Program-made: the position numbers and the translations under genes
Origin: Trichodelitschia bisporula
Taxonomy: Eukaryota; Ascomycota; Dothideomycetes; Phaeotrichales; Phaeotrichaceae
Assembly (NCBI GenBank): GCA_010356995.1
Contig: ML996689.1
Coordinates: 390,691 to 454,690 of the forward strand
DNA length: 64,000 nt
Direction: 5' to 3'
Shown here: one piece after another, positions 1-64,000 of the stretch
How positions within the stretch are numbered: the first letter of the stretch is position 1
Layout: each line of letters opens with the position of its first letter
Notes under the pieces: generated by a model
What the model was told of the DNA's origin: nothing
The model's database searches: none
What the model saw: only the letters and a program-made list of their open reading frames with translations

Positions 1-2944
1 AATGCGAATGGCCCTCGAGCGTATGCAGCAAAGCATCCCAGTTGTCCCTAACCTGCGGTAGTCCGGGCATCCGCAGAGGCATTTGGCTTTGAAACCACCT
101 TTTTACAAGGCTTGCTGTCGGGGAAAATACCAGCGCGCTGCAATATGTCTGCAAGGGAGCTAGTTCGATGGCTAACCGGTTGTAGAGGACAAATCGTTTC
201 ATGTCATGAACAAACTCCGATAGTCGGGGACACCTCTGCGCCTAAGCTAAGTATCAGCCAAGTATCCCCACTCTTCTTTAAGTCCAGCTTACCGATATCA
301 TGGACTCCAAAGACATGATGGCATGAACCCCTTCAGAAACCTTCTGCATCCATCCAAGCGCCTCAAGCCAATGAAGGAGATGCTCCTTCAGGAACTGATG
401 GACTTCACCGTCATCGTTGAGCTGAGATTTACCCTTATGAAGATGCTGTATCCAATAGAGGCATGCATACTGCTTCTCAGGATGGAGAGAGCCCTCAACC
501 TCATGACTGTCGACCTCGGTCTTGAGTACTCCAGGCCGACCTATTCCAAGCATGTCCTGCGTAAGGAAGTCAGACATGACCTGTATGCATTTCGTGGCAA
601 GGGCTTGATGCGCCTCCTCTTCATCACTCCAGATACCTGTTTTCCCGCTTCTTCCCGGATTGAGGAGGAAGTCACGAAATGAAGGGTGATGCAAACGTAG
701 TGCGTCACCTGGTTCCTTTGGAATGTCCAAAATGGCGTGAAGATCATCCAGTGCCCGACCCATATTCTGGCCGAGTAGCTTGCTCAAGGACCGGATGGAA
801 AGTGGGTCAAACAGGATCACGATGCTTCCAAGCAGTTCCTTCAATATGGATCGCAGCTTTTCTGCATCATCGTCTTCATAGTCGGTAAAGGATTGGCGAA
901 GAACAGTCGCGTAGATCTCGTCGAGATGCTTCTCTGGCGCTTTCACAGTACTATGGCTTTGGTCGAGGATCAAGCTTAGTCTCTCGGGAGCCAATGCTTT
1001 TCCTTGTCGAACAAAGCGGCATGCGGTTTCAGCCCAGATGAACAGGCCACTGGCATTCCGGACAAGAAAGTCGATGATTTGCTCACCTGGCCAATCTTTC
1101 CCAAAAGAGCGTCCCTGGGCTAGACCTTCGAACTCGTGCCGTAGGAAGAAGCGGATATCGTTGTCAACAGTCGACTTCTCGATGCTGTGGAGCAAAAAGT
1201 CCAAGTGCTCGCTTGTTGGCATTCCGGACAAAGGAGACCGGATTGGCACTTCAGGTCTGCTCGTTAAAAACAGCCGGAGCCGGGTTTTCTTCAGCAAATG
1301 AAAGAGATTCAGAATCTCCCCTATATCGTCCTCGCCCTCGCATTCGTCCAGGGCATCGACCACCAGGATATACGGAGTAGAGGAGGCGTCGCCTTCGAGC
1401 TTCGACATGGGACCGAGGATGAGATGATGCCACTGACTGCAGATAGGCTCTTCAGTGATGGTATCTCGCTCCTTCAGAGCCCTGTAGAGAGATCGCTTTG
1501 CCCCCGGCACATTGTCTGCAAGTTGCGCTGCGATGCTTGTCACGAGCTTGCCGGCATGCCGGACATCTGCGCCATTTCGCGAGAAGAAGAAGCTGGCTCC
1601 AAGTCTTCCTTTCTCAAAACATCCAGTGGCCACGGTTTGAGCCACGGTGGACTTGCCGGTGCCAGCTAAACCACTCAACCAGAAAATATTTGGCGAGTTG
1701 TCCCCGTAAGCCCAGGTGTAGATCTCTTTGAGAAGTTCAACACGGGTACCAATCAGGCAAGGCGAATTTCTCCGCTCGCATGGGTTGGATGGTGTGCCTG
1801 CAGCCCTAGGCAAGTTTAGGGGCATTGCCGGCGCGGATGGATATTCTGGCATCTCGACTTTGGCCGGCGGAACCAACAATAGAAGCTCTTTAGCGTACGC
1901 TGCCGCCGTCCCCGCCGCGTACGGCTGCCAGCTCTTGTTCTTATGCGAGTCAGAGTAGTCGCATATTCCCCGCACAACAAGGCACGGAAAACTGTTCATG
2001 AGCCCCGCCGCCTCCATCTCAAAGCAGAGTACGCCTCCAAGCTTCGTGCTGACTTTGTCTCGTTCCTTGGCATCGCGCATGACTTGGTTCCCGGAGGCTA
2101 TGGTTCCGTAATGGACAACAACATCCTCGCCGCGCGGCTGCCGCCGTACCACGTACTCTTTCCGGCACTTCTGGCAGTCGTCAGGTCCTCCCTCATGATT
2201 GTAGGTATCGTGGTATAAATCATCTGGCCCGGCTTTGTCCCGTGCAAATCTTGGGTACTGGGCGAGCTTCAAAAGAGAGTGTAAGAACCCGACTCTCTCT
2301 CGGAGGTTATTGGCCTTTAGGCTTGCCATCGCCTTCAGGAAGACCTGCGGGGGAGAATTGAGGGATCCAGTCCGTTCAAACTTGTCTGATGTCGTCTTGC
2401 CGAAGTCGTACTGCACTACTCCGCCGTGATCCTTGAACGGATGACTGACGACGACATCCCCAAGCCGTACATCAGCTGTACTCGGCACACCACCTCCGAT
2501 GCCCACCATCAGGCCGAGCCGGACAGAGTTGAATGTCAACTGCATCTGGGCAGCAACCGAGGCTGCCGCATTGGTTCCCATTTGGCCTACGGGTAGGCAA
2601 GCAATCACGACATTGTGTCCACCGAGGCGGCCAAGCACATAGACGTTGGAATCAGCCGCATTCTGTGGGAGACTCTGATGTTCCTCATCTAGCATCTCTT
2701 GAGCTGCCGCAAGTTCCATCGGGAGAGCGCATATCCATCCTATTGTGTATTCTTCATGACGAAGTCTGCGGGTTGGTCCACTGTTGGTGGCTCTCTGAGG
2801 GGCAAGTGGTAAAGATGATGTCTGGCCGACACTGCTAGTGGAGGCAGGCGTGGTGGTCTCGCCAGCAACAGGGGAGGAAGGTGGTGAAAGGCCGGAAGAG
2901 GCACAGAAGTGGCCCCGTGTCTGGACCCGCTTTGCAGGTGGCAT
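1..2944 (-). CDS. NOD-like receptor, PNP-NACHT-WD40 type (3' part beyond window)
   Basis: Cytosolic STAND-ATPase receptor of the fungal NLR class. Numbering from the ATG at 2944: a purine nucleoside phosphorylase/uridine phosphorylase-like domain spans about 65-360 (YTIGWICALPMELAA, GIGGGVPS, MEAAGLMN, VVRGICDYSDSHK). A NACHT ATPase follows from about 420, with Walker A GLAGTGKST (425-433) and Walker B ILVVDALDEC (526-534). An intron at 292-242 (GTAAGC donor, CTGAT branch) removes an early stop; an acceptor at 236 also keeps frame. The next exon continues to base 1 (CPRLSEFVHDMKRF) and ends in TLEGHSH, the usual first blade of a C-terminal WD40 propeller. Known fungal NLRs of this form sense ligands through the repeats and signal through the N-terminal domain. 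An upstream in-frame ATG at 3133 exists, but the segment after it is low-complexity, so 2944 is preferred. No inactivating break is seen in the visible part. Confidence 0.88.
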
Positions 2945-4450
2945 TTTGGAAATAATGATTCTAGTCAAGAAATTGCGGACTTGTGAAAATGCAGGAGTGC
3001 AACTCGAGGTTGAAGGCGAGGCTTTGGGGCTTCCAGCTGAGATCACCTGCGGGGCAGAATGCCAAGAATGAGGCTGTGAGCTGTCGGGCGCGGAGGGGAG
3101 GACGAGATTGGAGGAGACACAGCCACATGCCACAGGGCATCAAGTTCTCCTTCCAACTGATCAGTTCATAGACGAAGACTTCGCTGGAGGAGATACCCGG
3201 TTGTTCATCCATGTGCACCGCCTACGCTGCTTGCGTCGTCTATGCCCGCGTCGTAGGTGCTGTACGAGATATCGAGACTGACCAGGGCTCAAGCATAAAC
3301 GGGCTCGGGAGGATGCCGGAGTGGCGGTCATGGTTTTGGGCGGGAGTTTGGCAGCGTAGTGAGGGACAGACGGGGCATACAGTTCGCGACCCTCGTACCT
3401 CCCTACTTCCACTTCTCGTCTAGGCGCCCGCAGAACGCGCACACACACACGTCCTAACCCTGACCCACAGCACTGGCTCCCCCTCGGAAGCCAGCCTAAT
3501 CACCGACGCCACCTCCTTGCTGACCAGTACGCTGCCCTCCCCCCCGAGACGGCTCCTCCCGCGCACGCCGTACGAAATTCGCGCTCCCAATACCTGGCGC
3601 CGCGAACGTGTGCTGCTCGTGCGGCACATTACGGTCGCTAATCAACTTCAGGCCCAGCAACGAGCCCTCGTACGCCCCCGTCCTCATCCGCCAGCGCACC
3701 CGACACGCCCGCCTCAATGCCCCACGCGAGCCAAGTAGACGGTCTGTGCTCGGGCAGCGTGGCTGCTAGGGCGAGATCAGGCGAAAAGGTAGGCGAGGCA
3801 AAGGGTAAAGCGAGATGAAGAAGTGGGCAAGACGAAGAGGCGGGCGAGACGAAGGGGTAGGCGAGACGAAAAAGCGGCATGCGGGAGGACGTATTGAGGC
3901 GGCAGCGATGGAGAGACCCAAGAGGGGCACGAGGCGGAAGCTAGACAAAGTAGCGGAAGGCTGATTCTCGATGCGCGGTAAGCCGCTTTTTTGATTTTCT
4001 AATTCATATAATTCGTCCGCTGGAATTTGCTAGCCATCAACAGGCATACTGAACACTCTAAGAGCCCGACTTCTTGGAAGCCTGCATTGGGGAAATCTAA
4101 CGCTAGAAACGCCGTTACAAACCGCCGGATTTGGCGGCTATTTTCCCGGGACACAGGTATATGTCTGTGACCTATGGCCGTATGTGCTTGCTTGGGGATG
4201 ACATCGAAATAAGACTCTAAAAAATTGCAGCCTCACCTTTTCATAATCGGCCCGAATTCCAGGCTGCCATGACACCCCGCAGCCGTATGCAACAGTGCAG
4301 CAAGGCAATTGCACCTGACTGGTAGCGAGATAAAAACGAGGCCGCCCCAGGTCTGCAGGCGGCAGCGAGTTTATCCATTAGGACACTGGGAACTACCTTC
4401 CCCGCATTCGAGGCGCTGGACACGAGGCAGAACCGTATCTTGCGCGGCGC
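2945..4450. other. Intergenic region between the NLR and hydrolase genes
   Basis: This is the shared upstream region of two divergent genes. No convincing gene is seen. A minus-strand stretch at 3496-3717 reads like protein (YEGSLLGLKLISDRNV, then HTFAAPGIGSANFV) but has no recognisable family, no clear start and no splice context; it may be a gene remnant. Bases 3780-3870 are a short purine-rich imperfect repeat around GGCGAGACGAAG. Confidence 0.5.
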
Positions 4451-4457
4451 ATATATA
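4451..4457 (+). promoter_or_regulatory. Possible TATA box of the hydrolase gene
   Basis: ATATATA lies about 100 bp upstream of the chosen ATG at 4553 in otherwise GC-rich DNA. Position and composition fit a TATA element. The support is only sequence similarity. Confidence 0.35.
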
Positions 4458-4552
4458 CCTACTTATGCTCTCAGCAGCAGCTTATCAGTACACTCTCTGC
4501 ATCTCCACGGGCTCTTCAAATCTCTTCCTGCCCAGCCTCCCGGCTCCGCATC

Positions 4553-6315
4553 ATGGCAAGCACGTCTTGGACATGGGACGAAAGCTACGGGCAGCACAGG
4601 ATGTGGGCCCATCAGGAGCAGCGCTGGGTTTTGGCGGACGGGACGCGCCTGCCTCGGGCCCCGTTGCGCGGCAATGGTTCGCAGAGCGTGGTAGCTTCGA
4701 CGTCAAGGAAGCCGTACACGGAGGTGGCTTCGACGTCAAGAGAGCCGTACACGCAGGTGGCTTCGACGTCGAGAGTGCCGTATACGCCGGTGGACACGCA
4801 GAGGCAAGATATCTCGGATGCTGTGCTAGCCACGGATCAACCTTCGGACGACTTTGGTACAACTGCCTTTCAACCCCCGCAGCATACTTATTCGGCTTCT
4901 CCCTATGCTTCAACGTCGGAAGTGCCGTACACCCCGGCAGACACACAGGGGCAAGCTATCTCGACTGCTGCGTTAGCCTCGGATCAACCTTCATACGACT
5001 TTGGTGCAACTGCTTCTCAAACCCCACAGCATGGTTATGCGGCCTCACCCTATGCTCAAGCGGCTGTCCAAAGTTCTGGGCCTGGAACCTCGCAGCGTGT
5101 AATGACTCCGGAACAGGAAGCCGAGTGGGCAACGCGCGCATCGAGCTCCGTGAACCCGAAAGTCGCGGTCATCACCAAGGACCCGGGCGCAGAGTACATG
5201 TACGTGTAGCGCTTACCCCGCACATCTTCTCCTGGAAGGCTAATCACTCTTGTGTTCGTTTCAGGGTGTATGCCATCCACGGGCTCCAGAGCAACACCCG
5301 GACGTGGGGCGGCTATAAGAAGGGAAAGCCAAATGGCAGTCTGCGATGGCTGGATCACCTGTCGGAGTGGCTCAAGGGGCACGGCGGCGCAGCTGTGGAC
5401 GTCAGCCTTGTGGGCTGGAACACGCAGGCGCAGTCGACGGCGAACATTGCCTCGGACGTGCGCTCCGCGGTCAGATCGCTGGCCAACACCATCGTTGGCC
5501 TGCGGGGTGAAACACCTGTACGAGTGCATGTCCGGCATACATATATCCATGGGTTCATACGCTGACTTTTGTGTCTTGCGGATAGGATTCCATCGCGCTC
5601 AACGAAAGGCACGGCGTGCAGCGCCAGCCGCAAAAAGTCATCATCATCGGCCACAGCATGGGCGGCATCCTAGCGCGAGCGGTCAGTCAACCCTAACCAC
5701 ATGCTGCCCTTGTGAAGATATACTCATCAGCGTGCTCTGGCAGCTCCTCGGCTTCATGCACGCTGAAGTTCAGGCAAACCCGCACTACACGCCCTTCCTG
5801 CGCTCCGTGGCCGGCGTGATTCTGCTCGCCTCCCCGTCACAAGGCTCTGCGCTGGCCAATGTGGCAACGCCCATGGTACAGGGAGCTTCGCGTATCAGCG
5901 GCGGAATGTCCGTTTTGTTCAACCCGGCGCACCTCCAGGCGCTGAAGCCGTCGGCGCAGGAGCTGGAGAGCGTTACCGGCGAGTTTGACGCGTACTGCGC
6001 GTGGTACTCTGGCTTGCACTATGCGGCGCTCAAACTAGCCGCTCTGAGGGAAACGCGGAAGACGAGCGGGTTCCGGGTATGTGCTCGCGCGCCAGCAGTC
6101 ACTGGTTAGGCGAATATCGAAGGCAGGTACTGACGAAGTTGCAGGTCGTTGATGCGGCGTCGGGAGACATCCCAGAGACGACAAAGCTGGTGACGAATTG
6201 GCAGGTTCAGGACTTGGAAGGACTGAATCATGTCGAGGTTACCAAGTTTAGTAGCATGGATGACCCGCGCCTGCGCAAGATTTTGGACCAGTTTCTGAGG
6301 ATGCAAAGGGCTTAG
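4553..6315 (+). CDS. Alpha/beta hydrolase with repeat-rich N terminus (SERAC1/PGAP1-like lipase fold)
   Basis: Five-exon model: 4553-5199, 5265-5517, 5586-5681, 5744-6076, 6145-6315; 499 residues, in frame throughout. Residues 1-215 are a Ser/Thr/Tyr/Pro-rich tail with three 11-residue repeats (ASTSR.PYT type) and a further 49-residue duplication. The hydrolase starts at VYAIHGLQS (217-225), giving the oxyanion HG motif. The nucleophile elbow is GHSMGG (Ser324), and a likely catalytic His is His472 in GLNHVEVTKF, a position matching SERAC1-type enzymes. No signal peptide or membrane segment is visible, so an intracellular role is likely. In fungi this fold also serves as an N-terminal effector domain of NLRs. 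The gene lies head-to-head with an NLR, which suggests but does not prove a shared role. Substrate unknown. Confidence 0.82.
4691..5057 (+). repeat. In-frame coding repeats in hydrolase exon 1
   Basis: Three 33-bp units lie at 4691-4789, each encoding ASTSR-x-PYT-x-V. The segment around 4760-4906 recurs with a 147-bp offset around 4907-5053, carrying VPYTP, DTQ, DQPS and DFG twice. Both unit lengths are multiples of three, so copy-number change would keep the frame. Confidence 0.8.
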
Positions 6316-6879
6316 GGGTGGGCGGGTGGAGTGCGGGCCACCCGACGGTGTTTACCGACGACAAGTCGAGCGGTCATGATATCTCCTCGAAGCCGAAGCC
6401 TGGTATGGTCAATATTCTGGTGGCTTGTGTGGTTAATATATCGCTCGTTAACTCCATCTCGGACGGGTGTATACTTTAGGGCTGACTGCATGCCGATATC
6501 CATATCGTGACCAAGATTCTGGAGCGTCCAGTCCACATACCGTTGGTGACCAACCGTGGATATTCGGACTGCACTTGCGTATTCACGCAGTGGATAACCC
6601 CGACTGGCCTGAATTGCGCAAATTGGCGAAAGTAAACGAGGCCAGCCGCTCGCAGATAGTTAGGGATGCATATCCTGGAGAAGACAGTGCCAAACTTCAG
6701 AAAATGTATGTGCTGAACTCCTAGGTATGACACGATACTAGTCATGATGAGACAGTACGTATAAGAGATTAATTGAAACAGATGACATCTATTGATCAAG
6801 AACTCCGTACTCCCTGAATTCCCTCTCTAAGCTGAGGAACAAACACCAATGATGCGCTTGAACGTTGTGGGTATCGCAA
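6316..6879. other. Intergenic, no gene seen
   Basis: Convergent spacer between the hydrolase (plus) and RTA1-like (minus) genes. It holds only short unsupported reading frames. The AT-rich stretch around 6720-6790 may serve 3' end formation for one or both genes. Confidence 0.5.
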
Positions 6880-7909
6880 TCATCTCATCTCAACCGACTC
6901 CGCCGGCCCCTTCAAATCCGTAGCGGACTCGCTGTCAGCATCCACCTTGGTCCTCCCCGTCATAGCGCCCTGGAAGCACTTTCCGGGATGGAATACGTTC
7001 AGCGCAATAGCAGCAAGGGAGCACATCCTGTCTAAGATCAGTTGGGGCCCCGAGTGTCACAGAGTAAGAAAACTCACAGCGAATCCAAAATCGTAAATGC
7101 CGTCTCGTTCCGCATAATCGGATTCCCCCAGCCGCCCGACATCTCGGCCACGCGGTACACGCACCGGATGAAGATGGTGACATACGCGACAGCCACTGCG
7201 CCCAAGAAGCACCGGAAGCGCCTACTAGCCCTCAACTTTGCCGTCGCCTCGTTCAGGGTGCCCTTGTGGCCGCGCACGCGCCAGAAGTACTCGCCGGCCA
7301 GGATGCCAAAGATCAGCAGGGTAAAGACCTGGAAGGCGAGACCCGCAATCATGAGGTTGTTGCCGATGTCAAGCATCTCTTTATCGCCATCATGCGCGGT
7401 CGCGGCCACAGCACCGCCGCCGCCCTGGAGCAGGATGGAGAAGATGTCGCAGGCGATGAAGATATAGGTGTACCAGTTGGGCTTGATGCGCGAGAAAGAT
7501 GTCCCGAAGGTTATGACGATGTGCTTGAGGGTCAGGTAGATGCCTGCTGCGAGAGCGGCGGGCGACAAGGTGAGGAGCACGATTTGCAGCTTGAAGCCCG
7601 GGTCCGAAAAGGGGTTGAAGTAGAGCATGATGCGACCGCCCTCGCCTGGGAGCCGTTAGGATGAGAAAGGGCGAGAGGAATGAAATTCATACCGACAGCC
7701 TCGCCGACGGTGCCCAAGACCATGGCGATGCAGAAGGTCCATGTTCGGTACCGAATGCCTTGGATCAAATGAACAATGGCCGTTATAGCAAAAATCGCGA
7801 TGAAGGCCGAGTTGGACGCCAGGCTCGGGAGGTAATGGTAGATGGAATCATCGATGGAGCATGTTGCCTTGGTGCAATGATCGTTGTTGCCGCGCTTCAG
7901 GAGGTCCAT
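6880..7909 (-). CDS. RTA1-like seven-transmembrane protein
   Basis: Three exons, 7909-7693, 7645-7078 and 7027-6880, joined by introns of 47 and 50 nt, give 310 residues. The product is hydrophobic, with about seven membrane segments. It carries hallmarks of the fungal RTA1/RTM1/RSB1 family: YRTWTFCIAMVLGTVGEAVG in the N-terminal half, IKPNWYTYIFIACDIFSILLQGGGG in the middle (here split over two fragments, IKPNWYTYIF and ACDIFSILLQGGGG) and FHPGKCF in the last exon. Family members are membrane proteins linked to lipid translocation and toxin or drug resistance in yeast; the substrate here is unknown. The C-terminal 30 residues are acidic and cytosolic-looking. The last intron is needed to reach the conserved FHPGKCF block, which supports the model. 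Confidence 0.9.
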
Positions 7910-9727
7910 TTCAGGAGCGATTGCGCAACGTCGGATCTATCGGACTTCAATTAAAGGAGTAAGAGATGAACGATATGACTGATTAACTTCGAATGAATTG
8001 ATAATCTTCTAGATCGAAGGGAATGCGTCAGCTTTAATCCCTCGCCAGATCTGCTGCATGAGATCTGAGCCTTCACGAATCTCAGCCATAAAACAGCCTA
8101 GCTCGCAAATTGAGCCTGAGCAGACAACAAGCGAGCACCAGCAGCCGTGAACGCGCGTATCAGAGGCTGGGTACTTCGTGTACATCCCCCTTCACAGCCC
8201 CCCCAAGCGCGCTGTCCAATTCCATTATCGACAGCTAAGCACTCGTATTGTGACCGCCAGCGCCACAAGGCAACAGCATTCTTCGCTTGGCGCCGCACAC
8301 CGTCAGATTTCTGCTGTGGGTCGGGGAGATTGTTCGAATTCATCCGACTCGTACTGTGAAGCTTTATCTAGTTTCACCTATCCCTGAATCAGCTCTGCAA
8401 CCTTTACTCGCAGTCGGAACCGCATATGGGGGTCACAATACTGATACCGAGAACATCGTGAATTCCGATCCGAACCCTCATCCCGTTCAGAGATCCGACC
8501 CGAAGCGAACGCACAAGGCTGAAGGATGCAAATCACCCTTTACCGCGAGTAGGGCCACAACCTCAAACCGAATCCCCGGCAACAAAAGTCCAAGCCCAAA
8601 AGGCGCACCCCAAACATTTCAAGACGCTTGAAAGAAGCTTCGCCTCGGTCCTTCCCCTTCCTAAGCCCCCGGTCCAAGCAGCCTTACGCGTCACGCATCT
8701 GGACAAGGGTAACCCTGCCAGCAACCGCAGCCAACCGGCGCCGCGCAAGCCCCCGGCGCCCATCAAGCCCACGACCCGATTGGCCGGGCCGCCCACGACA
8801 CCGGCACGACCGGTCAGCAAAGCTACTCCCGACGTCGCAGCTACAATCGAACTCACTCTTCAGTGGATCCGGAGCTCTCAACGCAACTGCATCATTATCA
8901 CGAAGCGCAACGTGCGCGTCCCTATCAGTTACCATGCTCAAGTTCCCGTATCTGCGCGTCTGGGGTATACGGTAAGGGAAGGAAGCTCCCCCAGCTCCAC
9001 TTCTCGACGGTAATATCAATGGCGCTCACCCAACGCGCGCGCCCCGATTCACGCTGCGCCCCCGCCGACGAATCGCGGGGCAGGTTTGGCACGTGGGAAT
9101 TCTAGGCCGCGGACTGCAGTGCTTGAATACCGTAAAAAGTATGGATGCGATGACATCATGGTCCACTAATTTGAATAACTTTATCTTGACCACCACTTGG
9201 CTTTTGCCGAACCTCTTACGTCCAAGGACTAGTCTAGAAAGTGATATCGGTCCCCTCCCTCGTCTTTTGCTGAAGGGGGACGACATCACATGTTCCACTA
9301 GCCCTTAGACAGCGTAGACACCCAGCGTGGGCAACAAGGACATAGCAAGGCGACTTTGGACGGAAACCGCCGGACAAAGACCTCCGAAAGGGCGACAAGG
9401 CTGAAGAAGGCTGGAAGGGCCACAGATAGAGCGGCCCAGTGCCCGGTAGCAGTCGCGGGTCGTGGGTCCGGTCCTTCCCGCCGACCAATGCCCGGTGCAC
9501 CGGGATGTTTGTTTGCATTTAGGTAGCCCGGCTGGATACTCGGTACCCTCTCCACCCCCCCGCTTTAACTCCTATCACACCACCACGTTTTTCTTCTCTT
9601 ACCATTGAGGGGGAGGAGTAAAGCATGAGGCCGGAGCGCGGGGGGCAGATCCCCCGCAGGTCTAGAAGCTATTTCGGGCGCAAACCCTCCTGCAGGTCTA
9701 GAAGCCATGGTATAGCTATTACGTTGT
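7910..9727. other. Gene-free region
   Basis: Several short reading frames on both strands lack family signatures, signal peptides or splice support and overlap one another. Base composition is mixed and no repeat is obvious. I see nothing I can name here. Confidence 0.45.
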
Positions 9728-9729
9728 TA

Positions 9730-9902
9730 CGGTCTCAGGCCTAACACATGCTAAGGGTCCAAGGGCCCACCCGAAAAAAGTGATTGCCTGACCCCCTGCG
9801 GCTTTTGGTGAGGCATACGGCCAGTGAACCGGGGGGCGGGGCTCATCACTTTTCCAGGCCGGGTAGACTCTTTGAACCTAGCATGTGTTAGGTCTGAGAC
9901 CG
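9730..9902. mobile_element. Foldback MITE with TA target-site duplication
   Basis: A 173-bp non-coding element with terminal inverted repeats of about 33 bp beginning CGGTCTCAG and ending CTGAGACCG, flanked on both sides by TA (9728-9729 and 9903-9904). The inner arms also pair imperfectly (AAAAAAGTGAT against ATCACTTTT), so nearly the whole element can fold into one hairpin. A TA duplication and this size fit a Tc1/mariner-type non-autonomous element. No transposase is present. Arm divergence is modest, so insertion may be fairly recent. Confidence 0.75.
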
Positions 9903-10485
9903 TAGTATAGCGGGCTTGCGAACCTCCGAGACATCTGTCACTTCTTTGGATATGACATCGACTCCGGGACGGCTGCATCGGTGCTAAGTCCCCTGATAAT
10001 AGCACCAACAACGCTGAGTGGGCAGATTCAACTGCCGCGCATCCACGCCACATGATGCCTACATCTGGTTAGCCCATGTTACTACGTATACCGTTCAGAA
10101 AATGTTTCCGAGCAACCGCAATATGCTTCCCACTGTTTGATTCCCCCGCTTTCCGTTCAATAGGCATCGTTCCACGTTGTTCGGCGTTTTGGCGTACCGA
10201 ACTGGTGAATATTTGGCGCTGCTGACGACACCAGTCCCTTCGGACTAAGTGTAGATGAATGCCGCTGTTGTCTCGATGTGGGAGGCGAAATACTAGTTCG
10301 GTGCTGCTAGTGCTTTTATGTTTCTTCGGACCAATGAAAGAGAAGATTCTACGTGTTCTTCCCAATCATGGAGGAGATCCCGTTCACTACTATCATTAGC
10401 TGCATACGCAATCGTGCCCTGTGCCAAACTCTGGTAAGTGCACAGGTCGAAGCCATCCTCTATATATGGCCAGATTCCAGCTCCG

Positions 10486-10798
10486 AATTATCTGGTCAGG
10501 TTCGTGAGCATCTTGCGAATTGGCGAAGACTACATAAAATTATCTGGTCGAGTTCGTCAGCCTCTCGCAAATCGGGTGAAGACTACATACAATTATCTGC
10601 TCAAGTTCGTCAGCTTCTGGCGAATTGGCGAAGACTACATGAAATTATCTGTTCAAGCTCGTCAGCCTCTCGTGAATCGGTAAAGACTACGTACAATTAT
10701 CTGGGCATGTTCGTAAGCCTCTTGCGAATTGGCGAAGACAACATACAATTATCTGGTCAAGTTCGTCAGTCTCTTGCGACTCGGTGAAGATTACATAC
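10486..10798. repeat. 52-bp minisatellite, six copies
   Basis: Units begin with AATTATCTG at about 10486, 10538, 10591, 10643, 10695 and 10747. Alternate units differ in a consistent way (GCGAATTGGCGAAGAC versus the CGAATCGGTGAAGAC type), hinting at a 104-bp higher-order unit. The period is not a multiple of three, so it is not a coding repeat. On the minus strand four of six units start GTATGT, GTATGT, GTACGT and GTATGT, and carry CTNAC then CAG, like tiny introns. Confidence 0.85.
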
Positions 10799-11367
10799 GC
10801 TTCTCCCATACGGATGACTCGAGCCCGGGATGACAGTCTCCGGCAAGCACTGCATTCATAAGGAGTGTCGCGAATGCACGGGGTCTCGTTCTTTCCGAAA
10901 GTCAACTGCAGCCGGATTTAAAGCCTTGTACGCAAGACCGCCGAACTAATGTCCCTATCAGCTCACAATCGTCGTTCGTTTTCATTAAAGCGTATTTACA
11001 AAGCCCAAGATGCCCGTGGCGCGATAAACCCGTGCTCTAACCGTCTATAGATGATTTGTAACGCAATCAAAGAGAAACGAAAAGAAAACAGCCCCATTGC
11101 AAACTCCACCTAATGCCCCGTTCCTTTCTACCGTCTAATGCGAATGAGAAGTTACACAATTCTGACTTTTGGTGATGAAAGTTTCACTCCCTCCGATTGC
11201 CGAGATATCGCCCCCACGGAAGCCTAGGTACCTAACGCCGACCGACTATTGGTAAATGCATATGAAAAAGGCAGATGGGTTTGCGGGAACAGAAATGGTT
11301 ATGATCCCAAGTACAGCACATGGTCAGAGACATTGCTGACCGTCGCTTCCAGGTCCTGTCAACTAAT

Positions 11368-11471
11368 GCCGGACGTGACGTATTGGGACTCGAAGCGATC
11401 GAGACCAACTTGAAGTGATGCCGCAAGTGACGTGTTGAAACTCGAAGCGATCGGAACTAGCTTGAAGTGAT
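11368..11471. repeat. Tandem duplication of a 52-bp segment
   Basis: Two adjacent 52-bp copies (11368-11419, 11420-11471) share CTCGAAGCGATCG and CTTGAAGTGAT with about a dozen differences. It shares only its unit length, not its sequence, with the minisatellite at 10.5 kb. Confidence 0.75.
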
Positions 11472-11666
11472 GGGGAACAACACGGAAGAGTATTGCGCAA
11501 GTATGAAGCCCCGAAAAGCCAGCAAAGCGGATGTGGACAGGAGTGGGGAATGAGTCGATTTGCCTCTCGCTGGATATGTCATACCACGCTACCAGGGAAT
11601 CGCCCAGCACGGTTGTCGGATAGTCCGGTGGCAGACTGCAGGCTTTGAGGGACCAGGTGGAAGAGA

Positions 11667-11782
11667 CCAAGGGTTATGCGAAATGGTCGTGTCACCTCCC
11701 GAAAAAGTGGCCGTTTCTCGCCAAGAGACAGAGACTATGACTATCAGGGGAGGTGACACCAGTTTTCCGCATAGCCGTTGAA
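11667..11782. repeat. Small palindromic (MITE-like) element
   Basis: Imperfect inverted arms of about 33 bp lie around 11667-11700 and 11747-11782 (GGTTATGCG ... GTCACCTCCC against GGGAGGTGAC ... CGCATAGCC). The loop is about 46 bp. Size and shape resemble a foldback MITE, but no clear target duplication is visible. It sits about 40 bp beyond the stop of the C2H2 regulator and could also act as a 3' hairpin. Confidence 0.6.
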
Positions 11783-11817
11783 CCCTCGACAGGTGTGCTA
11801 ATCCAAGCTCAGGAATC

Positions 11818-14800
11818 CTATGGTTCATCTGGGTGGGTTTTGGCAAAGAGAAGCTTCATGTCCAGTGTCAGATCCTCGACTCCGTAATTTTCGTGGATGT
11901 CCACGACGCTGCCGATATCTTTGCCCTTGCTGAATGCGTCGCTGCTGACCCATGTGCGCACGGCCTTTAGGAGCTTCATGACCCAAGAAAGCCTTTTGTC
12001 GGCAGGCATAGAAGCGCTCAGCGGGCTGATTGAAGGTGAAAGGAACTGTAGCGCCATGTAGTAGTAATGAATACCGTCGCGACAGAACCCGATACGACGA
12101 TAGCTTGGCGGACCAGATGGTGTGCTCACGCCAGACTGGGGAGAAACGGAACCCGCGGTCCTGGGGTACTGCAGTTCAATGTCGATATCCCACATCCGTT
12201 TCCACTTCTCTAGTGCGAAGCGGAGCTGCCGCAGTTGCTGTTGTTGCTGTGCATGCTGAGAGGAAGGCGGCATCATAGCTTCAGCAGTGCCCATACTTGT
12301 CGTCGACTGGCCGCTCACAGAAGGCTTAACGTCGGCTGTGGCTGTGACCCACTCGTTTTGGCCCAAGGGAGTGCCCGGACCGCTTGACAGAGAGCCGTGG
12401 TTGAGATTGTTGATGGGGGAGCTGATCTGACGCTGGAACTGCCAAAGGTAAACATGCAGGGCGTGTACGAGGAGAAACTTGGAGTACACATTGGTGGTCC
12501 GAGGCTGGATCTCAACGCGCTGGTGGTAAAGGGCGCGAAGACTGGTATGGAATTCCGGCTGCTTCGAGTGGCGGCTGCCAGAAACATTGAGAGCTGCCTG
12601 GGACGCGGTGCCGTTGAGGCCAAGCGCGGTCATGCACTCAGTAGAGTCTTTGGCCTCCCAAGCGGCATCATCCGAAGGCAACGGAATCCGAATGTCCAGG
12701 GGGTCATACAAAGGAGGGTGGTTGAAGAATATAACAAGGGCGCAATCCATGAGATAGACGAGATACATGACTCGCACCCGCTTTTCTTGCTCGATCCACA
12801 CCGGCCAGTCAAATGAGGATGCGCTCAGGTCACTGTTCAGAGAGTGGAAGTTGCTGTAGCCAGGCTGACCGCACGGAATGGAGTGCAGAAGATTGCAGTG
12901 ACGGGCGATCTTAGCAAGCTTCCAGTATTCGTCCCGCGCAGAACGACGTTGACTGCTATTGCCGTGCCAAATAAACATGATCCCTAAAATCATGAGAGCG
13001 ATGATTCTGTCGACGTCTTGCGGAGAGCATGGGACCTCCGTGTGCACCGGAGCCTGGTCATCGGGAACTTGAGTGAGCGCAAAAATCCGAGAGGAGCGAT
13101 AGATGGCAGTACGAACGAGTTCCATGAGCCATCGCACCTCCAGGAGCTCGAGGCGATCCGAATAAATGGCACCGGCACTCAGCATAGCTAAGAGAAGACC
13201 CTCATCCGCCTGGTAAGCGCGGAAGGTGGGCAAGTGAATAACAGGCCAGTGGCTGTGGAAGTTGCGGAAAAGGGAGAGGAAATGTTTGATGTTCTCAGAA
13301 GTGAGGATGGCGGTTAGTTTCTCTTCGTTTCGAACGTCGTCGGGCGATGTCGAGCCTTTGCGGGGGCAGCAGAAGGCGATCAAAGCCGCGGCCTTTGCGT
13401 CATATGGGTCACCTATATCCCAAGTGTCAAAGGGCTGAATGGAAGCTGAGGTGGAGGAATTGGAATACAGGCCACTGAACTCGCCCCCGGCGGCGGTGCC
13501 GTCGGACCCGGACGAACTGTTGTCTTGCGACTGACGAGACATGCCGTTTCGAGGGGTCCCCACCCCCGTGCCTGAAGCGAACACCATGCCGTCGGATCCG
13601 TTCGTTTGGTACGTCGAGGACCAGCCTAGGTCGGGCACATGATTTTGCGTCGTTGACATGTGGTCGCGAGGGTACATGCCGTTCGGTGTGCCGTACGACC
13701 GCATCTGGGGGTTCCCGCTCATCGAGGCAGTGGGGGCTTGGGAGTAGGCATACGGATGCGAGCCCATCGGGAAGGGAGGAAGCGAAGCTGGTGCGGCATA
13801 CGCAGGGATGCTGGAGCTCGAAAAACCGTTCGTCACTGCCTGGCTTGTAAAATCCTTAAAATCCTGCTCATCATCGTAATTCTCGCGGCGTCCTTGATCG
13901 TATACCCCCTGCGTCATACTTTGCCTAGATATGCGTTCGATGCGTTCCGCCATGATGTGAGAGTTGTCCGTGTAGGTTTGCTGGTGCTGGGGCTGTTGCT
14001 GGGGTTGCTGCTGCCGGTGATCTCCTTGATGGTGCTGTTGCTGCAGATGTTGCTGGTGCTGGTGCTGGTGCTGCTGCTGTTGTTGTTGTTGTTGTTGTTG
14101 TTGTTGCTGCTGCTGCTGCTGCTGTTGTTCTGTAGGGTACCTGGGTATGTACGAAACAACGTTTGTCTGAAAGGTCGCAGTCTGCGACGGTATCGGCGCA
14201 GAGTTAAAGTCCGGTACGCTAGCGGTAGACCGGTTCCTTAAGTGGTTCCTCGCCCCTTCCAGATGGTTTGTATCGCCCGGGGTCCCACGACGTACCGAAC
14301 ACTTCTGAAAGTGGCGCTTAAGAATGTCGCTTCTTGAGAAAGTATCTTTGCAAAGCTTGCACGAATACGGTCGGTCACCGGTATCTGTCTGGGTCAGAAT
14401 CGCTCTTTCCACAAAATCGCAATAGACAACTCACGTCTCAGCATATGACGCTTCAGATGCTTCGCGTGCAAGTAGGTCTTTGTGCAGTGTGGACAAGGAA
14501 ACTTGCCGTCGGCATCCTTCACCGGAACAAGAGGCTTGCCCGAGGGAGCTGCCCGCCCAGGAGCACTTGGAAGAACTCCACGTCGCCCTTGTTGGCCGAC
14601 TACATGCACCGGGTCAGGCTCAAGCCCTCTCATCGTGGCTGGCATAAGTATAGCCTGAGTATAGTGGGGGAACGCAAAGTTTTCGCTTCCAGCGTTTGGG
14701 CGCGGGAGTATCGTCTGGTTTGGCAGGGAAGACGTCGCCGCTATCGATGAGGCTGACTGGGCAGACATGGACTGGACGGGGTTGTATGTCCCTGGGTGGA

Positions 14801-15104
14801 AAGGGTATGTGAAGGCAGGCTGGAGGATCCGGGGGGGGTTGATCCGCGCAGGTGGATAATGGTCGCCAGAAGGTGGGGTAGAGATGGATGTTGAGCCCGG
14901 GAGAGGTGGGGTTGGAGCGGGAGTGTGGGGATGACTGTTTGGATTGTACATTTGCTGATAGTGACCCGACATGCCCGCATTTGTGATGGGAGGCAATGTA
15001 TTGGACTGGCGTTGAGGAAGAGATTGCTGCTGACTCTGTTGCTGACTCTGATACTGGGACTCCGCCGATGGATTATGCGATGTTCCTTGCTGCGGGGTGT
15101 CCAT
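11818..15104 (-). CDS. C2H2 zinc-finger transcription factor with fungal_trans domain
   Basis: Nuclear regulator of 1078 residues in two exons (15104-14435 and 14384-11818) with a 50-nt intron splitting the zinc-finger pair. A Gln/Pro/Ser-rich N terminus leads to two C2H2 fingers: FPCPHCTKTYLHAKHLKRH, then the linker HTGDRPY, then YSCKLCKDTFSRSDILKRH with a closing Cys. The linker is only formed if the intron is removed. A polyglutamine tract of about 19 residues followed by a His/Gln-rich stretch lies near 310-360. The C-terminal half from about residue 540 is a helical fungal-specific transcription factor middle domain (FHSHWPVIHLPTFRA, MILGIMFIWHGN). Fingers of this kind plus fungal_trans occur in Klf1-like and AmdX-like regulators; the target genes cannot be inferred. 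An in-frame ATG exists at 15764, but the segment between looks like leader sequence, so 15104 is chosen. Confidence 0.9.
14069..14132 (-). repeat. CAG/CAA microsatellite encoding polyglutamine
   Basis: An interrupted run of CAG and CAA codons (read on the minus strand) inside the C2H2 regulator. The mixed codons suggest moderate rather than extreme slippage. Adjacent CAC/CAG codons extend it into a His/Gln tract. Confidence 0.9.
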
Positions 15105-17110
15105 AGTCGGATGCTCTTCGTCGGATACCACGGCCAGTGAGGATGAAGGTAAGGAGACTTCTGGATGAGTGCCGTCGGCGCATTCGAACAGAGACTGGAA
15201 GTAGCGATTTGAATGGCTTGCGCAACGATGAATGTGATTCTGAGATGAATGCGAACCCCCTACCTGATAGGATTCAGCGGAGCAGATGGGGTTTCGGCAG
15301 GCAACCGAACTTGACGGGTCACGAAGCTGGAGCGTGGCGGAGGGCAGGAAGGCGGACCGGGAGAAGGGAGCTAGAAACCGAGAGTTTGGTTCCGGGAAAG
15401 AAGAAACTGCTAGTCCTAGCACCTTTACTAAAGAAAAGCCGTCGGTTCGGAGATGGATCCTGCTGATTGCCCGTGCTTTTACCGCGCTGGCCTGATAGGG
15501 ACTGAGCCGAAATGCCAGAACCGGCACGCCGTTGGTCGGGTGGCGGACAGGGGTCAGGCTAGGGCGGGTGGCAGTTGCCGCTGACGGTAGGAGGGGCCAA
15601 ATGTGTTTGCGCAGGACGATGACCGAAGCGATTGAGCGGTATCGATATCCAGAAGTCGTCTCTCCTTGAAGGATGCACGATGTCCTCGTGGGTCGGCTCG
15701 CGTGGCCTCCGTGGTCGATCCAGGAACGGAGAGGTGGAGAACAGAGGCGCGTTCTGCTGTACAAGGACCCACTAACAAAAATGTGGTTCCTGAGTCTTTA
15801 AGCGTGAATGTGCAAAGTGGGTCGGAAGCTTGATGACGAGAGGACCGCAGGGGGGAGGGGAAGCTTTGCCTAGCGCTAGTCGTATTTGCACTGGCAAGCT
15901 AGAGAGAAACGGCGGAATGGCAGAGGCGCAAGTCCGGAGCTGAGGAAGGAGAAAGTTTTGATGCGAACCTGGAACGATATCCTGTCCTCGGGTAGGGTGC
16001 AGAATCAATCAGATATTTTGGTGGAGATACAAAGTTCAGGATGCACATGGAGTCGAACACGTGCGTAGGCCGGGGATTTGATTCCTTCGATGGGGAATTG
16101 TTCCTCCGGTGGGGTACTGGAGATGCTATCGATTCTGATCTTGGTTGGCCGAGATGGAGAAGTGCGGGAGAGTGGATTCGAAATGGAGCTGGGGCGTGAG
16201 GGGCTATTGAAGTGCTGTACTGCAAAAAAACGTGGGTGTACTGGGGAGTCGTGGACGTGGACGTGTACGTAGTACAACAAATGAACGAAAAGAGCTGACG
16301 TTGACGTTGATGCTCCTCTTTTCGGTCGGAGCTGCTGTGGTAAAGGAACGCACGCTCAGGCGTGATAGAAAGCGCGACGCCGGAGGGTGGGAAATATCGA
16401 TACCCTTAGAAAGACAATGAGATGATAAGGCTCCAGGCCCAGGCAAGAAGGAGCGATACCCAGGGGGGTCGGATGGATTGGGTGGTAGTGGCCTTACTGC
16501 CGTACCGAAGAATCCTGTACTGAAGATCCGGACCACGGAAGCACTTGGATCCTTTTCCCCATAGGCTGCGTCAGCAGTTGGCCCTGTACCGTAGACTACA
16601 CGCCAGCTACCGAAGAGACCTCGGGGCGCAAGCTTAGGGCGCCCGGACTGTAGTCTTGAAGGGACTTCGCGTGGCCGAGATGAAACAAGCGCGCTGGTTA
16701 TAAAACTGGGGGAGGGGAGTATGATGGTCCTGCTCTTCTCTCTCTCTGGCGCAGGCGGCTCTGAGTGTGGGTTGGAGGGAGGTAGAAAAGAGAACGTGCA
16801 AGTGAGAGAAAGGGGAAGAGGAAGAGAAACGTACACACACAGCTTGAGCTATGTAGAAAAGGGAGAGGGTGAGAGGGAAGAGGGGGGGTTGAAAACGGGT
16901 GGATGGAGGCAGAGCGATGATCGAAGAGCGAGTGTGCAAAGCGTGAGATGGCCAAGGACGAACCTCTACTTCCACGTGCACCATACACCATACACCAACA
17001 CCACCCAAAGGCACGAGCAGCAAGGCAGCGCGCAGGTATGCCTGAGAGACTGAGGAACGCGGGGGGATTTGAAGGGGAGCCGCGGTGGTAAGGCAGGTAA
17101 TTATCCAAAA
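15105..17110 (-). promoter_or_regulatory. Long upstream/leader region of the C2H2 regulator
   Basis: About 2 kb without a supported gene. On the regulator's strand it is strongly pyrimidine-rich from about 16700 to 17100 (CTCTCTCTCT runs, CCCTCTCCC), a composition common in fungal promoters and transcribed leaders. Several short upstream reading frames occur on the same strand, including one open for 210 codons (16836-16204) that is low-complexity and family-less. Such uORFs could affect translation; introns in the leader are possible but not resolved. Confidence 0.4.
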
Positions 17111-20100
17111 TTACGTGTGATTATGGCGATGAAGCAGAGGAACGGCTACGACGTCTGAATCGATCCAGCTTCACGCTCATCAAAAATGACCGACGTGAAG
17201 AACGACAGAAGGAAGTCGAGGAAGAAAAGGCTGACGCCCGAGTAAAGTCCGCTCACACGCATGGTTCTGCTGAAGAAGGCAAACGCCCCCCCCCTCTCCC
17301 TTTCTCACCCCTCCGTCATCACGCACTTCTCACTTCCAATCCTCACTTCTTTCCCCTCCCCCCCCAGAGCCGTTGGCGCTGCGTGAACCTTGCAGCTGTT
17401 CTGCTGGGTACGAGGCCGAAAAAAGCCTACTCCGATGCGCCTTCTGCACTGCAACTCCAGATACGCGGAAGTGCCGCCGCCTCAAAAATCACATGGGCTC
17501 CCCAGTCATCGAAGGCTTGAAGCTTGCTCGACGCCATTTTGACCAGCCCAGGGTTCGTCATATCGAACTCCAAAACGGCTTGAGTCTTGACTTTCTCTTT
17601 CATTTTCTTTGATGCAGGCGGGAGACGGGCAATGCCGATACGGCAAGGTTTCTTTTTTTTCTGCCACTAACGGGCATGCGGATATGCAACTATTTTTGCA
17701 ATGCATCCCTAACCTGCTCATCCTAGCTTCTGCCACTGCGGATCGATTTCAACGGGCTATTGCATCGCTGGCGGCGCGCGTTAACAACCCCTCACAAACT
17801 CGAAGGGCGAGGGAACTGCAGGCGAGGGGAAGGCGAAAGAGGAGAAAATCTGCGCGGTTGGCGCTTTGCCGTCTCAACCGCGGAATTAATGCCATGCCTA
17901 TTTTCCGCTTCAGCTTGGCTCCTGTCCGAGATGACGATGAGGTTGTCTAGCCTGGACCCAGCGCATATTAGAACTAGTTTGCGGTCTACGAGCTGCGGTC
18001 TGGTATCTTGGACTTCCGCGAGATAGACTCTTTTGCTAGGCTGCTTGGGCTGGGCGACGGACTTGGTTCAGCTCTTTTGACGCGAGGCTCAGGAAAAGGC
18101 AGTTTTATCCTGGCCACTCCCTTTTCCGCGACATGCCGCACAGCCAATCAACAACTCGAATCGCTGACCTACCCATGGCTAGCGCCGAACGCACAGATGC
18201 TGCTTTGACGTCCGCTTGCTCACGGTGCGCAGGGAAGAGAAAAAAGGTTGAACTTGTGAAATCAGATGTGAAGAACACCGGGATAGGGATGGCCAACCTG
18301 CAAAGAGCAAGCATCGTCTACCCAGTGTCATAAACCGCTTCGATCGTCGCAAGCCCATGATACGAAATGAGCCAGTAGCAGCATCTTTCTTCCCTCATCC
18401 GAAACCTTTTGGACGTCTCTCATTGCCAAAATAATCCATCTCCAGCGTGGTATTATTATGCCTTTTCATCATCAATCGGCAAGCAAATACATCCGTAGAG
18501 CACATTCTCCTTGGGGGAATCCCTTAAACCCGACAGCTATGACTCCTCGCAATTAGTACATCCTCTTTCAGGGCCTTGCCTTGTCTGTCACAAAGTCGTA
18601 AAATGCCGTAAGATGATCCTCTGGTCAGATTTGCTTGGCTCTCATCCCTCCAAACGTGCTCTCGTCTCGGCGCCTGTTGATGATGGCTGGATAGTGTGTC
18701 TGCCTGGGCTGCTAGTTGGCCGAAGGCCTTTTCTCCGCGCTTCCCGTGAGACTGGCCGTGCGACGACCTGCGCGTGCAGCGCAGAAAACGAGCATATGGC
18801 ACTTGCAGCAAGTTGCAGGCTTGCAGTCTGCGGCTGGTGTGTGTGTGACTGTAGCCGACTATGCTGGTGAGGGTAGCAACATCGTCGCCCACATGCGCCT
18901 GGGCGTCTTGGAACTTCCTCAATGGAGTGCGCGCCAATAGCCTCGTCAAAGCAAGGCAAGCCATTGAGCAACGCATCCAAAGTCAATTGCTCGACCAAGA
19001 AGCCCTGGCGCATGCACCGCGCTGCTGGCCAGTCTGGAATATGCATATGCGCCCGTGGACCGTGCCAGAGCTTTGTGAACTGGCCGACGGGTAGTCAAGC
19101 CCGTTGTCGGACCCGGCACTGGCCTCTTTTGCGGCCTCTTTCCGATAGCCTATCCCACCAACTACCGTACAGTACATACGGGAGTTTGACAGCCGCCAGC
19201 CGCCAGTGAGAAATATTCCTAATCCTGGAAACACTAACAGCAGCGCCCTCAACGCCCGCCGCCCTGGCCGGCAGGTCCCAACACGCGGCCGCGTCGCGGC
19301 CGCGTCCCTCGCACTCTCGGGAATGACTTGCACATCGCTGACTGGGGGGTGCGCTGGAGGCGCAGGGCGCCAGCGCCAGTGGTGCAAGCCACTGCAAGCC
19401 GCAGGCGGCGCCATGACCGCCTTCTTGGCCCACAGCTTCAATTCCATGTCGACTTCGGGTTCTGGGCCTTGGGCGCAGCAATTGTCATTGGCCGATGAGT
19501 TCGTGGCGACTTGCGTTCTAATGCGTGTCCGCGGTCATTTTGCCTGTTCCGGTTGAGCAGGTTTGATTGCGCCTTTTTGGCTGAGGGATGGAGCGTTGAA
19601 TTTGCTGAAGCGGTGACTCTCGGGCCATCGGGTGGTCGTCAGCTCCGAACTCTCTCCCCGGGACTACCGCCTCCAGCGGGCTTGGCTTCTGGGCGATATG
19701 CGTTCGGCCTCCGGCTCAGCTCACCGATCGCGATGGAGGATTTTGTGTGCGGATGCACAAGGGATCGATGTTAGTTATGGAAGTCTTTGGGCCTTCAATG
19801 CTCCGAGGTCGGACGCCTACAGATTGGATCACTCTACGGTAGTTAATGCACTCCTCTGTTTCTCACGGTGGCAATCACATGATCAAGGAGAGCGGTTCCC
19901 CCCAGGCTCCGTGTTTCGAAGTGTGTTGTACAGATCCATCCGTTGCCTTCGGTCCATCGGCACGCAAAGCCTATCCAACGAAGACTCGAGGACGACGGGA
20001 AACCCTCCAATCTAAAACCACATGTGCGATGCCTGCTGTTACTGTGAGCCAACCGAACGGCGCATCTCCATTCTCCAAAGACCAACCGCAGGTGGATATG

Positions 20101-23100
20101 AGCTTGCCAGCTGTAACACGATTCGCGCTTCCGACGACGTCAGGATCACTGATGATTGACGAGAATCGCCTTTGAGCAGGGGAAGCTTCCCCGTCATACC
20201 TGTTCGGGGAAGCGTGCCACACATTTCCTTCGACCCCATGAACTCATCGCGATCCCGCGGTCTCAAGGACCCGCAGACAACAACCTAGACCCGGGTGGAT
20301 ATGTCACGATCGATGGAGTGCGGCGCCACACGTTTGCCCCGCGCAAGAAGCGGAGCACATGGGGATTAGGCACTCGGATCCACCGTGGATCCCCTAACCC
20401 ACGACCCGTTGCGCGGGCACGGCGGGTTCCACCTCTTCACTGTTCTCCCGCGTTTGTACTCCACAATTTTGCTGCACTTCCGTCGCTGACGTTTCTTTGG
20501 AATTTTTAGTTCACAGGTGAACTTTCATCCTATTGGAGCGGGAGCATCCTTTGGTGTTGTGGATCTTCTGCACCTCGTACTCTCACGGCACTTGCAACGG
20601 ATGCTCACGGGCCTTGCAGTTGGAGCAGGTGGGCAGGTTAGCCCTTAAATTCAGGTGTGGCGCACACGCTGCGCTCACGATAATGTGCGGTTTCCCGATA
20701 CTCTTAAACAGACAGTGCGCTGTGTTTCGCGAGTGAGATCTGCTTGGGGCTGTCTTCCTCGCCCTAAAGAGTTCCGTGGCTAAAGATGCGGGATCCGGAC
20801 TGGGGCATTTGATATTCGATTTGTCAGACACAGGATACGTACACAACAGGAAAATGCCGTTTCATCCCACTGAGAACAACGGCCGCTGACTCTCGAACGT
20901 CTCTCATCTGCTCACATGATGGAATCTGCCATACGACGTTTTTCAGCTCGCCACAATTGGACCGAGGTTGTGACCGGCGTGTCCCTTGGATTATGGATCC
21001 GTCAGAAATGACCCTGACCGACTTACGGATCTCGAACATCCGCACAGACATCGCAGATACATCTCCAGATGGAACATTGCATGATGTGAGCTTACACGTC
21101 TGCTCGCACAGACTCTCGGTCTTCCCGGCTTCGCAGCACTGCAGCGCCAGCTCATCAGCCCCAACCGCAGGGAGACTGATGCCTGGAATGAGCGGTCAAC
21201 GTGCGGTTGCGGTATGACATCGTCCCTGGATCCCGAACAGCAATATGGAAGTCGAATGACTCAGCATAGTGCACACAAGGGTATCGGCTAAACAAAATGA
21301 TAACATCGAGTAGGTCTTCACCGCAAGCCCGCTGATCGCCATCGAAATCCGTTTCAGCGCCGGTCAACAAAATGGTACGGTAGATGCGAATTTGCCGGGG
21401 GTTTCTCCGAGGATGTGGAAGTGGCGAGCGGGAAGCCGGGATCTTGATCGACGCCACGGCAAGGGCAAGACGACAGAGGTTGGGACCATTTATTCCTCTC
21501 CTTAAATGTACCGCTCAACTCCATCATTCTACGTTTGCCTGGAATGTGGACATAGTGACAGTAACATCTGGAAGTAGTAGGTCCGATCCGCCTCTTCAGG
21601 CTCCGTTTTGCTCCCGCCACATATCGCCCGCCAGCCGATTGAGCGGTTGCCGCACCACCTCATAGCCTCAAAGCTGGCGTTCATACCTGTACGCCTACTG
21701 TGGGCGAAAGAGTTCGATGGTCTCCACAACACCGATCGAGCTCATTCCGGGAACAATCTTTATTTCTACATTGTGCCGATTGAAGATCCGCTGCAACTCC
21801 TTCACCATATCCTCAACAAAGGAGACCAGACTTTCGGGGAGCGGAGGAATGTATTGACGTCCTCCAAGTGATGGCCGAAATTCAGGAGACTGGAATCAAG
21901 CGCGAGGCAGTTTGGAACATCACAGGCGTGCCAAGCTAGCAAGTCAGATCGATTCAGTCCTAAAGTTCTGGGCTCAGGACGACTTGTCGGCGGGAAAGGT
22001 GACATGCTAAACAAACACATCAATCGCGTCATCGATGCTCGGTCCGGATGTGAGCACATCCGAGCAACGCTTGTGCCTCCTAACTCCGGTAGGGACGTGG
22101 TCAGACAGTGCACGCTTTCCCGACCAGATATTGACAAGGCTGAAAATCTCACAGATGGACGTCTAGACGGTGACGAATTTTCGCAGAGACTCCAACACTG
22201 GCAAGCGCCATTGGGGACCTGGATCTCTTTGAGCCCGCCGACGTCGACTTTTCGGGCTGCGACCCGAAAAAAAATCCAGGCGTGGCGGTCCGGGGCGGTC
22301 CGTCATACGCCGACATACGTATTTCAACCCTGAAGAGATCCTAGTGTCATACCATCGCTAGATCAATTCAACCAATTTCCAATGGGACGACTTGAAAGCT
22401 CTCCACGCCTGGACCGCGGCGGTGTTCTAGGTCCATGTCGGTGGGGGCCTCTTAACGGACAGAACCCGGGCCACGTCTTCGCATCATCGGGATGAAAGGC
22501 TGCCGGCGAACGCAAAACCAGTGGAAGTCATTCTAGTCAGCATCGAATAGCAGCCTAGACCTCACCGTGCAGAATCCAAGTCAGGAGAGCCTCTTCGCCT
22601 TGAGACATGTGAAGCCTACACCATGGATGTCAGCCAGAATAGCTTAGATATCGGAGTAGCACATGGCCTGTAGAAAATACTTTTGTGGATCCGCATATGT
22701 TTCCTAAGAGGAACTCAGCAGCTGTTTCTTTTCTAGAATTTCTTTTTCCATTCTCACCTCATTGTCCAGCTTTGCCGCCCTTAACCGAGAGACCGATGTG
22801 TCGTCGAGGCGTTCCACGGAGTTTCGGCAGGAGCGCAGAGATACAGCGGGTTAGATCACTTCAGCAATGGCGGGAGGGAGCACAAACTGCGATGTAGTAG
22901 CCACGATGGGCATTTAAGGCGAAATCCTGAAAGCCTGGAGTTGTACTTATGTGTCTCAGCATTAGCAGCGGCACACCGCTTGCAGATGGCCACAATTCCG
23001 CTTCGTCGTTGTCCAGCTGGGAATCTCAGGACTGGTCTAGAGCTAATGGACTGGTCTGGAACTAATGGACTCCCATCTTAACTCCAGTACTCATGCTGAA

Positions 23101-24061
23101 TCTTGAGTGATAAGCTCACAAACCCAATGTCTTCCTTCGGGCATTTAGTCGGCACGGCACGGCAGTACCAAGAAGAATCATCAGGTTCAAGGGAGAGGGC
23201 AGCTTACACGACTCAACCAGCCGATAATCCCATTCCTAAACCGTAAAACTCTAACTACCATTTCTCCTACTGGTATTTTAGTCAGCACATATCCTCAATC
23301 CCACATAGCAAGCATCCTACCGCATGTCGGCTGTCGCGCCACAAAACCCCTGCCGTTTACTCTGAGCCTGACATGCACACCAGGTTCTCCCTACACGGCA
23401 TTAGCATACTGAACGCCAACGACCAAGTCCAGAGGTGGCATGCTATGTGTGGCAACGTCCAGTGGCGGGACGGGGTTACGGGGTTTAGCCGCGCGGACGA
23501 ACCATCGCAGGTGTCGGGACAGCACTTCGGGAATAATCCGGAGATGGAAGATCATTGCTGCCTACTGTAAGTTGTTGCATGCTTCGCGCTCAACAGATGC
23601 ACGCCGAGAGAGTTGATGTCAAGGCTAAGAGCTCTCTGCTGTGTATTTGTTTGTCCTTATGGGTTCGTTGGAAAGGGTGGGTGCCTTGCTGTTCTTAAGA
23701 TGGCAGAGATAGCGATCCTCATTCGCATAGCAACGAGGAAGTGACGGGAGTGTGCACCAAGCGAAATATGAGCAGTATTAGGCTCCCTTGCCTGATAGCA
23801 AGAACGATTTGTACATCACACTTTGGTCCCCTACACCAGTCGAGCCGTCAAACACAAAAAACGCCGGATTGCGTGGCCTACCCAAACCAGAAAACCAAGC
23901 ACGCAAACAGCGCAATAACGCAGAAGGAGAGCTAATGCTACAGTCGACCCGAGCTCTGGGCCCGCGAATAAATCTCAGGACCGAAGTGTAAGCGCATTGC
24001 AACCCCAAGCCCTCTTGCACTACCGGTACACCCTCCATACCTCTTCTTCTTCCGCGCAAGT
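17111..24061. other. Gene-poor region with coding-like debris
   Basis: Nearly 7 kb in which I cannot support an intact gene on either strand. A few stretches look like eroded coding sequence: 18133-18333 (plus) has SACSRCAGKRKK, faintly like the start of a Zn2Cys6 cluster; 20824-21195 (minus) stays open for about 120 codons with several Cys; and 21695-21889 (minus) looks like an exon. A short 20-bp tandem repeat lies at about 23031-23071 (GGACTGGTCTRGARCTAAT), and a small hairpin lies at about 20335-20430. No transposase or retroelement signature was recognised. Confidence 0.4.
21695..21889 (-). pseudogene. Exon-like fragment of unknown gene
   Basis: After a plausible acceptor (TTCCAG) the minus strand reads 64 codons to a TAG with protein-like composition, including SLVSFVEDMVKELQRIF and VEIKIVPGMSSIGVVETIEL. 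The amphipathic pattern is unlike random translation. I do not recognise the family and cannot find matching upstream exons, so this is either the last exon of an unmodelled gene or a remnant. Confidence 0.3.
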
Positions 24062-26319
24062 TCAGTCTGTCTTGCCCCCAACCGATGGGCCCCCGAAGAT
24101 TCCTTTCTCTCCATCCAGCTGAATGAAACCTCCCGACCACCGCCGACGACGGCGCGTGAACACCACACCGCCAGCGACGATGGCGCTAAGTAGGAGGAAA
24201 GAAACTAGAGGATGGTAAGAGAGCATATTGCGGAAGCTGTAGAACAAATGTCCGATGCGCGAGGTGGTCGATTTCGGAGCGATCTTTGGCGGGTTAGCGA
24301 TGACCTTCGGCAGCGTCTCGAGGATGGACGTCCGCGATGGTACGATGGGGTTCCCAGTGATGGTTGTATCCCAGTAGCGGTGATTCTGCACTTGTTAGCC
24401 CAAGCCAGCTGAGAGAAATTCAGGATCCAAACCTCGTCATCGTTGATAATGACCCGCTCGCCGTCCTTGACATCAATACCGTATGTCGTCCGAATCCACC
24501 TCTCCCAGAACACGCCATCCACCCATGCGAACGCAACTGGCTTTTTCTGGAAATCGTCCATGTTGATGCGAATCGCCTTCGCGGCCCTCAGGGCGCGCTG
24601 GTCATTTCTGTCTTCCGCCTCTTCAATGCGCAACTGTTTCGCATCACGCAGTTCCTGGCGCTCAAGCTGCATGGCATGCGCCTGCTTGTCGATCCATTCC
24701 AGTGCCGCGTTCTTGATCTCGCGCCGTGCGATAATGAACTCGTCACTGCGCAGGCGGGACAGGACGCCCAGCACCACGATCTTACCGTTCATGATCTCGT
24801 GCGCATTGCTTGCCGTTAGCTCCGGGACAATGGGCTGCCATACAGTGCGCATCCATCCCAGGATCTTGCGGTAGTCTCGCATGTCCTTGGGTGCAAGGTA
24901 CGTGTAGTAGCTCGGCTTCCCGTCACGCGAAACCATCAAGCGCGGCCATGTCGAGATCTTGAAGCGTTTCGCGAGCTGCGGGTCCTTGGTTTTGACGAGC
25001 TTGGCGTGACCGATCAGACTGAGGGTCAAGCGATCCAGAGCTAAAAAGTCCTCGGAGGTGGTCGCATGGTCGTAAAAGTAGACGAAGATAACCTCTTCGG
25101 TTTTCTCCAGCTCCTCGAACGCGGGTGCATCAATGTCGGGCACACCGGATCCCACATCCACCGCCTTCTTCGCAAACGTAATCAGATCGCCAACGCCACG
25201 TAGGCCGTTATACTCAACTCGTTCGCCACCGCGGAAGAAGAGCGTGGTAGGATATCCATGAATCTTCGCATCTTTGCACAACCGCTTCTCCACATCGCAG
25301 TTGACCTCGCCGACATTAAGAACACCTTTCATTTCGCGCGCCATTTCAGCCCAGTTGGGGTACATGGCCTGGCAATGTGTGCACCACGGAGCATAGAACT
25401 TCACGAACCACGGGTCTAACGTCGTAGTCACAGCCTTCTGGAACGATTCCGCAGTCAGGGGAACCGACTTCCCGAATGGGTTGGGGGCATCCTTTCCTTT
25501 GAGGACGGGCTTCATTGCAGCGGCAGACTTCTTAGGCGCAGCCACATCGGAGGCCTTCGCCTTGGTCGACGCCTTCGCGGATGCTTTTGCGGTAGCCACA
25601 GCAGCGTTGTGCTTCGACGCGGCAGCCGAGCCTGCGGCGGGGTCCTTGTCCTTGGCCTCTGGATTCTCCGGCTTACCGCCGTCGACCGACTTCGCGCCGA
25701 CCTTAGGCAACTTAGGACCTTCCTTGGGTCGAGAGCCGGGACGGATAGACTCGAGAACCTCCTCAACCCACTTGCTCATCTCTTTAAGTTCCCGGGTACC
25801 GGTTACTTTCTTGACCTCTTTGCCATCTTTGAACAGGATGATCGTGGGGTAGCTCTGAGCGTTTTTGGCTGTGCATGCGGATCCGAAGGCGACGCAGTCG
25901 ACCTTACCGAAATGGAAATCGTAGTAGCGGGTGAACGAGTTGAGATCTTTGGTTGAGTCTTTCGTGCTTTGTACAGGCTGCAAGGTGTAGTAGAATTCGT
26001 ATAGGGTCTGCCATGTTGGCGCAAAGTATTGGCAGTGATGGCACCAAGGCGAGTAGAACTCCACGAGCCTGCTTGATTAGTACCAAATGATGGGAAGTCG
26101 GCTTGCCTACCAGTAACCCTTCTTGATATCCTGATCTAACGTCGTTCCACTCAGCTGCGGCAGCGGTGGGACCTCCTTGCCGTTGAAAAATGTGCTTGTC
26201 GTTTCAGGATCGGCGGTCGACTTCGCGGCAGCGACGGTCGATTTCGCAGGCGCCTGTTGCGGCGCACTCAGAGCTCTCTGAGAAAGCCCCAAGACTCCCA
26301 GCAACCACAGGAGCTTCAT
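24062..26319 (-). CDS. Transmembrane protein disulfide isomerase-like thioredoxin protein
   Basis: Three exons, 26319-26111, 26068-24433 and 24385-24062, give 722 residues. An N-terminal signal peptide (MKLLWLLGVLGLSQRALSA) targets the ER. Thioredoxin domain 1 has WCHHC (Cys79, Cys82) and domain 2 has WCTHC (Cys299, Cys302), separated by an Ala/Lys-rich linker at about 190-260. A redox-silent C-terminal part follows, and a single membrane helix lies at about 674-692 (PLVSFLLLSAIVAGGVVF), then an Arg cluster. This order matches yeast Eps1/TMX3-type membrane PDIs that act on secretory-protein folding. The second intron (24432-24386) uses the unusual donor GTTTGG but has a good CTAAC branch, and its removal restores the conserved NHRYWDTTITGNP block. 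The gene is divergent from the complex I subunit. Confidence 0.9.
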
Positions 26320-26740
26320 GATGAGCGTCGCGCGTATATCTCGATAAGGACGGGAGGTTCGGAATGGCCGTCGGAGGCCTACGGGCTAAGTGAGGTCGCG
26401 ACAGCACGGGGTATGGTGGGCATTAGAATCCGTTCAGAAGTGTGTGCGGGCCTTATCGCAGGCAGATCGTTAGATTGGCAACAAAGTATCTACCAGAGAC
26501 AAGGAGGGTTGATGTGGCGGGGTCGTCGCAAGAGTAATAGGGAGAGTCGTGTGCACGTATCCTTTTTGGCGTAGGTTTGGGAGTTGATCCTGATTCGAGC
26601 TCTGATTCGTTGCACTCAGGAGAGCCGCATCGACGTGCCAAGCAATCCGGTAGCCACAGCTCTCCGATCTCCATCACCACCATTTGCGCCCGCATTGCCA
26701 ACTCTCTACGATCAATCGGCAACGATAGTCTACCACCACG
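26320..26740. promoter_or_regulatory. Shared divergent promoter region
   Basis: 421 bp between the start codons of the PDI-like gene (minus) and the complex I subunit gene (plus). No clear TATA box is seen in either direction. It is a candidate bidirectional promoter. Confidence 0.4.
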
Positions 26741-27549
26741 ATGCGGCCCACGATGCGTTTGTTTGCCGCCGTGCGGCAAGGCCGGTTCCTTCAGCCTGGT
26801 ACTCCTACCGGTCTCACTGGGCTCCTCACACATCCAGCCCCGCGTTCAACATTGATCTACCTGTACAGCCGAACTCTCGATAAGTTGAAGGCGGTTCCCG
26901 AGTCGAGTGTCTATCGCCAAGCCACGGAAAATGTCACCAAAAAGCGCCTGGCCATAATCGAGTCATACAAGCCGGAAGGCTACGATGCCTGGATGGACCG
27001 TGTGGGCTTCCGGGTGGGAAAATTCCAGGAAGAGACGAAGTCGCCGGCCCTGGAGTTCGAGGGTCGGCAATTCGTTATGGCAGACATGGCGAGAGAGGAG
27101 AAGGACGATCGTGACGTGGAGTGGGATGGCGAGCGCTTGGTGGAACCTGCTCTGGAGGGGCCCCGGTTCGCAGAAGAGCGCGGGGTGACGGCTGGTGGAC
27201 TGCTCCCGACCGGCGATTCCGAGGCCAATACTCCAAGGCGTCCCAAGATCGAGCCGGAGCCGCTTTTGACTGCTGAACAGTATGTCTGCTAGGCTATGCC
27301 GCAATTCTTCCTGACGTTTCGCAGAGTTTCTGAGATCGAAAACAAGATCGGAGCGGGCTTGCTTGAAGAGGTCATCCAGGTTGCTGAGGGTGAACTGAAG
27401 TTGGTGGACACCATGATTGAGCACAAAGTGTAAGGCAATCTACTCTTCGCGGTTGACCTAACAATACCAGGTGGGAAGAGCTGGCGGAACAGCCTCCTGA
27501 GGGCCAGTGGGTCTACTTCGAACGGGGCTTGCACAACAAGGGCCATTGA
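26741..27549 (+). CDS. NADH:ubiquinone oxidoreductase subunit (NDUFA5/29.9-kDa type)
   Basis: Accessory subunit of mitochondrial respiratory complex I, in the peripheral arm. Exons 26741-27279, 27325-27429 and 27471-27549 give 240 residues. The N terminus (MRPTMRLFAAVRQGRFLQPG) looks like a mitochondrial presequence, followed by TGLTGLLTHPAPRSTLIYLY, the signature start of the NDUFA5 family. VPESSVYRQATENVT and a helical stretch with GYDAWMDRVG follow. The third exon ends in WVYFERGLHNKGH. The Neurospora homologue is the 29.9-kDa subunit. Introns are 45 and 41 nt. Start choice is fixed by the presequence; an upstream frame offers no ATG in phase that looks better. Confidence 0.92.
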
Positions 27550-27693
27550 GCGGACATATACCCGTAATCTGTACATTTAGACGGCCTGGAAATCATGTTC
27601 CCAATCGTCTTCTACGATGCTGCTGAACCAGTCTATTACATTATAGTCATCTCATCATAACCTATCCCAACCTGCTATTCCATGCCGATCCGC

Positions 27694-29610
27694 TTATGCA
27701 ACAAATGTTTCCATGACAGAATCAAGCATGGCCTCCCAGGTACATCGCTTGAAGATCCCCTCCCTCAAAAGCGGCTGGCTCTTGACCACGAACGATTTCT
27801 CGATTCCACGGCCCTCATTCTCCCACCATTCCTTCTCCGCCCTTTCTTTCGCTCGCTTCACTACGACATCTTCGTCTTCGGCGCGATATAGGTCGCATTT
27901 CTCGCATTCGGTGCACTGCCCGCCCGCCGCCCGGAAGTGCTGGCAGAAATGACCATAGCCCTCGGTCCCGATTTCGTTCCTGCACAAGTAACACATGGTA
28001 TACCCGCAGACACAGATGAGTTTGTTGCATCCCGTGCTCTTAACAAACGACACGTTGCACTTCGGACAAGTACGCTTCACCGCCGCCGTCATGGCACCTT
28101 CAAGGGCACCTTGAAGGGAGTTGAGCTGTGAGGTGAAGCACGCGTGGGGGTCCTTCCAGACCGATTGGCAGCGCATGCAAGATAGCTTTGAGCATGAGGG
28201 CGAGCGGCAGGTGAAGCAAAGGCCGTAACGCTTGCGGATGACGCGTCCCAAGGACTGTTGGAGGGCGCTCGATGATATATGAATGTAGGGCGAAAGTACA
28301 AGGTACAATGATACAACGAGTAGAAAGTAAGGAAGAACCCCCACGAAGGCGAGAACAAAGAGGAACCAAGATATGCAAAGCGTGAGTTCCGGTATCCGCT
28401 TAAACCGCCACTTGGTAATATGTGGAACCTGGACTTCATCCGCTTCGGCGTAGGGGCAAAATGGGCACTGGACAAGCTTCACTTTGCTCTTAAGCAAAGC
28501 GTCCGAAGCAAGCCGTTCTTGGAGCATGTTGAGGATCTGCTTTCCGTTTTCCTTCTCTGCCAGCGCCAGCCGCACCATGTCAATGGGAATGCACCCATGG
28601 CACTCCCCGTCGCTGTCCATGACGGGTGCGATGCAGCGCAAGGTGCCCCGCTCCGGGTTGACGCTCCTCGCCCAGCCCTGACCGTAGATGGCTTCATTCG
28701 TAGCGTGCGATATACAGCGAAAGCAGATGTTGTGGCCACCATCGTCACATACTGACATCTCGTGCACCGTGGACGTGGCGTAGCAGCATTCGCAGTCGTA
28801 CATCTCTTCTGCCTGCTCCGCCTCTTTGGCTTGGAGCTGTTTTGCGAGCACGTAGTCAATGAGCTCTTGGGCCTCCTTGCGTCGGTTGAGCTGCGGGGAA
28901 ATCAAGGTGTCGTAAAGCTCCTTGTTCAGTTCTCTGTTCCGAGTTTTCCTCAATTTAGGCACCGCGCGCGGATGCCTTGCGTCCATGGACCAGTAAACCA
29001 GCGGGTGCTCGGCTGGATTTGGGGTCTTGCGCCTGAGAAAAAAGTTGGAGAAGGATAGCCGCCATGATTTGGCCGCCAGCGCAAGCAGCTCTGTGCGTGA
29101 CGGGGTGTACGAGTAGTTGTTCTCGGCAAGGACAGCTTCGATGGCAGATCGGCTTAGGCCTTTGAACTCTTCGCGGAGAACGCTTCTGACGGCGGACTTG
29201 TACGCCTCATTTCGAAAAGTGTCCCCCAGGTGGACTGTTGCGCTACCGCTGGTCGGAGGATCAGAAGTCGCCTTTTTGTGCTTCGCATCCTGAGTCCGCC
29301 GATAGCGGCCTCGGATCCATTTAGCATCGTTCTTGAGCAAGTGCTCGGTGACAATTTCCAGACGGCTTTGGGCAGAAACCCTTTCGAGCATCTCTCTGAA
29401 TACGTCGGGCTGAATGTCGGGGAAAATATCGGCCAGGGCCCGCAATGATGCGTTGAGGTCCCGCAGATTCGGCTCTTCCGGCTCGACGTCAGGGCTGTCG
29501 AGATCTGAGTCCTCGTCGACAGTCACCATGTCCCGGGGGAGTTCGCAGTCGCGAGATGATGGTCGCTCAGGGGTGGTCGAAGAAGAAAGAGAGAAAAGGA
29601 TGGAGGCCAT
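27694..29610 (-). CDS. RBR-type (RING-IBR-RING) E3 ubiquitin ligase with membrane segment
   Basis: Single-exon gene, 638 residues. An acidic N terminus leads to a CUE-like ubiquitin-binding stretch (about 52-95, LRALADIFPDI ... LLKNDA). RING1 begins at CECC (about 273) with the CFRC pair at about 296-299. An IBR follows, with CPFC and later CFTCRSPSCSKLSC. RING2 is CPKCNVSFVKSTGC with downstream CVCG and CYLC; the Cys of STGC matches the catalytic Cys that forms the ubiquitin thioester in RBR ligases. RING2 and the following GYGHFCQHFR resemble RNF216/Triad3. A strongly hydrophobic segment at about 410-450 (FLFVLAFVGVLPYFLLVVSL) lies between RING1 and the IBR, which is unusual and suggests a membrane anchor or hairpin inside the RBR module. 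Confidence 0.9.
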   Translation of the reverse strand: MASILFSLSSSTTPERPSSRDCELPRDMVTVDEDSDLDSPDVEPEEPNLRDLNASLRALADIFPDIQPDVFREMLERVSAQSRLEIVTEHLLKNDAKWIRGRYRRTQDAKHKKATSDPPTSGSATVHLGDTFRNEAYKSAVRSVLREEFKGLSRSAIEAVLAENNYSYTPSRTELLALAAKSWRLSFSNFFLRRKTPNPAEHPLVYWSMDARHPRAVPKLRKTRNRELNKELYDTLISPQLNRRKEAQELIDYVLAKQLQAKEAEQAEEMYDCECCYATSTVHEMSVCDDGGHNICFRCISHATNEAIYGQGWARSVNPERGTLRCIAPVMDSDGECHGCIPIDMVRLALAEKENGKQILNMLQERLASDALLKSKVKLVQCPFCPYAEADEVQVPHITKWRFKRIPELTLCISWFLFVLAFVGVLPYFLLVVSLYLVLSPYIHISSSALQQSLGRVIRKRYGLCFTCRSPSCSKLSCMRCQSVWKDPHACFTSQLNSLQGALEGAMTAAVKRTCPKCNVSFVKSTGCNKLICVCGYTMCYLCRNEIGTEGYGHFCQHFRAAGGQCTECEKCDLYRAEDEDVVVKRAKERAEKEWWENEGRGIEKSFVVKSQPLLREGIFKRCTWEAMLDSVMETFVA

Positions 29611-30433
29611 GCTGCTACAGTAGGGCAGGGCTGATGCCTACCCCGCGCGTTGACCGGATCGGCTAGCACACGTGTGACAGTTGGATAAGTTACAAGTTGA
29701 AATGCCGATTGATGCGGTCCGCCAGAAAGGACATGACTATGGTGCTATGGAATAAGGTGATTAGAGAAGTGAAAAGAGTCTAAGGTTTACAAAGTAGGCA
29801 TTAACGACAAGCAGGAGCATCGCGGGTGACGAGAAATTGTTTCTCATGATGATGATTCTCCTGTTCCGAATGCGCCACGCCGCATGTTTATCCGGTCCGA
29901 GCCTGCACGTGGCCCGGGTGGCTTTACGGTAACTTCCCATCACGTGGCAATTGCAAATGACGGAATCCTGTGGCTTTACGCGGCCGCCGGTCAAGCACGA
30001 GGCCCGATCGTTGCTCGACAGGCAACTGGGGAAAAGTGAGTGATTGACGGGTCAATGATACTAGATGCTCAAGATACCGTCTACAGCCTTAGAGATTTAA
30101 AGTGTAGCTTGTCTCCACTTTTCCTGCTCCACTGAACAGCACTTAGCGTACGGTAAGAAGTCGCGAAGCTGAAAATGGCTAGTTCTACCGTACGGTAGAT
30201 TGGAAAGCTGGGGAAGTTGGGGGCGGGCCGGCGCGCCAAGGTGGGCCTGCAGCCGCGCCCCTGAGGGCTCAATAATGTCACAATTAGCGACTGCGACGCG
30301 CCGGGGCATCTCTCCTTCAACTACTGCAGCGAAACCAGCTTTTTACGCGTCAGCGCTCTTTGCTCAAGCATTGATTAGTGACTCTGCCCGTAAACGTTAT
30401 CTTCCACCCACCCGAAGTCACCGAGCTGCTGAT
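29611..30433. other. Divergent intergenic region
   Basis: Upstream sequence shared by the RBR ligase (minus) and the RlpA-like gene (plus). No gene supported. Two close copies of CGTACGGTA/TACCGTACGG near 30148-30200 form a small palindrome. Confidence 0.4.
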
Positions 30434-31243
30434 ATGACGGATCCAACTGAACTGAAGCGCATTCCAAGTGACTTCGAGAAGGATCGAGCCTCGGACATGG
30501 CAACCTCGCAGACAGAACTACGGACAGTCCGGGTCCTTGGTTCGGAAATGTCGGCAAAGCGCGCGGTCGACGTGATCCCCGATGAAGCTCTCACCCGGAA
30601 GCCGCGTCGATCGCCTTTCACCGCCATCTCAGACAAGTTCAACCAAGTCTTCCCCCCGTACCGGACGTACCTGGGTCGCAGCCGGAAATTCATGCTCTGC
30701 GCCGCTGTGGGAACCTTGTTCATTCTGTTCGGTCTCATCATTGGACTCGCTGTTGGGCTCACGCAAGGCTCTCACAAGTAAGGAATAGTGATGACTTGCT
30801 GTCCCTTGTCTGATTGTGTCTTAGAACCAAGAACCTTCCGCTTCCCAGCAATGCCGAAAAACACACAGGCGATCTTACCTACTATGAGCCTGGGCTGGGG
30901 GCCTGCGGAATCACTTCGTCATCCAGCGAAAACATTGTTGCGATCAGCTATTCTGTATTCGATGCCGTCCAAGTCGGCAGCAATCCTAACGCCAACCCTC
31001 TCTGCGGCAAAAAGCTTCGCGCAACCAGGTTCAACGACCAGGCCGGAAGTCAGCGCAGCGTCGATCTGACCGTTGTTGATAGATGTAGGTTTCCTGCGCG
31101 ATTTCAATGCGTATGCTTACGGTGAAGGTGTGGGATGCAAACCAACCGACATCGACACGACGACGAGTGTCTTCAAACAGCTCGCTAATATCGACCAAGG
31201 CAGGGTCCTCGTTACCTGGGCATGGCTGGACGTACAGGTCTAG
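30434..31243 (+). CDS. Membrane-anchored RlpA-like double-psi beta-barrel protein
   Basis: Exons 30434-30777, 30825-31084 and 31128-31243 give 239 residues. Residues 1-86 are a charged cytosolic tail. One membrane helix lies at 87-110 (FMLCAAVGTLFILFGLIIGL), and an extracellular double-psi beta-barrel follows (GDLTYYEPGLGACG, NPLCGKKL, VDLTVVDRC, GCKPTDIDTT, RVLVTWAWLDV). This is the expansin/barwin/RlpA fold, found in small secreted fungal proteins that may bind cell-wall glycans. The type II anchor rather than a signal peptide suggests action at the cell surface. The VVDRC-VGC junction forms only by splicing the 43-nt second intron. Upstream in-frame start codons at 30200 and later are less likely because the intervening sequence is Arg/Ala-rich filler. 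Enzymatic activity is not expected from fold alone. Confidence 0.87.
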
Positions 31244-32280
31244 TTCCACCGTGGACGGCGGAATGCTGCGCACGATGCACGTTTCACTATGCGTCAGGTG
31301 GAGGCTCGCCATCGCGGTCTGTGGTTCTAGCACACGGTTCCATTACCCTGGCAGAACAGTGCTACAACGCGCTTTGCCGCGTATCTAACGTACTTGTATC
31401 GCACGAGACGGAGGCTACTCCGTTACTCCATGAGGATTTGTAACATGTTCCTGTGCTCCATTTGCGCCTATTCAGCAGGTAATTGCCGCTTCTGTTGAGC
31501 AAAGGATGAGCACAGTTTCTGATCATGATCCTGGCTTAGCATTTCCATGCGTTAGCTCGAAGAGCGAGGGCAACCATCTACGCGAGATGGCACAGCAGCT
31601 CGTAGCTGCGTGAATTCAAGAGTGGCGGACAATTGGATCCACCGTCAAGTCACGAGGAATTTGACGACCATCGGACCCGCCAGCTGTCGAGGACAAGAGG
31701 TCATGCCTCCGAGTGGCTAATTTCGACCGTTCCTTGACCGCTGTGCTCCCGACCTGCGTTTTGTGGAACCTCGCCTCATGCTGGACTCAACTCGGATTTC
31801 TTTTGGCAATTTTCGGAATTCGAAGAAGGATGTCGCTGTAGGCCGTCAACACGCGGAACGTTCTGCAACTAAGGCCTCTCTTTGCACAAGAGCAACTCTC
31901 GCTCTCGGCACGTCTTTGTCGCTTTGAAAGCTCGCGGGCTCAGTTCAGGGGTCGAGAAGGCATGGTTACACCACTTTAGTTCTGAAAAGCTATTCGATAG
32001 CCCGTGCAGTGCATGCTTTCCGGTGCTGGGATTCGCACATGCTGCTGCAGAGCGCCGCTGCAGGCACGTTACATACATGCGTCTATTTTTTATGGCCATG
32101 ATCTTGCTGCGGCATCGCGATAAAGCAGGCTGCCGATGATCTCGCTGGTGCAGCCTGCCAGTGCAGCAATTAGAGACCGCTATTTGGAATGCGTGCATTC
32201 TCCGCATGTATAAGTTATATCCGATATCATCTCCTTGCTCTCCCCATACTGGTGATTTTCTAAAGGCCGGTTAATTGACA
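31244..32280. other. Intergenic, no gene seen
   Basis: About 1 kb between two plus-strand genes. Only family-less short frames occur, including one of 112 codons on the minus strand at 31869-32207. Nothing recognisable apart from presumed promoter sequence of the peroxygenase gene. Confidence 0.45.
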
Positions 32281-33183
32281 ATGAAAGTGAACCCATTCCT
32301 CTGTTTAGGTCTTCTGCAGCTCGCGGCCTGTTTCCCACTGCAAGATGAATACCGCTCCGAGCCACATAAACGTCACTTGGAGGAAGGGCACAGCCCGGAC
32401 GCCCTGGACTTGTCGCCTGTCACGGAGTACGGCCTCCTACCATCAACTGGCATTAACCGATGGATCCCGGCAAGCAAGATCCCAAACGCCTCTCGCAGTC
32501 CTTGTCCTCTACTGAATACGTTAGCTAACCATGGATTTTTGTAAGCTGATACCGATATTCATGAGCACGACTGATATTTGCGAAGGAACCGCGATGGCCG
32601 ATCGCTGACAATGTATCATATCGATGCCGCGATCATGTCCGCAATGAATATGGACCTGAACACGACCCAGCTTTTTACTGCAAATTGTTTCACAGAACTC
32701 GGCCTCAGCACCACCGATCCGTCTGTGGCCATAGACCTTGAAGATCTCAATGCTCATGGCCTAACCGAGCATGATGCCAGTTTGACTCGGTTAGACAAGA
32801 TCCAGGGCGACACTCTTCGCCTTCAACCTCATATGCTGGACAACATGCTCAATGATGCGGGACCATCTCCTTTCCTCAACACAACCTCAATGGGACGCAC
32901 GCGGGCGCGGCGCGAGAGGGAATCTCTGGCAGCCGGAAGTCCTATACTCACCTCAAAAGCGCAGGGGAGTTGTATGATTGAGGCGGCTTTGGTGTTAGTC
33001 TTGCTTGGGGGGGGAGAGGGAGATGCGCGGGTCGCAAACAAGAGCACGGTGGCGGAATGGTTCGCATATGAAAGGCTTCCGGTTACATGGAGGAGGAGTC
33101 CGAAGGTGCTGACACTGGAATATGTAACCATACTGGAGAACAGGATAAAGTCATGGCGTGATCGGTGGTTGTCTGGCAGCTAG
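32281..33183 (+). CDS. Heme-thiolate peroxidase / unspecific peroxygenase (chloroperoxidase family)
   Basis: Secreted heme enzyme, 285 residues from exons 32281-32540 and 32586-33183. The ATG starts a signal peptide (MKVNPFLCLGLLQLAACF). The proximal heme ligand motif is SPCPLLNTLANHGFL (Cys75), and splicing creates NHGFL-NRDGRSLT, a family hallmark. The acid-base/magnesium motif EHDAS (148-152) is complete, as are downstream blocks NTTSMGRTRARRERES and AEWFAYERLP. At under 300 residues it is a short-type HTP. The family oxygenates or halogenates aromatic and aliphatic compounds with hydrogen peroxide. Only one canonical 45-nt intron is needed. The stretch from about residue 208 (ILTSKAQG) is less conserved but stays in frame to the stop. 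Confidence 0.9.
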
Positions 33184-33566
33184 CTGTTCTTCACGGCCAT
33201 GCCGGAGTTCGTATGAGAGCGAAGAACAGAAAGTTTGTATGAACTTGACCAAATATTGGAATAGGCTACAGTATTGCCTGTTCAAGCCCGATGCTGGAAG
33301 TTGGCGATGGTTTGAGGCAACGGACCAGTTACAGGCGAGGACCCTTGGGGTCCGCTTCCCCGTGATGAAGACGTCACCGGGCGCATTGAGCACTCCCTGG
33401 TCTGTTCCCTCAGCACAGGGACGCGGCCAAGGCTCAGCCACATGCTTGTGAGCAAACGGTATCACCAGCCCCCCGCCCGTCTCTCGACTTCCCTTCCCCA
33501 TATCTCCACACTCTCCCCACGAACTGCGTGGAATCCGTCTTCCTCGGTCTCGACGCATCCATCAGC

Positions 33567-34236
33567 ATGAAGCTCCTAACCCCCGTCCTCCCGCTTCTGT
33601 GCGTTACAGCCGTCGCCGCGCGCTCAGTATGGCTCGGCGGCTCCAGCAACGAGCAGGTTGCACTGGGCGACGAGCTCAAGGTTCCCGGTGTGAACCCGCT
33701 GTTCTACTGCTCTGATGCGTCCAACGACCTTCTGGTCATCGATCACGTCGACCTGTCCCCGAATCCTCCTGAAGCGTGAGTTCGCCCGTGCTTCGTCGGC
33801 TTATCAGCGACCCCCTCGCCCCCGCTTTGTGTTTCCACTAGCCCGTGCCTCATTATCCGTGGGCTAACAACTCCCAGTGGGCAGAGCCTTACTATCGCGG
33901 CCAAGGGCACGCTCCTGGAGGACATCGAAGAGGGTGCCAAAGTACACATTCAAGTCAAGTTCGGCCTCATCACCTTGATCAACCAAGACACGGATCTCTG
34001 CGACCAGGTCAAGAACGTAGACCTCGAGTGCCCGCTGGAGAAAGGCGAGACCGTGCTCACCAAGACGGTTGAGCTGCCGAGCAGAATACCTCCTGTACGT
34101 TACGCGTTGCTATATGATGCTGGGATGCTAATGCGCTGTACAGGGCCGCTACAGGGTCCTCGCCGACGTTTACACCAAGGATCGCGTCAAGATCACCTGC
34201 CTTACCGCAGAGGTTGTGTTCCATCCGCACCTATAG
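33567..34236 (+). CDS. npc2: ML-domain lipid transfer protein (PG/PI transfer protein, NPC2-like)
   Basis: Exons 33567-33775, 33878-34094 and 34144-34236 give 172 residues. A signal peptide (MKLLTPVLPLLCVTAVAA) is followed by the ML domain with PLFYCSDASNDLLVIDHVDLSP, split here as PLFYCSDASNDLL and IDHVDLSPNPP, then TIAAKGTLLEDIEEGAKV, CDQVKNVDLECPLEKGE and GRYRVLADVYTKD. The paired Cys residues are present. Fungal homologues bind phosphatidylglycerol and phosphatidylinositol, and NPC2 binds sterols in the vacuole. The first intron is 102 nt, the longest here, and the second is 49 nt. An upstream in-frame ATG at about 33528 would only add a tail before the signal peptide. Confidence 0.92.
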
Positions 34237-34518
34237 ACAAATTGGTTAATGGGCCGCTGGGCATTGCGAGGGTGTACGATTAAGGATCTCGCCTGAGAGT
34301 CTCCGGACGATATCCTTCCGTTTGATGTTGCACTTAGTGTTTGGCATGGCGTACTTGGGACGATCACAAATTGACTTTCTACATATATCATAGTGTACAG
34401 GTTCATGAGCCGTATTGAACAGGTTACTGTTAGGACCACTTGCCCTGACTACGCTCCGACAAGTGATCTTCACTCGCCTCGTACACAGAATATCATGAGC
34501 CTGCAATGACTATTGAAC

Positions 34519-34637
34519 ACATACGGCCACAGATCGGAGAAAGCACCAGTACCCGTCTGCTCACTGAGGTTAAGCTCTGAATCGGTTGACTAGTAGTTGC
34601 GTGGGTGACCAGCAGCGAATCCCAACTGCTGTATGTT
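34519..34637 (+). rRNA. 5S ribosomal RNA (divergent copy)
   Basis: Starts ACATACGGCCAC and ends GCTGTATGT followed by a T5 run (34636-34640), the usual Pol III stop. The 3' half is well conserved (TAGTAGTTGCGTGGGTGACC, then CAGCGAATCCCAACTG), and the 5' and 3' ends can pair. The middle (about 34530-34580) differs from typical filamentous-ascomycete 5S, yet GATCGGAG and CTCTGAATC can still pair, suggesting compensatory change. Single dispersed 5S genes are normal in these fungi. It may be a variant functional gene or a slowly decaying copy. Confidence 0.85.
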
Positions 34638-34907
34638 TTTGACTTTTTGCAGGATGAAGCTCATGTCGCCATGCCAGGCAAGGTCATTTCTTTTTCGACT
34701 TGGTATGCTATCCATTGGCGTTTAAGCTATCGAGACGACGAGGAGATGAATGACAGACGGAATATGGTACAAAGAAGCTGACAATAAAGACTCCAGGCTC
34801 CAAGAAATGAGGGCGAGCCTTGCAGTGCCGCAGTGCCGCAGTAAGCAAAACACAATGAATACCGCAACCCAGGCGCTGACGCATCTAGCGATTTCATCTT
34901 CCAATCA

Positions 34908-36279
34908 TTAGGCTGCCAGGCTTCCCTTCCAGATATCCATCACTCCCCTCCTGATGAACCGCCTCCGGATGTCTTTCACGAGGTCCACCCCAGACATGTT
35001 AAACCTAGCCTGACGATACTCTTCAAGGAGATCCTGAACTCGACCTTCCATATAGCTCGGCTCATGTGCCCCCTCGACATTATAGGCCCTTATCGCAGCT
35101 TGATAACGCGAGATCTGCTTTTTTGTCCTCAGTGAACACCTTAGACATCTCCAAGAACAAACTCACAGTATCGAGCAACGGCGCCTCCGACCTGAAATAC
35201 CCCGAATCCGAGCACACTTTCCACAGTACGGCGTCCTTGAACTCCTCCGGAAAAACCGGCGGGTCGGGCGGCGGCCGCCACCACGGCGCACGGTGAGCCT
35301 GGTGCCAGGCTTGTTCGGAAATGTACATTGGATCCTGCCCGTCCAGAGACGAGCCCTGCAGACTCTCCGGGCTGGGCGGGGGACTACGGGCTTCCCCACC
35401 GCGGAGGGGTGTCACGTCTCTGGCCCAAGGGATGAAGGGCGGTGGACTTTCAGTACGCTTTGGACGCGGGATTGGAATGGGAAATGATGTGTAGTTGTCA
35501 ACCGGGAAGGAGGAGGCCGTTCGTGGCCCCTTCGGCGTGGCGGGGGCAAAAGTCGTCTGCGCACGCCCGGGGGCAGTGTTCCAGCGCTTGAAGCAACGGC
35601 GGCGGCGTTGACGGCTATGAGTGCTGCGATTTGCTATAACAATTTGTTGGAGCGCGAGAAGGCATGCCTCCTCATGATACTGCGGCGGGGTCAAAGCTCG
35701 CATGGCCCATATCGGTCTTTCGGTCCTTCGACGACTTTTCGGCTGCGCTGAACTTTGATTGCTAGAGGCCCCACCCTCGTCAATGGCAGTGCCAGCCAAA
35801 GCTGTGTGTTTGTCTTTTGTGCCCGTGTTCAAGCCAAATTTGTTCAAGCTGTAGCCAGGAAGATCATCCAAGGTACGTCGCATCGGCTGAGGAATCCCGA
35901 CAGGGTTCTCGCCAGACACCACACTGTGGGCCCTCTCGCGGAACAGTAGAGACTCGTTGGACGCTTCCCGATGTGGATTGTCTCTAGGCCATCCATCGCG
36001 GGTATCCGAGTTGGTTGGCATATGGGAATCGTCCGCAGAGTCGCCAAATTCACCGAATTGCCAGTAGAGCTCCTTCACTGAAGCATCGGTCCAGCGCTTC
36101 CGTTGACCAACCCAATCGTGGAGCTCGCGAGGGTCTGACCGCTTCTTCTTCCCTGTACCGAAGACGTCAAGTGTGTTAGTGGGTTGAATGTCGTAACTTC
36201 CAGACTGAGTTCGACGCAGATGGCGGTGCTCCGCCTCGTCACTGGGTTGCAATTGCGTCTGATAATCTTTCGAGTCCAT
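34908..36279 (-). CDS. Conserved-looking protein of unknown function
   Basis: Two exons, 36279-35167 and 35114-34908, give 439 residues; the 52-nt intron has a GTGAGT donor and GCAG acceptor and joins in phase 0. The protein is polar and largely disordered in the middle: Pro/Ser/Arg-rich with SRRRTERPIWAMRALTPPQ and a basic run HSRQRRRRCFKRW that may be a nuclear localisation signal. The C-terminal exon is compact and helical (ISRYQAAIRAYN, YMEGRVQDLLEEYRQARF, LVKDIRRRFIRRG) and is the most domain-like part. No family recognised. The start at 36279 (MDSKDYQTQ) is favoured over the in-frame ATG at 36501, whose extra 74 residues look untranslated. Confidence 0.7.
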
Positions 36280-36810
36280 GCTGCTCAGAGTAACAATGTA
36301 CGGTGTCTGATAAGCTGCGTGAAAGGTCGGGACAGATAGATATGAGATGAAATGGGCTCGAGGAGAAAATGTGGTTGTCAAAGGTCCTTGTGTAAGAAGA
36401 GTTACAGCTAGGGTTGCTCGTTCCTGCCCACCATAGCCCGACTTCTCGGGTTTGAATTGTGTATAGCGCCTGAGGTATGAGGACCCTGAAAGCAGGTACA
36501 TACGTATCTGAACGGCAAGATCAATCTAGTGAACGCAAGTAATGTGACCAAAGAGCCTGCCAAATGTTGGACCGGAGGCATGGAATAAAGTATATAACGC
36601 AAACTTCATCTCGTTTTCTTTGCTTCAAGGCCGCATTAAATCAGATGCTGTTGACGCTTATTCACAGACGAAGCAGATGGGGCGAAACTGGGGTGCTCAT
36701 TCCGGGGCCGCTTGAACATTGAAGAAGGCAACCTGCTAGCTTGGCGGCATGATGAATCCTCAGGTTGACGGGTATATTATGCAGCAACTTGGATATCTGA
36801 TGTGTCCCAC

Positions 36811-37318
36811 CTACTCTCCAAACAAGCGACGTACCCTCTTGAGCACACTATCCTTCTCGGGGTCATATGGGTGGTCTTTCGACGGAATCTCCAACACAGA
36901 GGGGAACGCTGCAGTGTAGGTGTCAACCCGATGTCGGATGCGGTCCGCGATCTAGTCCATCAGCGGTGTCCCTGCCGAGTTTACGTCCTTACGTGTTGGT
37001 TGATCAAGACAATGGCGATGTCTTTACGTTCGGTGGTGAAGCGGTCGAATGCGTGCTCAATGGCGGACGTCTCCGTCTTTTGGTCGACGACGAGGAAGTT
37101 CTTTTGCGAGTCGGGAGGCGAGGTAACATGCTGAGAGCTGTAAGCATATGCCGATAGGTGTAGAAGAAGCATATACGCCCACACCGGCCAGGAGCAAGCC
37201 TGTCACGGAGTCCTGGCTTGCGCATGAGCATGCGCCTTATGCGAGGAGGCTAGTCGGTTACCTCATCACCGATTACGGCGATGAATTGCCGGTCTTTAAA
37301 GGCAGCTGTGGTTGCCAT
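36811..37318 (-). CDS. vma7: V-type H+-ATPase subunit F
   Basis: Four small exons, 37318-37262, 37212-37177, 37130-36993 and 36951-36811, all joined in phase 0, give 123 residues. The order of conserved blocks is diagnostic: [25 protein letters not shown] (here across exons 1 and 2), [29 protein letters not shown], then the last exon with [28 protein letters not shown] and KRVRRLFG. Subunit F belongs to the rotor of the V1 sector that couples ATP hydrolysis to proton pumping into vacuoles. Length matches yeast Vma7. It shares a short divergent promoter (337 bp) with the NUR1 gene. No single long frame marks this gene; it was found by reading across introns of 49, 46 and 41 nt. Confidence 0.95.
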
Positions 37319-37655
37319 GGCAGTTCAACCCGCTTCAATGTCGCGGAATAGGCGTCGTACGCTGTGAGAGGGGCAGATGGAGCTTGAGACTAGCTATCTG
37401 GTGGCTCATCAGGAGCCTGGAGAGGCGGAGGTTCATGGGGAGATGGAAGATAGTTAATCCACCCGGCCTTTCACTCCGCGTGCGGACTGTTTGTTCTTTT
37501 GTTGACTGTGCTTGACCTCAGCTCCGTGCCAACAATGCCAGCACTTTGTTGAACACCAACCGCCAAAAAGACCGGGCTATCCCGCAGATATGGGCTGTTG
37601 GAATACCTTTCTATTTTCTCCCTGAAAGAATTGTCAAAACAGAGTCTCAGCCGCC

Positions 37656-39005
37656 ATGTCTCGCCGTCTTGTCCGCCGCGCACCGCTCTCGGAGCGCATC
37701 CAAGCCTACCTCAACCCCTTCGATTTCCTGCTCTGGCTCTCCGAAGAACTCAACTCCGATGATTGGGGAGAGTCAAAGAAGTGGATGAGCGTCCCGATCG
37801 GCTTTGGACTCAATTTTATCTTCCTGGCTGCGCGCGCCAACAGCGGCCTGTCGTCCGGTGCAGATGATGTGTTTGGGGAAAGCTACGGATCAAGCGGCTG
37901 GTTCTCCTGGTTTTGCGCCTTTGTGGTACACGCTCTGGCCATCTCCTCCATAGTCAACGCGGGATACACGTTTACGCGCAAGCGGTACTACCGCTTCTTC
38001 GAGAGCTCAGTCGAACAGATCCCCCCAACGCCTTCTGCGCGCCGTGTCCGCGTCGACTCGTCGCCTTCCTCCCCACTACACTTCATCTCCAAGTATGTCT
38101 CTTCGAGTTCGGCACAGTCCCGAGCTCATCCGGATGCTGCTCGCGACGTTATTGAGCTCGGGATCTGGGATCCGTCACATTTGTGTCTCCGCCTCTTCTG
38201 TCTCTTCAGCCCGGGTCACGTCTTCATCTACTGGCTGTTCCTACCCCTCTCACCGCTGGATCCCAGTCCAACATTGACTATCATCAAAACCATCCTCCTG
38301 ACCAGTCTTCTCTCGGTACAGAGCTATGCGTTCCAGAGCTTCTTCACTCAACAAACCCATGACAAGCTTCTGCTGAACAAAGAAGTTCTCCACGAATACG
38401 ACACCAAATTCGTGCGGCCGACGCTGAACCGGCCTGTGCGCGACGTTGGAGTCCAGACACCCAGCAGCCGCGGAACCCCGGTGAAGAAGACCTCAGAAGT
38501 TGATATTTACACCCCTCACACGATTGTCAACCGTGGCTTCACCACTCGGCCAAACCCGGCGTACGCTTCGCAGTACGATCCTGACAACCTTATGCATCGT
38601 CCGACGAACCCTCGTCCAATGACCACGCCTGTGGCCAAGCCCCGGCTGTCTGATGCATACACCTCGTCCTCGACGACAACGGGCGGAGAATTTGCTTCCC
38701 CGAACCATGTTCCGCTACAGCAGCCCAAATTCCCTACGCCGCATCCTCATGCGGGAGATGGCGGTAGTCTGGGAGTGTACACACATGCCGCATCGCCACT
38801 GCGCAAAGCCGCATCATCGAACTTTCTCCGTCAGCCTGCTGAAGATACCCCGAGGACGAGGGGAACCAGCCCTCTAAAGAGAGTTAGCACACCTGCGGGC
38901 TTTGCGGATATACAGAATGGGGTGGCTGGAAGTTCGGGAACGACGCTGAATCAGAGGCTCTTGAAACTGAGAGGTGAGGGACGACGACAGAGCGGTGGGA
39001 TATAG
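37656..39005 (+). CDS. nur1: Nuclear rim protein 1 (NUR1)
   Basis: Intronless gene for 449 residues. The N terminus MSRRLVRRAPLSERIQAYLN followed by PFDFLLWLSEELNSDDW is typical of fungal NUR1/Mug154. Membrane segments are seen at about 48-62, 90-110 and 180-235 (FIYWLFLPLSPLDPSPT and nearby). The C-terminal 190 residues are Ser/Thr/Pro-rich and disordered, with SPLKRVSTPAGF near the end. In yeast NUR1 sits in the inner nuclear membrane with Heh1/Src1 and tethers rDNA and telomeric chromatin. There is a long Ser-rich loop between the helices (PSARRVRVDSSPSSPLHF). Confidence 0.93.
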   Translation: MSRRLVRRAPLSERIQAYLNPFDFLLWLSEELNSDDWGESKKWMSVPIGFGLNFIFLAARANSGLSSGADDVFGESYGSSGWFSWFCAFVVHALAISSIVNAGYTFTRKRYYRFFESSVEQIPPTPSARRVRVDSSPSSPLHFISKYVSSSSAQSRAHPDAARDVIELGIWDPSHLCLRLFCLFSPGHVFIYWLFLPLSPLDPSPTLTIIKTILLTSLLSVQSYAFQSFFTQQTHDKLLLNKEVLHEYDTKFVRPTLNRPVRDVGVQTPSSRGTPVKKTSEVDIYTPHTIVNRGFTTRPNPAYASQYDPDNLMHRPTNPRPMTTPVAKPRLSDAYTSSSTTTGGEFASPNHVPLQQPKFPTPHPHAGDGGSLGVYTHAASPLRKAASSNFLRQPAEDTPRTRGTSPLKRVSTPAGFADIQNGVAGSSGTTLNQRLLKLRGEGRRQSGGI

Positions 39006-40717
39006 CCTACTCGTCTACTTAATGTAATAACATAGTTTTAAGCTTAATACCACCCGAGTTGTTCGTTGATGTCTCATTCCAGGTCAACAAGATGACCATC
39101 AAATCCGAACCCCGCCTCCCCGGACTTCAAGCCATGCTCCACGAGCGCCGCTGTCTCACTGACGATGTCATACTGACGAGGTCCTTTCTACCACCATCGT
39201 TTGTCGAAACTGGCGTGGCTGTCGGTAGGTATGGCTCGAAGTCGGTATTTGAGCTGTCCAATCAAATCGTGCACTTACATCCCTGCGACGATATTGCCTT
39301 CAACATTGAAGCGTCGGACGACCGCAGCTTTACGAATAGCTCGATCCCCACGCAATAAATGCGCTTAGAGGAGCTAGATATGCACTTACATGAGAGCCTC
39401 AACCCCTTCGCACGTGGCGGAACGCAAGCCGGAGCGGGAAGTTGCCATTCACCGAATCGATGCCCATGGCAGCACATCCCGCGCGGCGAAGCGCCTGGCG
39501 CTTAAGCAGGCGCAGTCGTCTACGGCACCAAAGGAAAGGCATTCGGAAACGACGAGATGAGCTTGAATGGGCCGCGGGTGCACTCCGCAGATATTAATCT
39601 CTCGCAGCGCTTCGCCGTGTCCTTGACATTCTGACTGTTACTACGTGCATAAGACTGGCGGCTGGTGACGCGAGGCTGGTGACTCCCAAACAACGTCACC
39701 GCGACCACATATCCTTGATATCAGTCGTAACAGGGACGGGATTCTGAAAACATCGGACGGATGTGGCTGCCGACGCTTGGTTTGAGTTGCCGGATGACGC
39801 GAAAGGACTTGAAGCCGTTTTCATTCAAGGTTGGAGCAGTAAAGCTCAAACGCGAACAAAGGCGACCCCTCTTGACTTCCTCGGAAGATGGCGGCAATTC
39901 AGGAGCTTTAAATAGCCGGAGTCGTACGTCATGGTTCCCGCGCACACCTCCAGGCGAAGTCCATGATGTTTCTCTCGGCTGTTAACACCGTGGCCAAGGA
40001 TCGCGTAATCACGGGACCTGGTGCTCCAACCTCCGTTGTTCTTGCCATTTCAACCCTTTGCTAACTTCACACACGGTCGCTTTGAGTCTCTGCTATCATC
40101 CTCATTCTATCACGGAACCTGAACTCCTCGCGAACTTTCTTGAACCTCAATCCAGGCATCTTCGGGTGCGAACTCATGGCACAGTCTACTGAAATATCCA
40201 AATGACGGGGCGCACAACCTTCAAAAGCACAGTTAGAGGAACCAAAAAAATTCCCAGGCCTTCCTTGCATGTTTCAAGTCGCGGAAAGCCAGTCAGTATC
40301 TGGCTGTTGGCCGTCAAAGGCCGGGCGCCAACAGGATGAAACTCCCCGAAGGCTATGCCGCCCCGGCGCTTAGCAGGCCGGACCTCCCTTGAGCCTCCTT
40401 CGGTTCCTGGTTGACAGCATCGATCTACAACGGCTGCTGCATCCAGCTGCGCCTCGCTGCGGTATCTTTCTTTTTCCCACTTGCGCCGCTGAATCCGGCA
40501 TTACGCGCTCTCCATGGCCCACCCATGTAGCGGCCGCTGTCGCTTGAGGCGCTCGTAAGCGCGGTTCCGACGCAAATGATATGCTCCGTACCGGCTTGCA
40601 GCGGTAATATTCATATTCACTCTGGCCCCATGGATGACCTGAGCAGGTGCTCTGAAATCCACTTTCTTTCACTGTTGTCGATTTTCATCCACAATTTCAT
40701 CGGGTCCCGGACACCCA
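39006..40717. other. Intergenic, no supported gene
   Basis: 1.7 kb. A plus-strand frame at 39092-39358 reads MTIKSEPRLPGLQAMLHERR and so on for 88 codons with fairly protein-like composition, but it has no family, so it is only a possible small gene. The rest is empty of recognisable features. Confidence 0.4.
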
Positions 40718-42828
40718 ATGAACGCCCCAAAAATACATCAGGAGCCGGTCCCTCAAACTGCAAATATCGGCAACTCTCAAGACCATGATGAAAACTTCAC
40801 CAAAGAAGTGGAACCTCATAGTCACTTTCGGAATGCATTTCTGCGCAAGTACGGAACGGCCGATACCGACCTTGAGAGCAACTTCAAGAGAGCCGAGTCT
40901 GGAGCGTCAAAACTCTCCGTTGTCGGCGGACAAACTCATCGTTGGAGCGTGCTGTCAAGGTTGATAGTTGACTGGTGGCTTTGGGAGCTCTTGAGCTGGG
41001 TCATTGGCGCGCTTTCCTTTTGTGGGATCGCGCTCATTCTCGGCTATTTCGACAACCGGACTCTTTCCTCCAAAGGGCTCTTAGGCATAACGATCAATGC
41101 CTACATCTCAGTTCTTTCTGCTATTGGGAAATTCGCTCTTGCTGTACCGGTGGAGGAGGCATTGGGACAACTGAAGTGGTTATGGTTTTCGGCTGGACAA
41201 CCCCGGAAGCTCATCGACTTCGAGCGATTCGACGGCGCGAGCCGGGGTCCGTGGGGATCTTTCATGTTTCTTTTGCACATGAAAGGCCGGTAAGTTGACG
41301 GTGTGGAGCTTATGCTTGCTTTGAATAACATTTTCGAAGGTCCTTTGCCTCGCTAGGCGCGATTGTAACGTTGCTCTCACTTACCCTCGATCCCTTTTTC
41401 CAACAAGTGGTTACATTCCCGCAACGCCCGAGCATATACGGAAGGAGTATGCTGACACGGGTTGTGAGGTTCAACCCCATGGACGCCGTTACTCAGGATG
41501 CCACGGACCACAATACGACGATTATTTCTCCCGACGGTCGCTTGGACGAGGCTATTGGACCGTATTTCTTAGGTAATCCATCCGTGCCGCCGGTCAACAG
41601 CTTTTGTCCGTCAGGGACGTGTACGTGGCCCAAGTTCGATACTCTTGCATTGTGCGGAGCCTGCGAGGATATTGGAAACCTCCTTACTTTTGATTGTCTC
41701 TACGAATCCGGAGATTGGCGGTCCGATCAAAGTTCGTACCTCAACAGCTCTTATGGTGTTACGTGGGTCGACGCCAAGGGTAACCCTACCTCGAAAACAC
41801 CGGCAGGAATGTCCTGTGGCTATTTTCTTAATGCCACCAGCGACAATCCCATCATGATGACCGGGTATGCTCTTTCTTCAAACAATTCCGCCTCGAAGAC
41901 GGTCGGCCAAGGGCTGCTTATGCGTCAACTTCCACTCCGACATGGACTCTCAACGGAGACAAAATGGGGCGGGTCCATTCATTTTCCAAACACCAGTCAG
42001 CCCATAATCGATTTCATCACTGTTGCTACGGAAGACGGGACTTCAGTCTACGCCAACAAAACCCCAGTCGCCCACGAATGCATGCTGCAATGGTGCGTCA
42101 AAACTATTGCGGCCTCCTCTTCAAATGGGGAGTATAAGGAAGAAGTTGTTTCAACCTTCGTGGATGGCTCCGGGCCTCTGGATGGCTGGCATCCGTTCTT
42201 CAGAGATGGGATCGTCAGGCAACACTATTCCCTGAACGTCACCTTGACCCCGCCTGGTCAAAATGACACTTTCTGGGTCTCAAACTTGACCATGTTCCAG
42301 CAGATGGTCCTATTCAATCTTGCTCTCCCAAGCTACTTGACAGTGGATGATCCCTCCACTACTCCAATCCTTCGGTATTCCAACATCCTCCGGAACTATC
42401 CGGCCTTGAAGAAGACACCCAATGACCCGTGGCTGCCTCCCACCAACATTAGTCAACATTTTGAAAACATGGCCACGAGCATGGACCGAGCTCTGCGGTC
42501 ATATCCTAATACGACAGAGAAGGTTTTCGGCACTGGAAGTTTTGAGACGTACGTCCACATTCGATGGGCATGGCTCACCTTACCATTCATCGTCCTGCTT
42601 TTGAGCTCTTTGTTCCTTTTTGTAACTATCCTAGAGAGCTGTCGGCGGAGAGATGTGGGCATCTGGAAGACTTCTTCGTTGGCAACATTGGCATATGGGC
42701 TTTCGGATGATGCGAAGGACGAGCTTGGCTCGTCCCGGAGTATGCTGGAGCTGATAGAGAAGGCCAATGGGATGGAAGTGTCGGCCATGCCAGGGGAAAA
42801 TGCGAGGCTGACCCCAAAGTTTAAATGA
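40718..42828 (+). CDS. DUF3176 membrane protein, copy 1
   Basis: Exons 40718-41289 and 41340-42828 give 686 residues. After a 75-residue polar tail come the DUF3176 hallmarks: IVDWWLWELLSWVIGALSF, LGITINAYISVLSAIGKFAL, EALGQLKWLWF, IDFERFDGASRGPWGS. A third membrane helix follows immediately after the splice junction (SLASLGAIVTLLSLTLDPFF). A long extracellular part (about 215-610) has many NxS/T sites and paired Cys (SFCPSGTCTWPKF, LCGACEDIG). The final helix is LPFIVLLLSSLFLFVTIL, then a cytosolic tail. Function of the family is unknown. The next gene has the same organisation and an intron at the same site, so the two are tandem duplicates. Confidence 0.9.
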
Positions 42829-43924
42829 ATAGATCTACTTGTACCATATCTGGAGGCTTAATACTCAATATCACCATCATCATCAAGAAAGCACCTGAGA
42901 TAATGCCTACGGAGGTTCCTCTCGTGCTCTGCAAAAAAATTCAACTGGCTTTTTGTACACTCAGAGCGACGGATTTGGGACTCACAACGGACAAAAACAT
43001 GCGCAATCTACTGTACCCAAGACCAAATCCCTTTACGCAATGCAAAGATATAGAATGATTTGACTTTCGCACTGGAGAATACGATTGCAGACCCTGAAGA
43101 TCAAATCTTAATCCAACAGTTTCTCTTTGTTGGCGCGGCTCTTCTTGATTAACTTCCCACAATTGAAGATCGAGGACTCACGTGGTTGTGACTTCCACTT
43201 CAAGTACCGTATACGCGCGCATGAGCTGATCCCCACCTTCCTCCCAGCCTGCGCTGCCACGTGCTGCTTCATGAGCCGCAATGTTTCCGAACATCAACCT
43301 GAAACGCGAAACGACGGCCTGAAAAGGGCGGGACTTCCCTGTAACACGTATGACAGTTTGATGGATAGTCGTGTTGGATCGATCAGCGCTTAACGCGCAG
43401 CTGTCGGAAGGCGCCTGCTGGAAGCTGATTCGGCTTGCTGGCCAGTGCACCGCTGAGCCGCATCCGCTGCGCTTGGAACGTGATTTTCATTCGCCGAACG
43501 CGCCCAGGCTGCAGGGTAATTGTCCATAATTAGTGAGCCGACCTATTTCCTTTCCTGGCTGTTTTATGTTTCAAACGCCCACCTTCACTTGATCCGAATT
43601 CCGATGCATCATGCTCCATTGATAGAAATGCCCGGTAGGGCAGTGTGGGCCACCATGCGGTGCACTCCGTACATATGGCCCGAGCAATCGAAGGCGATTG
43701 ATGTGTAGTTGAGATTTTGGTCCTTTCCATCGGTTTTTCTTTCTCGGTTTTCATGGCATGGTGAGTACCTCGAAATCCCTCTGGCCAAGAGAGACAGTGA
43801 GTACTAACGCGAAGAACAGCCAATATTAATACTTTCTCCGCACTCTCATGATTTTTTCCTTGTCACCTGTAACCTGTTGGTCAGATTCATTAGTTCCCGC
43901 TCGTACATCCCCCTCAACCATTTC
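42829..43924. other. Spacer between DUF3176 paralogues
   Basis: About 1.1 kb with no gene supported. Promoter sequence of the second paralogue must lie in its right half; no clear TATA motif close to the start. I see no trace of a third copy. Confidence 0.45.
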
Positions 43925-46145
43925 ATGTCGACCGGTGTGAACGACGGATCTGGGTTCCAACCTACCGTCGGCCGTTATGCAGGACATAACGGTCCCTATC
44001 TTCAGACTACTCCTCAGCTCCCCCGTCTTCCACCTCTCCCAGTCCCTCAGGAGCCAGCTCTCACGTTGAGCCGACACCATCTGTTCGGACCGACTCGGGA
44101 GAGGCTTGCCGTTCCCGCCCCCGATCATGCAACGACCCTGCCACCTCCCAGTTCCCCACATTACCGACAGCAAGGATGGCCGGCCCGGGAATTCCAGTTC
44201 TTGGGCAACACTACCAATGCTATTCCCTATTCCCAGCGTTACAATCCGGTTTCGAGCCCCCCCCCGCGATCGACTCGGTTGGTGCAGGGCATCCGACGGT
44301 TCGTCATCAAGTACATCGTGGAATGGTGGTTGTTGGAAATCCTCAGCTGGATTTTCAGTGCGCTATGCATGAGTGCCATTTTTGGCGTCTTGTTGTACTA
44401 TGCTGGGCGCAAGATTCCCAATTGGCCGCTTGGTATTACAATCAATGGCTTCATTTCCGTCTTTTCAGGTCTTGCGAAGGCCGCTTTGTTACTGCCGACA
44501 GCAGAGGCCTTGGGTCAACTGAAATGGAATTGGTTTCGTGACGGCAAGAGACCCATGATTGATTTTGAAAGAATCGACATGGCAAGCAGAGGACCGTGGG
44601 GTGCCTTCATTCTCCTGGGGCGGATGAGAGGAATGTACGTATCCGGCTCTGACACCATAGGCCCGGTTGAAGTGCTGACCTCTGATTTTGAATAGGACTC
44701 TCCCCTCGATTGGCGCCGCCATCGTGCTCCTGGCCCCTCCGCTAGACATTTTCTTCCAACAAATGGTGTCATACCCATCAGCGTTCGTTCCGGGGCCTAC
44801 CAATGGCACGATCTCTCGAGTCCTCGCGTATGATCCTCTAGATGGAGTGAACTTCAGGAACGGCGTCAAAAAAATCCTTCCGCCTCGAGACTACTCCTTC
44901 GCGGAACAACTGCTCTTCACCAACGGCAGCGCTTTGGAGCCGAATTTCAATTGCCCAACAAGCAACTGCACCTGGGAGCCATTCGAGACCCTAGGTGTTT
45001 GCAGCAAATGCGCCGACGTATCCCAGGACGTGTACTTTCGATGTCAAAATGGAACCGGGGAGTGGATGAGCAACGTTTCATCCACGGATCCGTATCCAAA
45101 TGTGGCAATGTGTGGATACTTTCTGAACCTTCCGAAAAGCCCACCAGTGTTTCTCAGTGGCTACGCTGTTGACGCCAGTGGAAAGCCGGGAGAGGCTATG
45201 TCCACACAGATCCTGTCGTTCTCCAACACATCCTCGCGGCTCCCGCTGTATGGAGGATCCATGCGCTTCAAGTATGTCCGGAGTCCAATCTGGGATCTGC
45301 TAGTGTCAGGGACGCCTGGAGGGATTGCTGGTGCGTATGGGGCCGTAAAGCCAGAAGTGAATGAATGCATATTCTACTTCTGCGCAAAAACGGTCCAATC
45401 CGGAGCGTACTGGGGACGCCTGAGTGAGAATGTCGCTAAAGAAGTTCCCTTGGATGCTTCGGAACCATATCCATGGATCGTCGTGGATCCAGTAAAGAAT
45501 CTTGTGCGATACCTGGCCGAATTTAACTTGGAACTTCCTTCGCATGGAGACCAAGCAGCGCTCCAGAACAACACGTTTTTCGTCTCCAACCTGACGGCTG
45601 TGAAAACTGCCTTGCTCATCGATGAAATTGCACCTTCTTATGTCACTGCACTGAACGCGTCAGTAGCCCCGCTTCTGAAGTACGACAATGCCTTAAGGTT
45701 TGGAGGATCTCTCATTGAGGCCAACCCACAAACCAATCCTTGGATGCCGCCGAACAACATTACCGCACATGCCGAACGCCTGGCCGCGACTTTAACATCG
45801 ACCTTTCGGAACACAAGAGAAGGAGAGGGTGATGTGGAAATGGTGTTGGGGATTGCCTGGGAAGAGAAAACGTTCATCAGCTTCAGATGGGTTTGGTTCA
45901 TCATGCCTGTTGCGCTGTTATTTTTTAGTCTCATATTCCTTGTCGCAACGGTCATTCGGAGCTCTCGGGATGAACCAGATGTCGGGATTTTGAAAACTTC
46001 GACAATAGCCGTTCTTTTCAATGGACTGGGCAAGGATGTGCAGGAAGAAGTGAGACCGAATTGTCCGATAAGTGAAGTGAAGGCTCGGGCCCGGGAATTG
46101 AAGGTGACATTGCGGGCTTCAGGAATTTCGACGCCGGGGCTCTAG
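43925..46145 (+). CDS. DUF3176 membrane protein, copy 2
   Basis: Exons 43925-44634 and 44696-46145 give 719 residues. A long Pro/His-rich N-terminal tail (about 120 residues) precedes IVEWWLLEILSWIFSALCMS, WPLGITINGFISVFSGLAKA, EALGQLKWNWF and IDFERIDMASRGPWGA, matching copy 1 block by block. The extracellular region keeps the CPTSNCTWEPF and CSKCADVS Cys pairs and ends before the last helix (IMPVALLFFSLIFLVATVI). The intron (61 nt) interrupts the same site as in copy 1, directly after the RGPWG block. The N-terminal tails differ strongly while the membrane core is conserved, implying an old duplication. Function unknown; the secreted peptide gene lies convergently just downstream. Confidence 0.9.
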
Positions 46146-46830
46146 GCGCTTGTTGTGTGTAGAGTGCAGGGTGGCAGCCATATTTTTGACTTTAGACATT
46201 AGAGCGGAGTATCCGGGCTCTTCAGGCGAGGTACACGGTTTGGGTCATGGGCAGGCTCGACGGAGAGCTCTGGATAGTTAATAATTATGACTGATGAATG
46301 ATGAACGAGAATTGGGATCACACAAGTTAGCTTTTTCGGACAAAGTGATCATGGTAGAATGACATACCTCATGACATGGGAGTAAAACACCTTCGCAATC
46401 CACATCGTGATTGCGAATGAAGACGCAAAGCAAGGCAGCGCACGGAACTAGGTCACGCTTGGGATCAGTAGAAGCAGAACGAGGCAGCTGGAAGCTGGGA
46501 TTGCCGGCAATGTTGGTGAGCCAGGTTTCACTTCCGGAACAGAACGTGGACGTTTGGGACGAAGGCGTGATGAATTCCCAGAACCCAATCCTATCGTACA
46601 AAAGACTCCAAAAACGGCCTTGTAGTCCCGAGTGAAGAAATCTGCTACCCGATCGAGGGCGGAGAAGGTGATGGAAAAGGAATAGGAAGCCAATTAACGG
46701 GCGTGGAAGCCGGCTCAGCACACTACGAATACGCGTTCTGTCAAAGATTAGTAAGAGGTACGGCGCATCGGCAATAGGGGGTCAGGCATACCTCTCTTTC
46801 AGCCTCAATTGCACCCCATCGTTGAGCATC

Positions 46831-47776
46831 TCATTCCTGATCAAGCGCTCTTTTACCGACTAGAGGCAGGTTAGCGCACAGAATTCGAAGGGCACGGCGG
46901 CAACTGACATCCTTGACCATCCTGACCCTGAGCAAGACCACGCTTCCCGACTTGGGGTCCCGTTAGCATCGGACATTCCGAGGGGCTGGAAACTCGCTTA
47001 CAGCCTTGCCCATCTTGCCCCTGTGCAAGTGAGCGCTTTCCGACTAGGAGCGCCGTTAGCATCAGAAACTTGGAGGGGCTGGAACCTGCTTACAGCCTTG
47101 ACCATCTTGACCCTGAGCAAGACCACGCTTCCCGACTTGGATCCCGTTAGCACCAGACATGTCGAGGGGCTGGAACTTGCTTACAGCCCTGACCATCTTG
47201 ACCTTGAGCAAGACCACGCTTCCCGACTTGGGTCCCATTAGCACCAGACATGTCGAGGGGCCGGAACTTGCTTACAGCCTTGACCATCTTGACCTTGAGC
47301 AAGACCCCGCTTCCCAACTTCGGGCGCCGTTAGCATCATGGAGCCGAAGGGCTGAAACCTCGCTTACAGCCTTGACCATCTTGACCTTGATCAAGACCTC
47401 GCTTCCCGACTTTGGGTCCCATTAGCAACAGACATTTCGAAGGCTGGAAAGTCACTTACAGCCTTGTCCATCTTGCCCCTGCGTAAGAGAGCGCTTCCCA
47501 ACTGAAGCATCCCGTTAACGTTGAGCACTATAATGGCCTCGATAGCCTACAGCCTTGACCGTCCTGCCCTTGGGCTAGACCCCGCTTCTCCCCTGAGACT
47601 CTGGTCAGTGTCCTCCATTAAGAGGGATAATGGGACGGCCTACAGGATATACCATTATCGGGGTTAGAAAGGAGATCCCGCGTAACGACGGGGGCGATGG
47701 TACTTGGGACCGGAGCCGCAAAAGCGGAGGATGCAAAAAACGCGGAAAGAACGACAACAACAGCTGAGAAGCGCAT
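46831..47776 (-). CDS. Secreted kexin-processed repeat-peptide precursor, one exon per peptide
   Basis: Ten exons: 47776-47653, 47592-47551, 47501-47460, 47409-47368, 47317-47276, 47226-47185, 47135-47094, 47043-47002, 46950-46909, 46859-46831; 162 residues in frame. Exon 1 encodes a signal peptide (MRFSAVVVVLSAFFASSAFA) and a short pro-region ending DNGEKR. Exons 2-9 are each exactly 42 nt and encode one 12-residue peptide ending in the Phe codon that the intron splits, plus the next Gly and KR. Peptides: GLAQGQDGQGFG five times, and SLTQGQDGQGFG, GLDQGQDGQGFG and SLAQGQDGQGFG once each. Exon 10 gives GKRALDQE and the stop. Introns 2-9 are 49-51 nt, nearly alike, with GTAAGC-type donors and mostly GCTAAYGG branches. 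The design matches KEX2-processed precursors (alpha-pheromones, dikaritin and epichloecyclin RiPPs), but the core peptide is not one I recognise. No UstYa-type gene (HxxHC) was seen nearby. Confidence 0.85.
46860..47592 (-). repeat. Tandem array of about 91-bp exon-intron units
   Basis: Eight units, spaced 91-92 bp apart as judged from the CAGCCTTG landmark at about 47550, 47459, 47367, 47275, 47184, 47093 and 47001. Each holds a 42-nt exon and an intron of about 50 nt. Introns 5 and 6 differ at about three of 49 positions, so introns are as alike as exons. This indicates recent unit duplication or gene conversion at the DNA level. Confidence 0.95.
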
Positions 47777-49637
47777 ATTGATAGTGAGAAATGGAGCACA
47801 GTAAGTTTTTCAAAGTTCAATGAATGTGGAGGTCCGACCAGCGGCTGTATCAAGTTCTAGCTTGAGGATGAGTTGATAGGCGAGTAAATTGCTTGCTCTT
47901 GGATAGTCTAGACACAGAAGCGGTACCTTGAAAGTTTATACCTTCAATTCCATGGTGTTGGTAGCCCACACGCCGGCCCAGGAGAATCACCGCATGGAGA
48001 AAACATCGATCTGACTCCAAAAACAGCATCACCTGCTTCATCAACCGCTCGCCTGCACTCATGATGCAATCCTTCCTACCACAGCGTCTACATACACCAC
48101 TTCAGATTCGCCGGTGGACCTGTCACTGTCTCTCCACGCGCGTCCAGTCGGGTAACCACCAGCGATAGCCGCCAGAGGAGTCAACGCCGCGTCGAAGAGC
48201 CGCAAGAATCGACTCCGTACGTGGAGGCGTAGCACCATCCGCCGCACTAGACGCCGTGGAGAACACGGCACCTCTCCGGAAGACCAGAAAACGGCTCTTA
48301 GGGCTGCACTTATTCGCCGCCATGCATCGAGACTCGCCGCTCGAAACGGCCGCCGCCGGTTACGCAAGGCTCGATGCCCATTCGGGAGGGGGATCATTGG
48401 GCGAGGGGCATTGGGACGCGTCAATGTGAAATGAGAGTGATGTCTTGCTCGGGTGTACCGTACGTGCGATGTGCTCCACCCCGGTAACAGGCTAGGTTCG
48501 GGTGTTCCTTGCAGTAGGCGTCGTGAGCAACGGCGCTTATTGGCATGATTTGCATAGCGGCTGCAGAAGTGTGGCCTCAGTGGGCATGCAGCAGTCTGCG
48601 GACCCAACCCCGCATACCCCGGTCACCCGCTGAACGCTCGCGCATGAACACCAGGGCCAGGTCCGAAGGTAGGGATCTGGACGGGCAGCGTCCAAGAACT
48701 GCAGAGGACATGGAGGGGGTTGAAACTCTTAGTTGATTATGATCCTGGATTCCATGTTCGGCTGGTCGTGTGCACTGGTGTTTGGGAACCTCTCATGTGA
48801 TGGTTACAGTGGAAGTGGAAGCCATAGGTGCAAGCGCAGCCGGTGGCGGTGCGTTAGGTTCAATTTTCCCGCTGGGGCTGCACTTCGGGAAAGCCTTCAA
48901 GCCATGGCTTGCCTTGAGCATCTGGAATTCCATAGAGCCGAGCGCGACGCGCCGTGCGGGGTTATCACTTTTCGTTCGTGGGGGCAGCCGACAGTCGCAC
49001 ATACATCCAAACTTCGTAGAGCCAATACAGCCGAAAAGGACCTACTCGTCTCTAGTTAGCCGAAGGATATTGTAAGGGGAATGGCACTCAGAGAGCAGCA
49101 ATTGGACTGGGAGTGGTGAGGAGTGGTGAGAAGTTCAGTCAGTCGTGGTTTGATTAAGGGAAGGGGGGGTCTCATCCCATCCAATCACCAGGCGCGGGAC
49201 CCTTGGCTTGGCTGCAACTTCCCGCCGCCCGCAGCGCGCGGGTCTACCTCGTCAACCAACGAGATGCGCCACAAGGCTTTGGGCGAGAATGCTCCAATGG
49301 ACAAGGCCAAATCCCTCTAAGGACTGGATGGAATGCGTACCACCATCGCAAGTATACCCTCTTCGCGCATGAAGGATACACTGTAGCTCTAGTCATATGA
49401 CGCTAATCGCGAAATCCGTGAATAGATTGTGTCGGCTGTTCTGTGTGAAGCAGGCCTGATTCACCCGGCTGTTTGGCAGAGAGTGGCCCGACGCGATCCG
49501 AGTTTGAAACGAGACTCTCTTTTCAGCGAGAGCCTTGCTGCTTGCTGGGTAACACAGCAGCAGCGTCTTTTTTTCTTGCAGTGCCGCATCCTGTGCCTGC
49601 ATTGTGTGACTTCTTCACGCCTTTCGTGAGGTTGACC
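47777..49637. other. Upstream region of the repeat-peptide gene; no supported gene
   Basis: The 80 bp beyond 47776 are the peptide gene's presumed leader, pyrimidine-rich on its strand (TTTCTCACTATC before the ATG). A minus-strand frame at 48059-48607 (182 codons, Arg-rich) and a plus-strand frame at 48770-49075 are open but have no family signature and resemble GC-rich random translation. No tailoring enzyme or transporter gene is visible here. Confidence 0.4.
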
Positions 49638-50162
49638 ATGTCATCCGGAGTCATCGCAACACCCGGCATCTTTGGCTTCCCCCGTTGGAAACACAAGAAA
49701 CCGGCCACCCTCAAACCCGCCACTCGACTTCCGCCAAAAGACGAGGTTGGTCTGACGCTTTGCCGCCACCCAGCGTGCTGCCAGTTATTCGACCCCGCAT
49801 CGCCCGCAAACGTCGACTTCTACGCGCACTCGACACACGGGCATCTGCCGCCGCGGCACCTGTGCCCGGCGCACGCCTTGCTCGCGCAGGACCGTGCCGC
49901 GAGCGCACACATCAGCCGGAGCAGCATCGCCAGCTCGAGCACAGAGGACAGTGTGGGAGACGAAGGCGGCGGCGAGGTCGCCTGCAACATGCCCTTCTAC
50001 TTCAGGCCAGTGGAAGCAGATGTGCGGTGGCGGACCGCGCGATCCGCAAGCTCGGTGGCCAGCGTGCGCGGCGATGCACCCAGCGCGATGCGCGAGAGTG
50101 ATGGTGGAGGCATGAGCGCGGGGCCCGTGAAGCGCACGGCCAGCCTCGCCAATCCGCCGTGA
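49638..50162 (+). CDS. Hypothetical small protein with Cys/His cluster
   Basis: An open frame encodes 174 residues from ATG 49638 (MSSGVIATPGIFGFPRWKHK). It has a possible zinc-binding set, LCRHPACCQLF followed by HSTHGHLPPRHLCPAH, and a Ser/Asp/Gly-rich C-terminal half. Third codon positions are GC-rich, and a good purine context (ACCATG) surrounds the start. A longer frame opens at 49473, but its first 55 codons look like leader. The family is unknown; it may be a lineage-specific protein or a chance frame in GC-rich DNA. Confidence 0.4.
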   Translation: MSSGVIATPGIFGFPRWKHKKPATLKPATRLPPKDEVGLTLCRHPACCQLFDPASPANVDFYAHSTHGHLPPRHLCPAHALLAQDRAASAHISRSSIASSSTEDSVGDEGGGEVACNMPFYFRPVEADVRWRTARSASSVASVRGDAPSAMRESDGGGMSAGPVKRTASLANPP

Positions 50163-51172
50163 CACCTCCCTCCGCACCATGGCGGGTACGAAGGTACCTA
50201 CGCGACGGAGGATCGCCGACGCTTGTGACCCCGCATCCTTCGGGCGTGCCCGCGATGGAGAGCAGAGCTTTCACCACCGGCGGAGAGAAAGACCGTCAAC
50301 CGCGGGGTTGCGGGGTACTTCTCCCTTTTGTGTGCATATCGGACCATCGACACCAATCGCTCTCAAGGCAGATTTCTGGTCGCCGGGGGGAGAGCTTCTG
50401 CGACAGTACCTGGTCGACAGCATTATGCTGGTGCGTAGGGCCTGGATCCGAACGCCATCGCGTCATTATCATGCCGAAGCAAGACAGCATAGTCGAGCTG
50501 CGAAGCTTTGTCCACTTCTGCTGCTTATGGTGGGGTTCTGATGGTCGGGTGGTGGTGTAGCGGTACGAGCTGAGTACGGAATTAGGCGCTGGGAAATGAA
50601 CTCGGCGGTTTCGAGACATTGAGCGTGACGCCGGAGGGGGTCGGCCGTGAGCGGGGACAGGCGGGGACGACGGGGGAACAGGCGGCTGGATAGAGCTAAC
50701 AATCAGTCGCTTGAACAATACAATAATCAAAGCATTCAGGGCTAGGACCAAGGGACAGGTTCATCTCACACTTTGATTGTTCTTCGAGCGCAAAGTACGC
50801 GCAAACCCCTCCTTCATCCCTCACTGCTGCATATTGCCCATGATGTCATGTGACTTAAGCGCTGACAACAACTGACCGAATCATTGATCGAACCATGCAA
50901 GGACCATCACCCGTCATTCTCAAGTTCGAAAGCTCTTGTTCATGAACTCTGTTGAAGTGGTCCATGAGACCGAAAGAGCAGTGCTCAAATGCATCCTGAT
51001 GGGTATCCCCTCTATATATTGACCACCAGGCCTCCAGCCCTACGGCTGCATGCACAGCCATTCCAAAAATACGATTTCTACAACGCATCGCGGTATGGAT
51101 CTCGGACAATGCCTCACCGTCTGCTGCGGCGGACATATCTGCCTAAACCATAGCCTACTCCGTTCTTGCGGT
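50163..51172. other. Intergenic, no gene seen
   Basis: About 1 kb. A minus-strand frame at 50296-50751 contains MSRNRRVHFPAPNSV, faintly like the start of some fungal hypothetical proteins, but it has no continuing domain. Otherwise nothing recognisable; the right end is the 3' flank of the cystathionine beta-synthase gene. Confidence 0.4.
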
Positions 51173-52909
51173 TCAGTTGGCCCCGCTGTTCTTCTTCGCC
51201 TTTACCAGCCATGCCAGAAGGTCGACCTTCGTAACCACGGCAACAGCCTTCAGGGCTCCACCAGCCTCCTGCTCTGTGACAACCGCTGCGCTGTTCCACT
51301 CGAAGAACCGGCTCAGCGCGCTAAGCGGAGTGTCACGCGTGATCTCGACGAACTTTCTCCGCTTCGGCCGCGCCGCATTATCCGTGAGCACCGATGAGAT
51401 TTCCTGGCCCTTGGGAGCGACAAGCCCAATGCTCGTAGGGTCCGTCACCTTTTCCGACAGCCGCGTGAAGTCAAACATAACGCTGCTGACTGGGTCGCTG
51501 GGATTGGCCCGACCCCTGCTGATGTAGCTGAGCAAGTTGCCGAGCGTAACAAGCCCGACGAGCTTTTGGGACGGCGAAGACACCGGCAGCTGGTCAAAGC
51601 CCTTGTCACGCATGGTTTCGATGGCTTCAGAGCAGGGCGAGGTCGAGGAAATGGTGGTGACGGGCTTGAGGCGGAGCGACGCAATGGTGGCGCCAGCGAA
51701 CGGATCCTTGGGCCGCAGGGTCGGCGAAGACGGCTCCGTAGGCGTGTCGGGGAGGCTTGCCGGGAGGAGGTCGTTTGCAGCCAGCCAGTCGTCGTCCACG
51801 AACTGCCTTGGTTAGCGGGCGACCGTAGACAGACAATACACTGACCTTGCTCAGGTAATTCCGGATGCTGTCAGGGCAAACGATAACCACGACATCACCC
51901 TTACCCAGTCCCAGGTCCTTCACCGCCTTCACCATCGCCGCAAAGGCGCTGCCGCTGCTTCCGCCAACAAGCAGACCCTCTTCAGAGATCAGCCTCCGGG
52001 CGTATGTAAACGACTCCCGGTCATCGGTCTTGTACCACTTGTCTACGACCTTCTGCTCAAGGACCTCCGGAATGAAATCGTAGCCAATGCCTTCGACCTT
52101 ATAGGCTTCATTTTCGTGCTCTTTGTTCAGGGATTCTGGAACTGCGAGAATGCTCCCCTGCGGATCAGCGGCTATAATCTTGATGTTCGGATTATGTTTC
52201 CGCAGTCCTTTGGCAATTCCGGTCACCGTGCCACCAGTCCCAGCTCCCGCAACGAGCACATTGACTTTGCCGCCGGTTTGCTCCCAGATTTCTTCTGCCG
52301 TACCTAGCTCGTGTGCAAGCGGATTGTTGGGATTGGCATACTGGTCCAGGATGTGGGCATTGGGAAGTTCCTTCTCGAGACGTCTCGCAACGCCAATATG
52401 TGATTCCGGAGCGTCATAAGCCGCGGCGGTGGGGGTACGGATGATCTCGGCGTTAAGAGCACGCAGGACCGCAACCTTTTCAGCAGACATCTTCTCAGGA
52501 AGTGTGATGATCATCCTGTAGCCTGAACTGTCAGCGTGAGCGGCAATACAAGGCCATGTCTAAGCTACCTTTCACGGCGGCTACAAGCGCCATGCCGATC
52601 CCTCTGCTTGACGTTAGATGTGTTCGGTGCCGGAGACTCATATGCCTACGTGTTCCCGCTCGTCGGCTCGATCAAGGTGTCGCCGGGCTTTATTCTGCCT
52701 TCCTTCTCGGCCTCTTCGATCATGCGGAGAGCAATGCGGTCTTTCACGCTGCCACCGGCATTGAACAGCTCGAGTTTGGCATAGACAGTCGCCTCAATGC
52801 CTAAGCTCTGCGGCAGCTTGTTCAGCCGAACCATGGGCGTGTTGCCGATTTGCTCGAGGATGGACTGCATGAGTACGGGAGGGATTGCGGGACGCGTTTT
52901 AGAAGCCAT
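51173..52909 (-). CDS. cys4: Cystathionine beta-synthase
   Basis: PLP enzyme of transsulfuration, condensing homocysteine and serine to cystathionine in the cytosol. Exons 52909-52650, 52603-52569, 52522-51846 and 51802-51173 give 533 residues. PLP lysine lies in [13 protein letters not shown] (Lys56), the phosphate and substrate loop in EPTSGNTGIGMALV (formed across the first intron), and the Gly-rich PLP loop in [19 protein letters not shown] also matches. The C-terminal exon adds a pair of CBS (Bateman) regulatory domains ([18 protein letters not shown], then [17 protein letters not shown]), which separate it from cysteine synthase. No heme-binding N-terminal extension is seen, as in yeast Cys4. 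An ATG eight codons upstream (52933) is an alternative start. Exon 2 is only 35 nt, a microexon. Confidence 0.95.
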
Positions 52910-53404
52910 GATGAAAGACGGCAATAATGGCAACGGGTTGTTCTCGTCCGTCTACTTGCACAATCACAAACTTGCTGGTCAAAATAGGTTGAAGAAGTCC
53001 ACGGTACGGAGGGGCGAACTGGTAGTCGTCTTTTGAAGTCGGCCGGCTGTGGCTTGACGTGATGTGAGCGGGTGGCGTACTAGCGACAGGGCACAGGGCT
53101 CAGCCGCTGAACCGTTCACCTTGTCCGAGGGTACCCGCTTCCGTTTTTGGAACTTTTTGCCTGACCCGTGACCCTAGCTCAAATGTGGAGTGATTCAGGC
53201 AAGCAGGCATCACATCCGAACTGAGCGGCCGGCATCAAGGCATACATCAGGCAGAAACCCACGTTTTCCGGCGTCGCATCTAGGGGACCGGGGGATGCGC
53301 ATTGTACGCGTCGCCGGCGTCCAAAATCGCCGCAACCCATTCCCTGCGAATATCAGCTTCTACATCCTTCAGCGCTTCGCAGCGTGTCCACTCTTTCAGT
53401 AGCA
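52910..53404. promoter_or_regulatory. Divergent promoter region between cys4 and mcd4
   Basis: 495 bp shared upstream sequence of two head-to-head genes. No strong TATA box is evident in either direction. Nothing further can be said from sequence. Confidence 0.35.
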
Positions 53405-56400
53405 ATGGCGCGGCTCGGGCGCCTGGGCTTCCTCGCCATTGCCGTTGTCTTCCATCTCATCTATGTCTACTCCATCTTTGACATCTACTTTGTGAGCCCC
53501 ATCGTGAGGGGGATGCGCGAGCACAGTGTTGCGACCGCAGAGGCTCCAGCGAAACGGTTGGTGTTATATGTTGGTCAGTAGCTTAGCGCATCAAATGACA
53601 ACTCAGTCCGAATAATTGTCCTGATTGAACTGTGCAGGAGATGGCCTCCGCGCCGACAAGGCCTTCCAGTCCTTCCCTGACCCGTCACCCGCCGAGAATG
53701 ACCCCGATGCGCCCACTCCCCGACCGCTGATGCCCTTTCTGCGCTCAAAGGTGCTCCGTGAGGGGACTTTTGGCGTGTCTCATACCCGTGTACCTACCGA
53801 ATCTCGGCCGGGCCATGTCGCGCTCATTGCCGGTCTCTACGAGGACGTCTCTGCTGTCACCACCGGCTGGAAGCTGAACCCTGTCAACTTCGATAGCGTG
53901 TTCAATCGCAGCCGACATACATGGAGCTGGGGAAGCCCGGATATCCTGCCTATGTTCCAGCAGGGTGCGGTGCCGGGCCGGGTGGATGCGTACACATATG
54001 GCCACGAGGCGGAGGACTTTACCGCCGACGCAGTCGATCTTGACATCTGGGTTTTTGACCACGTAAAGGCCCTCTTCGAAAGCGCAAAGACCAACGCCAC
54101 GCTGGATGCCGCACTTCGCGAGGACAAAGTTGTGTTCTTCCTCCACCTACTGGGACTGGACACTACCGGCCATTCATATCGGCCCTACTCGAAAGAGTAC
54201 CTCCACAACATCAAAATCGTGGATAAGGGGGTTCAGGAAATAACCGAGCTCATGGAAGAGTTCTATGGCGATGGGAAAACGGCATATGTGTTCACTGCGG
54301 ACCACGGCATGAGCGACTGGGGAAGCCATGGGGACGGCCATCCAGACAACACGCGCACGCCATTGATAGCATGGGGCTCCGGAGTTGCTCCTCCAGTTAC
54401 AAAGTCCAGGGGTATCGCGGCGGGGCACGAAGATGGGTTTTCTGCTGACTGGGGCCTTGACCATGTCCAGAGGAATGACGTTGCACAAGCCGACGTTGCG
54501 GCGCTTATGGCGTATCTCGCTGGGCTTGCGTTCCCAGTCAACTCTGTCGGAGAGCTGCCACTGGCCTACCTTGCAGCTACTTCGAAAGCAAAGGCCGAGG
54601 CGCTGCTTGTCAATGCCCGTGGGATGCTTGAGATGTACCACGTGAAGGAAGAGCAGAAGAAAAGCACTGAGCTCCGGTATAGGCCGTACCCAGGCTTCGC
54701 GGATGAACAGAATTCCGTCGAGCATCGCATTGCGCAGATCGAGAAGTTGGTCAAGAAGAGCCGTTCGAAGGAGGCCATCGCGCAATGCAATGAGCTCATT
54801 CAGCTCACGCTCCAGGGGCTCCGGTACCTCCAGACATATGATTGGTTGTTCCTCCGGGCGCTGGTTACGGCGGGCTTTTTGGGATGGATAGCCTATGCCA
54901 TCACTACCGTCGCCGACCTTCACGTGCTTCATGGGACGGCCGCCCCCCAGCGGAGCCTTTTCAGCAACATCTTTTTCTCTTCAATTCTTGTGGCACTGTA
55001 CTCGCTGCTCTATGTTCAGCAATCGTCGTGGACGTACTACGCCTATGCCATCTTCCCAGTGTTCTTCTGGGAAGAGGTTTTTGTTCGCCGCGGCGCCCTG
55101 AAGCAAGGAAAAGATGTACTTTTTGGCCATGTTACTTCGGTCGGTGGCTACATTGGGATGATATTCAAGGCATTGGCGTTTCTGGGCCTGCTCGAGGCAT
55201 TGGTAAGCGATGAGCGCACTGGTTAGCATATGCTGATGTCGTCCAGGTTCAAAGCTACCATCATCGGGAAGTCTACACAGTGTGCTATCTCCTCGCGATC
55301 ATGTGGCCGGCGCTTTATGGGATGAACTTCGTCAAGGAGAACAAGCTCCTCATACTCGCATGGAGCCTCTCCTGCGCTTCTATGAGCGTGTTCACTCTCC
55401 TGCCCGCCTTAAAGGTGGAGGACTTGAACATGGTGTAAGCACGGTGCATCTTCGCATTGCTAAATACTAATATATCCAGGCTCGTTGGTGGCGGCTTGAT
55501 GTTCGCTGTTGGAGTCCTCTACCTCATCTTCGAAGAGAGCATCGTGCAACAAGCGAGGTCTGCCAGTGTGGCGGGTACTTCCACCCTCATGACTCCCTAC
55601 TCTTCCACGATTGTCGGCATTCAGGTACGTCTTTTTGCATCGCATGAATCGCGCTTACAAATTAGCTCGGCCTAATAATCCTGGCCATGATCACGACCCA
55701 CTCGAGCATCACGTCCCTCCAAGCACGACAGGGTCTCCCACTCGGCACGCAAATCGTCGGATGGGCCGTCCTCGTCTTATCCCTGGCGGTGCCCTTCCTC
55801 CACGGCCTGGACCCGAACAAACACTATCTCCACCGCCTGCTCGTCATCTTCCTCGCCTTTGCACCTATTTTCATCATCCTCACCATCTCCTACGAGGGCC
55901 TCTTCTACTTCGCCTACTGCATCACCCTCCTCACCTGGGTACGCCTCGAGCACCACATCTACACCTACACCTCCACATCGAAGCCCTCCCCCTCACCGCC
56001 AACTGCCGAGCTAAACCCGCTCAAGCCCGCCCTCGCCGCCGCAAAATCGCGTATTGAGAACATCAAAGAAAACAAGTTCCGCGCCCTCACCCTCACCGAC
56101 GCACGCATCAGTCTTTTCTCCTTCTTCCTCCTACAATCCGCCTTCTTCAGCACCGGCAACATCGCCTCCATCTCCTCCTTCTCCCTCGACGCCGTCTACC
56201 GGCTCATCCCCATTTTCGACCCTTTCGCACAGGGCGCGTTGCTAATGTTTAAGATCCTCGTCCCCTTCGCTGTGCTCAGCGCTAACCTCGGCATCCTGAA
56301 TCGGCGCCTCGGCGTCGCGCCTTCCGCGCTGTTCATGATCCTCATGGCCGTGGGCGATGTGATGACGATATCGTTTTTCTGGATGGTGCGCGATGAGGGC

Positions 56401-56601
56401 AGTTGGCTCGACATTGGGACGAGTATTAGTCACTTTTGCATTGCCAGTGGGTTGTGTGTGTTTGTTGCGGGGTTGGAGGTTGTGAGCGAGGTGTTTGTTA
56501 GTGGGGTAGAGTTTGAGGAGGCAAAAACGGAGGTTGAGGAAAAGGGTGGGCACGACAAAGTTCATAATGGGTCGGTGGACGTGGATGAGGTGAAGACCTA
56601 G
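53405..56601 (+). CDS. mcd4: GPI ethanolamine phosphate transferase 1 (PIG-N)
   Basis: ER enzyme that adds ethanolamine phosphate to the first mannose of GPI anchors. Exons 53405-53573, 53638-55202, 55247-55434, 55480-55624 and 55666-56601 give 1000 residues. Start MARLGRLGFLAIAVVFHLIY is the N-terminal membrane anchor. The lumenal alkaline-phosphatase-like domain has YVGDGLRADKAFQ (metal site, formed across intron 1), GVSHTRVPTESRPGHVALIA with the catalytic Thr, and FTADHGMSDWGSHGDGHPDN. The C-terminal half is the multi-pass PigN domain with more than ten membrane segments. Length matches yeast Mcd4 and other fungal orthologues. The stop lies only 64 bp from the convergent downstream gene. 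Confidence 0.96.
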
Positions 56602-56665
56602 CTTGTATTCCCGCGTAGATACACTAATCTAATCACGTTGACAAGCTGACAACGCGCCGCGAGAA

Positions 56666-57120
56666 TTAGGGGTAGTAGAAGCTTGGATGGCGGACTATCT
56701 CTCCGGGGTAGATCTTGTCGTTCGTGTTGTCCACACCCTTCTTCGCAGCCTTCACGACCTCCTCGACATTCTCAGGAACAAGCTCAGTCATGGTGCGAAT
56801 CTTCCCTTCCGGGAAGTCCTCCACCCCCTCCTGCTTTATCCCAATGAAGTTCTCAGTAGCACAATCTCCCATAACAAACTTCTGCGCGTCGTCTGGCGTG
56901 ACCTCCTGTGGGATCGTGCACTTGAAGGCGCCGCTTCGACATATTAGCACAATATCCAGCTCTTGGGTACTAGGTTTGCTTACAGCGGCTGCGAGTTCGA
57001 CACCTTCGCATCGTCCTTCACTGCGACCGACTTCGGAGACTTGGTATGAACAGCGCGACAGGCGGCGAGAGCAGGCGACGTGCGAGCAGGAGCAGCGGCC
57101 GAAAGAGCGTTGCGAAACAT
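56666..57120 (-). CDS. Small probable mitochondrial protein of unknown function
   Basis: Two exons, 57120-56984 and 56933-56666, with a 50-nt intron, give 134 residues. The N terminus MFRNALSAAAPARTSPALAA with following CRAVHTK is Arg/Ala/Ser-rich and lacks acidic residues, typical of a matrix presequence. The mature part (QPLGAFKCTIPQEVTPDDA, MGDCATENFIGIKQEGV, VEEVVKAAKKGVDNTND) ends in IVRHPSFYYP. Composition and splice-restored continuity argue that it is real and conserved, but I do not recognise the family. The gene is tail-to-tail with mcd4 with only 64 bp between stops. Confidence 0.8.
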
Positions 57121-57395
57121 GGCGACGAAGTGTAGAAATGCTTCGGTAGGTGATTTCGTTGGAGTTGCAGAGATCAAAGGAGTGTGGTGAGAGAATCAGG
57201 GATTATGTCAATTGCTAAGTACATAGCAAACCGATTGTCGACTTCGCGCGCAGTAGGCCGTGTCTTGCTCCGCACGGCGGCGGACTCAAAGAGGCAGGGA
57301 CGCTACATATAAAGGCGCCGGGCGAGGAAGGAGCGAGAGCGGCGTCGTCACTTCCTCAGCTTTGCCAAGTGTTCCCCTTTCAGCCTTGCCCAGCC

Positions 57396-64000: not shown

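Follow-up and report, generated by a model that had tools for sequence, protein, structure and literature searches.

A minus-strand gene in a 64,000-nt stretch of Trichodelitschia bisporula DNA (the window) is, judged from its sequence, well supported as a gene for a Kex2-processed repeat protein (KEP); its architecture is unusual, and its product and function are putative. Very probably the array is the KEP precursor of this filamentous ascomycete, from which linear 12-mers would be released at KR sites and would likeliest be signal-like. The KEP kind itself is already common in fungi, and what appears new is the architecture, in which symmetric class 1-1 exons carry one peptide each.

Ten exons and nine introns could be joined into a single open frame, from the ATG at 47776 to a stop ending at 46831 (Table 1). 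The initial annotation had described a precursor with a signal peptide and a pro-region before eight 12-mers, each with a KR behind it and an intron of its own, and the spliced frame bore this out. The exons measure 133 or 124 nt, eight times 42 nt, and 29 nt, and the spliced precursor has 162-167 aa, the choice at intron 1 setting the length. It begins with the predicted signal peptide MRFSAVVVVLSAFFASSAFA, whose cleavage site before APVPS looked canonical by eye, and continues with a short pro-region, the eight 12-mers with their KR, and ALDQE before the stop. All eight copies follow the consensus [GS]L[ATD]QGQDGQGFG: GLAQGQDGQGFG occurs five times, and SLTQGQDGQGFG, GLDQGQDGQGFG and SLAQGQDGQGFG once each. 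The core contains 5 Gly and 3 Gln in 12 residues, one Phe, and neither Tyr nor Trp. By calculation the 12-mers have a GRAVY of -0.63 to -1.07, which makes them hydrophilic, and an acidic pI of 4.05. The linear [M+H]+ of GLAQGQDGQGFG is 1134.517 and those of the other three forms are 1164.528, 1178.507 and 1194.539; cyclisation or another loss of water would lower each by 18.011.

Each internal exon starts at codon position 2 and ends after position 1 (class 1-1), so that its 14 codons hold one peptide and one KR. Tandem Repeats Finder described the array as a 91-nt unit in 6.5 copies (score 704). In introns 2-9 the donor is GTAAG in six of eight and GTAGG or GTCAG in the remaining two, and the branch site, 11-13 nt upstream of the intron end, is CTAAC/CTAAT in seven and TTAAC in one. 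The weaker signals belong to intron 2 (donor GTAGG, branch TTAAC) and intron 9 (donor GTCAGT). At intron 1 all four donor-acceptor combinations keep the frame, and exon 2 has the 42 nt of the other internal exons solely if this intron ends at 47593. The earlier claim that all internal exons are 42 nt and class 1-1 thus holds for exons 3-9, but exon 2 has 42 or 48 nt. Just 3' of the precursor stop, the minus strand at 46278-46829 contains an intron-like segment (46791-46738; GTATGC, CTAAT, CAG) and an open frame with no Pfam match; this stretch may belong to another gene or represent an intron in the 3' UTR.

Table 1. Positions of the precursor gene parts and of other features in the window
Feature	Position	Strand	Description
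Exon 1	47644..47776	-	133 nt, or 124 nt ending 47653; ATG, predicted signal peptide MRFSAVVVVLSAFFASSAFA, pro-region APVPSTIAPVVTRDLLSNPDNG
Intron 1	47593..47643	-	donor 47643 GTAGGC or 47652 GTATAT; acceptor 47593 or 47599
Exon 2	47551..47592	-	42 nt (or 48); peptide 1 GLAQGQDGQG(FG), EKR before
Exon 3	47460..47501	-	42 nt; peptide 2 SLTQGQDGQG(FG)
Exon 4	47368..47409	-	42 nt; peptide 3 GLDQGQDGQG(FG)
Exon 5	47276..47317	-	42 nt; peptide 4 GLAQGQDGQG(FG)
Exon 6	47185..47226	-	42 nt; peptide 5 GLAQGQDGQG(FG)
Exon 7	47094..47135	-	42 nt; peptide 6 GLAQGQDGQG(FG)
Exon 8	47002..47043	-	42 nt; peptide 7 SLAQGQDGQG(FG)
Exon 9	46909..46950	-	42 nt; peptide 8 GLAQGQDGQG(FG)
Exon 10	46831..46859	-	29 nt; finishes FGKR of peptide 8, degenerate tail ALDQE, stop
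Introns 2-5	47550-47502, 47459-47410, 47367-47318, 47275-47227	-	phase 1
Introns 6-9	47184-47136, 47093-47044, 47001-46951, 46908-46860	-	phase 1
DUF3176	40643-41293	+	Pfam
DUF3176	43808-44695	+	Pfam
Cystathionine beta-synthase-like gene	51173-52559	-	PALP and CBS domains, Pfam
PIG-N	53625-56601	+	Pfam
S8 subtilase, partial	58748-60059	-	over two ORFs, Pfam
Family-2 peroxidase	32575-33183	+	Pfam
5S rRNA gene	34519-34637	+	the window's sole Rfam match at gathering scores
Fungal NLR-like protein	278-3139	-	NACHT/NPHP3_N and PNP_UDP_1, Pfam
Tandem repeat	10486-10798		period 52, six copies; Tandem Repeats Finder

From the distribution of changes over codon positions, an intron control, sequence identities, unit lengths, splice signals and plus-strand stops, we conclude that the array exons code on the minus strand and that their splicing is maintained. 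Across the eight exons, the minimum numbers of changes at codon positions 1, 2 and 3 were 2, 4 and 19 (19 of 25 at third positions; p=1.6e-5), and without the first repeat they were 2, 2 and 15 (p=6e-5). The intron control used the first 34 nt of the introns in six of the eight units, two introns being omitted because their length would put them out of register in a gap-free alignment. Here the changes numbered 12, 9 and 13 by position modulo 3, versus 2, 2 and 11 at the codon positions of the matching exons. Identity within the array was 82% for exons, 60% for introns and 91% for the encoded 13-residue stretches; mean dN of the exons was 0.06, and dS ranged from 0.11 to 2.53 and was undefined in 3 of 28 pairs. 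QGQDGQGFG and the following KR are identical in every copy (8/8) while third positions drift. Differences in unit length are confined to the introns (49-51 nt for introns 2-9, within 46860..47550), exons 3-9 all having 42 nt. Donor, branch and acceptor positions were 90% alike, a figure somewhat inflated because the branch site was found by its own motif, and the rest of the intron was 53% alike upstream of the branch and 50% downstream. Coding on the plus strand was rejected, since six of the eight exons contain stops in the frame whose third positions would coincide with the variable sites.

The consequences of altered splicing were worked out in silico. Retention of any of introns 1-7 truncated the protein, retained intron 8 (51 nt) gave an in-frame insertion, and retained intron 9 altered the tail only. 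Skipping any single exon among exons 2-9 kept the frame in 8/8 cases. The adjacent introns at 47275-47227 and 47184-47136 share 94% identity, a sign that an entire exon-intron unit may have been duplicated recently. Because the 91-nt units were copied from one another, repeated splice signals and phases prove little alone. The frame is indeed open through nine splices to the stop, as had been pointed out initially, but this is weaker evidence than was stated, the units being mutual duplicates.

If the gene encodes a KEP, nine splices would give the mRNA for a pre-pro-protein, which its signal peptide would lead into the ER. In the Golgi, kexin would cleave behind every KR and a Kex1-type carboxypeptidase would strip the KR. 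The 12-mer, linear and rich in Gly and Gln, would thereby be released in eight copies, most likely as a secreted signal-like peptide of the hormone or pheromone class. We infer that the gene is expressed and spliced in the cell, that its product is cleaved and secreted, and that the 12-mers are linear and have a signalling role. This role is plausible, and it is favoured by the constancy of the core and KR in the face of silent drift. The duplicated unit would be an exon with its intron. Every 42-nt exon, being class 1-1, holds one peptide with its KR, so the frame would survive the gain, loss or skipping of copies of the 12-mer, and unequal exchange inside introns should be harmless because the exons are symmetric.

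In PMC7329392 and PMC6339444, KEPs are defined by a signal peptide and three or more near-identical peptides, each 8 aa or longer, with KR or a similar site between them. The array resembles them in its signal peptide and its KR-spaced near-identical repeats, and differs in giving each peptide an exon of its own. Where three or more tandem repeats, each 8 aa or longer and set between KR, KK, RK or RR, are called for, it has eight of 12 aa, each with KR. A kexin is also present: the genome's one P_proprotein match falls within an ORF with a Peptidase_S8 domain on the array's own contig, ~1.25 Mb away, which makes KR processing of the precursor plausible. The partial S8 subtilase in the window is not this kexin, since the only P-domain match is elsewhere. 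Counting against the KEP reading, no XA/XP dipeptides of the STE13 type stand behind KR; GL or SL is found in 8/8 copies and AL in the tail. A secreted kexin-processed repeat precursor with one exon per peptide, as first proposed, is still the best reading given the spliced frame, the coding bias and the kexin match.

The 12-mer had not been recognised at the outset, and protein, Pfam, NCBIfam and literature searches did not match it either. Among the 8000 best-sharing candidates scored in a 5.8-billion-protein database, no credible relative of the precursor was found; P0001 (E 2.9e-4), a metagenomic ORF with RGLAEKN/RGLADGK-like repeats, was rejected because it has no more than short words in common with the precursor. 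The read-through 72-aa frame gave 10 candidates in this database, 0 at E<=1. Degenerate exon DNA had 0 matches in genome_contigs and 0 in viral_contigs, as expected for prokaryote and virus sets. In its own genome the array had one DNA match, and a protein search with the peptide copies returned two matches, both within the array (E 0.19 and 0.30). NCBIfam assigned 0 families to the precursor, its sole Pfam match, MYT1, was below the cut-off (19 of 27 bits) and was discarded as a composition effect, and the letters of the 12-mer retrieved 0 papers. The FG-KR ending resembles an animal amidation signal. The amidation profile PF01082 had 0 matches in the genome and also 0 in the control genomes, so it is uninformative.

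The database does contain fungal proteins. The DUF2418 gene of the window had 1194 matches, one of them its own entry (P0002, 100%), whereas the precursor protein was not returned at the cut-offs used. Own entry aside, none of the best 120 of the 1194 matches exceeded 57% identity at >=80% query coverage, so close relatives are apparently absent from the database. Among the matches listed, Verticillium was second by E-value (44%) and Trypethelium had 61% over 68%; the named ones among the best 120 of 1194 we take to be mostly Dothideomycetes. The missing homolog is weak evidence of absence, because short intron-rich genes are probably poorly called. An unrecognised KEP peptide would also be ordinary: PMC7329392 counts 7878 KEPs, which come from 1345 of the 1461 strains surveyed, and 2560 of these KEPs have no homologs. 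As to the proposal of a previously undescribed product, the peptide was unmatched in these searches, but the class of the precursor already has a name, and what is unusual is the exon architecture.

No fungal precursor with an intron per repeat is described in the portions at hand of PMC7329392, PMC6339444, PMC9632046, PMC9769878, PMC12048977, PMC7099791, PMC8786786, PMC10569646, PMC10182648, PMC11122761 and PMC3731216. PMC6339444 nowhere uses 'intron' in its main text, and no occurrence of 'introns' was listed for PMC7329392. Some KEP genes do have introns, since excerpts of PMC9769878 tell that Coprinopsis KEPs were cloned from cDNA for intron-less sequences and expressed in Pichia pastoris; the same excerpts name epichloecyclins as possibly KEX2-processed. 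The epichloecyclin precursor GigA of Epichloe is, like the array, a kexin-site repeat precursor. Of the gene architectures that the searches turned up, that of the caerulein and magainin genes of Xenopus laevis, a vertebrate, comes nearest to the tandem peptide exons; the sequences are unrelated and the likeness is one of gene architecture alone. That a one-exon-per-peptide precursor is without a printed fungal case is provisional, as it rests on searches of the open-access literature.

The 12-mers might instead be structural, as Gly/Gln-rich surface or cell-wall peptides with a role like that of the Ustilago Rep1 repellent peptides. The Gly and Gln content of the core and the eight copies, which would favour bulk supply, fit such a role, and some KEP-type peptides control cell-wall structure according to parts of PMC6339444. 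We consider this unlikely, because the 12-mers are hydrophilic and acidic and repellents are hydrophobic.

It is quite unlikely that the 12-mers serve as core peptides of a cyclic dikaritin-type RiPP, crosslinked by UstYa-family oxidases after Kex2 cleavage, although the precursor has the KEP layout shared with UstA-type dikaritin precursors. DUF3328 (UstYa) genes accompany 22% of KEP genes (PMC7329392), and UstYa matches number 11 in the genome, spread over eight loci, but 0/11 lie on the array's contig (C3), with the reservation that short exon fragments may escape the search. The window has 68 ORFs of 150 aa or longer; among the 38 searched with Pfam, none matched UstYa, tyrosinase, methyltransferase or P450. 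A family-2 peroxidase match lies ~14 kb off and might speak for this reading. The core, with a single Phe, is also poor in aromatic residues. The ribosomal natural product suggested in the initial annotation is therefore not upheld in the dikaritin sense, as no match to the defining enzyme was found nearby.

A more classical UstYa-linked KEP array occurs elsewhere in the genome, at locus L017 (C2:1194000-1203900). At 7.0-8.0 kb of this locus, a continuous array with 26 counted IFARVDKR is built of the units DPIFARVD, EADPIFARVD and EAEPIFARVD, each followed by KR. The D, EAD or EAE before the units places XA/XP dipeptides behind KR, fitting the STE13 signature, and a UstYa fragment lies ~1.7 kb away. 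This KR array at a UstYa locus provides a conventional dikaritin-like array for comparison within the genome: it has the Kex2-site repeat layout in common with the precursor array but is one continuous open array, whereas the precursor has an intron in every repeat. L017 was the sole convincing KR-repeat array around the eight UstYa loci (~10 kb each), and Tandem Repeats Finder detected no array of period near 91 nt in these regions. Arg-rich frames turned up as well when KR-spaced repeats were looked for, in L011, on the L017 minus strand and in the window at 4694 (+), all low-complexity by eye.

Among the ORFs searched with Pfam, the recognised genes nearest to the precursor are the DUF3176 pair on one side and the cystathionine beta-synthase-like gene on the other. 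The tandem DUF3176 pair (40643-46145, +) lies on the opposite strand just beyond the 3' end of the precursor gene, and the open frames after the DUF3176 matches, to 46145 (+), had no Pfam match. An ML-domain match is close to the family-2 peroxidase, within 32575-34283 (+). We know of no listed neighbour (DUF3176, cystathionine beta-synthase-like, PIG-N, subtilase or peroxidase) that is a dikaritin tailoring enzyme.

The precursor could also be the fungus's alpha-pheromone with an unusual core, serving as the STE2 ligand, but this is improbable. Ascomycete alpha-pheromone precursors are likewise secreted repeat precursors cut by Kex2, STE2 is present in the genome (E 1.2e-63), and no obvious conventional gene was seen: exact WC..PGQ.C and PYG[LM]P[IV]G had 0 matches each in the genome, and C...GQ.CW had 2, equal to the reversed control (2). 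Sections of PMC6339444 report diverse alpha-pheromones in Dothideomycetes, with PYG[LM]P[IV]G as their core. The 12-mer, in contrast, has neither two Cys nor this core, and lacks the STE13 signature. Known alpha-pheromone-type KEPs carry STE13 dipeptides behind KR. A conventional gene may still be present, because C...GQ.C had 139 matches against 99 in the reversed control, and WC..PGQ.C with <=2 mismatches had 141 against 98, with one same-strand pair on contig C4 among the matches listed. Two same-strand pairs among the best 100 of the 139 C...GQ.C matches were rejected, their sequences not being pheromone-like.

That the array is a tandem DNA repeat or decayed gene with no working product is highly improbable: no homolog was found, the splice signals of introns 2 and 9 are weaker and intron 1 is ambiguous, but the third-position bias, the intact ten-exon frame and the retained splice signals argue otherwise.

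KEPs are numerous and their function is mostly unassigned. The two KEP surveys worked from annotated proteins, as parts of PMC7329392 and PMC6339444 tell, and they may have a blind spot here, since genes with 42-nt exons and 49-nt introns would be easily lost by gene callers. A further and less likely possibility is that fungi have a largely unannotated class of KEP genes in which a symmetric mini-exon with its intron is the amplified unit. In such genes peptide number would evolve through intron-mediated unequal exchange and might be tuned by exon skipping, and surveys of annotated proteins would miss them. The example in T. bisporula would then encode a new secreted signalling peptide, possibly the STE2 ligand. 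The architecture of the array makes clear predictions on exon skipping and copy-number change, and it would give fungi a counterpart of the frog skin peptide genes with their tandem peptide exons.
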